Shown in pieces: positions 1 to 60,095 of a DNA stretch of 60,095 nucleotides. The notes beneath the pieces were generated by a model. The model did not search any database. It saw nothing but the letters and a program-made list of their open reading frames with translations, and was not told the origin of the DNA. The position numbers and the translations under genes are program-made. Position 1 is the first letter of the stretch. Every line of letters begins with the position of its first letter. The DNA comes from Oceanospirillaceae bacterium (GTDB lineage: Bacteria; Pseudomonadota; Gammaproteobacteria; Pseudomonadales; Balneatricaceae): contig JABSRB010000035.1 of the NCBI GenBank assembly GCA_013215375.1, positions 1-60,095 on the forward strand. The letters run 5' to 3'.

Positions 1-75
1 ACCTAGAAAACCAGAAAATATTTTCATCACCAATAAGGTGACCACAAAATTTTCTAATTTCCTATGCACACCAAT
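1..75. repeat. Dispersed intergenic repeat, copy A
   Basis: The reverse complement of 29-75 matches 46179-46225 at 45 of 47 positions. The reverse complement of 1-28 matches 46276-46303 at about 24 of 28. Weaker similarity continues over 76-115 versus 46139-46178. Copy B has about 50 extra bases between the two blocks. The window edge may truncate copy A. The two copies are inverted relative to each other about 46 kb apart. I cannot name the family. Confidence 0.75.
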
Positions 76-117
76 ATTTTGCGCTTCTTTTCCGCGCTCA
101 ATCGCCGAATCTAGGTT

Positions 118-145
118 TAAAAAGCTGCCGCCGCTAGGACGGCAG
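118..145 (-). terminator. Second (duplicated) intrinsic terminator
   Basis: This is the relic copy of the operon terminator: stem CTGCCG (125-130) with CGGCAG (140-145), followed on the minus strand by a T-tract (119-123 on plus is A-rich). It lies 113 bp beyond the first terminator. Confidence 0.5.
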
Positions 146-230
146 AATGTCGATTGAACAGTACAATGTTATTGAAACTCAACTCAGACGGAGCCATGAT
201 CCGCTGAGCGCGCGCAGTTGTTCTCATCTT

Positions 231-258
231 TAAAAAGCTGCCGCCACTAGGACGGCAG
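231..258 (-). terminator. Intrinsic terminator of the inositol-type operon
   Basis: Read on the minus strand, a perfect 6-bp stem (CGGCAG at 253-258 with CTGCCG at 238-243) and a 9-nt loop are followed by CTTTTT. It sits 23 nt past the stop codon at 281, as expected for the end of the leftward operon. Confidence 0.7.
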
Positions 259-280
259 AATGTCGATTGAACAGTAGGTA

Positions 281-1456
281 TTATTGAAACTCAACCCAGG
301 CAGAGCCGTTATCCGCTGAGCGTACGCAGTTTTCCAACCAGCGAACTCCCTCAGTACCCGCTTTAATACCCGGGTAGTGATGGTTTTTAAGAAAAGTCTC
401 ATTGCCACGAATTTTGGCATCGATAGCCTGCGCTATCCACAGGTACATATTGGCCCAACTATCTCCTAAGCCTTCGGTGTGCAATGCGCCCATCCGATCA
501 CAGGCAAGGCTCTGCTCTTCGAGGTAAGGCATACCGTGGTGTAGTATTTGCACTGGTTGGCCTTGGATTTCGTAAGTGAGTTGATCTGGGTGTGAATCTG
601 ACCACTCAACCGATGCCTTGCTGCCGACAAAGCGATAGCGCTGACTGCCCATGTTGCCAGCGTTAACCGAGGAGACCCAAAGGCGACTGACCGCACCGTT
701 ATCGTAATGTGATAGTACGTATGCGTTGTCCTCTAACGGGAAACGCGACTTAATAAAAGACTGACGATCACACAGCAACTTTTTAACTTTCAGCTGCGGC
801 ACCACTAACTCAGATAGGTAATACAAATGTGTGCCTATATCACCGAGCACAAAAGTTGGCCCTGAAGTCGCAGGATTGGTACGCCACTTCATCGCATCTG
901 GTGCATCGACATCGTCGCCCGCGTTAAAGCCGTGGGTGTATTGCAAATCGACAATACGTATTTCGCCCAGCAAGCCTTTTTTAACCATCGCCGCCATTTG
1001 ATGCACTAAAGGGTGACCGGAGAACCCATAAGTAACCCCCACGATCAGTCCCTTCTCTTCCGCTAACTTTTCCACTGTGACACACTCTGCCACGGTGAAG
1101 AATAAAGGTTTCTCACAGATAACATGAATACCAGCATGCAGTGCCGCCATGGTGATTTCAAAGTGACTGAAATTGGGTGTGGCGATGGAGATAACTTCAA
1201 CACCATCGTCGCGTTTTCCCTCTGCACTGAGCAAGCTTTGATAATCATCGTAGAGACGTTCACTGTTCATGCCCAGCTCTATACCAAACTCTCTGCCGCG
1301 CTGTGCATCTAAATCAAAGGCGCCGGCAACTAGCTTATAAGCGGTATTGTCACGCAGTGCACCGGTTCTGTGCTTGTAGCCTACCTGGCCGGTACGTCCG
1401 CCGCCGATCATGCCCCAGCGCAGAGGACGAATTATTTTACGTTCACCATTCAACAT
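281..1456 (-). CDS. Gfo/Idh/MocA family dehydrogenase (inositol-cluster type)
   Basis: A 391-aa NAD(P)-dependent oxidoreductase of the Gfo/Idh/MocA family, which oxidises hydroxyls of sugars or cyclitols in the cytoplasm. Seen: an N-terminal Rossmann glycine motif GMIGGGRTG (15-23), the EKP motif (115-117) whose Lys is the usual catalytic residue, and a C-terminal alpha/beta domain with conserved GDLG-like (GDIGTH) residues. From memory, close relatives sit in inositol catabolic clusters next to IolE/IolH-type isomerases, as here. It is the last gene of a nine-gene leftward operon, 21 bp after the preceding dehydrogenase stop. Its 3' end is tandemly duplicated downstream. The exact substrate (scyllo-inositol, inosose or another cyclitol) cannot be read from the sequence. 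Confidence 0.85.
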   Translation of the reverse strand: MLNGERKIIRPLRWGMIGGGRTGQVGYKHRTGALRDNTAYKLVAGAFDLDAQRGREFGIELGMNSERLYDDYQSLLSAEGKRDDGVEVISIATPNFSHFEITMAALHAGIHVICEKPLFFTVAECVTVEKLAEEKGLIVGVTYGFSGHPLVHQMAAMVKKGLLGEIRIVDLQYTHGFNAGDDVDAPDAMKWRTNPATSGPTFVLGDIGTHLYYLSELVVPQLKVKKLLCDRQSFIKSRFPLEDNAYVLSHYDNGAVSRLWVSSVNAGNMGSQRYRFVGSKASVEWSDSHPDQLTYEIQGQPVQILHHGMPYLEEQSLACDRMGALHTEGLGDSWANMYLWIAQAIDAKIRGNETFLKNHHYPGIKAGTEGVRWLENCVRSADNGSAWVEFQ

Positions 1457-1477
1457 ATTTTAGCTCTCTTATTTTTA

Positions 1478-2500
1478 TTAAAGTTTGATTGTTTCAGCAG
1501 TTTTTGCGCTGCGGTAGGCGGCATCGATCACCTCGAGCGTTGCAATAGCCTCCTCTGCGCTGACAGGCGGCTGCCCGCCACTCATTACTGCCTCTGCAAA
1601 CTGGCTGTAGTAGTCGTGATAGCGACCTTGTTCCGAGGGTATTTTTTGCATGCCAGTAGCGGTGCTTAATGTCCCCCAATTTTCTTCAAGCTCTATGCCC
1701 CAGTTATCTAAATCCATCGCAGGTTTTTTACCAGAAAATATCGCCTGAGCTTGTACATCGGTGTAGTTGGAGACGTAGTAACCTTTTTGCGCGTAAACCC
1801 TGAGCTCTCGCTGCTCTATGCAATTGAGCTTACTCGCCGATAGGTGTGAATGTACGCCATTGCTGTGTATGAGCGTCAGTGTAAAGCCTGCCACAGTATT
1901 GCCCGCCGCTAGCTTTACATAATCAAGTTGCGCATTGACGGAGGTGACCGGCCCGAGCAACCAGAGCATCTGATCGATTAAATGGCTGCCAAGATCCCTT
2001 AATACTCCCCCTGACTCACCCGCTTCAATGGTGATTGGATCGTTAAAATCCATGCACGAATGCACTCGCCAGATTTTTCCTAGACGATCACTGTCTATGA
2101 GCTTTTTTAGGGTTTGCAGGTCAGTGTCGTAACGGCGATTATGAAAGACGCCGAGGGTAATACCATTATCCAGCGCGGCCTTTTGTAACACACGCGCCCC
2201 CTGCGCATCGGGAGCAAAAGGTTTATCGGCAATCACATGCACACCCGCATTGGCTGCCTCTAACACCAACGCTTCACGTGTTTGCGGTGGGGTGGTGATC
2301 GTCACGATATCCACCCCCGCTGCCAACATCTGCGTTAAACTGGCATAGATAGGAATAGCGGGGAAGTCGGCTTTAATAGCCGCTATGGTTTTGTCGGCTC
2401 TCGCCACTATCCCCACCAGCTCTACACCTGTTGCTGCCATAATAAAGGGTGCGTGAAAGCACCTGCCACCGACACCGTAACCCACTAATCCTAAACGCAT
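1478..2500 (-). CDS. Gfo/Idh/MocA dehydrogenase, IolW/YdgJ-like
   Basis: A 340-aa NAD(P)-dependent oxidoreductase. Seen: a dinucleotide-binding loop GYGVGGR (7-13), ADKP (91-94) in the place of the usual EKP with the catalytic Lys kept, a VFHNRRYDTD segment near 118, and GSHLIDQ (171-177). These are features of the YvaA/IolW/YdgJ branch, some of whose members are NADP-dependent scyllo-inositol dehydrogenases (known for the family; inferred here). It lies 35 bp downstream of the TIM-barrel isomerase gene and 21 bp before the last operon gene, so it is very likely co-transcribed. Together with the IolG-like enzyme this gives three dehydrogenases in one operon, suggesting several cyclitol stereoisomers are handled. 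Confidence 0.83.
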   Translation of the reverse strand: MRLGLVGYGVGGRCFHAPFIMAATGVELVGIVARADKTIAAIKADFPAIPIYASLTQMLAAGVDIVTITTPPQTREALVLEAANAGVHVIADKPFAPDAQGARVLQKAALDNGITLGVFHNRRYDTDLQTLKKLIDSDRLGKIWRVHSCMDFNDPITIEAGESGGVLRDLGSHLIDQMLWLLGPVTSVNAQLDYVKLAAGNTVAGFTLTLIHSNGVHSHLSASKLNCIEQRELRVYAQKGYYVSNYTDVQAQAIFSGKKPAMDLDNWGIELEENWGTLSTATGMQKIPSEQGRYHDYYSQFAEAVMSGGQPPVSAEEAIATLEVIDAAYRSAKTAETIKL

Positions 2501-2535
2501 AATGCATATCCTTTGTAAGTTTTACGCAACGGCTA

Positions 2536-3477
2536 TCAGCGAATAATACTCGCCTGCAATGCATCAATAGAAGATTGAACGCCCGCTTCAGTCGACATGG
2601 TAAAGTCTTCCATTTCCAGCGAGACCCAGTCGTCATAGCCCATCATGCCAACTACCGAGAAGAACTCCTTCCACCACTGCAAATCGTGTCCTGCGCCCAC
2701 CGCAACATAGTTCCAACTGCGATTTTTAACATCAGTGACACTGCGCAGCTCTAGCAATCCGTTGATTTCTACTAGCCCTCGCTCGATACGGGTGTCCTTG
2801 CCGTGCACATGGTGGATGGCATCGCCGAGCGCACGCGCCACTGCAATAGGACAAGCACCTTTCCAAAATAGGTGGCTGGGGTCTAAGTTCATGCCCACCA
2901 TCGGACCCACTTCATCGCGCAATCTAAACAAAGTCTCTGGATTCCATACCAACATCGCCGAGAAGTTCTCCAGTGCGTATTTTTCAACACCCACTTCGCG
3001 CGCAAGTTTGACTAAGTCATGCCACAGTGGAAAGGCACGATCCTCCCATTGATAGCGGTCACGCTCCGGCATTTCCTCGGGCCAACTTTTGGTATATGTT
3101 AGCCAGTTAGGCACCATATCCCCCGGTGCCGCTTCAGGTAAACCAGACATCGCGACGATTTTTGTAATGCCAATTTCACCGGCTAAACGAATTGTCTCTT
3201 CCATTTCTTTACGGTGACGCTTGCCCATATCGCCTGGATCTAACGGATTGGCCGAGCAATTAAGCGCAGCTATTTGCAGGCCTCTAGACTCGATTTCTTT
3301 GAGTTTACGCGTAAGCAACCCTTTATCGGCGAGTAATTCATCGGCACGAAAATGCGGTGCACTGGACCAGCCACCGCCAGTCATTTCTAAGCCTTCCACG
3401 CCCAGATCGACACATTTATCCAGCATTTGGGTAAATGAAAGGTCCGCGAAAACATCCGTACAAATAGACAATTTCAT
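2536..3477 (-). CDS. Sugar phosphate isomerase/epimerase (xylose isomerase-like TIM barrel)
   Basis: The protein is 313 aa when started at the ATG complementary to 3475-3477, which has an AAGGA ribosome site 8 nt upstream. An upstream in-frame ATG at 3513 would add 12 unlikely residues. Seen: AP-endonuclease-2/xylose-isomerase-like barrel motifs with candidate metal ligands in ALENF, MNLDPSH, HVHGKDT and SLEMED. Family members isomerise or epimerise keto-sugars or inososes with a divalent metal. Homologues with the EMTGGGWSSAPH start are typically found beside inositol dehydrogenases (recalled, not searched). It is separated from the upstream IolG-like gene by a palindrome-rich 240-bp spacer that breaks the otherwise tight operon spacing. 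Confidence 0.82.
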   Translation of the reverse strand: MKLSICTDVFADLSFTQMLDKCVDLGVEGLEMTGGGWSSAPHFRADELLADKGLLTRKLKEIESRGLQIAALNCSANPLDPGDMGKRHRKEMEETIRLAGEIGITKIVAMSGLPEAAPGDMVPNWLTYTKSWPEEMPERDRYQWEDRAFPLWHDLVKLAREVGVEKYALENFSAMLVWNPETLFRLRDEVGPMVGMNLDPSHLFWKGACPIAVARALGDAIHHVHGKDTRIERGLVEINGLLELRSVTDVKNRSWNYVAVGAGHDLQWWKEFFSVVGMMGYDDWVSLEMEDFTMSTEAGVQSSIDALQASIIR

Positions 3478-3544
3478 TGTATTAATCCTTATAAGTAGTA
3501 TTTTGAGCAGCACTAAGCCGCAGAGCTCTGATTGACAGGCTCCC

Positions 3545-3712
3545 GGCTTTAAGGTGCTATTTAATAGAGATGAATTAGGCGGAGCCTAAATCATCAAGGG
3601 TTTAATTCCCCGCCCCTTGGGGCGTGAGCTTGTACGAACCAAAAGTCACTAGGAATACCCCGCTTCCGTAAGTGAAGGCTCGCGACGCGAGAGGTCTTGC
3701 CCCGGGGATCTT
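3545..3712. repeat. Palindrome-rich insertion inside the operon
   Basis: All other gaps among the enzyme genes of this operon are 10-38 bp, but this one is about 240 bp. It holds nested palindromes: CCCC...GGGG around 3609-3622, CTCGCGACGCGAG at about 3680-3692, and TACCCCG pairing with CGGGGA across 3657-3709. No open frame of note is present. It resembles a REP- or IS-end-type relic, but I cannot assign a family. Confidence 0.4.
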
Positions 3713-3718
3713 TATTGG

Positions 3719-4726
3719 TTAATGTTGTTGATAAAGAGCGGGCTTATCGATGAGATCAAGAGTCTCTAATGTTCCTTTTTCAACGGCGCGCAATGCCGCA
3801 TCAGCCGTGAGTGTAGAGACGTAACCATCCCAGACGCTAGGACCAATAGCGCCACCATCAGCGGCAGCACTGATCCACTCTCTAAATTCTTGATCGTAAG
3901 CTTCGATAAAACGCTCGCGCCAATCTTCGGGGATCGCCTGACGGATGCCGTGCTGATCGGTGATGATAGTCGCGGGACGATTCGGTAGCGCGGCAATTCC
4001 TCGCTCACAACTCACTTCGCCGCGGATATCGTAGCCATAGCTAATATTGACGGAAATTTCCACATCGACAATCACACCACTGTCCATGTGCAACAACACG
4101 ATGACAGGATCGCGCAGCTCGCCGCCCTGTGTTGATCTGCGCGGCACTCGCACTTCTACGCCACTGATTTCATCGGACAGTAGCCAGCGAGAGATATCGG
4201 CATCGTGTACTAATGTGTCATTTAATGGCATATCCGAGGTATACAAACCCTCGGGCACCTGCCCATTGCGGTGCACTGAGTGGTACATCAAAGGCGCGCC
4301 TAAACTGCCCTCATCAATCACCTTTTTTAGACGCCTATAATCTGCATCGAAGCGACGCATAAAACCAACTTGCACTAGACGCTTGCCATAAGCGACTTCT
4401 GCGTTCATTACTTTAATCGCCGCCTCTGCTGAGATCACCATTGGCTTTTCACAGAACACCGGTTTGCCTGCTTTTATACACGCAAGCAACTGCTCCTCAT
4501 GGGCACCTCCCCACGAGCAGATAACCACCGCTTCAACTTGCTCTGATTGGATCAGCTGCTCGGCAGTCTCAAACACTGTCGCGCCCATCGGGGCGGCATC
4601 CTCTGCCGAGGATTGATCGATATCATTGACGGCGGTAATCTCGACACCGTTTAATACTTGAGTGAGACGACGAATATGATCTTTACCGATCATCCCCGTG
4701 CCTATAACACCAACGCGTAGAGTCAT
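3719..4726 (-). CDS. iolG: Inositol 2-dehydrogenase-like (IolG family)
   Basis: A 335-aa Gfo/Idh/MocA dehydrogenase, started at the ATG complementary to 4724-4726 (AAGGG upstream). Longer in-frame starts would overlap the preceding gene. Seen: Rossmann loop [12 protein letters not shown] at residues 5-16, FCEKPM with the catalytic Lys, QVGFMRRFD, and [10 protein letters not shown] carrying the catalytic Asp/His region. This pattern and length match bacterial myo-inositol 2-dehydrogenases, which oxidise myo-inositol to 2-keto-myo-inositol with NAD+. It begins 10 bp after the IolH-like gene stop. D-chiro-inositol or a related polyol could equally be the substrate. Confidence 0.75.
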
Positions 4727-4736
4727 CTTATCGCCC

Positions 4737-5636
4737 TTATTTAAAATGCTTATCAATATAGCGCTGCATTTCGTTGCGCATGAAAATGCCGCTTTCATCG
4801 GCTTTTTCTTCCCAGGCAAACACACAGGCGGTCATGATGCCGTCAAAACCGATTTCCGCTAAAGTGCGATAGAAATCGTCCCAAGGCACTTCACCTTGCC
4901 CCATATTCAAGTGTTGGTGTACCCGCGCGGTGGAGCCAGGTGGGTTGACGATGTAACGCAAACCAGAGCTGCCCTTGTGATTGAATGTGTCGGCGATATG
5001 TACATGCGCCAGCACATCGGCACACTCGCGCAGCATAGCCACGGTGTCATCACCAAAATAAAAGGTATGGGGGGTACAGTAGAGAAACTTAACGTTGTTG
5101 GAGTTGACGGTGCGAATCAAATCCACCGAAGGGTTCAGCGTCTCTACCCAATCTTCCGGGTGCGGTTCAATGTGCAAATTGATCCCCTCTCGCTCTAAGA
5201 TGGGTACCAGCTCATCCATCGAGCGCCACCAAGCATCTTCACAAGTCTCTATCAATGAGCCGGTATGGCAGCAATAGCAACCGCCTTTATCCGGATGAGG
5301 GCCGCGGCCAAATTCTGAGTTCAGGGTATCTACGCCCAGTTCAACGGCAATTTGAATGGCGCGTTTCCAGTGTTTTACCGCTGCAACACGCTCTTCCTCA
5401 TCATTGGAAGCCCAGCGGTACATCGGTAGTAAGCTCGAGATGCCGACATTGGCATCTGACAGTGCCTTTTTAAATTTTTTGATCCGATCGGGAAACACCC
5501 GAGGTGCTTTAAACCATTCTAAAAAATCACCGCGCGGGCTGAGTTCTATCCAGTCATAACCTAATTCAGCGACCTTATCTGGGAGCTGCTCTAGGGATAA
5601 ATGACGGTGCATGTAGGGATCTAGGGATATTTTCAT
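4737..5636 (-). CDS. IolH-like sugar phosphate isomerase/epimerase
   Basis: A 299-aa TIM-barrel protein of the AP-endonuclease-2/xylose-isomerase superfamily. Seen: N-terminal [34 protein letters not shown], candidate metal ligands in [29 protein letters not shown] and [11 protein letters not shown], and a C-terminus with [14 protein letters not shown] recall this signature from IolH proteins of actinobacterial-type inositol clusters, whose precise reaction is not well defined. It follows the ABC ATPase gene by 38 bp and precedes the IolG-like gene by 10 bp. Call by recognition only. Confidence 0.72.
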
Positions 5637-5674
5637 AATCAGTGTCCATTGTTTCTGTTTTAAATTTAGATAAG

Positions 5675-6486
<812 letters not shown>

Positions 6487-6490
<4 letters not shown>

Positions 6491-7503
6491 GATTTAGCCT
6501 CGCGGGTAGTTTTTATTTTTGGTGCGCCTAACAGCGCCATTTTTCTAAACAAGTTATTCATCATTACCGCGGCTAATAACATCACCCCGATGATCAAACT
6601 CGACCAATTTCTATCGATATCAGTGAAGTAAATCCCCTGACTGACGATGGCAAAGGTAAGGATGCCGAAGAAAATACCCAGCACCGAGCCAAATCCGCCA
6701 GTGAGAATAACGCCGCCGACCACTACCGACACTATGGTGTTGAAAATGTAGAGCATGCCGCCAGACACTTGCGCTGAGTTGAACAAAATTGCGCCACACA
6801 TCCCGACAAAAGTAGCACTGGTGGAAGACAGCACAAATAACCAAATAGTTAATTTTTGCGTGGGTATCCCCGCATTTCGAGCACTTTCTTTATCGCCACC
6901 CATGGCGAAAATCCAATTGCCAATATGGGTGTGATGCATCACCACGTAATAAAGCAGCGAAAATCCCAACCACCAGAGAATGATTATTTGATAGCTGCCG
7001 CCCAGCAGTTGGCCAAAGATCGCTTTTGCCCACTCTGGCGATGTTAGCGAGACGCTGGCATTGCCGGTCAATAACACCGAGGCACTCAATACAATGCCCT
7101 GCATCGCGACCAAGGTGCCCAACGTGACGATCAGCGAAGGTACCGTGGTGCGCACGGTTAAAATACCATTGATCAAACCAACACTGACCCCCACCGCCAG
7201 TGTCGCAAGAATGCCCACTTCAATGGGCAAGCCATAGTGACCGGAGACCACTGCGATGGTCATAGATCCCGCGGGAATCATCGCCCCGATAGAGATATCC
7301 AATTCACCTGAAATCATCAGTAAGCCGACGGGTAAGGCGATAATGCCTAGGTTGGCAGCAAAGTTTACCCAGCTGGCCGCGCCAAATAAGTTACTTAGCT
7401 CAACGCCGCCTAGCAGGACATAAAAGAGAATAACTGCCACGAAGCTAATCATTGCGCCCATGGCAGGTTGCTGTATTAAATAGGTAATATTTAGTCGTTT
7501 CAT
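6487..7503 (-). CDS. ABC sugar permease, RbsC/BPD_transp_2 family (2)
   Basis: A 338-aa inner-membrane permease with roughly 8-10 hydrophobic segments. Family signatures seen: LPVGLLMISGELDISIGAMI in the first third, TVPSLIVTLGTL, SARNAGIPTQKL (the loop that contacts the ATPase) and VVVGGVILTGGFGSVLG. It is a paralogue of the next gene upstream, sharing FGSV and IYFTDxD motifs, so the transporter is probably a heterodimeric channel made by duplication. The gap to the upstream permease gene is 9 bp. Confidence 0.88.
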
Positions 7504-7512
7504 GGCGCCGCC

Positions 7513-8544
7513 TCAGCTGTTCTTTTTAGTTGTGTAATTTAGGGCCATCTTGCGGAAAGAGTCATTCATGATCACCGCCAGCAATAACAGAGCACCGATA
7601 ATGATGCTGCCCAAATTAGGATCGAAATCAGTGAAGTAGATGCCCTGATTGACCATCGCAAAAGTAATGGTGCCAAAGACCACACCCACCACAGAGCCAA
7701 AGCCACCGGTCAGTAATACTCCGCCTATCACCACACACATAATGGAGTTAAAGATGAACGCTTGACCACCAGCGACTTGCGCACTTTGATAAACCATCGC
7801 CTGTGAAATCCCGACAAAAGCCGCGGCAAAGCTGCTCATCATAAACAGCGATATGGTGAGTTTTTCAGTGGGAATACCGGCATTTCTTGCGGCGATGCGA
7901 TCTCCGCCCAAAGCGAAAATCCAGTTGCCAATACGGGATACATGTAAGATGTAAAAAAACACCACTATCGCGCCTAACCACCAAAAGATAGTGACCTGAA
8001 ACATACCGCCAACAAACTGGCCGAGCAGCATCTGAGACAGTTCGCTTGGCTCGATCGTGGCACTGGTGGAGCCCGTCAACATCACCGAGAAACCTAGCGT
8101 TAGCCCCATCACCACAAACATCATGCCAATAGTGACGATCAGCGATGGCAGACCGGTGCGAAGTACTAGCCAGCCATTGATAAAACCAACCAATAAGCCC
8201 ATACCCAATGCCGCCAAAATGCCAACAGCCTCGGGCATACCGAAGTAGCCAGAAATAGTGGCGAGGGTTAAAGAGGAGGCGGGAATAATCGCACCAATGG
8301 ATAGGTCTAGCTCCCCGGCTATCATTAATAAACCGATAGGCAGAGCGACGATGCCAATTTCAGCGGCAATATTCAACCAGCTAGAAAAACCTGCACTGGA
8401 GACAAAAAGTCCCCCCGCAGCCACCCAAAAAAACAGAAAAACAGCCAACATGCCAACAAACGAACCCATTTCCGGGCGTCGGATCATTCGCCCTAAGGCG
8501 GGTAGTGAACGGCTACTTTCTGTCGCAGAACTTTGAGAAGTCAT
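7513..8544 (-). CDS. ABC sugar permease, RbsC/BPD_transp_2 family (1)
   Basis: A 343-aa multi-spanning permease of the ribose/inositol importer class. Seen: LPIGLLMIAGELDLSIGAII, LPSLIVTIGMMFVVMG, RIAARNAGIPTEKL and VVIGGVLLTGGFGSVVGVVFG, each with a counterpart in the adjacent permease. The N-terminus has about 25 polar residues before the first membrane segment. It is the second gene of the operon, 163 bp downstream of the binding-protein gene, with two hairpins in between. Confidence 0.88.
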   Translation of the reverse strand: MTSQSSATESSRSLPALGRMIRRPEMGSFVGMLAVFLFFWVAAGGLFVSSAGFSSWLNIAAEIGIVALPIGLLMIAGELDLSIGAIIPASSLTLATISGYFGMPEAVGILAALGMGLLVGFINGWLVLRTGLPSLIVTIGMMFVVMGLTLGFSVMLTGSTSATIEPSELSQMLLGQFVGGMFQVTIFWWLGAIVVFFYILHVSRIGNWIFALGGDRIAARNAGIPTEKLTISLFMMSSFAAAFVGISQAMVYQSAQVAGGQAFIFNSIMCVVIGGVLLTGGFGSVVGVVFGTITFAMVNQGIYFTDFDPNLGSIIIGALLLLAVIMNDSFRKMALNYTTKKNS

Positions 8545-8564
8545 GAATTATCCTCGAAAAATGC

Positions 8565-8632
8565 TGCATTGAGCGGGGGTAAGCTTCAACTCAATGCATT
8601 TAAGCGCGCTAATACTGCCTTAAACAGCGCGC
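8565..8632 (-). promoter_or_regulatory. Hairpins between binding-protein and permease genes
   Basis: Two perfect inverted repeats are present: TGCATTGAG (8565-8573) with CTCAATGCA (8590-8598), and GCGCGC (8604-8609) with GCGCGC (8627-8632). Neither is followed by a strong T-tract on the minus strand. Hairpins in this position often stabilise the upstream mRNA or partly attenuate, so that the binding protein is made in excess (established for other ABC operons; inferred here). Confidence 0.5.
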
Positions 8633-8707
8633 CTTGAGAGCCTATCAATCAGCCATGATCACTTATTGAAAAATACCAGGCTGACGAGATAGGTTGCCTA
8701 GCGTCTA

Positions 8708-9682
8708 CTAACGAACGCCTTTTTTGACGCCTGCCATGGTGGTCTCAACATTACTTTTATCGATGATACCGGGGCCGGTCAAAATTTCTCGAGTGGGAAC
8801 AGTTAAACCGTAATTGACGAAGCTATTGAGGATAGATACCGCGAGAAAACCTTGCTGGTAGCCCTGTTGATCAATAGCAAAAAGCTGCTTACCTGACTTG
8901 ATGTTCTTGAGAATAGTGGTGTCCATGTTCAAACCACCGACTTGGACTTTGCCGGCCTTACCCGCCTGCATAATGCCATTAATGGAAGCGTTGGCATCCA
9001 CATTACCAATAGTGTAAACGCCGGAGACTTTGGGGTGACGCAACAGATAAGCCTTCACCGCTTGAGCAACCGCGGTTGAACTACCAAAAGAGGTAGCCGG
9101 TAAAGGCAGTATTGCACCTTCGCCACCCACTGCTGCTATCCCGTCGACCATGCCTTTACAGTTAGCCTCAATATTGGCGGCTCCAGGTAGAGTATTGATA
9201 CACACAAGGTTGTTTTCGCCGTGTTTGGCAAAATATTCACCCGCGGCAACGCCGGCCCTGTAATCATCACTACCGACATAGTTCATAGCACCTAGATTAT
9301 TAGCTGCTCGTAGGCCGCCAGCGTTGTAGATGACCAGTGGAATACCCGCCGCAACTACCGCTTTAAAAGCAGGGTCCATGGCATCGGGAACCCAGTTTGG
9401 CCCGACGATAGCATCGGCCCCCTGAGAGATGGCCTGACGAATTAGCTCAGCGGCATCAACACCTAAGTTGTCGTAGTTTTGTGGCGCCAGCCAAGTGACC
9501 GAGCCACCTTGCGCCTCTGCCACTATGCCCGCCGCTTCAGCACCGCGTTTGACCACCGACCAAAACGGATCATCTGGCTTGCCACCGATGACAAAAATAT
9601 TTGCTGACATAACAGAGGTTGCCGCACAGATCGTGGCTACTGCAACCGCTGATTTTAATAGGGAATGATATGTTTTTTTCAT
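8708..9682 (-). CDS. Periplasmic sugar/cyclitol-binding protein
   Basis: A 324-aa substrate-binding protein of the periplasmic-binding-protein 1 (ribose/inositol) class, started at the ATG complementary to 9680-9682 with GAGAGG upstream. A longer in-frame start adds 38 residues without a ribosome site. Seen: a signal peptide (MKKTYHSLLKSAVAVA... ending near MSA/N, residues 26-27), then FVIGGKPDDPFWSVVKRG, AISQGADAIVGPNW, a YVGSDDYRAGVAAGEYF lobe-2 entry, and VYTIGNVDANASINGI. It is the first gene of the operon and probably the most expressed. Inositol is the likely ligand from gene context, but sequence alone would also fit a pentose or hexose. Confidence 0.85.
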   Translation of the reverse strand: MKKTYHSLLKSAVAVATICAATSVMSANIFVIGGKPDDPFWSVVKRGAEAAGIVAEAQGGSVTWLAPQNYDNLGVDAAELIRQAISQGADAIVGPNWVPDAMDPAFKAVVAAGIPLVIYNAGGLRAANNLGAMNYVGSDDYRAGVAAGEYFAKHGENNLVCINTLPGAANIEANCKGMVDGIAAVGGEGAILPLPATSFGSSTAVAQAVKAYLLRHPKVSGVYTIGNVDANASINGIMQAGKAGKVQVGGLNMDTTILKNIKSGKQLFAIDQQGYQQGFLAVSILNSFVNYGLTVPTREILTGPGIIDKSNVETTMAGVKKGVR

Positions 9683-9813
9683 TGTTGTGTACCTCTCTAT
9701 TAGGAAATATGCGCAGTCATCAATAAACGCTGAGACACTTAAAAACTTATCCAACGAAATTGAGTTTGTTACTGCGCGTTTAAAAAACATACACAATTGA
9801 AACGGAATATGAA

Positions 9814-9847
9814 ATACTCAAAGCAATATATAAGTGCTTTTGTTTCA
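9814..9847. promoter_or_regulatory. Candidate nested inverted repeat in divergent promoter
   Basis: TGAAA (9810-9814) and AAAGC (9820-9824) are mirrored by GCTTT (9836-9840) and TTTCA (9843-9847) in the spacer between the divergent regulator and operon. It is a weak candidate operator, noted because of its position only. Confidence 0.25.
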
Positions 9848-9852
9848 TTTTG

Positions 9853-9869
9853 TATCATTCATAATGATA
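9853..9869. promoter_or_regulatory. Candidate LacI-family operator palindrome
   Basis: A perfect 7-bp inverted repeat with a 3-nt centre (TATCATT-CAT-AATGATA) ends 23 bp before the GTG of the divergent LacI-type regulator. The position suits autoregulation. The centre lacks the CG common in LacI-family operators, so this is only a candidate. Confidence 0.4.
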
Positions 9870-9892
9870 TTAATAGTTGAGGAGTTATCGCT

Positions 9893-10927
9893 GTGAATAG
9901 GCCTACAATCACCGACTTAGCTGCAGAGGCGGGTGTTTCAATCTCTACCGTGAACAGATTACTTGGCGGGCAAGGGAATGTACGAAACTCCACCATGCAA
10001 CGAGTGCAAAGTGCCGCTGAGAAAATTGGTTTTTATGGCTTGGGGGTTATTGATTACCGAGTGCGCGAAGCGGCGCCTATCTACCGCTTAGGTTTTTTGT
10101 TACAGCAATCCACGCGGCCTCTGTATCAGCTATTCAACCAAGAAATAGTCAAGGCTTGTCATAGAAGGCAAAATGAAATTATTGAGCCAGTGGTTGATTT
10201 TGTCGATGAACTTACCCCTGAAAACATCGCCGCTGGGCTCAAGGAGCTGGGTAATAGTTGTGATGCGGTCTCGCTGATTGCCCCAGACCACCCAGTGATC
10301 AGTCATGCCATCAGCGATTTAGAAAAAAATGGTGTGCCTGTGGTCTCCTATATCACCGATCAATCGACACCTGAGCGCTCTGCTTTTGTCGGCACAGATA
10401 ACTGGAAGCTGGGGCGTACTGCCGCTTATTTGATGGCGAATATGGCACAGCAGCCTGGGCGTATTGCGGTGTTTATTGGCCATCACCGCTATCAGTGCCA
10501 AGATGTATCAGATGCTAGCTTTCGCTCTTATATTCGCGAACACGCGCCCCATTTAGTGGTAGAAGATAGTCGTCCGACTTATGAACAGCCAAAACTCGCC
10601 TATAAAATGATGCGAGAACTACTGCTTGCCTCTGAAGATTTAGTGGGGGTGTTAGTGGTCGGCGGGGGGCTTTCAGGCATACTGCAAGCCCTTAGAGAAA
10701 TACCAGAACAGAGAAGAAAAAAAATTCGTCTCATCTGTAGAGATGCCAGTCCAGAGACCATAACAGGATTGTCGGAGGGGTTAATCACCGCCACCCTCAG
10801 TCATCCGATAGCGCCTATGTCAGATTTATTAGTTAAGACTATGATTGATCTTATTAAGATGGACGCACAAGAGTTTACCATGCAAAAAACCATACCTTTT
10901 GAAATCATCACTCCGGAGAATCTTTAA
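9893..10927 (+). CDS. LacI-family transcriptional regulator of the inositol-type operon
   Basis: A 344-aa protein that starts at GTG 9893 with GAGGAG 9 nt upstream. Seen: an N-terminal LacI helix-turn-helix (TITDLAAEAGVSISTVNRLL, residues 4-23; the second helix has Asn where Ser/Arg is usual) and a C-terminal periplasmic-binding-like sensor domain (FVGTDNWKLGRTAAYLMAN, LVVGGGLSG). It is divergent from the operon with 210 bp between starts, the standard arrangement for a substrate-responsive repressor. The ligand is probably the imported cyclitol or an early catabolite (inference). Confidence 0.85.
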   Translation: MNRPTITDLAAEAGVSISTVNRLLGGQGNVRNSTMQRVQSAAEKIGFYGLGVIDYRVREAAPIYRLGFLLQQSTRPLYQLFNQEIVKACHRRQNEIIEPVVDFVDELTPENIAAGLKELGNSCDAVSLIAPDHPVISHAISDLEKNGVPVVSYITDQSTPERSAFVGTDNWKLGRTAAYLMANMAQQPGRIAVFIGHHRYQCQDVSDASFRSYIREHAPHLVVEDSRPTYEQPKLAYKMMRELLLASEDLVGVLVVGGGLSGILQALREIPEQRRKKIRLICRDASPETITGLSEGLITATLSHPIAPMSDLLVKTMIDLIKMDAQEFTMQKTIPFEIITPENL

Positions 10928-10990
10928 AATTCCTGAGCTTTATGTCAATAAAAAATTGATTAATATCAATTAACTTAAGCTTTAACTACC

Positions 10991-11153
10991 TAGTTTTCAT
11001 CCTGAAACGGGGCCGTAGCGAGGCTGATCCAATCGTTCGAGATGTGCAACACTAGATATGGGCGTTTGGTTGTTCCAAATAACTATATCTAGTGGTGTGC
11101 AGATCGAATGGTTGGGACAGTCGCAGTAGGTATCTGTTTCTGGTTGGAAACTA
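10991..11153. mobile_element. MITE-like palindromic element, copy 1
   Basis: A 163-bp element with imperfect terminal inverted repeats starting TAGTTT...GAAAC and ending GTTTC...AAACTA. A central inverted repeat pairs CACTAGATAT with ATATCTAGTG. Its core 11050-11097 is identical over 48 bp to 27931-27978 in inverted orientation, and the flanks remain alignable. No transposase frame is present. It fits a miniature inverted-repeat element mobilised in trans. Confidence 0.65.
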
Positions 11154-11171
11154 CCTATAAAGAGATTAACT

Positions 11172-11798
11172 ATGCCAACAATTGTTTGTTTTGGAGATTC
11201 TAATACTTGGGGATCTGTCCCCAATAAACTTCGCCGTTATAATATCAGTGAACGCTGGCCTGCATTATTGAGAGCGGCATTACCTCATGATTTTGAGGTG
11301 ATAGAGGAGGGGCAACCTGGGCGTACTACGGTGCATGACGATCCTTTTGAGGGTGAAAAAAACGGTCTTCGTTATTTAAAACCTTGTCTCGAATCTCATG
11401 TGCCGGATCTAGTATTAATCATGCTTGGCACCAATGATTTAAAACATCGCTTTGGACTATCTGCGTACGATATTGCACAGGGCGCTGCTAAGCTGGCGCA
11501 AGAGGTTTTAGTATTCAATAGCATGGCGAAAAAATCACCGCCAAAAGTGTTATTGATTGCGCCACCACCCGTCTATGAAGTGGGATTTTTTGCTGATATG
11601 TTCGAAGACGCAGCGCTTAAGTCACAACAGTTAGCGAAGCATTACGCGCAGTTTTCTAAAGCTTTAGGTTGCTCATTCTTTGATGCGGGATCTGTCGTTA
11701 GCTCGTGCAAACGTGAGGGGATTCACTGGCCTGTGGAGCAACATAAATTACTGGCCAACGCCTTAACGCCCATAGTAGAAAACATGTTTTCACAATGA
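11172..11798 (+). CDS. SGNH/GDSL hydrolase (arylesterase/acyltransferase type)
   Basis: A 208-aa esterase related to the MsAcT-type arylesterases. Seen: block I CFGDSNTWG with nucleophile Ser10, a block II Gly region, block III LGTNDLKHRF, and a C-terminal FFDAGSVVSS followed by EGIHW (182-186) with catalytic His185. In the family the acid is Asp three residues before the His; here that position is Glu182. Family enzymes hydrolyse or transfer short acyl esters. There is no signal peptide, so it is cytoplasmic. It starts 19 bp after the MITE-like element and is a single gene convergent with the next one. Confidence 0.85.
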   Translation: MPTIVCFGDSNTWGSVPNKLRRYNISERWPALLRAALPHDFEVIEEGQPGRTTVHDDPFEGEKNGLRYLKPCLESHVPDLVLIMLGTNDLKHRFGLSAYDIAQGAAKLAQEVLVFNSMAKKSPPKVLLIAPPPVYEVGFFADMFEDAALKSQQLAKHYAQFSKALGCSFFDAGSVVSSCKREGIHWPVEQHKLLANALTPIVENMFSQ

Positions 11799-11861
11799 TC
11801 GCTCTGTATTAATGTTGGCGTGTGTTTGTTTATAAAAACATGTGATTGAACAGCGCAGTGA

Positions 11862-11922
11862 ATCTGCTAACGCTAAGGCAGCACGAAGCTTATATGAACC
11901 TTACTATGCTGCGTTAGCAGAT
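11862..11922. terminator. Large hairpin between convergent genes
   Basis: A perfect 12-bp inverted repeat, ATCTGCTAACGC (11862-11873) with GCGTTAGCAGAT (11911-11922), encloses 37 nt. It lies in the 140-bp gap between the convergent esterase and response-regulator genes and is probably a bidirectional transcription end, although long T-tracts are absent. Confidence 0.45.
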
Positions 11923-11940
11923 CTGAAAACTAAACCAAGT

Positions 11941-13227
11941 TTATACGTTGATATAAATATTGAGTTGCTCTTCTAGGTTTTTCTCCATTTCACAAACGCG
12001 GCTGATGAAAGTGTCATCTAATTCTAGTCCGGCACTTAACAGTAGGCAGCCTGTTGCTGTCACTATGTCGCGGCTTAGCTTCATGCCGCTGACGAGCTCG
12101 CTGCTACTTTGTAGCCTGTCGTGTTGCACTTCTAGAGGCTCGGCTGTTTGGGCCACTAATTCACGCAGTAGTAAGACGATTTTTTGGTTATAGCGCTCAG
12201 CTGCTGTTTCTGAGAGGTATTCAAATGCTTGCTCAGAGCTGAAACAGCGCTGGCTGTACATACCGGTGATGAGTGCTCGATAATCGCTCAGTACTGAAAT
12301 AATTTGTGCACGCATATCAATGTTTTTTGCTGTTAATCCACGTGGATAACCACTGCCATCTAAATATTCTTTGTGCTGTAGTAATAATAAACCGGAAAGA
12401 TAGAGTGGTTTTACGCTCAGACAAGCGGCATGAGATAGCAATGGGTGGCGCTGGAATTGACGTTGTTGCTCTGCGCTCATCTCTAAATAAGGCGTTTGCA
12501 ATATTTCATCGCTAAAGCTGAGTTTTCCTAAAAACCTTAGCTGCCAAGCGTAGTGCAATTGTTTTGACTCTATCTCTGAAAACTCAAATTGATCAGCTAT
12601 TTTAAGCAGCATTGGATCAAGGGAGTGTGCATCTGCGTTGTTTTGTCCGACTAAGCGACTGGAAATAAGTGAGGAAAACATCTTGATGATACTGCGATAG
12701 CTGTCTCGCAACTCGTTGTTGGATTTTTCTAACGCGGTAGTTCGCTGGGCAACTTTTAACTCTAAAGATTTATTAAGCTCTTCCAGCTGGACACTTTTTT
12801 GATCGGAAATTTTTTCAAGTGCTTCATTGCGTTGTTTTAATTGCGCCAAATTGAAGTATTTACACACCGTTTTTAACAGTTCTTGATCATCCCAAGGTTT
12901 TAAAATAAAACGGCTGACAGCACCGTTATTAATGGCGCTAATAGTCGTTTCTGCGTCCGAGTAGCCGCTGAGCATAATGCGTTCTGTCTCTGGCCATTGA
13001 ACCGCTGCTTGTGCCAAAAATTGATCGCCACTGGTGCCGGGCATACGCATATCAGTGATAATAAGATCTACTGGGTTTTCTCTAAGAATATTGATTGCTT
13101 CATCGGCTGATGAGGCTAAATAGATTTGGCATTTAAGAGGCATAAACAAACGTTTTAGCGAGCGTAAAATAGACGCTTCATCGTCGACTAACAAAATACT
13201 GTTGGCGGTATAATCTTTGGTAGGCAC
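11941..13227 (-). CDS. Response regulator with degenerate HD-GYP domain
   Basis: A 428-aa protein: REC domain (1-120; acceptor Asp59 in LIITDMRMPG, Lys110), a coiled-coil linker (125-175), then an HD-GYP-like domain. The DGSGYP motif is kept (290-295), but the HD metal pair is missing: LRFLGK (230-235) stands where LHDIGK is expected, and QHKEY replaces HHE.. at 284-288. HD-GYP proteins normally cleave cyclic-di-GMP. With the metal ligands lost, this one is more likely a ligand-binding or partner-binding output. It is a single gene with no adjacent kinase and 440 bp of empty sequence upstream. Confidence 0.8.
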   Translation of the reverse strand: MPTKDYTANSILLVDDEASILRSLKRLFMPLKCQIYLASSADEAINILRENPVDLIITDMRMPGTSGDQFLAQAAVQWPETERIMLSGYSDAETTISAINNGAVSRFILKPWDDQELLKTVCKYFNLAQLKQRNEALEKISDQKSVQLEELNKSLELKVAQRTTALEKSNNELRDSYRSIIKMFSSLISSRLVGQNNADAHSLDPMLLKIADQFEFSEIESKQLHYAWQLRFLGKLSFSDEILQTPYLEMSAEQQRQFQRHPLLSHAACLSVKPLYLSGLLLLQHKEYLDGSGYPRGLTAKNIDMRAQIISVLSDYRALITGMYSQRCFSSEQAFEYLSETAAERYNQKIVLLLRELVAQTAEPLEVQHDRLQSSSELVSGMKLSRDIVTATGCLLLSAGLELDDTFISRVCEMEKNLEEQLNIYINV

Positions 13228-13667
13228 TGGTGAATCCTTGTTATTTAGACATTAGTATTATGACTATTGGCTTTATATATGGCTTTACCCAGTAAAGGGG
13301 TTGGGCGGATAGTTGGCACTATTAATGTCTTTATTATTTATTTCCTTCTTAACGTTATAGCTAAAAATTGCCAACAAAGCTTGTAAGTTTGGCTATAAAC
13401 AGCTGAAAAAAAGTAATTGTTCGCAGTTGCAAACAGTTTTATTGGAATGTAAATATGTATAAATTTTAAGTTCAGAGATAGCCTCTTAGGAGTGGAATAT
13501 TAGAGCAAGAATGGAATACAGGATTCATCAATTGCTATAGGGAGGTGCAGAATAACTATGTTCACTGCTATTAATTTATCGCAGTTAAATGATCATCTGT
13601 TGAAAAATATTTCACTCGGTTTTAGTATGTGATTTCCATTTGTAAAACATAGTAATACAGGATTGAT
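13228..13667. other. Gene-free spacer
   Basis: 440 bp of AT-rich sequence between the divergent regulator and yjbQ. I see no conserved frame, RNA structure or repeat. A 24-codon frame at 13558-13632 behind GGAGG is the only candidate and is not supported. The spacer presumably holds both promoters. Confidence 0.6.
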
Positions 13668-14087
13668 ATGTGGTTTCAAAAAGAGTTGTTGTTAACAGCC
13701 CGTACCCGAGGTTTTCATCTAATCAGTGATGAAATAATATCGCAGTTACCCGAACTGCAAAATGTGAAAATAGGCATGATGAATGTGCTCATCAAACATA
13801 CCTCGGCATCTCTGACTATCAATGAAAATGCAGATCCTTCAGTGAGGCATGACTTTGAAACTGTTTTCAATCGATTAATACCGGAAGATCAGTCAGAGTA
13901 TACTCATACTTTTGAGGGCAGCGATGATTTGCCGGCGCACATTAAAAGCAGTTTGCTCGGTAGTAGTTTGAACCTGCCTATTACCAATGGGGCGTTAAAC
14001 CTGGGCTTATGGCAGGGCATATATCTGTGTGAACATCGAAATCATGGCGGACGAAGGTCATTGTTGGTCACAATCAACGGCGAGTAG
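13668..14087 (+). CDS. yjbQ: YjbQ family protein (UPF0047)
   Basis: A 139-aa conserved cytoplasmic protein of the YjbQ family; members have been reported to have weak thiamin-phosphate synthase activity, but their true role is unsettled. Seen: HTSASLTINENADPSV with its conserved His, HTFEGSDDLPAHIKSSLLGSS, and LWQGIYLCEHRNHGGRR. The length and all conserved blocks are complete. It is 24 bp upstream of a LysE exporter gene, so the two are probably co-transcribed. Confidence 0.9.
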   Translation: MWFQKELLLTARTRGFHLISDEIISQLPELQNVKIGMMNVLIKHTSASLTINENADPSVRHDFETVFNRLIPEDQSEYTHTFEGSDDLPAHIKSSLLGSSLNLPITNGALNLGLWQGIYLCEHRNHGGRRSLLVTINGE

Positions 14088-14111
14088 TACCCGTTTATAG
14101 GAGTAACCCCC

Positions 14112-14732
14112 ATGAGTTTTATGATCTTAGCTTTATTCATCCCAGCATGTTTTGCCTTAAACATGGTGCCTGGGCCTAACAACTTGCTGTGCATGAGTAA
14201 TGCACAGCGCTATGGTTTTACACATGCTATTGGCGCGGGAGCTGGCAGGATAATGGCTTTTGTGATTATGATTGTTTTGGCGGCCACCGGGTTAGCAGCT
14301 TTATTGTATGCCTCTAAAACGCTCTTTTTGGTGGTTAAAATTATAGGTGCATTATATCTTTTTTGGATCGCATACCAGTTATACAATGCTAAGGTTGAGC
14401 AATCAGTGGCGTCAAAGGAGGGCAAGAAGTCTCTCTATCAGCTAGCCAGGCAAGAGTTTCTATTGGCTGCAGGCAACCCCAAAGCAATTTTGATATTTAC
14501 CGCATTTTTGCCACAATTTATTGATGCTTCCCAAGCAGTTAATTATCAATTTTTTATTTTAGGCGCTGTGTTTTTGTGTTTAGAATGTTTGGCCGTTGCT
14601 ATTTATGCTGGTTTTGGTGTTTATCTGCGCCACTGGTTCAGCCAACCAGCAATGAGAAGCTTGTTTAATCGTGGTTGTGCTGTGGTTATCGGAGCTATGG
14701 GTGTCGGGTTGTTAGTCGATAGAAAAAGTTAA
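14112..14732 (+). CDS. LysE/RhtB family amino-acid exporter
   Basis: A 206-aa inner-membrane protein with about six hydrophobic segments. The N-terminal family motif is NMVPGPNNLLCMSNAQRYGF. AAGNPKAILIFTAFLPQFID sits in the second half. It follows yjbQ by 24 bp with GGAG upstream. RhtB/LysE members export amino acids such as threonine, homoserine or lysine. The substrate here is unknown. Confidence 0.87.
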   Translation: MSFMILALFIPACFALNMVPGPNNLLCMSNAQRYGFTHAIGAGAGRIMAFVIMIVLAATGLAALLYASKTLFLVVKIIGALYLFWIAYQLYNAKVEQSVASKEGKKSLYQLARQEFLLAAGNPKAILIFTAFLPQFIDASQAVNYQFFILGAVFLCLECLAVAIYAGFGVYLRHWFSQPAMRSLFNRGCAVVIGAMGVGLLVDRKS

Positions 14733-14780
14733 TCTTGCAGGTAATTAAGGCAAGTCGATAAAAGATATTGATAGGGGATT

Positions 14781-15230
14781 ATGTGCATGTCAGGGGCTAC
14801 AAATAACTTAGTACCGCACCTAAGATCAACAGATAAAGTGATCTTATTTGATGGCGTCTGTAAGTTGTGTAATGGCTGGAGCAACTTTATTATTCATCAT
14901 GATAAGGGCCTTCAATTTAAGCTAGCAAGTGTACAGTCGGATGAAGGTCAAGCTATTCTAAAATACTTTAACTATCCCTTAGTTAACTTTGAGACGATGT
15001 TAGTGATCGAAAATAATTATGCCTTAACAAAAAGTTCTGCCTTCTTTTATGTGATGAAGACACTAGGTTATCCTTGGCGATTACTCACTATTTTTCAATT
15101 TATTCCCAGAGTCTTACGCGATTGGTTATATGATCGCATTGCACTAAATAGATATGTCCTGTTTGGGAAATACGATTACTGTACGCTACCTAGTCCTGAT
15201 CATGAGAGTCGGTATTTAGATGGAAAATAA
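14781..15230 (+). CDS. DCC family thiol-disulfide oxidoreductase-like protein
   Basis: A 149-aa protein with FDGVCKLCNGW, the DxxCxxC motif of the DCC (DUF393) family, near residues 24-34, then LASVQSDEGQAIL and a hydrophobic TIFQFIPRVLRDWLYDRIALNRY C-terminal block typical of this family. Function is unproven; a thiol-redox role is assumed from the paired cysteines. It begins 48 bp after the exporter gene. Confidence 0.83.
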   Translation: MCMSGATNNLVPHLRSTDKVILFDGVCKLCNGWSNFIIHHDKGLQFKLASVQSDEGQAILKYFNYPLVNFETMLVIENNYALTKSSAFFYVMKTLGYPWRLLTIFQFIPRVLRDWLYDRIALNRYVLFGKYDYCTLPSPDHESRYLDGK

Positions 15231-15325
15231 GTTACTTGTAAACATCAATACAGTGGGTATTGTTATTGCCTATTTTATTTGTATTACACAGCAATCTACA
15301 TCTCTGCTAAAAAAAGGAATGAATT

Positions 15326-15961
15326 TTGAACATTGAAACTTGGTCGTTATTTTTTGTTGCCTATCTAGTGATCACTTTAGCACCGGGGCCTAATGTGCTT
15401 TTTGTGGTGAAAAATGCACTGCGCCACGGTTATCGTGAGGCGCTGTTTTCAATTTTTGGCAATCTATCTTGCCAGTTATTAATTGTGGTGTTAGTTGCCG
15501 CAGGCGCTGGGGTGTTATTAGCGCAATCACCCGCGGTTTTCTTTGCGTTGAAAATTGTGGGTGGCTGCTACCTTATTTACTTAGGGGTAAGCGGGCTATT
15601 AGCTAAGAAAAAAACCGTTGCAAAATCTGTCATAGAGCAAGGAGTCACGAAACCCAGTGGCTTTGCTATTTATAAGAAGGGTTTTTTGGTCTCTGCAAGT
15701 AATCCTAAAACGGTAATATTTCTCTCCGCTTTCCTACCGCAGTTTATTGTCGCCGGTGAGTCTGTCGCACTGCAATTTTCAGTCATGTTCATGTCTATCT
15801 GCTTCACTGTCACTACTATTCATTTGTTGTATTCATACCTGTCGAAGAATATTAAAAATAGGCTGGGACAATCTCGCATTAAAGAGCATTTTTCCAAGGT
15901 GTATAACAGTGCCTTTATCGCTTTTGGTGGTGCGCTTTTGTTTGGTAATCGCAGTGTTTAG
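15326..15961 (+). CDS. LysE family exporter (second copy)
   Basis: A 211-aa LysE-type exporter, started at TTG 15326 with AAGGA 6-10 nt upstream; no ATG in frame fits the N-terminal family motif. Seen: ITLAPGPNVLFVVKNALRHG, KIVGGCYLIYLGV, SASNPKTVIFLSAFLPQFIV and about six membrane segments. It is only distantly similar to the exporter at 14112, so it is probably an independent acquisition rather than a tandem duplicate. A terminator-like hairpin lies 35 bp downstream. Confidence 0.86.
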   Translation: MNIETWSLFFVAYLVITLAPGPNVLFVVKNALRHGYREALFSIFGNLSCQLLIVVLVAAGAGVLLAQSPAVFFALKIVGGCYLIYLGVSGLLAKKKTVAKSVIEQGVTKPSGFAIYKKGFLVSASNPKTVIFLSAFLPQFIVAGESVALQFSVMFMSICFTVTTIHLLYSYLSKNIKNRLGQSRIKEHFSKVYNSAFIAFGGALLFGNRSV

Positions 15962-15994
15962 TCATCGAAAGTTTAGGTATAGCTAGGTGAACGT

Positions 15995-16020
15995 AAAGCG
16001 TCTTTAATAGGCGCTTTTTG
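15995..16020 (+). terminator. Intrinsic terminator after LysE gene
   Basis: AAAGCG (15995-16000) pairs with CGCTTT (16012-16017), followed by TTTTG. It is a short stem but well placed 34 bp after the stop codon. Confidence 0.5.
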
Positions 16021-16227
16021 ATGTAGGGGATGTTTGGTATAACGCGATGGCATGAAGGCCAGGGAGCGAATTTACTCGATCAGTAATTACTGAAGTTAGC
16101 ATTTTACTTGATCAAACTTAGGAATTTTTTCTAAATAATATCCTGCAATCATTATCTTCTGGATTGTCATTGTTCTGGGCTTTGTTGTGCGGGATTATGA
16201 TACTCATTTTTTTGTTGAGTTGCGATC

Positions 16228-16776
16228 ATGTCTGACTTGATTATCTGTAGTCAAAAAATCAGTTTAAGGTATTTTAAGGCGGGTGATGAAGTACCGATTT
16301 ATCAGTATTGCAGTGATTTTGAGGCGTCTTTGTATCTCGCTAGGGCGCCACACCGCTGTGTTGAACAAACCGAAAAAGTACTGAAAACGCTATCCTATCA
16401 GGGCAGCCTGAGTGATAACGCTAAGTCTATTTTGATGATAGTTCTGAAAGACAGTCAGGAGCCTGTCGGGCAGCTAACCATAGTTCAGCAAGGCGGTAAC
16501 ATTGAATTGCATATAGGCATTCTGCAGCAGTGGTGGGGGAATGGTGTGGCCAGTGAGGCGCTTAACCTCGCCGCACAATATTATGCTGCTATGCCTGAGG
16601 TTTTGACCGTTGTGTCCTTTACCGATGTTGAGCACGAAGCAGCGCTGAAGGCTTTTCAAAGAGCGGGTTTCAATATTGTATGTGTTAAAAAAGCCTATTA
16701 TCTAGCGCCACTTATTTCAGCCAATAGGCGAGATGTCTACTGGTTGGAATATGCAGAAAAACTTGAGACGAAGTGA
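16228..16776 (+). CDS. GNAT family N-acetyltransferase
   Basis: A 182-aa acetyltransferase. Seen: N-terminal SLRYFKAGDEVPIYQYCSDFEASLYLARAP, a central strand VGQLTIVQQGGNIELHIGI, the acetyl-CoA loop region QQWWGNGVASEALNLAAQY, and AALKAFQRAGFNIV near the C-terminus. This is the RimJ/RimL-like layout. The acceptor substrate is unknown. It is the first gene of a tight four-gene run; its stop overlaps the start of the small membrane-protein gene. Confidence 0.83.
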   Translation: MSDLIICSQKISLRYFKAGDEVPIYQYCSDFEASLYLARAPHRCVEQTEKVLKTLSYQGSLSDNAKSILMIVLKDSQEPVGQLTIVQQGGNIELHIGILQQWWGNGVASEALNLAAQYYAAMPEVLTVVSFTDVEHEAALKAFQRAGFNIVCVKKAYYLAPLISANRRDVYWLEYAEKLETK

Positions 16777-17099
16777 TGAAACAGCTAAATGATATTGAAT
16801 TCCCTGAACTGCAAGGTGCCTCTCTCAATGAAAAAAAGCAGGTGCTACATTTGGCCAATAGCCGCTATCAATGGTATAGAGATATGGCGTATTTAAGGCT
16901 GATGATTTGCGTGGTTTTTATTTTAATCACTATTTCACTACTTATTTTAACCATCTTGCCAAGTACACTCTGGCTGGTGCCGGTGGTGTTAGTCGGCACT
17001 TTTATCTCGGGTGCTTATCTAAGATCAGCGCAAGCCAAACGTATAAAGCCACTTTTATCCAAGGCACTGAGTGATGTGCGAGAGCATAAGTACCGTTAG
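16776..17099 (+). CDS. Small two-helix membrane protein, unknown function
   Basis: 107 aa from ATG 16776, which overlaps the previous stop as TGATG; an overlapping GTG at 16773 would add one residue. The N-terminal 45 residues are soluble (SLNEKKQVLHLANSRYQWYRDMAYL). Two hydrophobic helices follow (about 46-65 and 68-85, LMICVVFILITISLLILTIL and LWLVPVVLVGTFISGAYL), then a basic tail. I do not recognise the family. The one-base overlap implies translational coupling with the GNAT upstream. Confidence 0.65.
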   Translation: MKQLNDIEFPELQGASLNEKKQVLHLANSRYQWYRDMAYLRLMICVVFILITISLLILTILPSTLWLVPVVLVGTFISGAYLRSAQAKRIKPLLSKALSDVREHKYR

Positions 17100-17130
17100 G
17101 AAAACAGTCTAATTAAGGAAAACAGTCAAT

Positions 17131-17652
17131 ATGAATCAGCCTGATTTACAGCCACACTTACAAGGTAAGCGGTTACAACTTAGGCCTCTTCTAGCCACGG
17201 ATTTTGATCAATTATATGCAGCGGCCAGTGATCCACTGATTTGGCAGCAACACCCAACAAGCAATCGATATCAGCAACCACAATTCGAGCTTTATTTTAA
17301 TGAAGCTATCAAATCACAAGGTGCATTGATTGTCATAGATACTGAAAGTGGCAAAGTGATTGGCTCTTCTCGTTATAATGACTATCTCCCTGAGCAGGGG
17401 TCGCTGGAAATAGGCTGGACATTTTTAGCTCGCTCACATTGGGGCGGTGCTTATAATAAAGAGATGAAACAACTGATGCTGCGTCATGCCTTCACTTTTG
17501 TAAATGCAGTGCTTTTTGTGGTTGGCGCGCAAAATATGCGCTCGCAACGAGCTGTACTAAAATTGGGCGCTAAGCCGATTGGCATGCGAGAAAATGCCAG
17601 TGGCAGTGACAATGTTGTTTATCAACTAACAAAGTCGGATTATTTGGCTTAA
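17131..17652 (+). CDS. GNAT family N-acetyltransferase (RimJ/RimL type)
   Basis: A 173-aa acetyltransferase with the start LQPHLQGKRLQLRPLLATDFDQLYAAASDPLIWQQHP, the central IGSSRYNDYLPEQGSLEIGWTFLARSHWGGAYNKEMKQLML (acetyl-CoA region near 112-122) and AQNMRSQRAVLKLGAKPIG. This layout matches ribosomal-protein or small-molecule N-acetyltransferases. It starts 31 bp after the small membrane-protein gene and ends 9 bp before the GFA gene, so it is likely one transcript. Confidence 0.85.
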   Translation: MNQPDLQPHLQGKRLQLRPLLATDFDQLYAAASDPLIWQQHPTSNRYQQPQFELYFNEAIKSQGALIVIDTESGKVIGSSRYNDYLPEQGSLEIGWTFLARSHWGGAYNKEMKQLMLRHAFTFVNAVLFVVGAQNMRSQRAVLKLGAKPIGMRENASGSDNVVYQLTKSDYLA

Positions 17653-17661
17653 GGAGCAGTC

Positions 17662-18066
17662 ATGATGTTAAACCTAACAGAAGTCGCAGGTGTTGGCATT
17701 AAACGTAAACACCTAGCGACTTGTCATTGTGCCAGTGTACAACTTGAATTGGACCTACCTGTCGGGCTGGTGGATGTGCGCCGCTGTGATTGTTCACTGT
17801 GCCGTAGACGGGGCGCTATTGTTGCCTCAGTACCTTTAGCTGGGATAACAATCATCAAAGGTGGTGATGTGCTGGGTTTGTATCAATTTAATACAAAAAC
17901 CGCCAAGCATTACTTTTGTACTAAATGCGGTATTTACACGCACCATCAACGTCGATCTAATCCTGCTCAATTTGCTTTTAATGTGGCTTGTTTAGAGGGA
18001 ATAAATCCATTGAAAATACCGCAAGTTCACACTTATGATGGCGAACATCACCCCGCTGATCGATGA
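17662..18066 (+). CDS. GFA/CENP-V family protein (glutathione-dependent formaldehyde-activating type)
   Basis: A 134-aa zinc protein. Seen: CHCASVQ (about 20-26), RCDCSLCRRRGAI (about 40-50) and FCTKCGIYTHH (about 88-98), the three cysteine sets of the GFA/Mss4-like fold. Some members bind S-hydroxymethylglutathione, and most are uncharacterised. It is the last gene of the 16.2-18.1 kb run, with the stop facing the convergent MerR gene 51 bp away. Confidence 0.86.
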   Translation: MMLNLTEVAGVGIKRKHLATCHCASVQLELDLPVGLVDVRRCDCSLCRRRGAIVASVPLAGITIIKGGDVLGLYQFNTKTAKHYFCTKCGIYTHHQRRSNPAQFAFNVACLEGINPLKIPQVHTYDGEHHPADR

Positions 18067-18117
18067 AAATAATATAAAGAGTGGGAAGTGGTGAGGTAGC
18101 AAGAGGGAAGCTAAAAG

Positions 18118-18633
18118 TTACAGTTGCTGTATTCTTGATATTTCTTGTTCATCTATGCCTAAAGACTGTAAGAATTCTAAATGTGCTTTAGGTTTTAGCG
18201 CTTCAAAACTTTGATGCCAGGCGATCATATCATCTTCATCAAAGCCGAGGGAAATCATCAGCTCAACCCATTGTTCCTTATTAAGGCCGTGGTCGTTTAA
18301 CAGCTTAGGCTCTTGTAACATAACCACTATCGCCTGCTGCTGTTTCTTAAATTTTACCACCTCTTTTTCTAAATTATAAAACTGTGCCATTAATAATGCA
18401 GATTGAGATTGTTGATCTTTGTTGTTGAGTAATTCAGCGATATCAGCCACAGACACGCCAAAAGAGCGGTAGGCCATGATACGCTTTAAACACTCTATTT
18501 CTTCATTGCCGTACCACCTATAGCCATTACTAGATCGAAAGCGAGGCGCAAGTAGTCCCGCTCGTTCATAGTATAAGACGCTAGTGCGAGATAACCCGCA
18601 ACTGTTGGCAAGCTCTGAGACGCTTAACATCAA
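18118..18633 (-). CDS. MerR family transcriptional regulator
   Basis: A 171-aa protein. Seen: N-terminal winged helix-turn-helix LSVSELANSCGLSRTSVLYYERAGLLAP, the wing SNGYRWYGNEEIECLKRI, a long dimerisation helix (about 75-110), and a helical C-terminal region rich in acidic residues that is probably a ligand or TipAS-like domain. No metal-binding cysteine pair is visible. It follows the small gene to its right by 12 bp in the same direction, so the two form a pair. Confidence 0.83.
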   Translation of the reverse strand: MMLSVSELANSCGLSRTSVLYYERAGLLAPRFRSSNGYRWYGNEEIECLKRIMAYRSFGVSVADIAELLNNKDQQSQSALLMAQFYNLEKEVVKFKKQQQAIVVMLQEPKLLNDHGLNKEQWVELMISLGFDEDDMIAWHQSFEALKPKAHLEFLQSLGIDEQEISRIQQL

Positions 18634-18645
18634 AGGCTCCTAAAT

Positions 18646-19065
18646 TTAGTGTAGCTCAATCGGTTTTATATCCGGTTTTACAAACGTTGCTTTAGCAAGG
18701 TTACTGCAGAGTCGCTCTTTTGAATAATGAGCAAGTAATAAACTTAGCACATCTTCGATAATATCAGGGTTATTTGTCACAAAACTTGGCCAAGATTTAT
18801 AAGTGAACTGCTGCTGGCGGATATAGATCATTTGCAGGATAGCAATGGTGATTGTTTTATTAAACTTATCACTCGCGCCTAAACTTAGCGCATAGGTTTG
18901 AATCCCAGTGCAAATTTTATCCACTGCTACAGCATATTGATATTTGGTTAAATATAACCAAGCTAATCTCAGATGTCCTAGATGGTTAAAAGATGCAGGA
19001 TCTAAGCGGTGGTTTTCAAATTGCTGTAGAAATTGATCATCAGTTAAACGGGTAGATTGTTTCAT
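18646..19065 (-). CDS. Conserved hypothetical protein
   Basis: A 139-aa soluble protein with FENHRLDPASFNHLGHLRLAWLYL near the N-terminus, a helical middle, a WPSFVTNNPDI segment, and a C-terminus of SKERLCSNLAKATFVKPDIKPIEL. I recall similar short proteins in many bacteria, but no function. It is the first gene of a two-gene leftward unit with a MerR regulator. Confidence 0.7.
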   Translation of the reverse strand: MKQSTRLTDDQFLQQFENHRLDPASFNHLGHLRLAWLYLTKYQYAVAVDKICTGIQTYALSLGASDKFNKTITIAILQMIYIRQQQFTYKSWPSFVTNNPDIIEDVLSLLLAHYSKERLCSNLAKATFVKPDIKPIELH

Positions 19066-19146
19066 CGTTAAAAGCCTATAAATGAGAGCTGGACTGTTAA
19101 TCTAAGGCCTACACTTGTAGACAGGTCAAGAGAAAAGGTTTTTCAT

Positions 19147-19195
19147 GAGCTATGAGCTATGAGCTATGAGCTATGAGCTATGAGCTATGAGCTAG
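19147..19195. repeat. Heptanucleotide array (GAGCTAT)n
   Basis: Six perfect GAGCTAT units plus a seventh ending in G, in the 182-bp divergent gap 53 bp before the pirin start. The 7-bp period also occurs at 30670, 32654 and 60061. A slippage-prone array between divergent promoters could alter their spacing. Confidence 0.9.
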
Positions 19196-19247
19196 AAGGT
19201 ATATGCTATTTAAAGCAATTTTGTATTTTTTATGAAGGAGCAATCCT

Positions 19248-20165
19248 ATGAGTACATTGATAGACACGACAGATCAAGAATCAATTTGTATCACACAACC
19301 TTGTCCCGCGATTGCATTACTAATTAAATCCAAAGAAAAAGACTTAGGTGGATTTTCAGTGCGCAGGTCTCTGCCGGTTATTGGTCAGAAAAAAGTGGGC
19401 CCTTGGATCTTCTTCGATCACATGGGGCCCGCTACATTTACCGCAGGGCAAGGCGTGAATGTTAGACCGCACCCGCATATTAATATCGCCACTGTGACAT
19501 ACCTGTTTGAGGGGGAAATATTACATCGCGATTCCGCGGGTTATGTGCAAGTCATCCAGCCTGGGGATATTAATATGATGGTCGCCGGCAGTGGCATCGC
19601 GCACTCCGAAAGAGAGCGACCAGAAATACGTAATACTGAACGTAAATTACATGGTTTACAACTCTGGATGGGGCTTCCTGAAGAAGATGAAGAAACACAG
19701 CCTATGTTTTATCATTATCGCGCAACAGATATTCCCGCCACTATTAGCAATGATATACCTGTGCGGGTGATGATAGGCAGTGCTTTTGGCGTAACCTCAC
19801 CGGTAAAAACGTTTGCCGATACTCTCTATGCCGAGGCTAGGTTGAAAAGTGGGCAGATATTAATGTTGCCACATGCTGAAGAAAGGGCCGTTTACGTTGC
19901 ATCAGGCAGCGTAAAAATTGACGGAGAGTTAGTGCCTGAACACTCGATGGCCATATTGACCGATAAAGCTGAAATCAGCTTACTGGCGTTACAAAATACT
20001 CGCATCGCTATTATTGGCGGCGCCAAAATGGGTACCCGTTATCTTGATTGGAATTTTGCCTCCAGTCGTAAATCACGTATAGAGCAAGCCAAAGAGGACT
20101 GGAAAGCTCGACGTTTCCCCTCGATTCCCGATGACGATCAAGAATTTATTCCCTATCCAACATAG
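19248..20165 (+). CDS. Pirin family protein
   Basis: A 305-aa bicupin with the pirin N-terminal domain: FFDHMGPATF, VRPHPHINIATVTYLFEGEILHRDS (metal-binding histidines in RPHPH), and MVAGSGIAHSERE supplying the remaining His/Glu ligands. The C-terminal cupin extends to about residue 270, followed by a conserved FASSRKSRIEQAKEDWKARRFPSIPDDDQEFIPYP tail seen in YhaK/pirin proteins. Pirins bind Fe, and some have quercetinase activity or regulate partner proteins. It is monocistronic, with GGAG at 19235 and a terminator downstream. Confidence 0.9.
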   Translation: MSTLIDTTDQESICITQPCPAIALLIKSKEKDLGGFSVRRSLPVIGQKKVGPWIFFDHMGPATFTAGQGVNVRPHPHINIATVTYLFEGEILHRDSAGYVQVIQPGDINMMVAGSGIAHSERERPEIRNTERKLHGLQLWMGLPEEDEETQPMFYHYRATDIPATISNDIPVRVMIGSAFGVTSPVKTFADTLYAEARLKSGQILMLPHAEERAVYVASGSVKIDGELVPEHSMAILTDKAEISLLALQNTRIAIIGGAKMGTRYLDWNFASSRKSRIEQAKEDWKARRFPSIPDDDQEFIPYPT

Positions 20166-20181
20166 TCTGCTGTCACCGAAA

Positions 20182-20215
20182 AAACAGCTCTGATCTTGGG
20201 CTGTTTAATTTTTTT
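20182..20215 (+). terminator. Intrinsic terminator after pirin gene
   Basis: AAACAGC (20182-20188) pairs with GCTGTTT (20200-20206), followed by AATTTTTTT. It is a strong Rho-independent terminator 17 bp past the stop. Confidence 0.8.
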
Positions 20216-20479
20216 ATTAATCATCTCTCTCTATTTTAATATAAAAAATTGATAGAGAACGCAGACAGTAAAACTTAAGCAATAGCTACAAAACATAATC
20301 AATGCTTAATAACTTGTTATTAATTATATATTTTAACCAAGTTGCATATTTTAAAAGATAACATATACTTTAATATAGAATTTATTTTACTGCTTGTTAT
20401 TGTTTAATATGAATATTTTCCTGTAATTTATTTTTATTTAAATATAAGTTGTTTATTTTTAGCGACAGAGTTATTACCA
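20216..20479. other. AT-rich promoter region of the hybrid kinase
   Basis: 264 bp of very AT-rich sequence without a plausible frame. It precedes the kinase start, which has a weak GACAGAG ribosome site. Nothing else is recognised. Confidence 0.5.
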
Positions 20480-23400
20480 ATGAATAATAATAATAAGTTA
20501 TCAAAAATTAAGAGTAGCTATACATCCTCAATAGGTCGGAAATTATTAATTTATGTAATGATGATTAGCGGTTTATTTACGTTGCTGATCGCTATTGTAC
20601 AAATTATTATTGATTATAATTATGGGATTTCAGAGATAGACTCTCAAATACAACAAATCTCTATTAACAATATAACCAGTATTAGCAATAGCTTATGGCA
20701 AGTTGATATGGATCAATTAACGTTGATCGTAGAGGGTATCGCAAAGTTACCGAATATTGAAAAAGTGGTGATTATAGAAACTCAGCTGATTGATGACGTG
20801 AAAGTTAATGAGACCGTTATGTTGATTGGGGAAATGAAAAATGAAAGTGATATTATAAAAAGGGTACCTTTAACCTATGCCAATAAAAATCAGCAGACAG
20901 AAATAGGCGAGTTAGTACTTTATGTCAGCTTGAGCGGTTTATATCAGTCATTGATTGATAAATTTATCGTGATTGTTTTATTACAGGGCGTTAAAACCTT
21001 TATCGTCTCATTATTTATTCTCTGGATGTTCTACTACTTAGTTACTCGTCATTTAATTGTAATGTCTGTATTTTCTCGGGATATCTCCTTTGATAACTTA
21101 GAACATAAACTTATTCTAGATAGAAAAAGTAGCGCGCGAAAAGATGAAATAGCTTGGATGGAAGAAGCGTTAAATGAAACTAAAGACAACTTAAAGAGAT
21201 TATTAGATACCAACGAGACAGCGTTGAAGCTGCAATCTGAAATAGAGCAAAGTTCCAAACGGGAAGAGCTGCAACAGCTTCACCAACGAGAATTAGAAAA
21301 AAGTGCCACAAAAACCACGCACGCTAATAAGCTGCTGACTCAGGAGGTCGAACAGCGAGAGGCAACTCAGGTGGAACTACAGCAAGCCAAGATTGATGCT
21401 GAAGATGCCACCAAAGCTAAATCAGACTTTTTGGCAAAAATGAGCCATGAAATACGTACACCAATGAATGCGGTAATAGGCCTGAGTCGCTTGGTCTTAA
21501 AAACACCATTACAGCATCAGCAGCGGGATTATATTGAAAAGGTATTAGATTCAGGGGAGGCGCTACTAGGTTTAATCAATGATATTTTGGATTTCTCTAA
21601 AATAGAGGCGGGCAAGCTCAGCATAGAAAACCACGATTTCAATTTAAGTAAATTGCTGCAAAGGTCGGTGAACTTAAGTGCGATGAATGCCCATGCTAAA
21701 GGTTTGGAATTAGTGGTCAATGTTGATAAAAATCTACCTTTAGTACTGAACGGGGACTCACTAAGATTACAGCAGGTGATTGTGAACTTGGTGAATAATG
21801 CGGTTAAATTCACCGAAAAAGGCTGTGTTTGCATCAACATCGCAATGATGGAAGAAAGTGAAAAACGTTTGGTATTGCGCTTTAGTGTGGTCGATACCGG
21901 TATGGGAATAAGTGAAAAGCAGCAGTCTAAGATGTTTCAATCTTTTAGCCAAGCCGATGAATCAGTCACTCGTAAATTTGGTGGTACAGGCTTGGGTTTA
22001 TCTATTTCCAAGCAACTGTGTGAGTTGATGGGTGGTAAAATATGGCTCGATAGCGAGGTAGGAGTAGGCTCAAGCTTTCACTTTACCGTCTCCTTAGGTA
22101 AGACTTTGCAGCCAGAAACTTCGCTGAAGGCGAGTAACTGCGCACTGGAAAAATTAAAAGTACTAATAGTCGACGATATAAAAATGGCCAGAGCAGTATT
22201 AGTGGATTTATTGGCAGGTTTAGGCATTAAAGCTGAGCAGACCGATAATGGCGCCCAATGTATTGAAATGATAAAAGAAGCTCAGCTTGAAGGCGTACCT
22301 TTTGACTTAGTATTAATGGATTGGCGTATGCCTGAGATGGATGGCATAGAGACCTCTAATAAAATCCACGAGGCGCATCTGGATAATTCACCGCATATAT
22401 TAATGGTGTCTGCCTATGATAAAGACGAGGCGCGGGCGCATTTAGATGAGAGTGTTATTCAACAGTTTTTAGAAAAGCCCGTTAATGAAGTGTCGCTGCG
22501 ACACATCCTGCTCAATCGCTTTGGGGTGGATCAAGACAGTAATAGGGTCGTAGCCGACACTGATCAATCTATACCAAATTTGTCTTCGTTTCATATTTTG
22601 CTAGTGGAAGACAACGCAATAAACCGTCAAGTTGCGCTTGGCTATTTGCAAGATACTAAGATTAAAGTAGATATCGCTGAGGATGGGCTCTTAGCGATCG
22701 AAAAAATAAAAGCCTATCAATATGACCTAGTATTAATGGATATTCAAATGCCTAATTTGGATGGTTTGAGTGCCACTCAATATATTAGAAAAGATCTTAA
22801 TATGCTGGGTTTACCCATTATTGCCATGACGGCTCACGCCATGCAGAGCGATGTTGAAAAAAGTCTCGCTGCGGGAATGAATCTACATATATGTAAACCC
22901 ATTGATCCTGATTTGTTAATTGAATCGATACTCACTTATCTGACGCCAGCTGTCAGTGTAGTTACGACGGATATCGTATTACCCGTACCCTCAGAGCAAC
23001 AGCCTAATGTACTAAGCAGCAATAATACGGGCAATGATAAATCAGTAGTATTGACCAAGCTTAATCAAATAAGCCTGCTTGATTGCAATAAAGCCATTGT
23101 ACAAATGCAGGGACGTGAAACGCTCTATCTGGAATTGATACAAAACTTTTGCCTAGAACAACAATTGCTTGGTGCGAAAATGCAGCAGTCATTTACGGCG
23201 CAAGACCAGCAGACGTTATACCGGCTGGCGCACTCCTTAAAATCTAACGCCGCTTACATTGGCGCCTTTGATTTATCGGTATTAAGCACGCAGTTGGAGA
23301 AGTCACTAGCACAGGGGGATTGGAATGCTAGATTGCTATCGCAAGTGATCACTGAATTAGAACAGATTATTAGCGCACTTTTGCCAATATTCATCACTGG

Positions 23401-23653
23401 AGAGGAGCATGTTGAAAATATTGACTTTTCAATCGATTGGCTAAAGTCAGAACTCGTAGAGTTAATTCCGCTACTTGAGTCTTCTGATTTCTCTGTCGAA
23501 GCATCTCTGGCCTCGGTACATAAAAGTTGTATGGATACCGAATATGGATCAGTGATTGCGCAAATATGCGAAAGTGTTGAAGATATAGAATATGAGCATG
23601 CAGCTTTAGTGGCGATAAAATTACTCAAAGAGCTAAAGGAAGTGCAACTATGA
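20480..23653 (+). CDS. Hybrid sensor histidine kinase (HisKA-HATPase-REC-REC-Hpt)
   Basis: A 1057-aa membrane kinase. Two transmembrane segments (about 22-44 and 160-187) flank a periplasmic sensor of about 115 residues. A coiled coil (225-310) follows, then HisKA with phospho-His323 in FLAKMSHEIRTPMN, HATPase with N and G boxes (VNNAVKF, DTGMGI, GGTGLGLSI), REC1 (acceptor Asp614), REC2 (acceptor Asp754) and an Hpt domain (His918 in LAHSLKSNAAYIG). This BarA/TorS-like phosphorelay normally passes phosphate to a separate REC protein. The very next gene, overlapping by 4 bp (ATGA), begins with a REC domain and is the obvious recipient. Confidence 0.92.
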   Translation: MNNNNKLSKIKSSYTSSIGRKLLIYVMMISGLFTLLIAIVQIIIDYNYGISEIDSQIQQISINNITSISNSLWQVDMDQLTLIVEGIAKLPNIEKVVIIETQLIDDVKVNETVMLIGEMKNESDIIKRVPLTYANKNQQTEIGELVLYVSLSGLYQSLIDKFIVIVLLQGVKTFIVSLFILWMFYYLVTRHLIVMSVFSRDISFDNLEHKLILDRKSSARKDEIAWMEEALNETKDNLKRLLDTNETALKLQSEIEQSSKREELQQLHQRELEKSATKTTHANKLLTQEVEQREATQVELQQAKIDAEDATKAKSDFLAKMSHEIRTPMNAVIGLSRLVLKTPLQHQQRDYIEKVLDSGEALLGLINDILDFSKIEAGKLSIENHDFNLSKLLQRSVNLSAMNAHAKGLELVVNVDKNLPLVLNGDSLRLQQVIVNLVNNAVKFTEKGCVCINIAMMEESEKRLVLRFSVVDTGMGISEKQQSKMFQSFSQADESVTRKFGGTGLGLSISKQLCELMGGKIWLDSEVGVGSSFHFTVSLGKTLQPETSLKASNCALEKLKVLIVDDIKMARAVLVDLLAGLGIKAEQTDNGAQCIEMIKEAQLEGVPFDLVLMDWRMPEMDGIETSNKIHEAHLDNSPHILMVSAYDKDEARAHLDESVIQQFLEKPVNEVSLRHILLNRFGVDQDSNRVVADTDQSIPNLSSFHILLVEDNAINRQVALGYLQDTKIKVDIAEDGLLAIEKIKAYQYDLVLMDIQMPNLDGLSATQYIRKDLNMLGLPIIAMTAHAMQSDVEKSLAAGMNLHICKPIDPDLLIESILTYLTPAVSVVTTDIVLPVPSEQQPNVLSSNNTGNDKSVVLTKLNQISLLDCNKAIVQMQGRETLYLELIQNFCLEQQLLGAKMQQSFTAQDQQTLYRLAHSLKSNAAYIGAFDLSVLSTQLEKSLAQGDWNARLLSQVITELEQIISALLPIFITGEEHVENIDFSIDWLKSELVELIPLLESSDFSVEASLASVHKSCMDTEYGSVIAQICESVEDIEYEHAALVAIKLLKELKEVQL

Positions 23654-24594
23654 GTACCAGACAGAAAGTGTTGTGCATTGATGATGAAAAGGTGAATCTA
23701 AAAATTTTTAGTGACATTCTTAAAGATGACGTCGATGTCATAATGGCCAAAAGCGGTGAGCAGGGCATTCGTAAAGCCATTGAGTTAAAGCCAGATTTAA
23801 TATTGTTAGATATAACTATGCCGGGCATGGATGGTTTTGAAACCATCATACAACTAAAAAATAATCCGCAAAGCAGTGCGATACCCGTCATTTTTGTCAC
23901 CGGCGAGCTGGATATAAACAAGGAAGAGCGTGGCTTTGAACTCGGCGCTTGTGATTACATCCAAAAACCTTTTCACGCCGTCAGTTTAAAAGCGCGAGTT
24001 GTGCTGCATCTAGAACTAGCTAGACAGCGACATCTATTGGAACACATGGTTAATTTTGATCCTCTGACATCCATTGCCAATAGGCGTCGTTACGATGAAG
24101 TTCTCAATGTTGAATATCTCAATGCAAGAAAAGAACAGAGCGTACTTTCAGTCGCTATGATCGATATCGATTTTTTCAAACCTTACAATGATCACTACGG
24201 TCACGATGCCGGGGATAAAGCCTTACGCAGCGTCGCACAAGTGCTCTCTGAGCAGCTACAGCGCAGCGGAGATTTTGTGGCCCGATACGGTGGGGAAGAG
24301 TTTGTTGTGATCCTTGCTAAAACCGACCAGAACGGCGCACAAGCTGTATTAGAGGCATGCTGTAAAGCCGTGGAAGGTTTAGGGATTGAACACTTGAAAT
24401 CAGAAAACAGTTCAGTATTGACGGTCAGTATTGGTGGAAGTTGCTGCATCCCACAGCAGTTTAGCGATGTGACAGCGGCGCTAAAGATCGCCGATCAATA
24501 CTTATATAAAGCCAAGAGAAACGGCAAAAACCAGGTCGTTTGGCAGGAGGCAGAAGATCTGTCTTTAAACTTAAAAGTAACCAACAGCGCATAA
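23650..24594 (+). CDS. REC-GGEEF response regulator, diguanylate cyclase
   Basis: A 314-aa protein: REC domain (acceptor Asp54 in LILLDITMPG, Lys106) plus a GGDEF domain with an intact GGEEF active site (214-218) and an RxxD inhibitory site (205-208) correctly spaced five residues ahead. It therefore should synthesise c-di-GMP with product feedback. The start overlaps the hybrid kinase stop by 4 bp, so kinase and cyclase form one phosphorelay unit (PleD/WspR-like output). No phosphodiesterase is adjacent. Confidence 0.92.
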   Translation: MSTRQKVLCIDDEKVNLKIFSDILKDDVDVIMAKSGEQGIRKAIELKPDLILLDITMPGMDGFETIIQLKNNPQSSAIPVIFVTGELDINKEERGFELGACDYIQKPFHAVSLKARVVLHLELARQRHLLEHMVNFDPLTSIANRRRYDEVLNVEYLNARKEQSVLSVAMIDIDFFKPYNDHYGHDAGDKALRSVAQVLSEQLQRSGDFVARYGGEEFVVILAKTDQNGAQAVLEACCKAVEGLGIEHLKSENSSVLTVSIGGSCCIPQQFSDVTAALKIADQYLYKAKRNGKNQVVWQEAEDLSLNLKVTNSA

Positions 24595-24782
24595 TAATTT
24601 GTTTTGTGTCCTGCATTCTCATGCATATGTGCGTTACTTCGATAGAGTTTTAACCTTGACTATCCTCGCTTTTCGATCATTACCTTATCAAAGTCAAATC
24701 GTTATTATTTTACATTAAGGACTTGTTAGCAGCCTCTATTATGGATGAGTGATATACATGATATCCGCAGGGCTGAGAAAAG

Positions 24783-25829
24783 TCAGGCAAGCTCTGGTGG
24801 ATTAAGCGCTGTTTGATATTTTCGATAGGCGCTGGGAGGGACCCCGGTCCACTGTTTAAAGGTTCGAGTGAACGGGCTTGTTTCTGAAAATCCTAGCCTG
24901 GCACTAATGTCTTCGATAGTCAGTTGCGTATTGATCAATAATTCAATGGCTGAATCGCGTTTAAGCTGATTTTTGATGGTCAGATAACTGGTGCCTTCAT
25001 CCGCCAATCTGCGCTGTAATGTGTAAGGTTTAACCTTTATTATCTTGGCCAACGCTGGCAGCGTTGGCAGAGCATCGAGTTTATGGATGATTTCGTTTGC
25101 CACTTTCGCCGCCCAAGTGTCCGTTTTGAAATCGAGTAAATAGAGTTCAAAGAAGAGATCTTTGAGCAGTATATCCATACTGGCAAGGTCTTGTCTAACC
25201 GGCTTTTGTAACAGCGAACTTGAAAAGCTCATTCTTGAATGGACACAGTTAAACAACATCGGCGCACCGTAATACACCGCTCTGTAGTCTTGCGCATAAA
25301 TAGGCTTGGGGAAATTGAACTCAAGCTGACCAATGGTGATTATTTCTCGGCACAACCAACTGAGTATACGGTGAATCACAAAAAAATAATTTTCTACTAG
25401 ATATCGGTCAGTACCGGCATCGATATCGTCACTGGGCTCTAACACCAAGTGAACTTGTTCTTCTTCAATGTGGGTAACAATGAGCGTGCCCTTATCCAAT
25501 ATCTGATAAAAGCGTACCAGACGCAGCAGCACTTCAGCGATTGTTTTGGCACTTATCAGCCAGTGGATCAGTAAAGAGAGACTCCCCAGTGGTAGGGGTT
25601 CTCTGCCGTGGCCGAGTAACTCATCCCCAGAGGCATTTATCAGCCGACTGGTCACTCTAGCCAGTTGTACGAGTGGCACTCTGGCGCTAGGTACCTGTAA
25701 TAAATGCTTTGGAATACGACACTCATCTAACAAGGTATCAATCACTGCTGGCTCTAGCGAACTCTTGGAAATGGCCCTATTAATAAAGGAAATATTGAAA
25801 GACAGCGCCTTTTTATCGGTTTTTAGCAT
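24783..25829 (-). CDS. AraC family regulator (Arabinose_bd/OruR type)
   Basis: A 348-aa protein with an N-terminal ligand-binding domain (about 1-230), as in the OruR/ArgR-like group, and a C-terminal AraC DNA-binding domain with two helix-turn-helix motifs: LPALAKIIKVKPYTLQRRLADEGTSY and TIEDISARLGFSETSPFTRTFKQWTGVPPSAYR. It is divergent from the crotonase gene (226-bp gap), so control of the crotonase/nitronate monooxygenase pair is plausible but inferred. Confidence 0.86.
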   Translation of the reverse strand: MLKTDKKALSFNISFINRAISKSSLEPAVIDTLLDECRIPKHLLQVPSARVPLVQLARVTSRLINASGDELLGHGREPLPLGSLSLLIHWLISAKTIAEVLLRLVRFYQILDKGTLIVTHIEEEQVHLVLEPSDDIDAGTDRYLVENYFFVIHRILSWLCREIITIGQLEFNFPKPIYAQDYRAVYYGAPMLFNCVHSRMSFSSSLLQKPVRQDLASMDILLKDLFFELYLLDFKTDTWAAKVANEIIHKLDALPTLPALAKIIKVKPYTLQRRLADEGTSYLTIKNQLKRDSAIELLINTQLTIEDISARLGFSETSPFTRTFKQWTGVPPSAYRKYQTALNPPELA

Positions 25830-26055
25830 AATCGTGCATCTCTGCCCATTGTTTCGTCATATTTACCGTTCTTTGCGGCACTATAACATGGCCTGAAATG
25901 GACTACGATTGTTATAAAGTATCAATCAGACTGTATATCTCGGTCATTCCGCTATTGGCTTTTGCTGCCTATAATAGGCATATAAGCGAATAGAAACAGA
26001 GGTTTTTTAGGCTGTGCGAAGCACTATTAAAAGACCGTTCATCGAGGAATAAATT

Positions 26056-26838
26056 ATGAAAGACTATCAAGTTATTGATTATAGTGTCAAAAATAGAGTG
26101 GCCACCCTTACTCTAAATAACCCCAAGACGATGAATGCGATGAGCCAGCAAATGCGTCGTGAACTGCTTGACGCGATGGTGCGCGCTGCCGATGACGACG
26201 ATGTGCGTATTGTTGTATTAACGGGGGCGGGGCGTGGCTTTTCCTCGGGCACTGATCTGAGCGAAGGCTTGACGGGGTACGCAACGATTGAGCAGCAGCT
26301 GCATGAAGAATATAAACCGTTGATTAGTGCGATTGAGAATTCTTCGAAACTATACATTGCAGCAATCAATGGTGTGAGTGCGGGCGTCAGTACCGGGATA
26401 GCGCTAGTGTGTGATTTAGCGGTAATGGCTGATGATGCTTGTTTCTATATTCCTTTTGCCGGTATTGGCCTAGTGCCTGATGGGGGTGTCAGCTACCAAT
26501 TGGTGCAAGCGTTAGGATACAAGCGGGCCATGCAGACGTTCGTTGAATCAAAGCGTCTGAGCGCTGCGCTTTGTCTTGAAACAGGTTTGACCAACAAGGT
26601 CGTGGCTGCTGATAACTTATTAGAGGAAACCCAAGCTTGGGCTGAGCAACTGGCCAAAGGTTCTCCTCTGTCGCAAAAATTTGGCAAGCAATGTATGCAG
26701 CTAGCGTTAAGTGGCAATCTGGGAGAGGTGATAGATTTAGAGTCTAAGTTACAAAATACTACCTCTACCTCCGAAGACTTCAAACATGCGGTAGCCGCTT
26801 TTTTTAGTAAGCAAGTAGCGGTATTCAAAGGCCGTTAA
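26056..26838 (+). CDS. Enoyl-CoA hydratase/isomerase (PaaG-like crotonase)
   Basis: A 260-aa crotonase-fold enzyme. Seen: oxyanion-hole segment GRGFSSGTDLSEG (about 60-72), second oxyanion region NGVSAGVSTGIALVCDLAVMAD, and GIGLVPDGGVSYQLVQALG. The first crotonase catalytic Glu is absent (STGIALVCD), and the second position is Asp in LVPDGG, as in PaaG-type delta3-delta2 enoyl-CoA isomerases. It is therefore more likely an isomerase than a true hydratase. It is 69 bp upstream of the nitronate monooxygenase gene. Confidence 0.84.
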   Translation: MKDYQVIDYSVKNRVATLTLNNPKTMNAMSQQMRRELLDAMVRAADDDDVRIVVLTGAGRGFSSGTDLSEGLTGYATIEQQLHEEYKPLISAIENSSKLYIAAINGVSAGVSTGIALVCDLAVMADDACFYIPFAGIGLVPDGGVSYQLVQALGYKRAMQTFVESKRLSAALCLETGLTNKVVAADNLLEETQAWAEQLAKGSPLSQKFGKQCMQLALSGNLGEVIDLESKLQNTTSTSEDFKHAVAAFFSKQVAVFKGR

Positions 26839-26907
26839 TTAAGTAGAGACCTCAGCATAACTACTGCATTTGATAATGATCAACGAACAAGTCTTTAAGG
26901 GAAAATA

Positions 26908-27873
26908 ATGAAAACACGTATAACAGAATTACTCGGTATTGAATATCCTATTATTTGTGGTGGCATGATGCGTGTCGGCACCGCCGAACTAGCAGCAGCG
27001 GTCTCCAATGCTGGTGGCCTGGGTATTATGACAGCCTTATCGCTACCCACTCTTGAGTTGCTAAAAGCTGAAATAGAAAAGTGTCAGTCACTCACTGACA
27101 AGCCATTTGCGGTCAATCTGACCGTAGGTGTGATTGCCACACAGATTAACTATGCTGATTACGTTAAAGTGATCTGTGACAGTGGTGTAAAAATAGTTGA
27201 GACAGCGGGGCGTAGTCCCGAGCCGTTTATGGAAATGTTTAACGCCCACAACATTAAAGTTATCCATAAGTGCGTGACAGTGCGCCATGCTTTGAAAGCT
27301 GAAAAGTTGGGAGTGGCTGTGGTCAGTATCGATGGCTTTGAATGCGCTGGTCACCCCGGTGAGGATGATATCCCCGGGCTGATATTGATTCCTGCAGCAG
27401 CGGATAAGTTGAGCATTCCGATCCTTGCATCCGGTGGCATTGCAGACGGTCGAGGCCTAGTGGCAGCTTTAGCCTTAGGGGCTGATGGCATCAATATGGG
27501 GACACGCTTTGTTGCAACTCAAGAGGCGCCAGTTCACGACAATGTCAAGCGTGCGATTGTTAATATGAAGGAAACGGATTCCGCTCTGATTTTCCGCTCG
27601 TATAAGAATACTGCTCGGGTATTTAAAAATGAGATCGCTCTCAAAGTACAAGAAATTGAGCAAGAGGGTGGTGCCTTTGCAGATGTTCACTCGTACGTGT
27701 CAGGTAAAAACCAGGAGAAAGCCTGGAGCACCGGTGACATTAATGCGGGCATGTTAACGTTTGGTATGAGTGGCGGCCTAGTGAATGAAATTCCTACTTG
27801 TGAAGAATTGGTAAAAGGCATTGCTAACGATGCCAAGGCTATCATCAACGAAAGATTAGCGGCATTTTCTAGT
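26908..27873 (+). CDS. Nitronate monooxygenase (2-nitropropane dioxygenase family)
   Basis: A 322-aa FMN-dependent TIM-barrel enzyme; the TAG stop follows at 27874-27876. Seen: N-terminal ELLGIEYPIICGGMMRVG, AVSNAGGLGIMTA, the catalytic-His region GFECAGHPGEDD, LASGGIADGRGLVAALALGADGINMGTRF phosphate-binding loops, and a C-terminal SGGLVNEIPT. Family members oxidise nitronates, and some act as enoyl reductases. Co-location with a crotonase hints at acyl-CoA or toxic propionate-3-nitronate metabolism (inference). Its stop codon coincides with the first bases of a MITE-like element, so the last residues may have been altered by the insertion. Confidence 0.87.
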
Positions 27874-28037
27874 TAGTTCCCATCCTGAAACGATGGGACT
27901 ACTGCGGTAGTCCCACTCATCCAATCTAATCACCACTAGATATAGTTATTTGGAACAACCAAACGCCCATATCTAGTGTCGCTAAGCTTGAGCTATTGGA
28001 CCACCCTCGCTACGTCCCTGTTCCTGGATGAGAACTA
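27874..28037. mobile_element. MITE-like palindromic element, copy 2
   Basis: A 164-bp element with ends TAGTTC...GAACTA, in inverted orientation relative to copy 1 at 10991-11153. The 48-bp core 27931-27978 is identical to 11050-11097, and the flanking arms align with scattered changes. Its first three bases form the stop codon of the nitronate monooxygenase gene. No transposase is present. Confidence 0.65.
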
Positions 28038-28302
28038 GTTAGTTAGTAGGGCTTTTGGTGATGAAGGGAGCTATAATTTAAAAAAAATGGCAGGCCGAGC
28101 ATTGCAACGGAAGTTGCTAAGCAAGCCCTCAGATGCCCACTGTGCTCGGTCTTAAATAGTGTTATCTCTTCAAATCGACAGGTACAACAAAGCCCAGCTG
28201 CTTATTAAAAGAGTGACTAGGCTGATTTTATCAAGACTACTGGTACCAGTGACTGGACAAAATAAAGTACATCCAGTCTTATCAATGCATTATGGAAGTG
28301 TT

Positions 28303-28501
28303 TTATTTGACACTCACAATCAAAGTAATATCGTTTTTCAATAGCTGATTCAGCATAGCGCTAAGATCAATACCTTTAGCGTCAGCTTTAGCAGTAAAAT
28401 AGTCTAGTACATCTGATTCAAGATAGACGGGTAGGTTTTTTTGCATTCGGGTTGTAAAATTTACCACCTGTGCCTTTAGAGAAATCATATTCTTTTTTCA
28501 G
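28303..28501 (-). pseudogene. BrnA/CopG-type antitoxin, frameshifted
   Basis: Two frames together make a typical BrnA-like antitoxin. The upstream frame (from 28501) reads KKEYDFSKGTGGKFYNPNAK, and the downstream frame continues NLPVYLESDVLDYFTAKADAKGIDLSAMLNQLLKNDITLI, the ribbon-helix-helix part. They join at a run of seven A (minus strand) near 28435-28441, where six would keep the frame. The expected start is CTG instead of ATG. A 61-aa start inside the second frame gives an artificial N-terminus. Either a decayed gene or a homopolymer sequencing error. Confidence 0.55.
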
Positions 28502-28505
28502 TTAC

Positions 28506-28610
28506 TCACCCTTGTTGGTCGTCACGTATCTCGTGTTTAGTGGCTGGCCTTGCCGATATTAAGCGGACTGTCATATTATCTTCTGGCAGGTCGCGTATGA
28601 GAATCCTTAT
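28506..28610 (-). pseudogene. BrnT-type toxin, 3' remnant
   Basis: Read on the minus strand immediately before the antitoxin relic, the frame ends RLISARPATKHEIRDDQQG then TGA at 28506-28508. The RxISAR.AT..E signature is the conserved C-terminus of BrnT-family RNase toxins. No credible N-terminal part is visible upstream, so the toxin seems truncated. Confidence 0.45.
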
Positions 28611-28909
28611 TGTCCACAAACCTGCAAACAGCTTTAAACTTCAACTTTAAATCATTCTCAGCGCTGCGTAGATCCTCTCCAAAAATTAAGCACATCTAAA
28701 CGGGAGTGTATGCTTTGGGTTGATCTATTAAGCTAAGAAAATAGCCATATATGAACACCTTTGATAGTGAATTGGCTTTTGTTTTATAAGGCCGGTTTTA
28801 TTAACAATGGCATGGGGCAGTGGTTATAGAAAGGAATTCACTTTGTTTTTCCTTCACCCACAAAAAAGCCCCGTTGTGTTAGACGCGGGTTAAATGATCT
28901 TAAAGACAA

Positions 28910-28954
28910 ATGGTGCAAGTAGCTGGGCTTTGATTGGTATGCCTATTAAGTGGG
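28910..28954 (-). repeat. tRNA-Leu 3'-end copy P1 (degenerate)
   Basis: About 45 nt resembling the last half of the tRNA-Leu gene at 31204-31289 in the same orientation (shared CCTATTAAG and GTAGC blocks), preceded by a terminator-like GCCCCG segment. It lies on the far side of the Fic gene from the other copies, so direct repeats flank Fic. Confidence 0.6.
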
Positions 28955-29022
28955 CAGGATGTAAAAAGTGGATGTCCCATATTTTCCTCCATATTTTTAC
29001 TGTTAAAAACCAGATTTTTCAT

Positions 29023-29101
29023 TAAAAGCTAAAGAATAAAAACACTAAAAGCTAAAAATAAAAAACAGTAAAAGCTAATTTTGTGATACTTTAAAAGCTA
29101 A
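29023..29101. promoter_or_regulatory. Four 23-bp iterons upstream of the Fic gene
   Basis: The decamer TAAAAGCTAA occurs at 29023, 29046, 29069 and 29092, exactly 23 bp apart each time, ending 30 bp before the Fic start codon. Exact spacing near two helical turns suggests a protein-binding array, most simply an operator bound by the winged-helix N-terminus of the Fic protein itself (inference). Confidence 0.65.
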
Positions 29102-29131
29102 TTAATGTGATTGTGTAGGAGCTTGAAAGTA

Positions 29132-30649
29132 ATGGGTATCTCCGAGAAACTAGCAAAATCTTTGCTAGTTATAAAACAGCATCAAGATCAAGGGGTTGTC
29201 GCTATCCAGAGTGCAATGCTTGAGCGCGCAGACCGAGAACGATTAATTAAGCATGGATTTATAAAAGAAGTACTACGTGGCTGGTATGTTTTAAGCGCGC
29301 CTGACGAGCAACCAGGTGATAGTACGCTTTGGTATACATCATACTGGAAGTTCTGCGCAGCATATTTAAACCAAAGACTGGGGGAACAATGGTGTCTATC
29401 TGCAGAGCAATCACTAAATCTACATATTGGTGAAAAAATGGTGCCGGCACAGCTTCTGGTACGCTCTCCAAAAGGGCGCAATCAACCGACTCATTTTATT
29501 CACGATACCTCGGTGTTTGATGTTCGTTTAGCGCTGCCTGATGTGAATTATCTCACTAAAATCGATGGCTTAAATTTATATAGTTTACCGGCTGCGCTAG
29601 TTCACTGTGCAAAAAGCCATTTTCTAAAACAGCCAATAGCGGTACGCACAGCATTATCGATGATAGCTGATGCCTCTGACATACTGGCTATTTTAATAAA
29701 AGGGCAATATAGCGCCGCCGCTGGGCGACTTGCGGGTGGTTTTAGGAACATCGGTCGCAACCTCATTGCAGATAACATCATAAAAGGCATGAGTGCAGTT
29801 GACCTTAAAGTGAAAGAATTCGACCCCTTTGAAGGTGAGTCTACAATGATATTTAAACGTAGAGAGTTGTCATCTTACGTGAATAGGATACGTTTAATCT
29901 GGTTGCAAATGAGACCAGTAGTCATAGAAAACTTCCCGGCAGCACTCGATGGCCATGTTAACGTCGAACAATATCTACAAACAGTTGAAGAAAATTATGT
30001 CGCTGATGCTTATCATTCTTTATCGATCGAAGGGTACAAAGTCACTCATGAACTAATAGAGTTAGTACGCAGTGGGCAATGGAGTGCAGAGCAATCAACT
30101 GCAAATCAGCAGCATGTAGATGCTATGGCCGCAAAAGGCTATTGGGATGCTTTTGTTAAAGTGAAGGTTTCAATGACGCGCGTACTCAATGGAGAAGATC
30201 CAGGAGACGTTTTAGAGCAAGAGCACGCCGATTGGTATTTGGCTTTGTTCGGCTCAAGTGTCGCTGCAGGCATCGTTAAGCCAGAAGATTTAGCCGGCTA
30301 TAGGACTGGATCTGTTTTTATTAGAAAATCAAAGTACACACCTCCTAGCCGTGAAGCCGTTAGAGAAATGATGCCAACACTTTTTGATTTATTAATGGAG
30401 GAAGATAATTCAGCAGTAAGAGTTGTCTTAGGCCATTTTATCTTTGTATACATCCACCCTTACTTTGACGGTAACGGCCGCATGGGCCGCTTTGTTATGA
30501 ATCTGATGTTAGCAGCTGGTGGTTATCCTTGGCTGATCGTCCCTATCGAGAGACGAGAGGAATATATGCAAGCACTGGAAGCTGCAAGCGTAAAAGGTGA
30601 TATTAAGCCGTTTACGTTGTTTTTAGCATCAGTGATGGGGGAGGGATAA
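29132..30649 (+). CDS. Fic-domain protein with AbiEi-like N-terminus
   Basis: 505 aa from ATG 29132 (TAGGAG upstream); an in-frame TTG at 29111 would add 7 residues. The N-terminus (about 10-60) looks like the winged-helix AbiEi_1 antitoxin domain (RADRERLIKHGFIKEVLRGWYVLS). A linker region follows, then a Fic fold with HPYFDGNGRMGR (catalytic His442), which transfers AMP or another nucleotide to proteins. A class II inhibitory motif SLSIEG (296-301) precedes it and should block ATP binding by its Glu300. It probably acts as an autoregulated toxin or defence factor. It lies between direct tRNA-Leu fragments in a mobile-looking patch. Confidence 0.82.
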   Translation: MGISEKLAKSLLVIKQHQDQGVVAIQSAMLERADRERLIKHGFIKEVLRGWYVLSAPDEQPGDSTLWYTSYWKFCAAYLNQRLGEQWCLSAEQSLNLHIGEKMVPAQLLVRSPKGRNQPTHFIHDTSVFDVRLALPDVNYLTKIDGLNLYSLPAALVHCAKSHFLKQPIAVRTALSMIADASDILAILIKGQYSAAAGRLAGGFRNIGRNLIADNIIKGMSAVDLKVKEFDPFEGESTMIFKRRELSSYVNRIRLIWLQMRPVVIENFPAALDGHVNVEQYLQTVEENYVADAYHSLSIEGYKVTHELIELVRSGQWSAEQSTANQQHVDAMAAKGYWDAFVKVKVSMTRVLNGEDPGDVLEQEHADWYLALFGSSVAAGIVKPEDLAGYRTGSVFIRKSKYTPPSREAVREMMPTLFDLLMEEDNSAVRVVLGHFIFVYIHPYFDGNGRMGRFVMNLMLAAGGYPWLIVPIERREEYMQALEAASVKGDIKPFTLFLASVMGEG

Positions 30650-30670
30650 GGGCGCTAGTCGTCAGTTAAA

Positions 30671-30695
30671 AAATCTAGAAGCTATGAGCTATGAG
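30671..30695. repeat. Short heptamer repeat (GCTATGA)
   Basis: Two to three units of the heptamer GCTATGA/GCTAGAA, the same family as the arrays at 19147 and 32654. Confidence 0.5.
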
Positions 30696-30750
30696 CAGTG
30701 ATGTGAAAAGTATATGTCCCATATTTTTTTTAGACGAGGCTAAAGACAAA

Positions 30751-30810
30751 TAGTACCAGTAGCACTCTCTGTTTATGCCACTACAGAACCGGTACGCCTA
30801 TTAAGCGGGT
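30751..30810 (-). repeat. tRNA-Leu 3'-end copy P2
   Basis: Matches the tRNA-Leu 3' half with a 22-bp substitution in the middle (30763-30784). GGTACGCCTATTAAGCGGG is retained. In tRNA orientation it is the last copy before the Fic gene. Confidence 0.7.
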
Positions 30811-30917
30811 TGGGCTTATAGAAGGTGATTCTATATATTTTTCTTTGAATTTCAGGCATAAAAAAGCCTCGGCTCTTTATATATGAGTAACGAGGCTGAA
30901 TTATTCTTAAAGACAAA

Positions 30918-30961
30918 TGGTACCAGTAGCCGGATTCTAGCTGGTATGTCTATTAAGTGGG
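30918..30961 (-). repeat. tRNA-Leu 3'-end copy P3
   Basis: 44 nt starting TGGTACCAGTAGCCGG, matching the CCA end, acceptor and T-arm of tRNA-Leu. It diverges in the T-loop (CTAG for CGAA) and lacks the anticodon half. A GCCTCGGCT... hairpin terminator sits at about 30862-30897. Confidence 0.8.
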
Positions 30962-31069
30962 CCGTGGTTATAGAAAGGAATCCACTTTGTTTTTTCTTTG
31001 AATTGCAGGCATAAAAAAGCCCCGGCTCTTTATACAAGAAGGCGAGGCTGAATTATTCTTAAAGACAAA

Positions 31070-31113
31070 TGGTACCAGTAGCCGGGCTCTAACTGGTATG
31101 ACTATGAAGTGGG
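31070..31113 (-). repeat. tRNA-Leu 3'-end copy P4
   Basis: 44 nt starting TGGTACCAGTAGCCGG, matching the tRNA-Leu 3' half with changes in the T-loop and variable arm. It is 152 bp after P3 and 134 bp before the real gene. Its own terminator-like hairpin (31012-31050) makes each unit a tRNA-tail plus terminator module. Confidence 0.8.
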
Positions 31114-31156
31114 CTGGGCTTATAAATAGGAATCCACTTTGTTTTTTCCTTCAGAC

Positions 31157-31183
31157 ATAAAAAAGCCCCGAATGAACGAGGCT
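31157..31183 (-). terminator. Intrinsic terminator of tRNA-Leu
   Basis: On the minus strand AGCCTCG (31177-31183) pairs with CGGGGCT (31164-31170, one G-T pair), followed by TTTTTTA. It starts 20 nt downstream of the tRNA CCA end. Confidence 0.85.
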
Positions 31184-31203
31184 TAAATATTCTTAAAGAC
31201 AAA

Positions 31204-31289
31204 TGGTACCAGTAGCCGGACTCGAACCGGCACGCCTATTAAGCGGGGGATTTTGAATCCCCTATGTCTACCAATTCCATCACACTGGC
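31204..31289 (-). tRNA. tRNA-Leu (anticodon CAA)
   Basis: An 86-nt tRNA with encoded CCA. The acceptor stem pairs GCCAGTG with TACTGGT. The anticodon stem GGGGA/TCCCC has loop TTCAAAA, giving anticodon CAA, which reads UUG. A long variable arm (CGCTTAATAGGCG, class II) and the T-arm GCCGG-TTCGAGT-CCGGC complete the fold. It has its own promoter and terminator and is divergent from queA. Three partial copies of its 3' half follow it in tandem. Confidence 0.96.
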
Positions 31290-31339
31290 ATCGGCCTTTA
31301 AGTATCTGCTAGTGCATTGCTGCTTAGTAGATGCGGCGT

Positions 31340-31367
31340 ATTATAGGGTGCTATTTAAATGCGTCAA
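31340..31367 (-). promoter_or_regulatory. tRNA-Leu promoter
   Basis: On the minus strand TTGACG (31362-31367), a 16-bp spacer, then TATAAT (31340-31345) and a GC-rich discriminator (ACGCCGC), the last typical of stringently controlled stable-RNA promoters. The start would be near 31333, a leader of about 44 nt. Confidence 0.85.
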
Positions 31368-31408
31368 TCAATTAATTCATTTTTTCTTAAATAACGACAA
31401 ATTTACTG

Positions 31409-31414
31409 TATAAT
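31409..31414 (+). promoter_or_regulatory. queA promoter -10 element
   Basis: A consensus TATAAT lies 73 bp before the queA ATG. The -35 region (about 31386) is weak. It is divergent from the tRNA-Leu promoter. Confidence 0.5.
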
Positions 31415-31486
31415 CCCGCGCCTCAATATCTTTTGTGTATGTTTTGATCGATGTGCGCAGAGAATTAATTTATTAAGAAGTTATTA

Positions 31487-32521
31487 ATGCAAGTATCTGA
31501 TTTTAGTTTTGAATTACCCGATGAATTAATCGCCAGTTTCCCACTTGAACAGCGCAGCGCCAGTCGTTTGCTCTGTTTAGACGGCAACAGTGGTGAGGTG
31601 GTACACCGCCAGTTTACCGATTTAGTGGATCTGTTAGCACCCGGTGATTTGCTGGTGTTTAATAACACCCGTGTTATCCCCGCTAGGCTGTTCGGTCAAA
31701 AAGAGAGCGGCGGTAAAGTAGAGTTGCTGATTGAACGTGTCACCTCCGATAATACTGCATTGGCGCACGTGCGCTCTTCGCGCTCGCCAAAGCCCGGTGC
31801 CAAATTGTTCTTTGAAGGCGATATTCAGGCCACTGTTGAAGGTCGTCAGGGCAATTTGTTTGAGTTGTCGTTTCAGATTGAAGGCACTTTGATTGATGCG
31901 TTAGAGCAACATGGGCACATGCCGCTACCGCCCTATATGAATCGTGAAGATCAGTTAGAGGATCGTGAGCGCTACCAGACGGTATATAACAAAACGCCCG
32001 GAGCAGTAGCGGCACCTACGGCTGGATTGCACTTTGATGATGGCATGTTTGAAAAAATCAAAGCCAAGGGAATCGATACTGCGTTTGTTACTTTGCACGT
32101 CGGTGCAGGGACTTTTCAGCCGGTAAAGGTTGAAACTGTCACTGAACATGTGATGCATGCTGAGTACATTGAAGTCAGTCAAGAAGTTTGCGATCAAGTA
32201 AAAGCCACTAAGGCTGCTGGTGGCCGAGTGATTGCGGTAGGCACTACCAGTGTGCGCTGTTTAGAGTCAGCATCTGCAAAAGGTGAAATAACACCTTACT
32301 CAGGCGATACCAGTATCTTTATTTATCCGGGTTATAAATACCGAGTAGTAGATAGATTAGTGACCAATTTTCACTTACCAGAATCAACGCTGTTGATGCT
32401 AGTGAGTGCCTTTGCAGGCTTTGATAATACCATTAGTGCCTACGATCAAGCGGTGGCTGAGAAATATAGATTCTTTAGTTATGGGGATGCCATGTTTATC
32501 ACCCCTACTACAAAACCTTAG
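31487..32521 (+). CDS. queA: tRNA preQ1(34) S-adenosylmethionine ribosyltransferase-isomerase QueA
   Basis: 344 aa. It transfers and isomerises the ribosyl group of SAM onto 7-aminomethyl-7-deazaguanine in tRNA to form epoxyqueuosine. Seen: [68 protein letters not shown], [13 protein letters not shown] (here [12 protein letters not shown]) and [19 protein letters not shown], all characteristic QueA blocks. Length is usual. It is upstream of tgt, the preceding enzyme of queuosine insertion, as in many gammaproteobacteria, but the two are separated by about 317 bp containing a heptamer array. Confidence 0.96.
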
Positions 32522-32653
32522 CACAACTACTGCACTTGATTATATTGCGTTAAAAACAGATTCAAAAGCCTCACTTATAAATATAAGCTCCGTTTTTTCG
32601 TCTGTTTTTGCCTTATCTCATCTGCGTTCGCTACGCTGTGCAAAGGTTTTAAC

Positions 32654-32723
32654 GCTAGAAGCTAGAAGCTAAAAGCTAAAAGCTAAAAGCTAAAAGCTAA
32701 AAGCTAAAAGCTCAAAGCTAAAC
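32654..32723. repeat. Heptanucleotide array (GCTAAAA)n
   Basis: Ten consecutive heptamers: GCTAGAA x2, GCTAAAA x6, GCTCAAA, GCTAAAC. It lies in the queA-tgt spacer (32522-32838), which contains no other recognisable feature. The consensus GCTANRA links it with the arrays at 19147 and 30671. Confidence 0.9.
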
Positions 32724-32739
32724 AGAGCCTTGTGCATAA

Positions 32740-33975
<1,236 letters not shown>

Positions 33976-33995
33976 ATCTTTACTGCGTTACGAAT

Positions 33996-34024
33996 GTCGG
34001 CTGCTTAGCCGGCTTATTTTTTTA
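33996..34024 (+). terminator. Hairpin with T-tract between tgt and yajC
   Basis: GTCGGCT (33996-34002) pairs with AGCCGGC (34007-34013), followed by TTATTTTTTT. It is an intrinsic terminator or attenuator, so yajC-secDF may depend on read-through or its own promoter. Confidence 0.7.
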
Positions 34025-34045
34025 CAATAACTATTGGGAGTAGCA

Positions 34046-34378
34046 ATGAGCTTCTTTATTTCTCCAGCACATGCTGAAGGCGCTGGACTAGCAGGGCCTG
34101 ACGGCGGCATTTTTAACATCATTTTCTTGGTTGGTTTTGGTCTTATCTTTTACTTCTTCATGTGGCGCCCACAGGCAAAACGTGCCAAAGATCACAAAAA
34201 CCTAGTGGCTGCTATTGGTAAAGGTGATGAAGTGATGACGTCTGGCGGCATCATTGGCAAAGTCGTTAAGCTTAACGATGATTACGTGACTCTAGAAGTG
34301 AGCGAGGGAACTCAACTGAGCTTCCAAAAAGTGCACATTTCAGCGGCACTGCCTAAAGGCACTATGAAAAATATCTAA
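34046..34378 (+). CDS. yajC: Preprotein translocase subunit YajC
   Basis: 110 aa from ATG 34046 with GGGAG upstream. Small inner-membrane partner of SecDF. Seen: a short N-terminus, one transmembrane helix (about 20-40, IFNIIFLVGFGLIFYFFMWRPQAKR) with the conserved RPQ..R boundary, then a soluble domain containing GDEVMTSGGIIGKV and LEVSEGTQLSFQKVHISAALPKGTM. It is the first of the yajC-secD-secF set. Confidence 0.95.
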   Translation: MSFFISPAHAEGAGLAGPDGGIFNIIFLVGFGLIFYFFMWRPQAKRAKDHKNLVAAIGKGDEVMTSGGIIGKVVKLNDDYVTLEVSEGTQLSFQKVHISAALPKGTMKNI

Positions 34379-34441
34379 AGCTTCGGCATCTGCTCGCAGC
34401 GGCAGTTGATGTCACTGCAAACATTGGCAAGATGCCTCCCC

Positions 34442-34466
34442 AAACGCCATTGTGAAATGGCGTTTT
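34442..34466 (+). terminator. Hairpin between yajC and secD
   Basis: AAACGCCAT (34442-34450) pairs perfectly with ATGGCGTTT (34457-34465), followed by TAGTATTT. The T-tract is weak, so partial attenuation or mRNA stabilisation is as likely as termination. Confidence 0.45.
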
Positions 34467-34491
34467 AGTATTTGAAAAGGAAGCGAGCACA

Positions 34492-36345
34492 ATGCTCAAC
34501 CGTTATCCTCTGTGGAAAAACCTGCTGATTATGTTGGTGCTGGTTTTAGGTGTTATCTACGCGGCTCCCAATTTGTATCCCGATGACTATGCTATTCAAG
34601 TCTCTGGCTCGCGTAATATTTACCAGACTGACGATGCGCTATTAGCGCGTGTTGAAAAGAAATTAAAAAGAGAACAGATTGCTTTTAAATCAGGCGAGTT
34701 GACTGATAAAGGCGGTTTGATCAGGTTTTCTGACGGTGATACGCAGCTTAAAGCTAAGCAAGCGATCTCTGAATTACTCGGTGATGATTATATAGTTGCG
34801 CTAAACTTAGCGCCTACTACACCACAGTGGTTGACTGACATTGGCGCCGGGCCAATGAAATTAGGTCTCGATTTGCGCGGTGGTGTGCACTTCTTGTTAG
34901 AAGTAGACATGGCATCAGCCGTTGCCCAGCGTTTAGAAGTTTACGTCTCTGAAATTAAAACCAAATTACGTACTGAAGTACTGCGCTATCGTGCAGTAGA
35001 GCGTGCTAAAGATGGCTCGTTAGCGGTTAAATTTGTTAAAGAAGATGTACGCGATACCGCTCAGAGCTTTATTCGCAAAGAGTACCCAGAGTTTTTAGTC
35101 ACGGCTGAAGAGCGCGGTGGTAATTTCTATGTGGTGATTAACCTTACCGAGTCGACCATCCGCGATATCGAAGATTACGCCATCAAGCAAAACCTAACCA
35201 CGCTCCGTAACCGTGTTAATGAGTTGGGTGTCGCAGAACCACTAGTACAGCGCCAAGGGCGTAACCGTATAGTGGTACAGCTGCCGGGTATTCAAGATGC
35301 CGCAGCCGCTAAACGTATTATCGGTAAAACGGCTAACTTGCAGTTTCGTTTAGAGGCCGCTCCTGGTGCCAGTCGTGCTGCAACAGAAGTCTTTACCTTT
35401 CGCTCAGAGCCTGGTCGCAGTGCGACTATTGAAAAAGACATCATTGTCACCGGTGCTAGTGTCTCTAATGCACAGGCCTCTTTTGATGAAAATGGCTCAC
35501 CGCAGGTTAATATTACCTTAGATTCAAAAGGTGGGCAGTTGATGTCCCGTACTACCCGCGATGCTATTCAGCGGCGCATGGCGGTGCTGTTTATCGAATA
35601 CAAGGCACGTATTGTCTACGAAACGGTCGACGGTGAAAAAGTTGCCAAGCGTATTCCCTACGTAGAAAAGAAAATTATCTCACTGGCAACCATCCAGTCG
35701 GTATTAGGTAACTCGTTCAGAATCACCGGCCTTGACGGTCCGGGTGAGTCAACGGAGCTGGCGCTACTACTACGTGCGGGTGCTCTTGCTGCGCCTATCT
35801 ACTTTGTAGAAGAGCGCACAGTTGGCCCAAGTCTTGGTGCTGAAAACATTGAGCAGGGCATGATGTCAGTGCAAATAGGTTTTGCGTTAGTGCTGCTGTT
35901 TATGGCGCTTTATTACCGCGTGTTTGGCTTAATTGCCAACGTTGCACTGCTGATAAACTTGGTATTGTTAAGCGCTGTTATGTCGCTGCTTTCGGCGACG
36001 TTAACACTACCTGGTATCGCCGGAATCGTATTAACGGTGGGTATGGCTGTCGATGCCAACGTGTTGATATTTGCACGAATAAAAGAGGAGTTAGCCAATG
36101 GCTTACCGCCTCAGTCGGCGATTAGTGCCGGTTTTGATCGCGCTTTCACCACCATATTTGATGCTAACATCACCACCTTAATCGCCGCTGTGATCTTGTT
36201 CTCTATGGGCACAGGGCCTGTTAAAGGTTTTGCGATTACTCTATCGGTGGGAATTGTGACTTCGATGTTTACTGCAATTATGGTAACTCGAGCGTTAGTT
36301 AATCTTAGCTATGGCGGTCGCCAGCTTAAGAAACTGTCGATATAA
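34492..36345 (+). CDS. secD: Protein translocase subunit SecD
   Basis: A 617-aa inner-membrane protein that uses the proton gradient to help pull secreted proteins through SecYEG. Seen: a first membrane helix (about 8-27), the D1 motif MKLGLDLRGGVHFLLEVD, a large periplasmic P1 region (about 130-440), LLLRAGALAAPI, GPSLGAENIEQG, and five C-terminal helices with GMAVDANVLIFARIKEEL and GFDRAFTTIFDANITTLIAA. Length equals the E. coli protein. secF follows after 12 bp. Confidence 0.97.
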   Translation: MLNRYPLWKNLLIMLVLVLGVIYAAPNLYPDDYAIQVSGSRNIYQTDDALLARVEKKLKREQIAFKSGELTDKGGLIRFSDGDTQLKAKQAISELLGDDYIVALNLAPTTPQWLTDIGAGPMKLGLDLRGGVHFLLEVDMASAVAQRLEVYVSEIKTKLRTEVLRYRAVERAKDGSLAVKFVKEDVRDTAQSFIRKEYPEFLVTAEERGGNFYVVINLTESTIRDIEDYAIKQNLTTLRNRVNELGVAEPLVQRQGRNRIVVQLPGIQDAAAAKRIIGKTANLQFRLEAAPGASRAATEVFTFRSEPGRSATIEKDIIVTGASVSNAQASFDENGSPQVNITLDSKGGQLMSRTTRDAIQRRMAVLFIEYKARIVYETVDGEKVAKRIPYVEKKIISLATIQSVLGNSFRITGLDGPGESTELALLLRAGALAAPIYFVEERTVGPSLGAENIEQGMMSVQIGFALVLLFMALYYRVFGLIANVALLINLVLLSAVMSLLSATLTLPGIAGIVLTVGMAVDANVLIFARIKEELANGLPPQSAISAGFDRAFTTIFDANITTLIAAVILFSMGTGPVKGFAITLSVGIVTSMFTAIMVTRALVNLSYGGRQLKKLSI

Positions 36346-36357
36346 AAGGCAAAGACT

Positions 36358-37338
36358 ATGAGTGTACAAACAAAAATTATTAATTTTATGGGGGCGCGTA
36401 AAATTGCCCTCGCTTTTTCAGCGTTGCTATTGATCGTCTCTATCGGTGCAATGACCGTAAACGGCCTTAAATTGGGCTTAGATTTTACCGGCGGTAGCTT
36501 AGTTGAAGTAAGTTATGAAAACGAAGCTGACAGTAACCAGATTCGCGATGATTTAGAAGCGGCTGGTTTCAGCAATGTGGTGGTGCAAACCTTTGGCTCA
36601 TCCAGAGATATATTGATCAGATTGCAAGCCGATCACGATCCTAAGCTGGGTAACAAAGTTTTGGCGGTACTTAAAGCCAATACAGATCAGCACATTGATT
36701 TACGTCGCAACGAGTTTGTCGGCGCGCAGGTGGGTGATGAACTACGTGAACAGGGTGGCTTAGGCATGCTGCTGGCCTTGTTTATGATCATGGTATACGT
36801 TACCTTTCGCTTCCAGCTCAAATTCTCCGTGGGCGCGGTTATCGCGTTAGTACACGATGTGATTATTGTGTTGGGCTTTTTTGCGCTGTTACAGCTTGAA
36901 TTTGATTTGACAGTATTGGCGGCAATTCTGGCGGTTATCGGTTACTCGTTAAACGATACTATTGTAGTCTCGGATCGAATCCGTGAAAACTTTAGAAAGC
37001 TGCGCACTGAAACGGCCATAGAAGTGATGAATATCTCACTGACTCAGACCTTATCACGTACCATAGTGACCTCGTTAACCACTTTGTTAGTGTTAGTGAT
37101 ACTGGCAATTTTTGGTGGCCAAATGATCTTCGGTTTTGCAGTGGCTCTGTTAGTTGGTGTGGTTGTCGGTACTTATTCATCTATCTATGTCGCCGCCAAC
37201 GCTCTGTTAGCGATGGGTATTTGTAAAGAAGATCTGATTATCCCACCTAAAGAGACACATGAGTTTGTTGAAGGTGAGGGGTTCGAGCCCGATGGACATC
37301 CTAGTGACGAAGTCGAAGAGTCTGAAGTTAAGCCTTAA
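36358..37338 (+). CDS. secF: Protein translocase subunit SecF
   Basis: A 326-aa partner of SecD. Seen: an N-terminal helix, GLDFTGGSLVEVSYE, VGAQVGDELREQGGLG, and five membrane helices with GYSLNDTIVVSDRIRENFR and LSRTIVTSLTTLLVLV. An acidic C-terminal tail (EGEGFEPDGHPSDEVEESEVKP) extends past the last helix. It is the last gene of the sec operon, with a strong terminator 29 bp downstream. Confidence 0.97.
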   Translation: MSVQTKIINFMGARKIALAFSALLLIVSIGAMTVNGLKLGLDFTGGSLVEVSYENEADSNQIRDDLEAAGFSNVVVQTFGSSRDILIRLQADHDPKLGNKVLAVLKANTDQHIDLRRNEFVGAQVGDELREQGGLGMLLALFMIMVYVTFRFQLKFSVGAVIALVHDVIIVLGFFALLQLEFDLTVLAAILAVIGYSLNDTIVVSDRIRENFRKLRTETAIEVMNISLTQTLSRTIVTSLTTLLVLVILAIFGGQMIFGFAVALLVGVVVGTYSSIYVAANALLAMGICKEDLIIPPKETHEFVEGEGFEPDGHPSDEVEESEVKP

Positions 37339-37367
37339 ATCGCTGACTAAATCTTAAGTTTTTATCT

Positions 37368-37397
37368 AAAAGCCGAGTTTTTACTCGGCTTTTATCG
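37368..37397 (+). terminator. Intrinsic terminator of the sec operon
   Basis: A perfect 11-bp stem, AAAAGCCGAGT (37368-37378) with ACTCGGCTTTT (37383-37393), with a TTTT loop. T-rich on both strands. Confidence 0.9.
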
Positions 37398-37424
37398 TTT
37401 TGAAATATAAAAAGTGGTTAAGCT

Positions 37425-37433
37425 TGTTATAAT
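37425..37433 (+). promoter_or_regulatory. rnr promoter, extended -10
   Basis: TGTTATAAT (TG-n-TATAAT) lies 132 bp before the rnr start, directly after the sec terminator. No good -35 is visible at standard spacing, which fits an extended -10 promoter. Confidence 0.55.
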
Positions 37434-37473
37434 TGCTAAGCTCTCAAAATAGAGAACAAAAAATTAAACTAAG

Positions 37474-37547
37474 GGAATATGCGAACAAACTCACAACCAT
37501 TTCAGAGCTTGCCCGCATGTTCCTTAGTCATAGCCACAAAATGTGGC
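37474..37547 (+). promoter_or_regulatory. Structured 5' leader of rnr
   Basis: Two hairpins lie in the untranslated leader: GGAATATGCG (37474-37483) with CGCATGTTCC (37514-37523; one G-U pair) and GCCACA (37533-37538) with TGTGGC (37542-37547). The second ends 2 nt before the AAGGA ribosome site at 37550. The leader could control translation by temperature or by RNase R itself (inference). Confidence 0.5.
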
Positions 37548-37564
37548 ACAAGGAAATAGAATAA

Positions 37565-40195
37565 ATGAGTCAAGATTGGACTAAAAAAGACCCTTCTGCA
37601 AAATCAGAAGCGGCAAAATATGACAACCCCGTACCGAGTCGTGAATACATTTTGGAATTCATGGCCGGTTTTGGTGCTCCTATTTCACACCCAGATTTGT
37701 GTGAGCAGTTAAAAGTCACTGATGAAGATTCTTTCAACGCTGTGATGTATCGCTTAAAGGCGATGTGCCGCGATGGCCAGCTAATGAGCAATCGCAAAAA
37801 TGAGTTTGGCATTTTAAAACAGATGGATTTAGTGACTTGTAGAATCATCGGTCACAGAGACGGCTTTGGTTTTGCCAGCCCGGAAAAGGGCAGTGATCTG
37901 TTTTTATCTGCCAGACAAATGCGTCAGGTATTTGATGGCGATAAAGTGCTGATTCAGCCAATGGGTAAGGATTCCCGCGGGCGCCGTGAAGGTAAAATTG
38001 TCGAAGTGCTAGAGCACAACACATCTAAGCTAGTAGGGCGCTTTAGCGGCCAAGATGGCTTTGGTCATTTGCGCAGTGAGAATCAGCGTATTACTCAAGA
38101 GATCATCGTGATTGGTGATCCCGACTCGCCACTTAAATACGAAAACAACCAGTTAGTAGTCGTTGAAGTGACCCAGCAGCCGAGCAAACGCAATTTGGCC
38201 CAGGCCAAAGTGATTGAAGTGCTAGGCGATCACATGGCGCCGGGCATGGAAATTCAAGTGGCTATCCACAACTATGATATCCCTGATGTATGGCCGCAAG
38301 AAGTACTAGAGCAGATTGATTCACTATCCCCTGAGGTAACAGAAGCCTCTAAAAAAGGCCGTATTGATTTACGTCACTTGCCACTAGTCACTATCGATGG
38401 TGAAGATGCACGTGACTTTGATGATGCGGTGTATGCCGAGCCTAAAAAATCTGGTGGTTGGCGTTTATGGGTAGCAATAGCAGATGTTTCGCACTACGTT
38501 ATTCCCAATACAGAATTAGATATAGAAGCGCACCGTCGTGGTAACTCAGTATATTTCCCTGATTTTGTAGTACCTATGCTGCCAGAAATTCTCTCAAATG
38601 GATTGTGCTCACTCAAACCTAAAGTTGACAGACTGGCCATGGTTTGCGAGATGACCATTAGTGCAGCAGGGCGCATGTCTGGCTACAAGTTTTACGAGGC
38701 GGTGATTAACTCTCATGCGCGCCTGACGTATAACAAAGTCGGCACTATGCTGGAAGATGACAGTACCGGTGATGCACTCAGAGAAGAGTACAAAGCAGTA
38801 TTACCGCACTTACGCAGCTTGAAAAAACTCTACACCGCGTTACGAGCAGCACGTGAAAAACGTGGCGCGATGGATTTTGATACCGTTGAGACCCGCGTCA
38901 TATTTGCAGAAGATCGCAAGATCGACAAAATTATACCGGTAGTGCGCAACGATGCGCACAAGCTCATTGAAGAGTGCATGTTGTGCGCCAACGTCGCTAC
39001 AGCGCGCTTTATTATGAGTGCTAAAATGCCAAGCTTGTACCGTGTGCACGAGCCGCCAAAAAAAGAGCGCTTAGGAAACTTGCGCAGCTATTTAGCGGAG
39101 CTTGGATTAGAGCTCACTGGCCACGATGATCCACAACCAGGCGATTACCAAAAGCTAGCCGCACTGATTAGCGATAGAGCCGACAAACAAGTCATTCAAG
39201 TGATGATGTTGCGGTCCATGTCGCAAGCGGTTTACAGCCCAGAAGAGAGCGGACACTTTGGTTTGGCGTATCCAGCGTACACTCACTTTACCTCGCCTAT
39301 CAGACGTTACCCTGATCTACTGATACATCGTGCTATACGCTCGTTAATTCACTCAGACAGCCCATTAAGCTCCATCGTGCGCCCTGAGGGTTTCACGGCT
39401 AACCCAATCTACCAATACAATTACTCAATAGAGCAAGTGCTGCAATTGGGCGAACATTGTTCTATGACTGAACGTCGCGCCGATGATGCCACTCGTGATG
39501 TAATGGCATGGCTCAAATGCGAGTATATGCAGGAAGAAGTGGGCAACGATTTTGAAGGTGTGGTCACTGCCGTTACCGGCTTTGGCCTGTTTGTTGAAAT
39601 TAAAGATGTTTATGTCGAAGGGCTGGTACATATTACTGCGCTGCCTAAAGACTACTATCACTTTGAAGCGGCTAAACAGCGCATGGTTGGCGAGCGCACC
39701 CATAAAGTGTTCCGTTTAGGCGATCAGTTAAAAGTGAAAGTTGTCTCGGTTAATCTCGATGATCGAAAAATTGATTTTGAGCTGGTAGCTACTATTGCCA
39801 GTGCCAAAAAAGCTAAATCCGTTAAAAGCAGTAAAGTTAAAGGTAAAAAAGTGAAAGAAAGCACTACAGACAAAGCAGCGCCCTCTAAGCGCAAAGCAAA
39901 GAAATCAGAATACGCTGAAGATACTTACAGTACCGCCCAGCTCAAAGCGGCAGCAAAGCCTGAGCGTGAAGCCGAGCTCAATGTCGATGAAGCACCGGCA
40001 ACTCCAAGACCTAAGCGCAAGCCTAAGAAAGTGAAGAATAAGGCAGTGGGTGATGGCGTTAAAGTGCATATGTCGGCAGCAGAGCGTGAAGTGGCAGCTC
40101 TGAACAAGGGCAGCAAAGGGGTTTCTAATCGGGCTAAGAAGCGTAAAGCGAAGAAGGTATTAAAAAAGTCAGTGAAGCGCCAACAGCAGGATTAG
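37565..40195 (+). CDS. rnr: Ribonuclease R
   Basis: An 876-aa processive 3'-5' exoribonuclease able to degrade structured RNA. Seen: an N-terminal helix-turn-helix-like segment (about 20-80), cold-shock domains, an RNB catalytic domain with DGEDARDFDDAVYAE (metal-binding aspartates), YAHFTSPIRRYPDLL-type motif (YTHFTSPIRRYPDLLIHRAI), an S1 domain (FEGVVTAVTGFGLFVEI), and a long Lys/Arg-rich tail (about 740-876) as in other gammaproteobacterial RNase R. It has its own promoter. In many relatives rlmB follows; here the DGR locus does. Confidence 0.96.
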   Translation: MSQDWTKKDPSAKSEAAKYDNPVPSREYILEFMAGFGAPISHPDLCEQLKVTDEDSFNAVMYRLKAMCRDGQLMSNRKNEFGILKQMDLVTCRIIGHRDGFGFASPEKGSDLFLSARQMRQVFDGDKVLIQPMGKDSRGRREGKIVEVLEHNTSKLVGRFSGQDGFGHLRSENQRITQEIIVIGDPDSPLKYENNQLVVVEVTQQPSKRNLAQAKVIEVLGDHMAPGMEIQVAIHNYDIPDVWPQEVLEQIDSLSPEVTEASKKGRIDLRHLPLVTIDGEDARDFDDAVYAEPKKSGGWRLWVAIADVSHYVIPNTELDIEAHRRGNSVYFPDFVVPMLPEILSNGLCSLKPKVDRLAMVCEMTISAAGRMSGYKFYEAVINSHARLTYNKVGTMLEDDSTGDALREEYKAVLPHLRSLKKLYTALRAAREKRGAMDFDTVETRVIFAEDRKIDKIIPVVRNDAHKLIEECMLCANVATARFIMSAKMPSLYRVHEPPKKERLGNLRSYLAELGLELTGHDDPQPGDYQKLAALISDRADKQVIQVMMLRSMSQAVYSPEESGHFGLAYPAYTHFTSPIRRYPDLLIHRAIRSLIHSDSPLSSIVRPEGFTANPIYQYNYSIEQVLQLGEHCSMTERRADDATRDVMAWLKCEYMQEEVGNDFEGVVTAVTGFGLFVEIKDVYVEGLVHITALPKDYYHFEAAKQRMVGERTHKVFRLGDQLKVKVVSVNLDDRKIDFELVATIASAKKAKSVKSSKVKGKKVKESTTDKAAPSKRKAKKSEYAEDTYSTAQLKAAAKPEREAELNVDEAPATPRPKRKPKKVKNKAVGDGVKVHMSAAEREVAALNKGSKGVSNRAKKRKAKKVLKKSVKRQQQD

Positions 40196-40202
40196 AATAT
40201 CC

Positions 40203-40232
40203 CCAGCACTAACGATGTTAGTGCTGGTATTT
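40203..40232 (+). terminator. Hairpin terminator after rnr
   Basis: An 11-bp perfect stem, CCAGCACTAAC (40203-40213) with GTTAGTGCTGG (40217-40227) and a 3-nt loop, starts 7 bp past the stop. The following TATTTACC is a weak T-tract. Confidence 0.7.
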
Positions 40233-40343
40233 ACCCAAATATTACACTTCTTTTAAACCTCAGATTCTTAGTAGTTTCGACTGCGTCGAGTTCATTTCTT
40301 TTTGCGAAAAAAAGAAACGGAACCAAAGAAAATTTCGCCCGTA

Positions 40344-40478
40344 CGATTACCGAAAGCCTCCTCCGCTATTATCTAAATTGCCGGCCGCTCAGATAGGCCG
40401 TCCATGGCCTAGCTTCGCTCTCCACGACATCCTGTCGTTCCGCTTCGTCAATTTAGACAATAGCTCCGGCGGTAATCC
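40344..40478. repeat. Long imperfect palindrome downstream of rnr
   Basis: GCTATTATCTAAATTG (40365-40380) is mirrored at 15 of 16 positions by 40449-40464, and GATTACCG near 40344-40352 by CGGTAATC near 40470-40478, giving roughly 30-bp arms around a 68-bp centre. It lies in the gene-free 40228-40656 stretch. It could be a MITE-like insertion marking the boundary of the DGR island. No second copy was seen in the window. Confidence 0.5.
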
Positions 40479-40656
40479 AAGGGGATTTGTGGCTCCGAAG
40501 CCAGTTTTTTGTCTATAGTATTTCAGTTGTATAAAACCCATCTTGTAGAGCCCCACTATTTCTTTTACTTTTTTTTGAATTATAAAAATGTTGAGAACAT
40601 TTCTGTATGGAATACCTTTTAGTAAGCTTTAAATTATTGAATCGATTGTAGTAATC

Positions 40657-43600
40657 GTGCAGTATCTTAACAAATGGATTTTTGAGGTTAAAAATATAGT
40701 GCCTAGTATAAATGGAAAAAACGATTTTAAAGCCCCTATTGAATATGCAGCAGAAGCCGGTGTGATCTTCTTAACGATAGCATGCGGTTGTGTTTCTCCT
40801 GCATTAGCGTTATTTCCCGGTGTTTTGAAAGGTGTTAACTTATTAATTAGCCAAAAGAACCCTGAAAAACATGTAAAAAAGGTTCTTGCAAAGCATCTTA
40901 ATATTAATGGGGTGGTCGACAAAAAATCGTTTATTTTGGATGCTGTTTCTAATAATTTATTAAGCTACTTAACGGGTGAAGGTATTGACCTAGAGTCATT
41001 CACCTCTATAGATGATTCAGTAAAGGAGTTAACAGCTCAATATTTAAATGAAGACCTTAGTGGAGAATTACAACATTCAGTACGGGCTACTCTCAATGAA
41101 ATACTGGGATATATACCAACCACAGCATTAGATCTACTACCTATTTATGAGAGGTGTAATGATATTGAAAATACGATTAGAGAAATGGATGAATATAAAG
41201 AACTCTTAAAGTTATTACCTGACTTGCCTAATCTGTCTAAACAAATTGTTGAAATGCAATCTGAAATTAAAGAGTTGCAAAAGCCACACCGTGAAGCACA
41301 ACAGTTAGCATCTACTTTTATGGGTAAGTATTATAAAGCGTTAAGGCTTAGCGCGGTTACTAATGCCGCGTTAGATGAAAACTTGCATAAAAGCGCGCTC
41401 GATTTTATAGATCACTATGTCGATGCCTATTACGAGCAGGATACATTGAATGGTAATAAAAGAGGTAAAGAACCAATACTTTTAAGCGATTGGCTTATCG
41501 GCAAACCCTTGGTGTTTATTAAAGGCAATGCCGGTATGGGAAAAAGTACATTCTTAGAATATTGCTTTGCCAAAGCAATTATCGAGTTAAAAGCATCTAC
41601 GAAAGCTAATCAACCTATTTTGTTATTTATTCGAATTCAAGATTTTACTAAAATTTATGATGAAGGTGATTTAGACTTTTTTGCCCACATTAAGCGTTAT
41701 TTAGTACGCCTAAACTATGATAATGATGAAGGAAAAGGCGTTGATAAGTTTGTTGAATATATTGAATCAGCTGTCATCCATTTATATTTAGATGGTCTAG
41801 ATGAAACAGAAGACCTTTACAGAGAAAAATTGTTAGAATCTTTAAAAAAATGGTATTTCTCGAATCCAAATATTGAAAAAATAGTGATTAGCGGCAGGCC
41901 TAATGCTTTTAAAAACATTGATAATTTTTTATTAGAATGGCGAGATAAGCAGTATGTTGAGCAGGCATTCATTGCTCCTTTTATTCCAGATCAAATCAAT
42001 AGCTATATCGAAAAGCGCGTTAAACAAATTTCATTTGGTAAAGTTTCAGGTTGCAGCGATAAAGTCAGTGCTTTGAAAGCATTGCAAACAAAGTTGAGTG
42101 TAGAGCAAAGCGAAAACCTCTCAATCATGGCTAAGACACCATTACTTCTTAGTATGATGTGTGAATTAGTTGAATCTGGCGAAAGTCATTCAGGGTTACT
42201 TGATACTACGACAGCGTTGTATGAGCAAATGTTAAAGTTAATGCTGATTAATTGGAGTGTCAAAAAGGTAGAAAAACAGTTACAACGAAATAAACTAAGT
42301 GAAATATTAAAAACAAATTACCCTAAAGTATTCAATGAAATGTGCGCTCTTGCGCATACATCATTTATAGGCGGTGCTGGCTATCAATCGATACCGGCAG
42401 ATCTTGTTAAAAAGACTGAAAAAGAAATAGCCAATATTGTTAGTCTCATCTCTAAAATTCCAATCCAGCATGAACAATATTTGGGTGACCATTGCGGTAT
42501 TCTAGGAGAGAGGGAATGGGAGAATGGGAAACCTAAAACCTATGCTTTTCTTCATAATACATTTATGGAGTACTTGTTAGCATGCTATTGCTGTCGCGCG
42601 GATGATTTCCGAACTTTTTATGAGAGGCATCTTCAACAAGATAGCCCTAGTGTTAAAAAGGATGAAAAAATATATATTTTTATCATTGAACTTCTTATCC
42701 ATAAACCTAATCCGGACTGGTTTAAGCAGTTAGTGGGGATATATATTCAAAGAATCAATCGACTATTTATGGATTCGATTGAAAACGATTTCGAAAAAGA
42801 AATTGCATACACCGATACTGGGCTTTCTATTCGTGTTTATCTAGATCGGATTGAAAATAGTATTGATATAATACAAAACTCAAGTAGTCAAAAGCGGGAC
42901 TTTTTAGATGCTTTTTATTTCTCTGATTATTATCCAAACGCATCGGTATTAAAAGAATTTTTAAACTTTAAAAATCAATGTTTTGAAAGAGGAGAAAGTA
43001 ACTGCTCAGAAAAAGGCTTTAAGATTAGAGCGAAGATGCTTAGGTTGATCTATCGAATAGAATCTCTTTTTGAAGAAAAGTACCCGCTACCAACTTATAA
43101 CGACGATGACTGGGTGCAAGTTACACCGAAGCAGCTAGTGTTGTTAGGTAGTGAAAATCCAGATAACGGCGATGAAAAATGGAAACGCGATGAGGGTATA
43201 GAGCTTAAACCTTATAAAGTTGCCGTCAAACCAGTGTGTTACGAAGAGTTCAAAGCTTTCGCCGATGATGAAGAAGGTTATAATTTTTTATTGCAAATAA
43301 GTAATGATAATGAGCCTGATTGGTTTAAGCATAGTTTTAGTGAAAAAATCAAAAAGGCGTTTCGCGCTCAAGGCGAGTTTCAAGACGGTAACAAATTGTT
43401 CTATAAATATAATATATCCAAGCATCCCATCGTCGGTGTCAGTTTTTTTGATGCTATCGTTTATGCCGCTTGGTTAAGCCACAAACACAACAAAACCTAT
43501 AGCTTGCCGAGCGAAGCGCAATGGGAGTATATGGCAGCAGGCCCCGATAGGCATGAATACCCTTGGGGTAGCGATGATGATCCAATGATGCGAAATGGTA

Positions 43601-43929
43601 TGCGCTCGATAGGCTCTACTAGTGCTGTTGGGATGTATTCTAATGCAGCGCAAGCACATCTCATCTCAGGGCATTGGGCTGCACCGATTGCAGATGTATC
43701 TGGTAATGTGATGGAGTGGTGTAAAACTCAATATACAGATGATGGTTATACTAGTGAATACGAAATCGATATTGATTTACCAAATTCAGAAATGACAAAT
43801 GATACGGAAGCTGTGTTGCGCGGCGGCTGTTGGGGCAACTATACCATTTGGCTGCGCTGCTCTTCCCGTGGCGGGAGGCGGGCGGATAGGCGTGGCAGCA
43901 GCTGCGGATTTCGTTTAATCCAGGACTAA
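40657..43929 (+). CDS. DGR target protein: NACHT NTPase with C-terminal FGE-sulfatase/CLec variable domain
   Basis: 1090 aa from GTG 40657; GTG 40699 is an alternative with GAGG upstream. The N-terminal about 280 residues are helical with one hydrophobic stretch (36-60). A NACHT/STAND-type NTPase follows: Walker A GNAGMGKST (290-298), Walker B LYLDGLDETED (about 376-386) and VISGRPN (about 409), then a helical region to about 810. The C-terminus (about 815-1090) is a formylglycine-generating-enzyme-like C-type lectin fold: LPSEAQWEYMAAG, YPWG, VSGNVMEWC and RGGCW...GFRLIQD. The last 40 residues are encoded by the variable repeat. With no signal peptide, it is likely an intracellular NTP-driven sensor whose recognition face is diversified. 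Confidence 0.88.
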   Translation: MQYLNKWIFEVKNIVPSINGKNDFKAPIEYAAEAGVIFLTIACGCVSPALALFPGVLKGVNLLISQKNPEKHVKKVLAKHLNINGVVDKKSFILDAVSNNLLSYLTGEGIDLESFTSIDDSVKELTAQYLNEDLSGELQHSVRATLNEILGYIPTTALDLLPIYERCNDIENTIREMDEYKELLKLLPDLPNLSKQIVEMQSEIKELQKPHREAQQLASTFMGKYYKALRLSAVTNAALDENLHKSALDFIDHYVDAYYEQDTLNGNKRGKEPILLSDWLIGKPLVFIKGNAGMGKSTFLEYCFAKAIIELKASTKANQPILLFIRIQDFTKIYDEGDLDFFAHIKRYLVRLNYDNDEGKGVDKFVEYIESAVIHLYLDGLDETEDLYREKLLESLKKWYFSNPNIEKIVISGRPNAFKNIDNFLLEWRDKQYVEQAFIAPFIPDQINSYIEKRVKQISFGKVSGCSDKVSALKALQTKLSVEQSENLSIMAKTPLLLSMMCELVESGESHSGLLDTTTALYEQMLKLMLINWSVKKVEKQLQRNKLSEILKTNYPKVFNEMCALAHTSFIGGAGYQSIPADLVKKTEKEIANIVSLISKIPIQHEQYLGDHCGILGEREWENGKPKTYAFLHNTFMEYLLACYCCRADDFRTFYERHLQQDSPSVKKDEKIYIFIIELLIHKPNPDWFKQLVGIYIQRINRLFMDSIENDFEKEIAYTDTGLSIRVYLDRIENSIDIIQNSSSQKRDFLDAFYFSDYYPNASVLKEFLNFKNQCFERGESNCSEKGFKIRAKMLRLIYRIESLFEEKYPLPTYNDDDWVQVTPKQLVLLGSENPDNGDEKWKRDEGIELKPYKVAVKPVCYEEFKAFADDEEGYNFLLQISNDNEPDWFKHSFSEKIKKAFRAQGEFQDGNKLFYKYNISKHPIVGVSFFDAIVYAAWLSHKHNKTYSLPSEAQWEYMAAGPDRHEYPWGSDDDPMMRNGMRSIGSTSAVGMYSNAAQAHLISGHWAAPIADVSGNVMEWCKTQYTDDGYTSEYEIDIDLPNSEMTNDTEAVLRGGCWGNYTIWLRCSSRGGRRADRRGSSCGFRLIQD
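43804..43923 (+). repeat. DGR variable repeat (VR)
   Basis: 120 bp at the extreme 3' end of the NACHT-FGE gene, aligned without gaps to the template at 45344-45463. There are 20 mismatches, 18 at template adenines (14 A to G, 4 A to T). The other two are T/C differences at synonymous third positions. The last 21 bp differ only at the first base (a template adenine) and would serve as the homology where cDNA priming initiates. Similarity ends right after CAG, 3 codons before and including the stop. Diversified residues include GNYTIW, RGG, ADRRGSSC. Confidence 0.93.
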
Positions 43930-43976
43930 TTTACCTTTATCCTTTGATCTTTTACCCTTTGTTTTAAGGAGTTGAT

Positions 43977-44318
43977 ATGCACCAAGATAAACAGCCCAAA
44001 GCGGTATTAGATTGTCATAATGTGCTGTTGTATGTTATTCCGCAGCTTGATAAGTTTCCGCGAAATAGACGTTTTACTTTAGGCGATAAAATCGAGAAAA
44101 CCTTACTGACGATTTTAGAGGCACTGGTTGATGCGGCTTTTAGTGCACAAAAGCGGGCGAGTTTAACGCTGGCGAATCGCAAACTTGAAGTGCTGCGCCA
44201 CTTGTGGCGCTTGGCTTTTGAGCTAAAGGCCATTGCTATGAAGGCTTATGAACACGGGGCGCGTTTGTTTAATGAGCTGGGCGCGCAAGTCGGTGGCTGG
44301 CTAAAGTCGGCCAAATAA
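43977..44318 (+). CDS. avd: DGR accessory variability determinant (Avd)
   Basis: A 113-aa all-helical basic protein with AAGGAG 9 nt upstream of the ATG. Four amphipathic helices (about 10-30, 33-60, 62-90, 92-110), including FPRNRRFTLGDKIEKTLLTILEAL, match the four-helix-bundle Avd family, which forms a pentamer that binds the reverse transcriptase and template RNA in Bordetella-phage DGR. It starts 47 bp after the target gene and ends one base before the RT start codon, so the three genes form one operon. It appears intact. Confidence 0.88.
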   Translation: MHQDKQPKAVLDCHNVLLYVIPQLDKFPRNRRFTLGDKIEKTLLTILEALVDAAFSAQKRASLTLANRKLEVLRHLWRLAFELKAIAMKAYEHGARLFNELGAQVGGWLKSAK

Positions 44319-44319
44319 C

Positions 44320-45180
44320 ATGCAAAGATTAGTGGATGTTTGGCCGCAAATCAGTAGCTTTGCTAATTTATATCAGGCGTATCGTAAAGCGCGTAAGGGT
44401 AAGCGACAGCGCAAAGATGTGATTCAATTCGAGCTGAACTTAGAAGCTGAGCTATTTGCATTGGAGCGTGAGTTACGTAGCGGTAATTACCAGCCAAGGC
44501 CCTATCGGTTATTTGTGATTAAAGAGCGCAAGCGGCGTGAAATAGCGGCGGCTGCTTTTCGTGATAGGGTGGTGCAACATTCCATCATGTTGGTGCTGGA
44601 ACCCCACTTAGAGCAGTGTTTTATTACCCATAGTTATGCGTGCCGCAAAGGTAAAGGCGTGCATCGAGCGGTAGATCAGTATCAACGCTGGGCGCAGCAC
44701 TATAACTATTGTATGAAGCTGGATATTCAGCGCTATTTCCCACAAGTAGATCATCTATTATTGAAAAAGCAGCTGCGTCTTTACATCCAAGACGTGGATT
44801 TACTGTACTGCTTAGCCAACATTGTCGACTCCTACCCAGAAGATGATTTAAGCGAGCGACCTATCGGTATGCCAATTGGTAATTTAACCAGTCAGATATT
44901 TGCCAATTTATACCTCAATCAAATAGACCACTTTTTAGCAGCGCAATCTAATATTCGTTACTTACGCTACGTGGATTATTTTATTGTATTAGGGCGCGAT
45001 AAAGAGAGTTTATGGCAGCTCAAAGCGAGTTTGAGTGCGAATTTACAGTGCCTGCATTTGAATTTACATCCACGTAAAGCACAAGTGATGCGAGTGACGG
45101 AGCGCTTAGATATTCTTGGTTATAAAGTTTCTAGAGGTCGGCGCTGGCTGCGCAATGACAACGGTCATCGCTTTAATTGA
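44320..45180 (+). CDS. DGR reverse transcriptase, prematurely terminated and YxDD-mutant
   Basis: A 286-aa group-II-like retroelement RT of the DGR branch. Seen: basic N-terminus QAYRKARKGKRQRKDV, motif A YCMKLDIQRYFPQVD (first catalytic Asp present), DGR-specific IGNLTSQIFANLYLNQIDHF (instead of QGxxxSP), and LHPRKAQV...DILGYKVSRGRRW. Two defects: the catalytic motif reads YVDY (217-220; TAT at 44977-44979 where GAT is expected), and the frame stops at TGA 45178-45180, whereas homologous sequence continues in the same frame to 45336. Restoring the stop to CGA would give a normal-length RT of about 338 aa. Confidence 0.9.
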   Translation: MQRLVDVWPQISSFANLYQAYRKARKGKRQRKDVIQFELNLEAELFALERELRSGNYQPRPYRLFVIKERKRREIAAAAFRDRVVQHSIMLVLEPHLEQCFITHSYACRKGKGVHRAVDQYQRWAQHYNYCMKLDIQRYFPQVDHLLLKKQLRLYIQDVDLLYCLANIVDSYPEDDLSERPIGMPIGNLTSQIFANLYLNQIDHFLAAQSNIRYLRYVDYFIVLGRDKESLWQLKASLSANLQCLHLNLHPRKAQVMRVTERLDILGYKVSRGRRWLRNDNGHRFN

Positions 45181-45336
45181 AGGTTTAAGAAAATGGCGCA
45201 CAGCTATCGAAATGGGCGTTTGAGCATGGCAGAAATAAAGCCTAGAGTTGCCAGTTGGTTAGGCCATGCACAACATGCGCAAACGAAGGGCTTAGTGACA
45301 AAACTATTCAGGCAGGTTATCTTTAAAAAAGGGTGA
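45181..45336 (+). pseudogene. C-terminal remainder of the DGR reverse transcriptase
   Basis: In the same frame as the RT and directly after its TGA, 51 codons read RFKKMAHSYRNGRLSMAE, then IKPRVASWLGHAQHA and onwards, and end at TGA 45334-45336. SWLGHA.HA is the usual C-terminal block of DGR RTs. The context RFN-stop-RF suggests an Arg CGA to TGA transition at 45178. It would be translated only by read-through. Confidence 0.85.
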
Positions 45337-45343
45337 TACCTAA

Positions 45344-45463
45344 ACGAAAGCTGTGTTGCGCGGCGGTTGTTGGAACAACAATACCAATAGGCTGCGCTGT
45401 TCTTCCCGTAACAGGAGGCAAGCAAATAGGCGTAACAACAACAGCGGATTTCGTTTAATCCAG
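45344..45463 (+). repeat. DGR template repeat (TR)
   Basis: 120 bp, 7 bp past the RT remnant and not inside any convincing gene. It aligns gaplessly to VR 43804-43923. In the VR frame it is rich in AAC/AAT and AGG/CAA codons (W-N-N-N-T-N-R..., R-N-R-R-Q-A-N-R-R-N-N-N-S), the classic design in which adenine mutagenesis cannot create stop codons from AAY. It contains 35 adenines, 18 of which differ in VR. The order target-avd-RT-TR is one of the known DGR arrangements. Confidence 0.93.
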
Positions 45464-46138
45464 TGTGCCTTAATTACCAGAATGTTAACCCTTAAGGGGG
45501 CTAGCAGCGCGTGTTAGGTGTCCATGTGTATTACTCGCAGTTCAGCACGGATGCTGGGCTAAATAGTCTTGCCAAGGATGGCGGTTTTACTTAAAAAATG
45601 TCACTCAAGGCAGAATTTTTATCATCAACCGCTGTTGTTATCGTAATCAATCACCGTTGAACATAATTATAACGAAGGAGCCACTAAGCCCTTTGGCATA
45701 CCCCCCGAAGAGGAGGTTTAATTAAACTGTCCATGGAACCGCCAAATTGCTTACAATGTTGTAAGTACTTAGTTTTTGCTGGGTACAATATATTGACAGT
45801 GCATCCTGAACATATTTGTTCCTTGGTATCTATGCCACTGTGTTATACCGCACACCTTGTATATAAAATCTATATCGGGCGATGTCGCCCAGTACTTACA
45901 GTTGTGAGGTCTTCCCAGAGATGCTTTTCAAATAAAGTGGACGATAACAAAACGTTTGTTTTTCGAATTAAACGTTGTTCTTCATAGGCGGTGGATTATT
46001 GCTTAAAGGGCTAAAGTCCCAGTTAGCGTGCTCATTAAATTGGCTATAGTTTCTGTGTATAGAGGCTCTAGATTTATTCTACTATTCAACGGCGCTCAGT
46101 AACGGTAGATTGGGGAAAAACATCAATAACTAAAAGAT
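45464..46138. other. Gene-free region downstream of the DGR
   Basis: About 675 bp with no convincing gene. An 84-codon frame at 45733 is Cys-rich and without homology that I recognise. A GGGCGATGTCGCCC palindrome lies at about 45877-45890, and a CCCCCCGAAGAGGAGG segment at about 45703-45718 resembles an insertion-sequence end. Probably decayed mobile DNA bordering the island. Confidence 0.45.
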
Positions 46139-46303
46139 CCTAGATTCGACAGTTAGGCGCGAAAAAGCTGTGTAAGAAATTGGTGTGCATAGGAAATCAG
46201 AAAATTTAGTGGTCACCTTATTGGTTTTATGCATGGATGCATTTATTTAGCGAATGCATGGACGCATAAGAGCTTGATGAGAATATTTTCTGGATTTATA
46301 GGT
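46139..46303. repeat. Dispersed intergenic repeat, copy B
   Basis: Matches the reverse complement of the window's left edge (see 1-75): 46179-46225 at 45/47, 46276-46303 at about 24/28, with a 50-bp internal insertion 46226-46275. The insertion contains short direct repeats of GCATGGATGCAT/GCATGGACGCAT. A 78-codon frame overlapping it is probably spurious. Confidence 0.7.
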
Positions 46304-46382
46304 GCATCAAGAGCTTGTGCAGACTTTCGTGATTCGACTGCCGAATTTAGGATGATAAACCGCTCAATATTTGTGAGGTTCT

Positions 46383-47690
46383 ATGTTATACCCCAATACT
46401 TATTATGCAAGTACGGCAATTGCCAATTCACCCAGAGAAGCCCTGACAGGGGATGTGAAAGTTGATGTCTGTATTATCGGTGCGGGCATTGCCGGGTTAA
46501 GTTGTGCACTTGCATTGATAGAGCAGGGAAAAAGCGTGGCAATATTGGAACGTGAGGCTGTCGCTTGGGGTGCTTCTGGGCGAAATGGCGGTTTGGTGAT
46601 GGCGGGGTGGGCAAAGGGCATCGCTGAGATTGAAAAACAACTTGGTTTAGCTCAGGCGCAACAGCTGTTTTCGCTTTCGTCGCGCGGTGTTGAACTAATA
46701 CGTGACAATATAGATCAATATTCTTTGAGTCACTGTGATGTAAAAGGGGGGCAATTACAGGCGACGCGTTATCCTCAGCGGGAAAAATTACAGGCGCAAC
46801 AAAGGCAAATGGCCGATAAATATCAATACTCCCTAGATTTTTTAGAGACAGAGCAAGTGCGTGAAATTTGCCGTACAAAGCGCTACTTTGAAGGTCTTTA
46901 CTCCGCTAATGCCTTTCATTTTCATCCCCTAAATTACTGTCTGGGGCTAGCGAAAGTACTAGAGAAAAAAGGCGTGCTGATTTTTGAAAACAGTGGCGTC
47001 GATAAAGTGACCAGTGATGGTATCAATCATAGAGCGGTGACTACTCACGGGCATATAGACTGTGAACAAATAGTGTTTTGTGGCGGTGGTTATACCGGTG
47101 ATGAGGCGCCAAGTTTAAAACGTTCATTCTTACCAATTGCCACTTATATGTTACTGACAGAGCCCCTTGGGGATCTAGCCCAGCAGTTAATTACCCGGCC
47201 TATTAGCATCATGGATGATAGACGCGCCGCCGATTATTATCGTCTAGTAGAAGGTGATAGGCTGCTTTGGGGTTCTAGGATTACTACGCGTAATCAAACC
47301 GACGAGCAGTGTTTAGCCGCGATATTGCGCAAGGATTTGTGTTCGGTGTACCCAGAGCTTGCCAGTGTTAAGGTCGATAAATCTTGGTCTGGGTTAATGG
47401 CTTATGCGGGGCATAAAATGCCCATAGTCACACAGACACAACCCGGACAGTGGCTGTGTTCGGCTTTTGGTGGTCACGGCTTAAATACAGGCAGTGTCTG
47501 CGGTACTTTAGTCGCAGAGGCCATCTGTGGAATAAATCGAGATTACCTGCAATTAGCCCCCTTCGGCTGTCAGTGGAATGGTGGTGCACTGGGGCCTATA
47601 GTGGCAAACTTAACTTATCAGTATTTGAGGTTTAGAGACAAAGTACAAGAGTCAGGGGTTAAGAGTAGAGTGATAAAATTTCGTTTTTGA
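46383..47690 (+). CDS. FAD-dependent oxidoreductase (DAO/PuuB-like)
   Basis: A 435-aa flavoprotein. Seen: an ADP-binding GAGIAGLSCALALIEQGKSVAILE motif (about 34-57), SGRNGGLVMAGWAKG, and a C-terminal GHGLNTGSVCGTLVAEAI FAD loop. The layout YPNTYYASTA at the N-terminus resembles gamma-glutamylputrescine oxidase-type amine oxidases of the DAO family. The substrate could be an amine, amino acid or sarcosine-like compound. It is the first gene on the right of the DGR region, about 240 bp ahead of the LacI regulator and in the same direction. Confidence 0.83.
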   Translation: MLYPNTYYASTAIANSPREALTGDVKVDVCIIGAGIAGLSCALALIEQGKSVAILEREAVAWGASGRNGGLVMAGWAKGIAEIEKQLGLAQAQQLFSLSSRGVELIRDNIDQYSLSHCDVKGGQLQATRYPQREKLQAQQRQMADKYQYSLDFLETEQVREICRTKRYFEGLYSANAFHFHPLNYCLGLAKVLEKKGVLIFENSGVDKVTSDGINHRAVTTHGHIDCEQIVFCGGGYTGDEAPSLKRSFLPIATYMLLTEPLGDLAQQLITRPISIMDDRRAADYYRLVEGDRLLWGSRITTRNQTDEQCLAAILRKDLCSVYPELASVKVDKSWSGLMAYAGHKMPIVTQTQPGQWLCSAFGGHGLNTGSVCGTLVAEAICGINRDYLQLAPFGCQWNGGALGPIVANLTYQYLRFRDKVQESGVKSRVIKFRF

Positions 47691-47929
47691 TAGCTGTCAC
47701 TGTCTTGAGAACAGGTCAGTGAGTGGCAAGTTTGTAATGATAAAAAACTATATCCTTTTGTTGCTAATATATATTTAAGGCTGATTATTAATACAGAAAG
47801 TGAATGACCTTTTGGTGTTTTTTAATATGGGTTCATGAATAACTTAAAAATATTGTTATACTGATTTATAGATGAAAGTGAAATTTGTCACTTTACAGTC
47901 TATTTAATGAATCATACTTTTGAGAGCTC

Positions 47930-48949
47930 ATGAATAAAGCAAATGCTACTTCAGCCGATGTCGCACAATTAGCGGGTGTTTCTCAATCGACTGTTTCACG
48001 TAGTTATGATCCTAATAGCCGCATATCGAAAAGCACCCGTCAAAAAGTTTTCGCTGCCGCTGAAAAATTGCATTATCAAGTAAATAAAGCTGCACAGACT
48101 ATGATCAACAAACGCAGTGATCTCGTTGGTTTGGTGACTGCTGGCCTTGGAGATCCTTTTCGCTCTGAATTTTTAAACTCTTTAGTGCTTGCAGTACAAG
48201 AAAAAGGTCTTAGACCTATGATCATTGATGTGACAGATGAGCAGATGCTAGATCAACAATTACAAACACTTCTTCAATATCAGCTAAGTGGCGTTATCAT
48301 TACTTCGGGAACCCCTAGTGAGGCAGTTGCCAATGCCTTTATTGCGCGGGGTACCCCTGTTGTATTAGTCAATAGAGCGGATCATTCTAGTGAGGCAGAT
48401 ATTATCAATTTTGATAATGAAGCCGCTGGTAGGCTCGCCGCACAAGAATTCGTTGCTGCTGGTAAACACAAGGTGATGGTTGTGCGCTCTAAAGTGTCTA
48501 GCTACAGTAGCGTTATGCGTAGTAACGGTTTTAAAGGTGCATTGCTTGAGCCTATGCGGGATTCTTCAATTCAGGTCGAAGAGCGATTTTGCGAGCTGGG
48601 TGATTATGACTCCGGGATTATTTTTGGTAAAGAATTAATCGCCAGTGGTGGTATGCCTGACGGCATTTTCTTTTGCATGGACTATATTGCCTGTGGATTT
48701 ATTGATGCTATAAAACATTCAGGTGTTTATTCTATCCCTCGAGATGTCGCTATCATTGGCTGCGATGATATTACCATTGCAAGATATCAAGCATACGCTC
48801 TGACAACCATACGCCAATCAGCTAAAGAGATGGCAAGCTCGGCAGTATCTGCGCTACAAGCTCGGCTTGATCATCCTAGCGCGCCTCCAATCCAGCAGAA
48901 AATTGGCGCTGCTGTGATATTTCGTCATTCTTTTGTACCCAATCATTAA
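47930..48949 (+). CDS. LacI-family regulator of the ABC transporter cluster
   Basis: A 339-aa protein. Seen: LacI-type helix-turn-helix TSADVAQLAGVSQSTVSRSYDPNSRISKSTRQKV (residues 7-41), hinge helix region AAQTMINKRSDLVGLVT, and a PBP1-like effector domain ending IGAAVIFRHSF. It precedes the transporter operon by about 250 bp, and a palindrome fitting a LacI operator lies over that operon's predicted start site. An extended -10 (TGTTATACT near 47854) could drive the regulator. Confidence 0.87.
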   Translation: MNKANATSADVAQLAGVSQSTVSRSYDPNSRISKSTRQKVFAAAEKLHYQVNKAAQTMINKRSDLVGLVTAGLGDPFRSEFLNSLVLAVQEKGLRPMIIDVTDEQMLDQQLQTLLQYQLSGVIITSGTPSEAVANAFIARGTPVVLVNRADHSSEADIINFDNEAAGRLAAQEFVAAGKHKVMVVRSKVSSYSSVMRSNGFKGALLEPMRDSSIQVEERFCELGDYDSGIIFGKELIASGGMPDGIFFCMDYIACGFIDAIKHSGVYSIPRDVAIIGCDDITIARYQAYALTTIRQSAKEMASSAVSALQARLDHPSAPPIQQKIGAAVIFRHSFVPNH

Positions 48950-49119
48950 TTAATAATCCCTAGATTAAACCATTATTATGAAACTCCTGATTGAATGGGA
49001 TAAGCTTAATCATATTGTTTTTAAAATATTATGGGGTAGCTGGGCTTGCATTGAGTCTTTAATTAGTTAAATCCAATCAATAAGTTGATCGATATTTAAG
49101 CAGTTATTTGTTTTAAGCT

Positions 49120-49147
49120 TTGACAAAGGAGTAAGCAGGCGTATACT
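49120..49147 (+). promoter_or_regulatory. Promoter of the FbpA/AfuA-type operon
   Basis: Consensus TTGACA (49120-49125), 16-bp spacer, TATACT (49142-49147). The predicted start near 49154 leaves a 50-nt leader to the ATG at 49206. Confidence 0.8.
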
Positions 49148-49154
49148 TTTATTT

Positions 49155-49174
49155 CTGTTCATACGTATGCACAG
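49155..49174. promoter_or_regulatory. LacI-type operator at the transcription start
   Basis: A 20-bp palindrome matching its own reverse complement at 18 of 20 positions, with perfect centre CATACGTATG and a central CG, typical of LacI-family operators. It begins right after the -10 element, so bound repressor would block initiation. The adjacent LacI gene is the obvious binder. Confidence 0.7.
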
Positions 49175-49205
49175 TTTAATAATTAGACAAGGAGTCAGTA
49201 TAAAA

Positions 49206-50234
49206 ATGAAAAACTCTCCGTATTTATTGAGTGTTACCTTAGCCACTCTTGCCGTTTTATCAGCCCCTGTAATGGCAAAAGGTAAATTAAATGTTCTTTG
49301 CTCCACTGATACAGATTGGTGTAGTTTGATGGAAACAACCTTTGAAAAAGAAACGGGTATTAAAGTTTCGCTGATCAGAAAAAGCTCGGGGGAATCTTAT
49401 GCTCAATTACGTGCAGAAGCTAAAAATCCTAAAATCGATATTTGGTGGGGCGGAACGGGTGATCCCCATTTGCAGGCGGCGGCTGAGGAATTAACGCAAG
49501 TATATAAGCCTAAAGCATTATCAGAGTTACGCGATTGGGCTCAAAATCAAGCGAAAGTATCTGGCTATCGAACAGTGGGGATTTATGCAGGAGCTTTAGG
49601 CTTTGGCTACAATGAAAAATTATTGAGCGCCAAGGGACTAGCCGCTCCTAAGTGTTGGAAAGATTTGGCAGACCCGAAATATAAAGGCGAAGTCCAAGTA
49701 GCTAACCCTAATTCATCTGGCACCTCTTATACGGCACTGGCCACTTTTGTACAGATGATGGGTGAAGATCAAGCATTTGATTTCCTCTCGAAACTTCATA
49801 AAAATATTAACCAATACACCAAATCTGGATCTGCGCCGATAAAAGCGGCTGCTAATGGTGAGACCGCAATTGGCATCACTTTTATTCACGATATCGTCAA
49901 GCAAGTGAAAAAGGGATATCCCGTTAAGGCTGTAGCGCCGTGTGAAGGCACTGGCTATGAAGTAGGTTCGATGAGTATTGTCAAAGGTGCTCGCCACTTG
50001 AAAGAGGCAAAAATGTGGGCTGACTTTGCGTTGCGCCCAGATATTCAAACGATGGCTGCACAAGCTAAGGCCTTTCAAGTACCCTCCAACAAATCGGCGA
50101 CCACACCTGAAGGCGCGCCTGATTTCTCTAAAATAAAATTGATTGATTATGATTTTGCGAAATATGGATCAGCGGCCACACGTAAGCATTTATTACAACG
50201 TTGGGATGCTGACATTAAATCGCTACCGCGCTAA
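49206..50234 (+). CDS. Periplasmic binding protein, FbpA/AfuA-type
   Basis: 342 aa from ATG 49206 (AAGGAG upstream); a longer start would lie inside the operator. Signal peptide about 1-25 (MKNSPYLLSVTLATLAVL...VMAKG). The mature protein has LNVLCSTDTDWCSLMETTFEKETGIKV, RKSSGESYAQLRAEAKNPKIDIWWGGTGDPH and QVANPNSSGTSYTALA, as in the Fe(III)/2-aminoethylphosphonate/sugar-phosphate class of type II binding proteins. Classical ferric-binding Tyr-Tyr ligands are not evident, and the S/T-rich SSGTSY loop suits an anion such as a phosphorylated substrate (inference). Confidence 0.84.
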   Translation: MKNSPYLLSVTLATLAVLSAPVMAKGKLNVLCSTDTDWCSLMETTFEKETGIKVSLIRKSSGESYAQLRAEAKNPKIDIWWGGTGDPHLQAAAEELTQVYKPKALSELRDWAQNQAKVSGYRTVGIYAGALGFGYNEKLLSAKGLAAPKCWKDLADPKYKGEVQVANPNSSGTSYTALATFVQMMGEDQAFDFLSKLHKNINQYTKSGSAPIKAAANGETAIGITFIHDIVKQVKKGYPVKAVAPCEGTGYEVGSMSIVKGARHLKEAKMWADFALRPDIQTMAAQAKAFQVPSNKSATTPEGAPDFSKIKLIDYDFAKYGSAATRKHLLQRWDADIKSLPR

Positions 50235-50389
50235 GAGTTTATCTGAGAATAGCGATCGTAGCGAGGGCTTGGCTGTTTCAGCTAATGTATCGGTCAGGCC
50301 CCTGAATCTCATCCAATCTATTGATGTCTATGTGGGCTTTGCTGAGGTTATGACTCGGCAAAGGCAACTTTCTATTTGGAGTACTATTT

Positions 50390-52624
50390 TTGAGACATTC
50401 CTTTATCCCGTGGCTATTGCTAGGTTGGGTCGGCTTCTTATTGCTTCCTTGGTATTTACTAGAAGATGGATTCTGGTCTTTTATTTGGGTAACAGATGGC
50501 TATGCCAGTGACATGGATTACGCGCCTGCTATCTTGCAAGGATTAGTGGGGGAGCGCACTTGGTTATTGCCTTTGATTTTTCCGTTACTCATTCCGTTAC
50601 GTCTGCTCTCTCTGACTAAAAGCGATCCCCGATACAGCCGCTATCTAATTATAGCTGGGGCCTGTGGGCTTTCTTATTTGTTAGTACAAGGTTTTGCCAT
50701 TGGTGTATCGGGTTGGCAATTCATGGGCCTGACCAGTCTATTTGGGGAACTTGAATTACAGCAGTATGGTATGGGATACGGCGCAGCTTTGTGTGGTTTA
50801 TCTTTTTTGGTGTTATTAACGACGGGATTAGCAGCCTCTGGTTTTCTCAAAGGCGATGTATTTGTCACTAGCAGTATCGGGTTAGTCATAGCGCTGGTAG
50901 GGCTTTTTGTTTTTTTCCCCGTCAGCCAAATCTTACTCAGTGCTTTTATCAGCCCAGATGACTTGTTTACACCCATGCTGTTTGTCGAAAAATTATCGAG
51001 TAACAATATTTGGTCGCTGTCTTGTTTGAACAGTGGCTATGCTTGCGGTATTGCCTGGAACTCTTTAGCACTCGCTATCAGTACGGCTGTGCTCACGACA
51101 TTATTAGGATTGGCTTTTGCGCTGGTGATCACTCGTACTGGCTTTCGCTGGAAAAAATCGCTGCGCTTGTTGACCGTATTACCTATTATAACGCCACCCT
51201 TTGTGATTGGTTTAGCGCTCATATTATTATTTGGCCGCTCGGGAGTAATAACTACTTTTGTTGCTGATCTTCTAAATATTGAACCTGGGCGTTGGCTGTA
51301 TGGCTTTCCCGGTGTTTTGTTCGCGCAAGTATTATCCTTTACCCCCATCTCTTTCCTAGTGCTTATTGGCGTGGTCGAAGGTGTTAGCCCATCAATGGAG
51401 GAGGCGTCTCAGACTTTAAGGGCAAATCGTTGGAAAACATTCATCAATATATCACTGCCGCTAATGCGCCCGGGTTTAGCCAATGCCTTCTTATTATCGT
51501 TTATTGAAAGTCTTGCTGATTTTGGTAATCCGATGGTGTTAGGCGGAGATTTTGAAGTGCTATCGACGGAGATTTTCTTTGCCATAGTGGGAGCACAGAA
51601 TGACCAAAGTTATGCGGCGGTGTTGGCCATTTTGTTACTTGCTTTTACGCTCAGTGCCTTCTTTATTCAGCGGCGTTGGCTAGGTAAAAAATCTTATATT
51701 ACAGTGACGGGTAAGGCCGATTCTGGGACCTATATGGGGCTGAACCCTGGGATGCGTAGACTTTGTTATAGCACTGTTATCCCTTGGGCTGCATTAACCG
51801 TAGTGATTTATGGCATGATCATGTTTGGCGGTTTTGTGAAAAGCTGGGGCTATGATAATAGCTTTACGCTACAACATTATAGCGCTGCATTTGCCATGAG
51901 TTGGGGAGATGTAGGGATTATTTGGGAAGGGGCTGCTTGGGACTCCTTATGGACGACTTTGACTATCTCTGCTATAGCAGCACCGTTTACCGCTCTTGTC
52001 GGTTTGCTAACGGCTTACCTGCTGGTAAGACAGCAATTTAAATACAAAGAAGTCTTTGAGTTCGGCACGATGTTGAGCTTTGCAATTCCCGGTACGGTAA
52101 TCGGTATCAGTTATATATTAGCTTTTAATGTGCCACCCTTTGAATTGACTGGCACAGGTATTATTTTGATTATTTGTTTTGTTTTTCGCAATATGCCGGT
52201 GGGTGTTCGTGGGGGCATTGCGGCAATGAGCCAATTAGATAAAAGCCTTGATGAAGCCTCTTTAACATTAGGTGCTAATAGTTTAACGACCTTTCGCCGC
52301 GTTATATTACCTCTGTTAAGACCTGCGATAATAGCAGCCTTGGTCTACAGTTTTGTGCGGGCTATTACCTCTGTCAGCGCGGTTATCTTCCTGGTTAGCG
52401 CAGATCACAATATGGCTACCTCATACATTATTGGCTTAGTCGAAAATGGTGAGTTTGGCATTGCTATTGCCTACTGTAGCGTACTGATTTTGGTCATGCT
52501 CACTGCCATCATTTGCATTAATCTGCTAGTTGGCCAACGCCGTTTACGCCGCACTCCCTCAAACACGCCGTCACCGAGAAAAACTTCCTTTTCCTCCTCT
52601 ACTTTAAAGGAGAACCAAGCATGA
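50390..52624 (+). CDS. ABC permease, fused two-domain (FbpB/AfuB-type)
   Basis: 744 aa from TTG 50390 (GGAG 8 nt upstream). About 12-14 membrane helices in two homologous halves. Each half ends in an EAA-type loop for the ATPase: MEEASQTLRANRWKTFINISLPLMRPGL in the first half and LDEASLTLGANSLTTFRRVILPLLRPAI in the second. Such fusions are typical of FbpB ferric and AfuB sugar-phosphate permeases. It forms the channel with the overlapping ATPase gene (ATGA at 52621-52624). Confidence 0.88.
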   Translation: MRHSFIPWLLLGWVGFLLLPWYLLEDGFWSFIWVTDGYASDMDYAPAILQGLVGERTWLLPLIFPLLIPLRLLSLTKSDPRYSRYLIIAGACGLSYLLVQGFAIGVSGWQFMGLTSLFGELELQQYGMGYGAALCGLSFLVLLTTGLAASGFLKGDVFVTSSIGLVIALVGLFVFFPVSQILLSAFISPDDLFTPMLFVEKLSSNNIWSLSCLNSGYACGIAWNSLALAISTAVLTTLLGLAFALVITRTGFRWKKSLRLLTVLPIITPPFVIGLALILLFGRSGVITTFVADLLNIEPGRWLYGFPGVLFAQVLSFTPISFLVLIGVVEGVSPSMEEASQTLRANRWKTFINISLPLMRPGLANAFLLSFIESLADFGNPMVLGGDFEVLSTEIFFAIVGAQNDQSYAAVLAILLLAFTLSAFFIQRRWLGKKSYITVTGKADSGTYMGLNPGMRRLCYSTVIPWAALTVVIYGMIMFGGFVKSWGYDNSFTLQHYSAAFAMSWGDVGIIWEGAAWDSLWTTLTISAIAAPFTALVGLLTAYLLVRQQFKYKEVFEFGTMLSFAIPGTVIGISYILAFNVPPFELTGTGIILIICFVFRNMPVGVRGGIAAMSQLDKSLDEASLTLGANSLTTFRRVILPLLRPAIIAALVYSFVRAITSVSAVIFLVSADHNMATSYIIGLVENGEFGIAIAYCSVLILVMLTAIICINLLVGQRRLRRTPSNTPSPRKTSFSSSTLKENQA

Positions 52625-53694
52625 GTCTTAAACATAGAGCGGGCTCTGTCTGTTTTGAAAATGTCACTAAAATATTTGGTGATGTTAAAGCTATCGACAA
52701 CATTTCATTCACTATTGAACCTGGTCACTTAGTGACTTTATTAGGCCCGAGTGGGTGCGGAAAAACCACCACCTTAAGAATGATAGCAGGGCTAGAACAT
52801 CCAGCATCTGGTCGAATTATGATTGGTGGAAAGGACGTCACATCTTTACCGGCAACGGATAGAGACGTGAGTATGGTTTTTCAATCTTATGCCTTATTTC
52901 CGCATATGAGTGTTGCTGAGAACGTTGCTTACGGGTTGAAGGCCAGCGGTATGAAAAAAAATGAGGCGATGGAAAAAAGCGCAGATGGTCTGGATTTGGT
53001 TGGCCTTGCAGGATACGGGCATCGGTTGCCTAGTGAGCTATCAGGTGGTCAGCAGCAGCGCGTTGCTGTCGCCCGTGCTCTGGTACTTGAGCCAGAAGTC
53101 TTGTTACTTGATGAGCCGCTGTCTAATCTAGATGCTAAATTGCGCCGTCGTGTACGAGAGGAAATCCGCGAACTGCAACAAAAAATTGGTCTAACCGCTG
53201 TGTATGTCACACATGATCAAGAAGAAGCGCTGGCGGTGTCCGATCGCATTATTGTGATGAATCGCGCTGTTATTTCCCAAGAGGGGAGTCCTAGAGAGCT
53301 GTATGAGCAACCGGCTTCTACTTTTATAGCTGACTTTATCGGCGATGCTAATCTTGTTGATGCCGATATTATCAGTACGAGTGAAAACCGAGCTGAAGTT
53401 GCTGTCAGTACTTTACGCTACTCTTTGGCATTGCGTGATTTTAAAATAGGGCGAGTAAAGCTCGCTGTTCATCCCAGTGCGATACGTTTATCTCTAATTT
53501 GTGAAGGTTCACAGGGGCTTAAGGGCAATGTGCGACGTGCCACCTACTTGGGTAGTCAGATGCAATATGAAGTGGACTGCGAATTAGGCTGTCTTTTTGT
53601 GGTGGACTTTAGAGTAGATCAAGCAATTCCTATTGGCTCTGATGTATCAATATCCTTTTCCGATCGCGGTTTAGCACTCGTCGATACTGACTAA
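52621..53694 (+). CDS. ABC ATP-binding protein (FbpC/AfuC/PotA-type)
   Basis: A 357-aa protein: ABC domain with Walker A GPSGCGKTT (about 40-48), Q-loop VFQSYALFPHMSVAENVAYGL, signature LSGGQQQRVAVARAL, Walker B VLLLDEPLSNLDAKLR and switch H in VTHDQEEA, then a C-terminal TOBE-like regulatory domain (about 240-355). The start overlaps the permease stop by 4 bp, so production is coupled. It couples ATP hydrolysis to import by the fused permease. Confidence 0.9.
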   Translation: MSLKHRAGSVCFENVTKIFGDVKAIDNISFTIEPGHLVTLLGPSGCGKTTTLRMIAGLEHPASGRIMIGGKDVTSLPATDRDVSMVFQSYALFPHMSVAENVAYGLKASGMKKNEAMEKSADGLDLVGLAGYGHRLPSELSGGQQQRVAVARALVLEPEVLLLDEPLSNLDAKLRRRVREEIRELQQKIGLTAVYVTHDQEEALAVSDRIIVMNRAVISQEGSPRELYEQPASTFIADFIGDANLVDADIISTSENRAEVAVSTLRYSLALRDFKIGRVKLAVHPSAIRLSLICEGSQGLKGNVRRATYLGSQMQYEVDCELGCLFVVDFRVDQAIPIGSDVSISFSDRGLALVDTD

Positions 53695-53712
53695 AACGAA
53701 AGAGTAGTTATT

Positions 53713-54519
53713 ATGTATTTAGATCCAAAATTAGTAGATGGCAATATCTTGGCGCGCTTTGAACAAGCTAACAGCATTATTAAGCTTGCAGGTGAACAGG
53801 CACTCGAATACTTTAAAAACCGTGACCACTTAATCGTAGAAACCAAAATGGATCCACAAGATGTGGTGAGCATTGCCGACAGAAATGTTGAAACGACTAT
53901 TGTTGAAGGACTACAAGCGCAATTTTCAGACGATGGGTTTTTAGGGGAAGAACAAGGTGGCATTCAAGGCTCAAATAAATTTTTGTGGGTTATAGATCCA
54001 ATTGACGGCACTGCCTGTTTCCTTAACGGTATGCATTCTTGGTGTATCTCTATTGCCCTCATGATTGGTGATGAAATTGCGTTTGGTTTAATACTCGATC
54101 CTAATAGCAATGAGCTTTTTAGTGCCATTGCCGGCCGAGGCTGCTTTGTTAATAACAAACAAGTGTACACTTTATCTGCTAAAACAGTGGCCGATGGAGT
54201 GATGGGAGTAGGCACTTCACACCGAGTTGAGACAGCAATGTGTACAGGTTTCCTCGAGCAATTATTGGATCAGGGCGGGATGTTTATACGTAATGGCTCA
54301 GGTGCATTAATGCTTGCTTACGTTGCATCAGGGCGTTTAATTGGTTATTACGAACCCCATATCAATTCATGGGATTGTTTGGCAGGCTTAATTATGGTCA
54401 ATGAAGCGGGTGGTTGGACAGCGCCTTTTTTACAGGGCGAAGGTCTCTTAAAAGGCAACCCGATACTTGTCTCCTCTATGGGACTTAAAGAGAGTGTGAT
54501 AGCAATGTCTGGGTTGTGA
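53713..54519 (+). CDS. Inositol monophosphatase family phosphatase
   Basis: A 268-aa Mg2+-dependent, lithium-sensitive-type phosphatase. Seen: metal-site motifs GEEQGG (about 76-81), WVIDPIDGTACFLNG (about 93-107) and INSWDCLAGLIMVNEAGG (about 217-234). Family members remove phosphate from inositol phosphate, histidinol phosphate or PAP. It is 18 bp downstream of the transporter ATPase, so it is part of the same operon. A phosphatase coupled to an AfuABC-like importer suggests that the imported phosphorylated compound is dephosphorylated in the cell. Last gene of the cluster. Confidence 0.87.
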   Translation: MYLDPKLVDGNILARFEQANSIIKLAGEQALEYFKNRDHLIVETKMDPQDVVSIADRNVETTIVEGLQAQFSDDGFLGEEQGGIQGSNKFLWVIDPIDGTACFLNGMHSWCISIALMIGDEIAFGLILDPNSNELFSAIAGRGCFVNNKQVYTLSAKTVADGVMGVGTSHRVETAMCTGFLEQLLDQGGMFIRNGSGALMLAYVASGRLIGYYEPHINSWDCLAGLIMVNEAGGWTAPFLQGEGLLKGNPILVSSMGLKESVIAMSGL

Positions 54520-55126
54520 GCATCCTGGGCGAGCGTTGTTTGTGTAATATGTTTAATTTATTCATGCGCTTAAGGCTTGTTTTAGCGGTTAACTGCTGTT
54601 TCTAGGTTTAAGTGTCTGGTTACGAAAGAGCTGCGGTCTAAAACAAAGGCAAGCAATGGTTGGGGGGAGCGTTATCAGCGAGCGGCCGCCAATATAGTTG
54701 AGTTTCGGATTAACAGGAATGAACTCAACTTCGAAATACCTCTTTATTCTTTTGATTTTAAAAATTACAGCCTATTGATATTACCAGCATGGAAGCCCCT
54801 ATGATTTGTCGGTAACAAAACCTTGTCTTGTTAGTGTTATATTCTGTGCTTGCTGGCAATAAAACTATCGGTAAATATATATACCAATATATCTCACTAG
54901 ACATAGGCTACTAATACAACATCAAACCAAGTGACTATTTGCCACAATAGCTGCCAGTCATTACAATAAACGCAGCTCAACCACGGCAATCAATCGTATA
55001 CAACTTGCTAATGAACTCATCGCTAAAGACGTTAGTATGGCGAAGCAGAACATAAAGCAGGTAAACTTGAGTCCTCCGATTTTCTGAAACCACCCAAACA
55101 ATAAATACTTTGGATTTGATATTTCA
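54520..55126. other. Gene-poor spacer before creB
   Basis: 607 bp. No intact gene is seen. Positions 54935-55087 form an open stretch of 50 codons (...TAINRIQLANELIAKDVSMA...) without a start codon that reads like a protein fragment but matches nothing I recognise. The creB promoter must lie near the right end. Confidence 0.4.
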
Positions 55127-55822
55127 ATGGATGAAACAATATTACTAATTGAAGATGAAGCAGCCATTGCAGACAATGTGGTGTATGCGCTGCGATCTGA
55201 TCATTTTCGGGTGCAATGGTTTAGTTTAGGTGAGGAGGGGCTAAATTATTTACTTAATAATAGCGTCGATTTAGTGATACTGGATGTCGGTCTCCCCGAT
55301 ATCAATGGCTTCGAACTCTGTAAAAAAATCCGTCAATACAGCGATGTCCCCTTAATATTTTTAACCGCGCGAGACAGCGAGATAGACAAAGTGGTTGGGT
55401 TGGAACTAGGCGCTGATGATTACGTGGTTAAACCTTTTAGCCCCCGAGAATTAGTAGCGCGTGTTAAAGCAATATTGCGGCGGCAAAATACCAATGTTCA
55501 TTTAGTCGTTAATAAGACTGCTAGTGTCAAGAATAGTGTGTTTAGTGTCGATGTTGATAAGAGAGTCATCACTTTTTGTGATCAAGTCATGCCGCTGAGT
55601 GCTTATCAATTTGGTGTGCTGCAACTACTGCTCAGTCAGCCTGAGAGGGTTTTTAGTCGCGAACAGTTGATGGATGCTATCTGGTCGCCTCAGCAAGTGA
55701 GTTTTGATCGCTCAGTTGATACGACCGTCAAACAACTACGCGCTAAAATGAAATCGATAGACGCTTGTCAGCAACCGCTGGTTACCCATCGCGGCGTTGG
55801 ATATAGCATAAAAAATATATAA
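55127..55822 (+). CDS. creB: Response regulator CreB
   Basis: A 231-aa OmpR-class regulator: REC domain (acceptor Asp54 in LVILDVGLPDINGFELC; Lys about 104 in DDYVVKPFSPREL) and a C-terminal winged helix (LSAYQFGVLQLLLSQPERVFSREQLMD ... RSVDTTVKQLRAKM). CreB signatures are VVYAL after the acidic pocket and DVGLPDxxGFELC. It is followed by creC after 17 bp and creD further on, which supports the assignment. In Pseudomonas and Aeromonas CreBC controls creD and beta-lactam or envelope-stress responses. Confidence 0.88.
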   Translation: MDETILLIEDEAAIADNVVYALRSDHFRVQWFSLGEEGLNYLLNNSVDLVILDVGLPDINGFELCKKIRQYSDVPLIFLTARDSEIDKVVGLELGADDYVVKPFSPRELVARVKAILRRQNTNVHLVVNKTASVKNSVFSVDVDKRVITFCDQVMPLSAYQFGVLQLLLSQPERVFSREQLMDAIWSPQQVSFDRSVDTTVKQLRAKMKSIDACQQPLVTHRGVGYSIKNI

Positions 55823-55839
55823 GCCTATGGGTGCGATAA

Positions 55840-57261
55840 ATGAATTTGACCTCTCGAATTTTTCTGGCGTATTTTGCCATTTTAGCCGTGGCAATCTACC
55901 TGATACTCAGCGTATTTATGTCTGAAATTAAACCTGGAGTACGCCAATCAACGGAAGATACTTTGGTGGACATGTCTAATCTGCTGGCAGAGGTGCTCAA
56001 AGATGACTTAGTCGAGCAGCGGTTGCAAACGAGTGAGTTTAAAAATCAGGTAGCGCTTTTTTTACAGCGCAGTTATCGCGCTAAAATATTCCAAGTTGAT
56101 AAGGTCTCTAGCGCCATGCGCATCTATATCACTGATGCCCAAGGTATTGTGCAATTTGATTCTGCGGATTATGGCTTAGGTAAAGATTACTCGCAGTGGA
56201 ACGATGTCTATCTTACTTTGCGAGGTAAGTATGGAGCTAGATCTTCTCCCACCTCAAAGAGTGAAAGTGACACTAGTGTGATGCATGTGGCGGCTGCTAT
56301 CGTCGATCAAGGGGAAATAATAGGCTCGATTACTGTGGCTAAGGCCAATTTATCGCTGCAGCCATTTATCGACATGGCACAGCAGAAAATCGAGCAGCGC
56401 GGTATATTATTGATTTTGTTTTCGCTGCTCACGGCGCTGATCTTCGCTTATTGGCTAACGGCTTCGATTCGTAAACTGGCTAAATACGCTGATAATGTCG
56501 CGGCTGCAAAGCCGGTGGTGGTGCCTCACTTAGGTGAACCTGAGTTACGCAAGTTAGCGAACTCAATAGAGAATATGCGGCATAAGTTGGCGGGCAAGGA
56601 ATATGTAGAAAAGTATATTCATGCACTCACTCACGAGCTGAAAAGCCCGGTCTCGGCGATTAAAGGTGCTGCTGAAATTATTAGTGATGATATGCCTGTT
56701 GCAGATCGCGCTCGGTTTGTCGCTAATATTCGCCGCGAAGTTGAGCGCATTAATGTGATGATTAACAAAATGCTGGCGCTAGCGAAGCTTGAAAAATGTG
56801 AGATGTTATCGCAGCGAGAAGAGGCTGATCTCGCTCAAATAATAGCGCAAGTGCTTGCCAGTAAAGCGCTGCAATTAGATAAAAAATCTATTGCTGTTAA
56901 GTGGGATATTAAAGAAAATGTTATGGTGCTGGTCGATCCGTTTTTACTCACGCAGGCGCTTGATAATCTGCTGCAAAACGCGTTGGATTTTAGTGCTTTT
57001 AGCAGTGAAATTCATATTCAAGTGACAATAAAGAGCGCCATTGAAATAGAGATTAAAGATTGGGGCCAAGGTATTCCAGCATACGCGCTCAATAAAATAT
57101 TCGAGCGTTTCTATTCGCTTCCCAGATCTGATGGTGCTGCAAAAAGTAGCGGTTTGGGACTGTGCTTTGTACAGCAAATTTGCCTGTTGCACCAAGGTAG
57201 CATCAAGCTTGAAAATCACAGTGAGGGCGGAGTGACGGCGCTATTGACGCTACCACATTAA
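55840..57261 (+). CDS. creC: Sensor histidine kinase CreC
   Basis: A 473-aa membrane kinase: TM1 (about 8-28), periplasmic sensor (about 30-185), TM2 (about 186-207), HAMP-like linker, HisKA with phospho-His in YIHALTHELKSPVSAIKGAAEI, and HATPase (DNLLQNALDF, IKDWGQGIPAYAL, KSSGLGLCFVQQI). The H-E-L-K-S-P variant of the H-box and the EYVEKYIHALTHELKSP context are CreC-like. It sits between creB and creD. Confidence 0.88.
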   Translation: MNLTSRIFLAYFAILAVAIYLILSVFMSEIKPGVRQSTEDTLVDMSNLLAEVLKDDLVEQRLQTSEFKNQVALFLQRSYRAKIFQVDKVSSAMRIYITDAQGIVQFDSADYGLGKDYSQWNDVYLTLRGKYGARSSPTSKSESDTSVMHVAAAIVDQGEIIGSITVAKANLSLQPFIDMAQQKIEQRGILLILFSLLTALIFAYWLTASIRKLAKYADNVAAAKPVVVPHLGEPELRKLANSIENMRHKLAGKEYVEKYIHALTHELKSPVSAIKGAAEIISDDMPVADRARFVANIRREVERINVMINKMLALAKLEKCEMLSQREEADLAQIIAQVLASKALQLDKKSIAVKWDIKENVMVLVDPFLLTQALDNLLQNALDFSAFSSEIHIQVTIKSAIEIEIKDWGQGIPAYALNKIFERFYSLPRSDGAAKSSGLGLCFVQQICLLHQGSIKLENHSEGGVTALLTLPH

Positions 57262-57368
57262 ACTTTTTGCTCACATAACTAACACATAACACTCATATTA
57301 GTACCATTGAAGCGCTATAGACTAACGGCTACTTTAATGAATAAGTGCAAAATCTAATAGGGGTTGCT

Positions 57369-58784
57369 ATGCAAAAGAAACTGATTTTAAAAATAGTAGT
57401 GATCTTCGTCATCGGCTTAATACTGTTAATCCCGTTGATGATGATCGATGATAAAATAGCTGAACGACAGGGCTATTTAGCGCAAGCTAAACAAACAGTT
57501 GCACAAAACTGGACAGGCCATCAGCGCCTCATCACTCCCATCTTGGTGGTGCCTTATATTACAGAGCGAAGTATTCGTTTTGTAAATAAAGAAAATAATA
57601 CATCGAGTATCAAGAAGAGCACAAAATCTGTCGTTAAACTTTTTACCGCCACTAACCTGAAAATTGATGCCAGTTTAAATACTCAAGTGCGTTACAAAGG
57701 TATTTATAAGGTGCCTGTTTACAATGCCAGTATTGCTGTTAGCGGCAGTTTTGAGCGCCAGGAAATCCAAAAAACGTTAGCTTCCATTCGTAATCTTCCA
57801 GGGTTTAAACACTTCTCAACGCCTTATTTATCAACCGTTGTTTCAGACTCTCGCGGTATCAGTAATATACCGACGCTTAAATGGGATAAACAATCAATCA
57901 ATTTTGTACCAGGTAGTCGCTTGAAATTGAGTGGTGAAGGTTTGCATGCCGCGCTGTCTTTCTTAACACTTAGCTCAGGGAATAATAAATCCATTAACTT
58001 TTCCTACCAGTTAGATTTGAGAGGGATGGAGCGGCTAGATTTTGTGCCTATCGCCGCACAGAGCGAAGTAAAATTACATTCAAACTGGGCACATCCTTCC
58101 TTTGTCGGTGAGTTCTTACCCGTACAAAGGGAGGTAAGTGATGAAGGTTATACCGCACAGTGGATAATATCGTCTTTTGCCAATAATATTGCTCAGAAGC
58201 TTAATCAATGTGCGCAAGGAGAATGCGCAGCACTAGTCAGTGCTAATTTTGGTGTTAAGCAAATTGAACCTGTGAGTATTTACGTGCAGGCAGAACGCTC
58301 GGTAAAATACGGGGTGTTATTTATTGGTTTGAGTTTTATCGCTTTCTTTATCTTTGAGATTATTAATAAGCTGGCGATTCACGCCATTCAATATACCTTG
58401 GTGGGCAGCTCTATCGCGATTTTCTATCTCTTGCTTATTTCATTGTCGGAGCATATCGCTTTTGCCCTCGCTTATTTTATAGCAACTTTAAGCTGTATCG
58501 GTTTGCTGTTCTATTACTTAAGTTACATATTGCGTGGCTATAAAGATGCGCTGTTCTTTTCAGCCCTGCTCGGTATTTTATTTGCGGTGCTGTATGTGAT
58601 TATTAGCGCAGAAGATTTTGCCTTGTTGATGGGGGCAGTATTAACCTTTATTACACTGGCTCTTGTGATGATATGCACCCGTAATATTGATTGGTATGAT
58701 TTGGTGGAAGTGGAAGTGGAAGTGGAAGTGGATGTTGATAAGAGACAATTAACAAAGAATATAACGACAACAGAAATGGAATAG
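57369..58784 (+). CDS. creD: Inner membrane protein CreD
   Basis: 471 aa from ATG 57369 (AGGGG upstream). Seen: TM1 (about 5-24), then a large periplasmic domain with the CreD-type GHQRLITPILVVPY, RLDFVPIAAQSEVKLHSNWAHPSFVGEFLP and YTAQWIISSFANN, and a C-terminal cluster of about five membrane helices. CreD is induced by CreBC and linked to envelope integrity; its activity is unknown. The tail contains four GTGGAA hexamers (VEVEVEVEVDV). Confidence 0.9.
   Translation: MQKKLILKIVVIFVIGLILLIPLMMIDDKIAERQGYLAQAKQTVAQNWTGHQRLITPILVVPYITERSIRFVNKENNTSSIKKSTKSVVKLFTATNLKIDASLNTQVRYKGIYKVPVYNASIAVSGSFERQEIQKTLASIRNLPGFKHFSTPYLSTVVSDSRGISNIPTLKWDKQSINFVPGSRLKLSGEGLHAALSFLTLSSGNNKSINFSYQLDLRGMERLDFVPIAAQSEVKLHSNWAHPSFVGEFLPVQREVSDEGYTAQWIISSFANNIAQKLNQCAQGECAALVSANFGVKQIEPVSIYVQAERSVKYGVLFIGLSFIAFFIFEIINKLAIHAIQYTLVGSSIAIFYLLLISLSEHIAFALAYFIATLSCIGLLFYYLSYILRGYKDALFFSALLGILFAVLYVIISAEDFALLMGAVLTFITLALVMICTRNIDWYDLVEVEVEVEVDVDKRQLTKNITTTEME
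58703..58731 (+). repeat. Hexanucleotide repeat in creD tail
   Basis: Tandem GTGGAA units encode alternating Val-Glu at the cytoplasmic C-terminus. Unit changes would not shift the frame, only the tail length. Confidence 0.7.
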
Positions 58785-58802
58785 CTGGATTTTAAAATCA
58801 AT

Positions 58803-58840
58803 AAAAGGCTGATTCATCGGACACTAGAATCAGCCTTTTA
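58803..58840. terminator. Bidirectional terminator between creD and galU
   Basis: AAAAGGCTGATT (58803-58814) pairs with AATCAGCCTTTT (58828-58839) with a 13-nt loop and T-tracts on both strands. It serves both convergent genes. Confidence 0.9.
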
Positions 58841-58860
58841 ATAGCTATACGATGGTAATA

Positions 58861-59772
58861 CTAAGCTGGATACTGCTCTAACAACTTCACCAAATTCGCT
58901 CTAAAATCGGCGCCGCGGGTTTTATCTCTTAAGCCATACTCAGCAAAGGCATTCATATAACCTATTTTGCTACCGCAATCGTGAGATTTGCCGACCATGC
59001 AATAGGCTTCTACCGTCTCGCTCTGCATCAGCTCAGCAATCGCATCTGTCAGTTGGATTTCATCACCGGCACCTGGCCTGGTGAGCTCAAGCAGCTCCCA
59101 GATTTTTTCAGACAATACATAGCGGCCAACCACGGCTAAATTAGAAGGAGCTTCTTCAATAGTAGGTTTCTCGATCACTGCGGTGATTTTACTCGATTGT
59201 CCGGGCTCAAGTGCATGGCCATTGCAATCGGCAATGCCGTAGCTGCTAACCTTTGACTCTTCTACCGCTTCAACCATTATCTGGCTGTGGCCGCAGCTGT
59301 TATAGCGCTCAATCATTTGTGCCAAATTATCTTTTTTAAGATCAGCATAATACTCATCTAAAATCACATCGGGCAATACCACTACAAAAGGCTCATCGCC
59401 GATAATAGGTCGGGCTTTCAATACCGCATGGCCCAAACCTTTAGTCTCGCCCTGACGCACATGCATAATAGTAGTGCCTTTAGGAACGATGCTACGCAGC
59501 TGCTCTAATAGCTGGCGTTTAACCCTGTTTTCAAGAGTTGTCTCCAACTCAAAGGATTTATCAAAATGGTTTTCGATGGCGTTTTTTGAGGAGTGAGTAA
59601 CTAACACTATCTCGGTAATTCCCGCTGCGACACATTCATTAACAATGTATTGAATCAGTGGTTTATCAACAATGGGTAGCATTTCTTTGGGGATAGCTTT
59701 AGTAGCAGGTAACATTCTAGTGCCAAGACCTGCAACCGGTATTACCGCTTTTTTAATTTTATTCTGGTGCAT
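58861..59772 (-). CDS. galU: UTP-glucose-1-phosphate uridylyltransferase GalU
   Basis: A 303-aa cytoplasmic enzyme making UDP-glucose for polysaccharides, lipopolysaccharide and osmoprotection. Seen: [37 protein letters not shown] nucleotidyltransferase start, [44 protein letters not shown] and [12 protein letters not shown]. Length equals the E. coli enzyme. Monocistronic, convergent with creD. Confidence 0.96.
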
Positions 59773-60060
59773 TGTTGTCGATTATCTCAGATGGCGAAAG
59801 TAGGCTGGCATTGTACCTAAATGTGGCACTGTGCACATAGAAAATTGTTTTAGTGGGTGGTTTAGGGAGGGGGCATGGGTCTCTAGTCTTAAGTCGTGAG
59901 TTAAAAGACTAAAGACTTTTGTACTACAGAGGATACAGAGGCGCTGCGCTACACAGAGAAGAGCAAAGACTAGTATAGCTTTGCTGAGGGTGCTCTCGCC
60001 GATAGGACCATTTATTAACAAACATCTTGTTTATCGGATTCACTTGGCGTGAACTGACAA
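59773..60060. other. Upstream region of galU
   Basis: Gene-free at this edge. It contains GACTAAAGACT-like 7-bp-spaced motifs (59905-59920) and an imperfect palindromic region near 59940-60000. The galU promoter should lie here but I cannot place it with confidence. Confidence 0.35.
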
Positions 60061-60095
60061 ACGACCAACGACCAACGACCTACGACCAACGACCA
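60061..60095. repeat. Heptanucleotide array (ACGACCA)n at the window edge
   Basis: Five consecutive 7-bp units (one with ACGACCT) run to the last base, so the array probably continues beyond the window. It has the same period as, but a different sequence from, the GCTANRA arrays. Confidence 0.9.

Follow-up and report, generated by a model that had tools for sequence, protein, structure and literature searches.

Layout and setting of the locus

The window analysed here is a stretch of 60,095 nucleotides from an Oceanospirillaceae bacterium and belongs to a draft assembly of 4,999,463 bases in 96 contigs that is 95.26% complete. Its plus strand carries the parts of a diversity-generating retroelement (DGR), all found where a first-pass annotation of the sequence had placed them: a target gene (40657..43929) ending in a variable repeat (VR, 43804..43923), an avd gene (43977..44318), a reverse transcriptase (RT) ORF with the DGR-specific SQ motif IGNLTSQ (44320..45180, 286 aa) and a non-coding template repeat (TR, 45344..45463) that overlaps no listed plus-strand ORF. 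The tight order described there was borne out by the coordinates, with AAGGAG preceding avd and a single base separating the avd stop from the RT ATG at 44320. A pyrimidine-rich tract of CTTT-like quasi-repeats (43930..43965, plus strand) lies directly behind the VR, and a conserved RNA element (45464..45530, plus strand) is located 3' of the TR. Avd (113 aa) is apparently intact and scored above the cut-offs of NF033474 (89.7 bits, cut-off 80) and PF22296 (62.5 bits, cut-off 40); no PADLOC family was obtained for Avd or the target.

Comparison of the two repeats shows past hypermutation at the VR. Eighteen of 35 TR adenines are altered in the VR, 14 of them to G and four to T, whereas only two of 85 non-adenine bases differ (Fisher p 5.6e-10). 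The adenine changes fall in 14 codons and alter the residue in 13 of them. The two non-adenine differences are T/C exchanges at third codon positions and are synonymous. When the TR was used as a probe against the whole assembly, only matches of at most 21 bases were obtained beyond the TR and VR themselves.

The affiliation of the RT was analyzed by phylogeny and by family searches. In a tree of 30 RTs, whose outgroup consisted of three group II RTs only, the 27 SQ-type rows were separated from these three with a support of 100/100, and the window RT fell within a seven-row group that it shares with cellular DGRs from its own class (support 99/97). The best relative among solved RTs was 8ub7_A (E 5.5e-39), which we take to be the RT of phage BPP-1, the record itself being named 'Reverse transcriptase'; the next one was a group II-type RT (E 6e-16). 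In PADLOC the generic RT model matched best, followed by DRT-type models. An RT of a group II intron or a retron was ruled out by the family matches, the SQ motif and the tree placement. Among the first 12 relatives examined, Avd was present in 12 and a TR/VR pair in 11; in the next eight, TR/VR pairs were found by repeat search in six, and in a seventh (L088) via the RNA model described below. For the alternative that TR and VR arose by plain gene duplication, next to an RT that has nothing to do with them, no support was found; we regard it as practically negligible, given the adenine-specific substitutions, the presence of Avd, the placement of the RT and the same kind of TR/VR pairs beside related RTs. 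The DGR call, termed secure in the first-pass annotation on account of the paired repeats and the RT type, is thus upheld by the adenine bias and by the grouping with DGR RTs (100/100), and both objections named there were dispelled: the RT does not fall outside the DGR clade, and a simple duplication with unbiased substitutions was ruled out by the substitution bias.

Matches to the RT at E<=1e-40 were found in none of six congeners and in two of 116 genomes of the family, one of the two being the genome itself. With the own genome again included, matches were obtained in 5/390 genomes of the order sample (E<=1e-50) and in 6/369 of the class sample (E<=1e-52); the relatives from these two samples are 39-51% identical. 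The nearest RTs seen (51-53% identical) belong to one other family, in which nine of 42 genomes matched at E<=1e-58.

The target gene encodes a protein of 1090 amino acids, with an uncertain GTG start for which no clear ribosome site was seen. Its C-terminus matched an FGE-sulfatase/CLec-type domain (residues 831-1088, 101 bits) and the VR lies at the end of this domain, and, judged by sequence, the variable end of the protein has a putative CLec-type fold. A NACHT match at residues 285-454 reached 24.8 bits, just under the Pfam cut-off of 26.7, and is accompanied by a P-loop-like GNAGMGKST at 290 and an acidic LYLDGLDE at 376; family searches with the N-terminus gave no call. NACHT and FGE-sulfatase domains also occur in the targets of the related DGRs L062 and L064. 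Judged from its domains and these relatives, the target is probably a conflict sensor, anti-phage or otherwise. At E<=1e-15, the NTPase half (aa 1-831) was found in one of 369 genomes of the class sample, its own, and gave weak matches to four plasmid records, which are cyanobacterial. A plasmid search by DNA gave no match, and no viral contigs with the target protein were confirmed. Along the target gene the GC content is 31-38% over the initial 2.6 kb and 43-48% in the last 0.6 kb, the latter being close to that of avd (47%) and the RT gene (44%). This split is in keeping with a sensor tip moving together with the cassette and an NTPase half derived from elsewhere, as in the domain shuffling proposed in PMC10907252.

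The DGR lies in a cellular setting. The interval between rnr and galU (40196..58860) measures 18.7 kb in the window and contains other genes besides the DGR, among them CreB, CreC and CreD, which scored above curated cut-offs; names obtained below cut-off were a FAD oxidoreductase, a LacI-family regulator, a phosphonate-type ABC transporter and a phosphatase. In three of five informative congeners rnr and galU adjoin at a distance of about 70-100 bp, and in the other two about 4-5 kb of other genes lie between them (a sixth congener, with an rnr contig of 3 kb, was left out of this comparison). This insertion is thus lacking in three of the five informative congeners. The island suggested earlier, at 40.2-46.3 kb, is smaller than the differing block, which spans the whole rnr-galU interval from about 40.2 to 58.8 kb. 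No phage structural family or integrase was found among ten downstream proteins searched against NCBIfam and six flanking proteins searched against PHROGs. The chromosomal, non-prophage setting stated in the first-pass annotation agrees with this outcome and with the cellular neighbours; a prophage was ruled out on the same grounds, within scans that covered the larger ORFs and a minority of the upstream genes. A single tRNA is present in the window, at 31.2 kb.

A broken reverse transcriptase

The first-pass annotation had described the DGR as complete and overlooked two lesions in the RT gene, which leave the predicted protein without one catalytic aspartate and without its C-terminus. Motif C (44968..44979, plus strand, residues 217-220) reads YVDY, the altered codon being the last one (44977-44979), whereas YxDD is present in 26 of 26 related SQ-type RTs examined. 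In the phmmer alignment to 8ub7 the altered residue is set against YMDD. In a leave-one-out test with 12 relatives and the window, the window RT departed at one of 28 otherwise invariant columns, namely at the catalytic aspartate; each relative showed zero to five departures, none of them at this position. Both RT aspartates are given as 100% conserved in a DGR survey (PMC3521204). In work on BPP-1, homing assays rely on a YMDD>SMAA mutant for their inactive control (PMC12875486, PMC3240598). The YVDY change touches just one of the residues altered in the SMAA mutant.

The second lesion is a TGA (45178-45180) that terminates the RT frame 51 codons early. Behind it the frame continues as a remnant (45181..45336, plus strand) of 51 codons (45181-45333) followed by its own stop (45334-45336). 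The remnant aligns with the C-termini of related RTs, with identities from 25/51 (L060, best) to 7/41 (L066, worst). Beyond the point where the window RT stops, all 12 aligned relatives carry 45 to 78 more residues, and in a wider set 25 of 26 relatives have at least 51 residues behind the end of the BLAST match, the exception (L096) being itself cut short. The remnant's stop lies 7 nt upstream of the TR, and the gap between RT and TR is 1-23 nt in six of seven relatives measured, the two overlapping in the seventh (L089) by the bounds of the repeat finder. By these alignments and spacings, the remnant ends where the RTs of the relatives end relative to the TR.

The rest of the RT is well conserved. 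Its terminal branch measures 1.12 compared to 1.08 in L060, an RT that keeps both YxDD and a tail; a general decay or relaxation of the RT is therefore not borne out, as a nearly equally long branch goes along with an intact motif and tail.

Breakage of the RT is shown by the gene sequence. The genome is a draft in 96 contigs, all parts of the DGR other than the RT look intact, and PMC3521204 warns that sequencing errors can mimic point lesions, so that a working DGR in which faulty sequencing or assembly has produced both RT lesions has to be considered. This would need two independent disabling errors in one gene of 0.86 kb, one of them exactly at the catalytic aspartate, while the neighbouring rnr, secD and secF read open and CreB, CreC and CreD reach their curated cut-offs. 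We therefore consider such errors improbable and a genuinely broken RT the preferred reading. Nonsense mutations, frameshifts and insertions that kill DGR RTs are reported in the same survey.

Sequences behind the variable and template repeats

The BPP-1-type target site is a GC-rich hairpin or cruciform of 7-10 bp with a 4-nt loop, shortly behind the VR. No perfect stem of at least 6 bp was found within 120 nt behind the VR of the window, and the pyrimidine-rich tract there contains no GC-rich hairpin. Because a stem is likewise lacking behind six of 19 VRs of relatives, its absence here was not treated as a lesion. The regions behind 20 VRs, that of the window among them, are richer in repeated 4-mers than those following 203 other ORF ends in these loci (p 9e-7) and those following 18 TRs (p 3e-5), both p values being optimistic because the loci share ancestry.

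The sequence 3' of the TR was compared in ten DGRs including that of the window. All share a CRGAR motif, a stem of 9-10 bp with a 4-nt loop, and GCGYG. In the alignment (A3) pairing is present in 91.7% of 96 cells, and both-sided changes occur at nine of ten pairs. The covariation score was 0.976, compared to 0.269 after shuffling and at most 0.267 when the structure was slid, the latter control being at a disadvantage because the structure was derived from the same A3 sequences. When the window was left out of the model, its element was still recovered, with a score of 45.1 bits (E 7e-9). Among 17 further sources outside the model, three were found (L094, L088 and L090; E 8e-9 to 2e-6) and L016 was marginal (E 0.2). 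In L088 and L094 a TR lies directly upstream of the RNA match, with TR/VR differences confined, or almost confined, to adenines. A TR-like sequence also lies upstream in L090 and L016, and no VR was found on the stretch examined there. The remaining 13 of the 17 left-out sources gave no match, so the element marks one branch of DGRs rather than all of them. With the model of all ten sequences, the present element was the single match in the window's own genome, and nine congener loci gave none.

Rfam gave no gathering-level match in four loci of relatives and, on the window, nothing for the element even at E<=1. A search of the open-licence literature found no description of such an element 3' of the TR in cellular DGRs. 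In BPP-1, according to PMC12875486, the spacer behind the TR folds, recruits RT-Avd and primes cDNA synthesis. By this analogy the RNA element is probably the counterpart of the BPP-1 TR spacer. We consider the hairpin the part of the locus most worth following: as a covarying element that was tried on left-out loci it offers a handle for locating TRs in cellular DGRs, as well as a handle on RNA recognition by RT-Avd outside phage BPP-1. More tentatively, and in our estimation possible rather than probable, the hairpin may represent an uncatalogued family of RT-Avd recognition and priming RNAs across a branch of cellular DGRs, one that can locate TRs without RT or VR and that here outlives the RT, while the cell holds one sensor allele yet keeps the Avd/TR-RNA machinery.

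State of the element and its relation to described DGRs

The best explanation, to which we assign a probability of about 0.86, is a chromosomal cellular DGR that has lost its RT and left its sensor frozen. By analogy with BPP-1, an RNA running from the TR through the structured element would have served as the binding partner of RT and Avd. The RT would then have produced cDNA in which template adenines were met by random bases, as indicated by the adenine bias of the repeats, and this cDNA would have replaced the VR in the 3' end of the target, so that a CLec-type domain linked to a NACHT-like switch acquired a varied tip. Later the RT would have lost its catalytic aspartate and its C-terminus, two lesions that are seen in the gene and whose order we infer; homing would have stopped, and the present VR would be one fixed variant.

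A search for a second DGR RT in the assembly found none, the only other RT match being a group II maturase, and a second DGR was ruled out by this search and the TR probe (at about 95% completeness). Thus homing should have stopped and the VR should be fixed, as far as the assembled sequence goes, and since the RT lacks the catalytic aspartate and the C-terminus, diversification in this genome today appears unlikely. At this completeness, a trans-acting RT could have escaped the search. The conservation of TR, Avd, RNA element and target, in an incomplete assembly, would also fit an element that still homes with the help of a DGR RT in trans, or a truncated RT with residual activity or with a structural part to play alongside Avd. 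We regard this as quite improbable, as the assembly holds a single DGR-type RT and as the SMAA mutant of BPP-1 is inactive, although only one such residue is changed here.

Recent silencing is the best reading for the frozen DGR. The undamaged RNA element, intact according to the model built without the window, fits and argues for a recent loss of the RT. Non-adenine TR/VR differences amount to 2/67 core positions in the window and 4/835 in the relatives (p 0.067, not significant; 19 TR/VR pairs from 17 loci, with the core trimmed by our own rule and the repeat-finder pair of L088 left out because it is not a TR/VR pair). This excess agrees with drift after freezing, without proving it.

The locus belongs with inactivated cellular DGRs, a kind already described (PMC3521204, PMC10907252). 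With the inactivated DGRs of DiGReF it shares a broken RT beside an intact TR and VR, nonsense truncation being one of the classes listed there (PMC3521204). In contrast to these, the window RT also lacks the aspartate that is 100% conserved in that survey, and its repeats show two synonymous non-adenine differences, whereas for the broken DGRs of DiGReF A-mutations only are reported. Among cellular DGRs with STAND/NACHT-CLec targets, DGR 3 of Thiohalocapsa PB-PSB1 (RT clade 5, PMC10907252) resembles the locus in its central NTPase, which is of NACHT type there and NACHT-like in the window, in a CLec domain that carries the VR at the C-terminus, and in its Avd-type cassette, chromosomal position and gammaproteobacterium-like class. 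In Thiohalocapsa, transposons or MITE-like arrays are also reported to have cost some DGRs their RTs; the window differs in having one target, one cassette and no mobile element in the RT, its lesions being a catalytic-residue change and an early stop. With the DGR of phage BPP-1 (PMC3240598, PMC12875486), the locus shares RT, Avd, the TR/VR logic and a structured RNA 3' of the TR. It differs in that the TR lies behind and not before the RT, that no GC-rich hairpin follows the VR, that the RT is predicted to be non-functional and that the target is a putative NTPase sensor instead of a tail-tip protein.

The visible hallmarks of a DGR (SQ motif, Avd, TR, VR and tight spacing) can outlast the enzyme, and motif-based surveys may therefore over-count live DGRs. 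The frozen sensor beside its own template would provide a natural experiment on selection after hypermutation ends.

RNA hairpin downstream of the template repeat

A covarying RNA hairpin is located 3' of the template repeat (45464-45530) and is common to the window and the related DGR loci L059, L060, L086, L087, L089, L091-L093 and L021. When the RNA model built from the aligned hairpins was used for searches, the hairpin was recovered again in L088, L090 and L094, and template repeats were pinpointed by it in loci outside its model.

Tract behind the variable repeat

The variable repeat is followed by a CTTT-like quasi-repeat tract (43930-43965). Such a tract was also found behind the variable repeats of related loci, before the next gene or hairpin, and was commoner there than behind other ORF ends, with TCTG and AATC as alternative units in some distant DGRs.

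Variability between rnr and galU

The rnr-galU interval (40196-58860) spans 18.7 kb in the window. Among five informative congeners, rnr and galU were adjacent in three and separated by 4-5 kb of other genes in two; the interval is a variable spot at the genus level. A dispersed repeat (40273-40485) has 44 matches in the assembly, its own copy included; its minus strand matched Rfam RF01731 (TwoAYGGAY) with 51.1 bits, above the gathering threshold.

DGRs of other loci

A further shortened DGR RT, adjoining avd, was observed on a Photobacterium damselae plasmid (L096, 1761-2711). Near a related DGR, a single protein (L064, 6328-9612) combines Trypsin_2 (a sub-cut-off match), NACHT and FGE-sulfatase domains, and its predicted layout is that of effector, switch and sensor.
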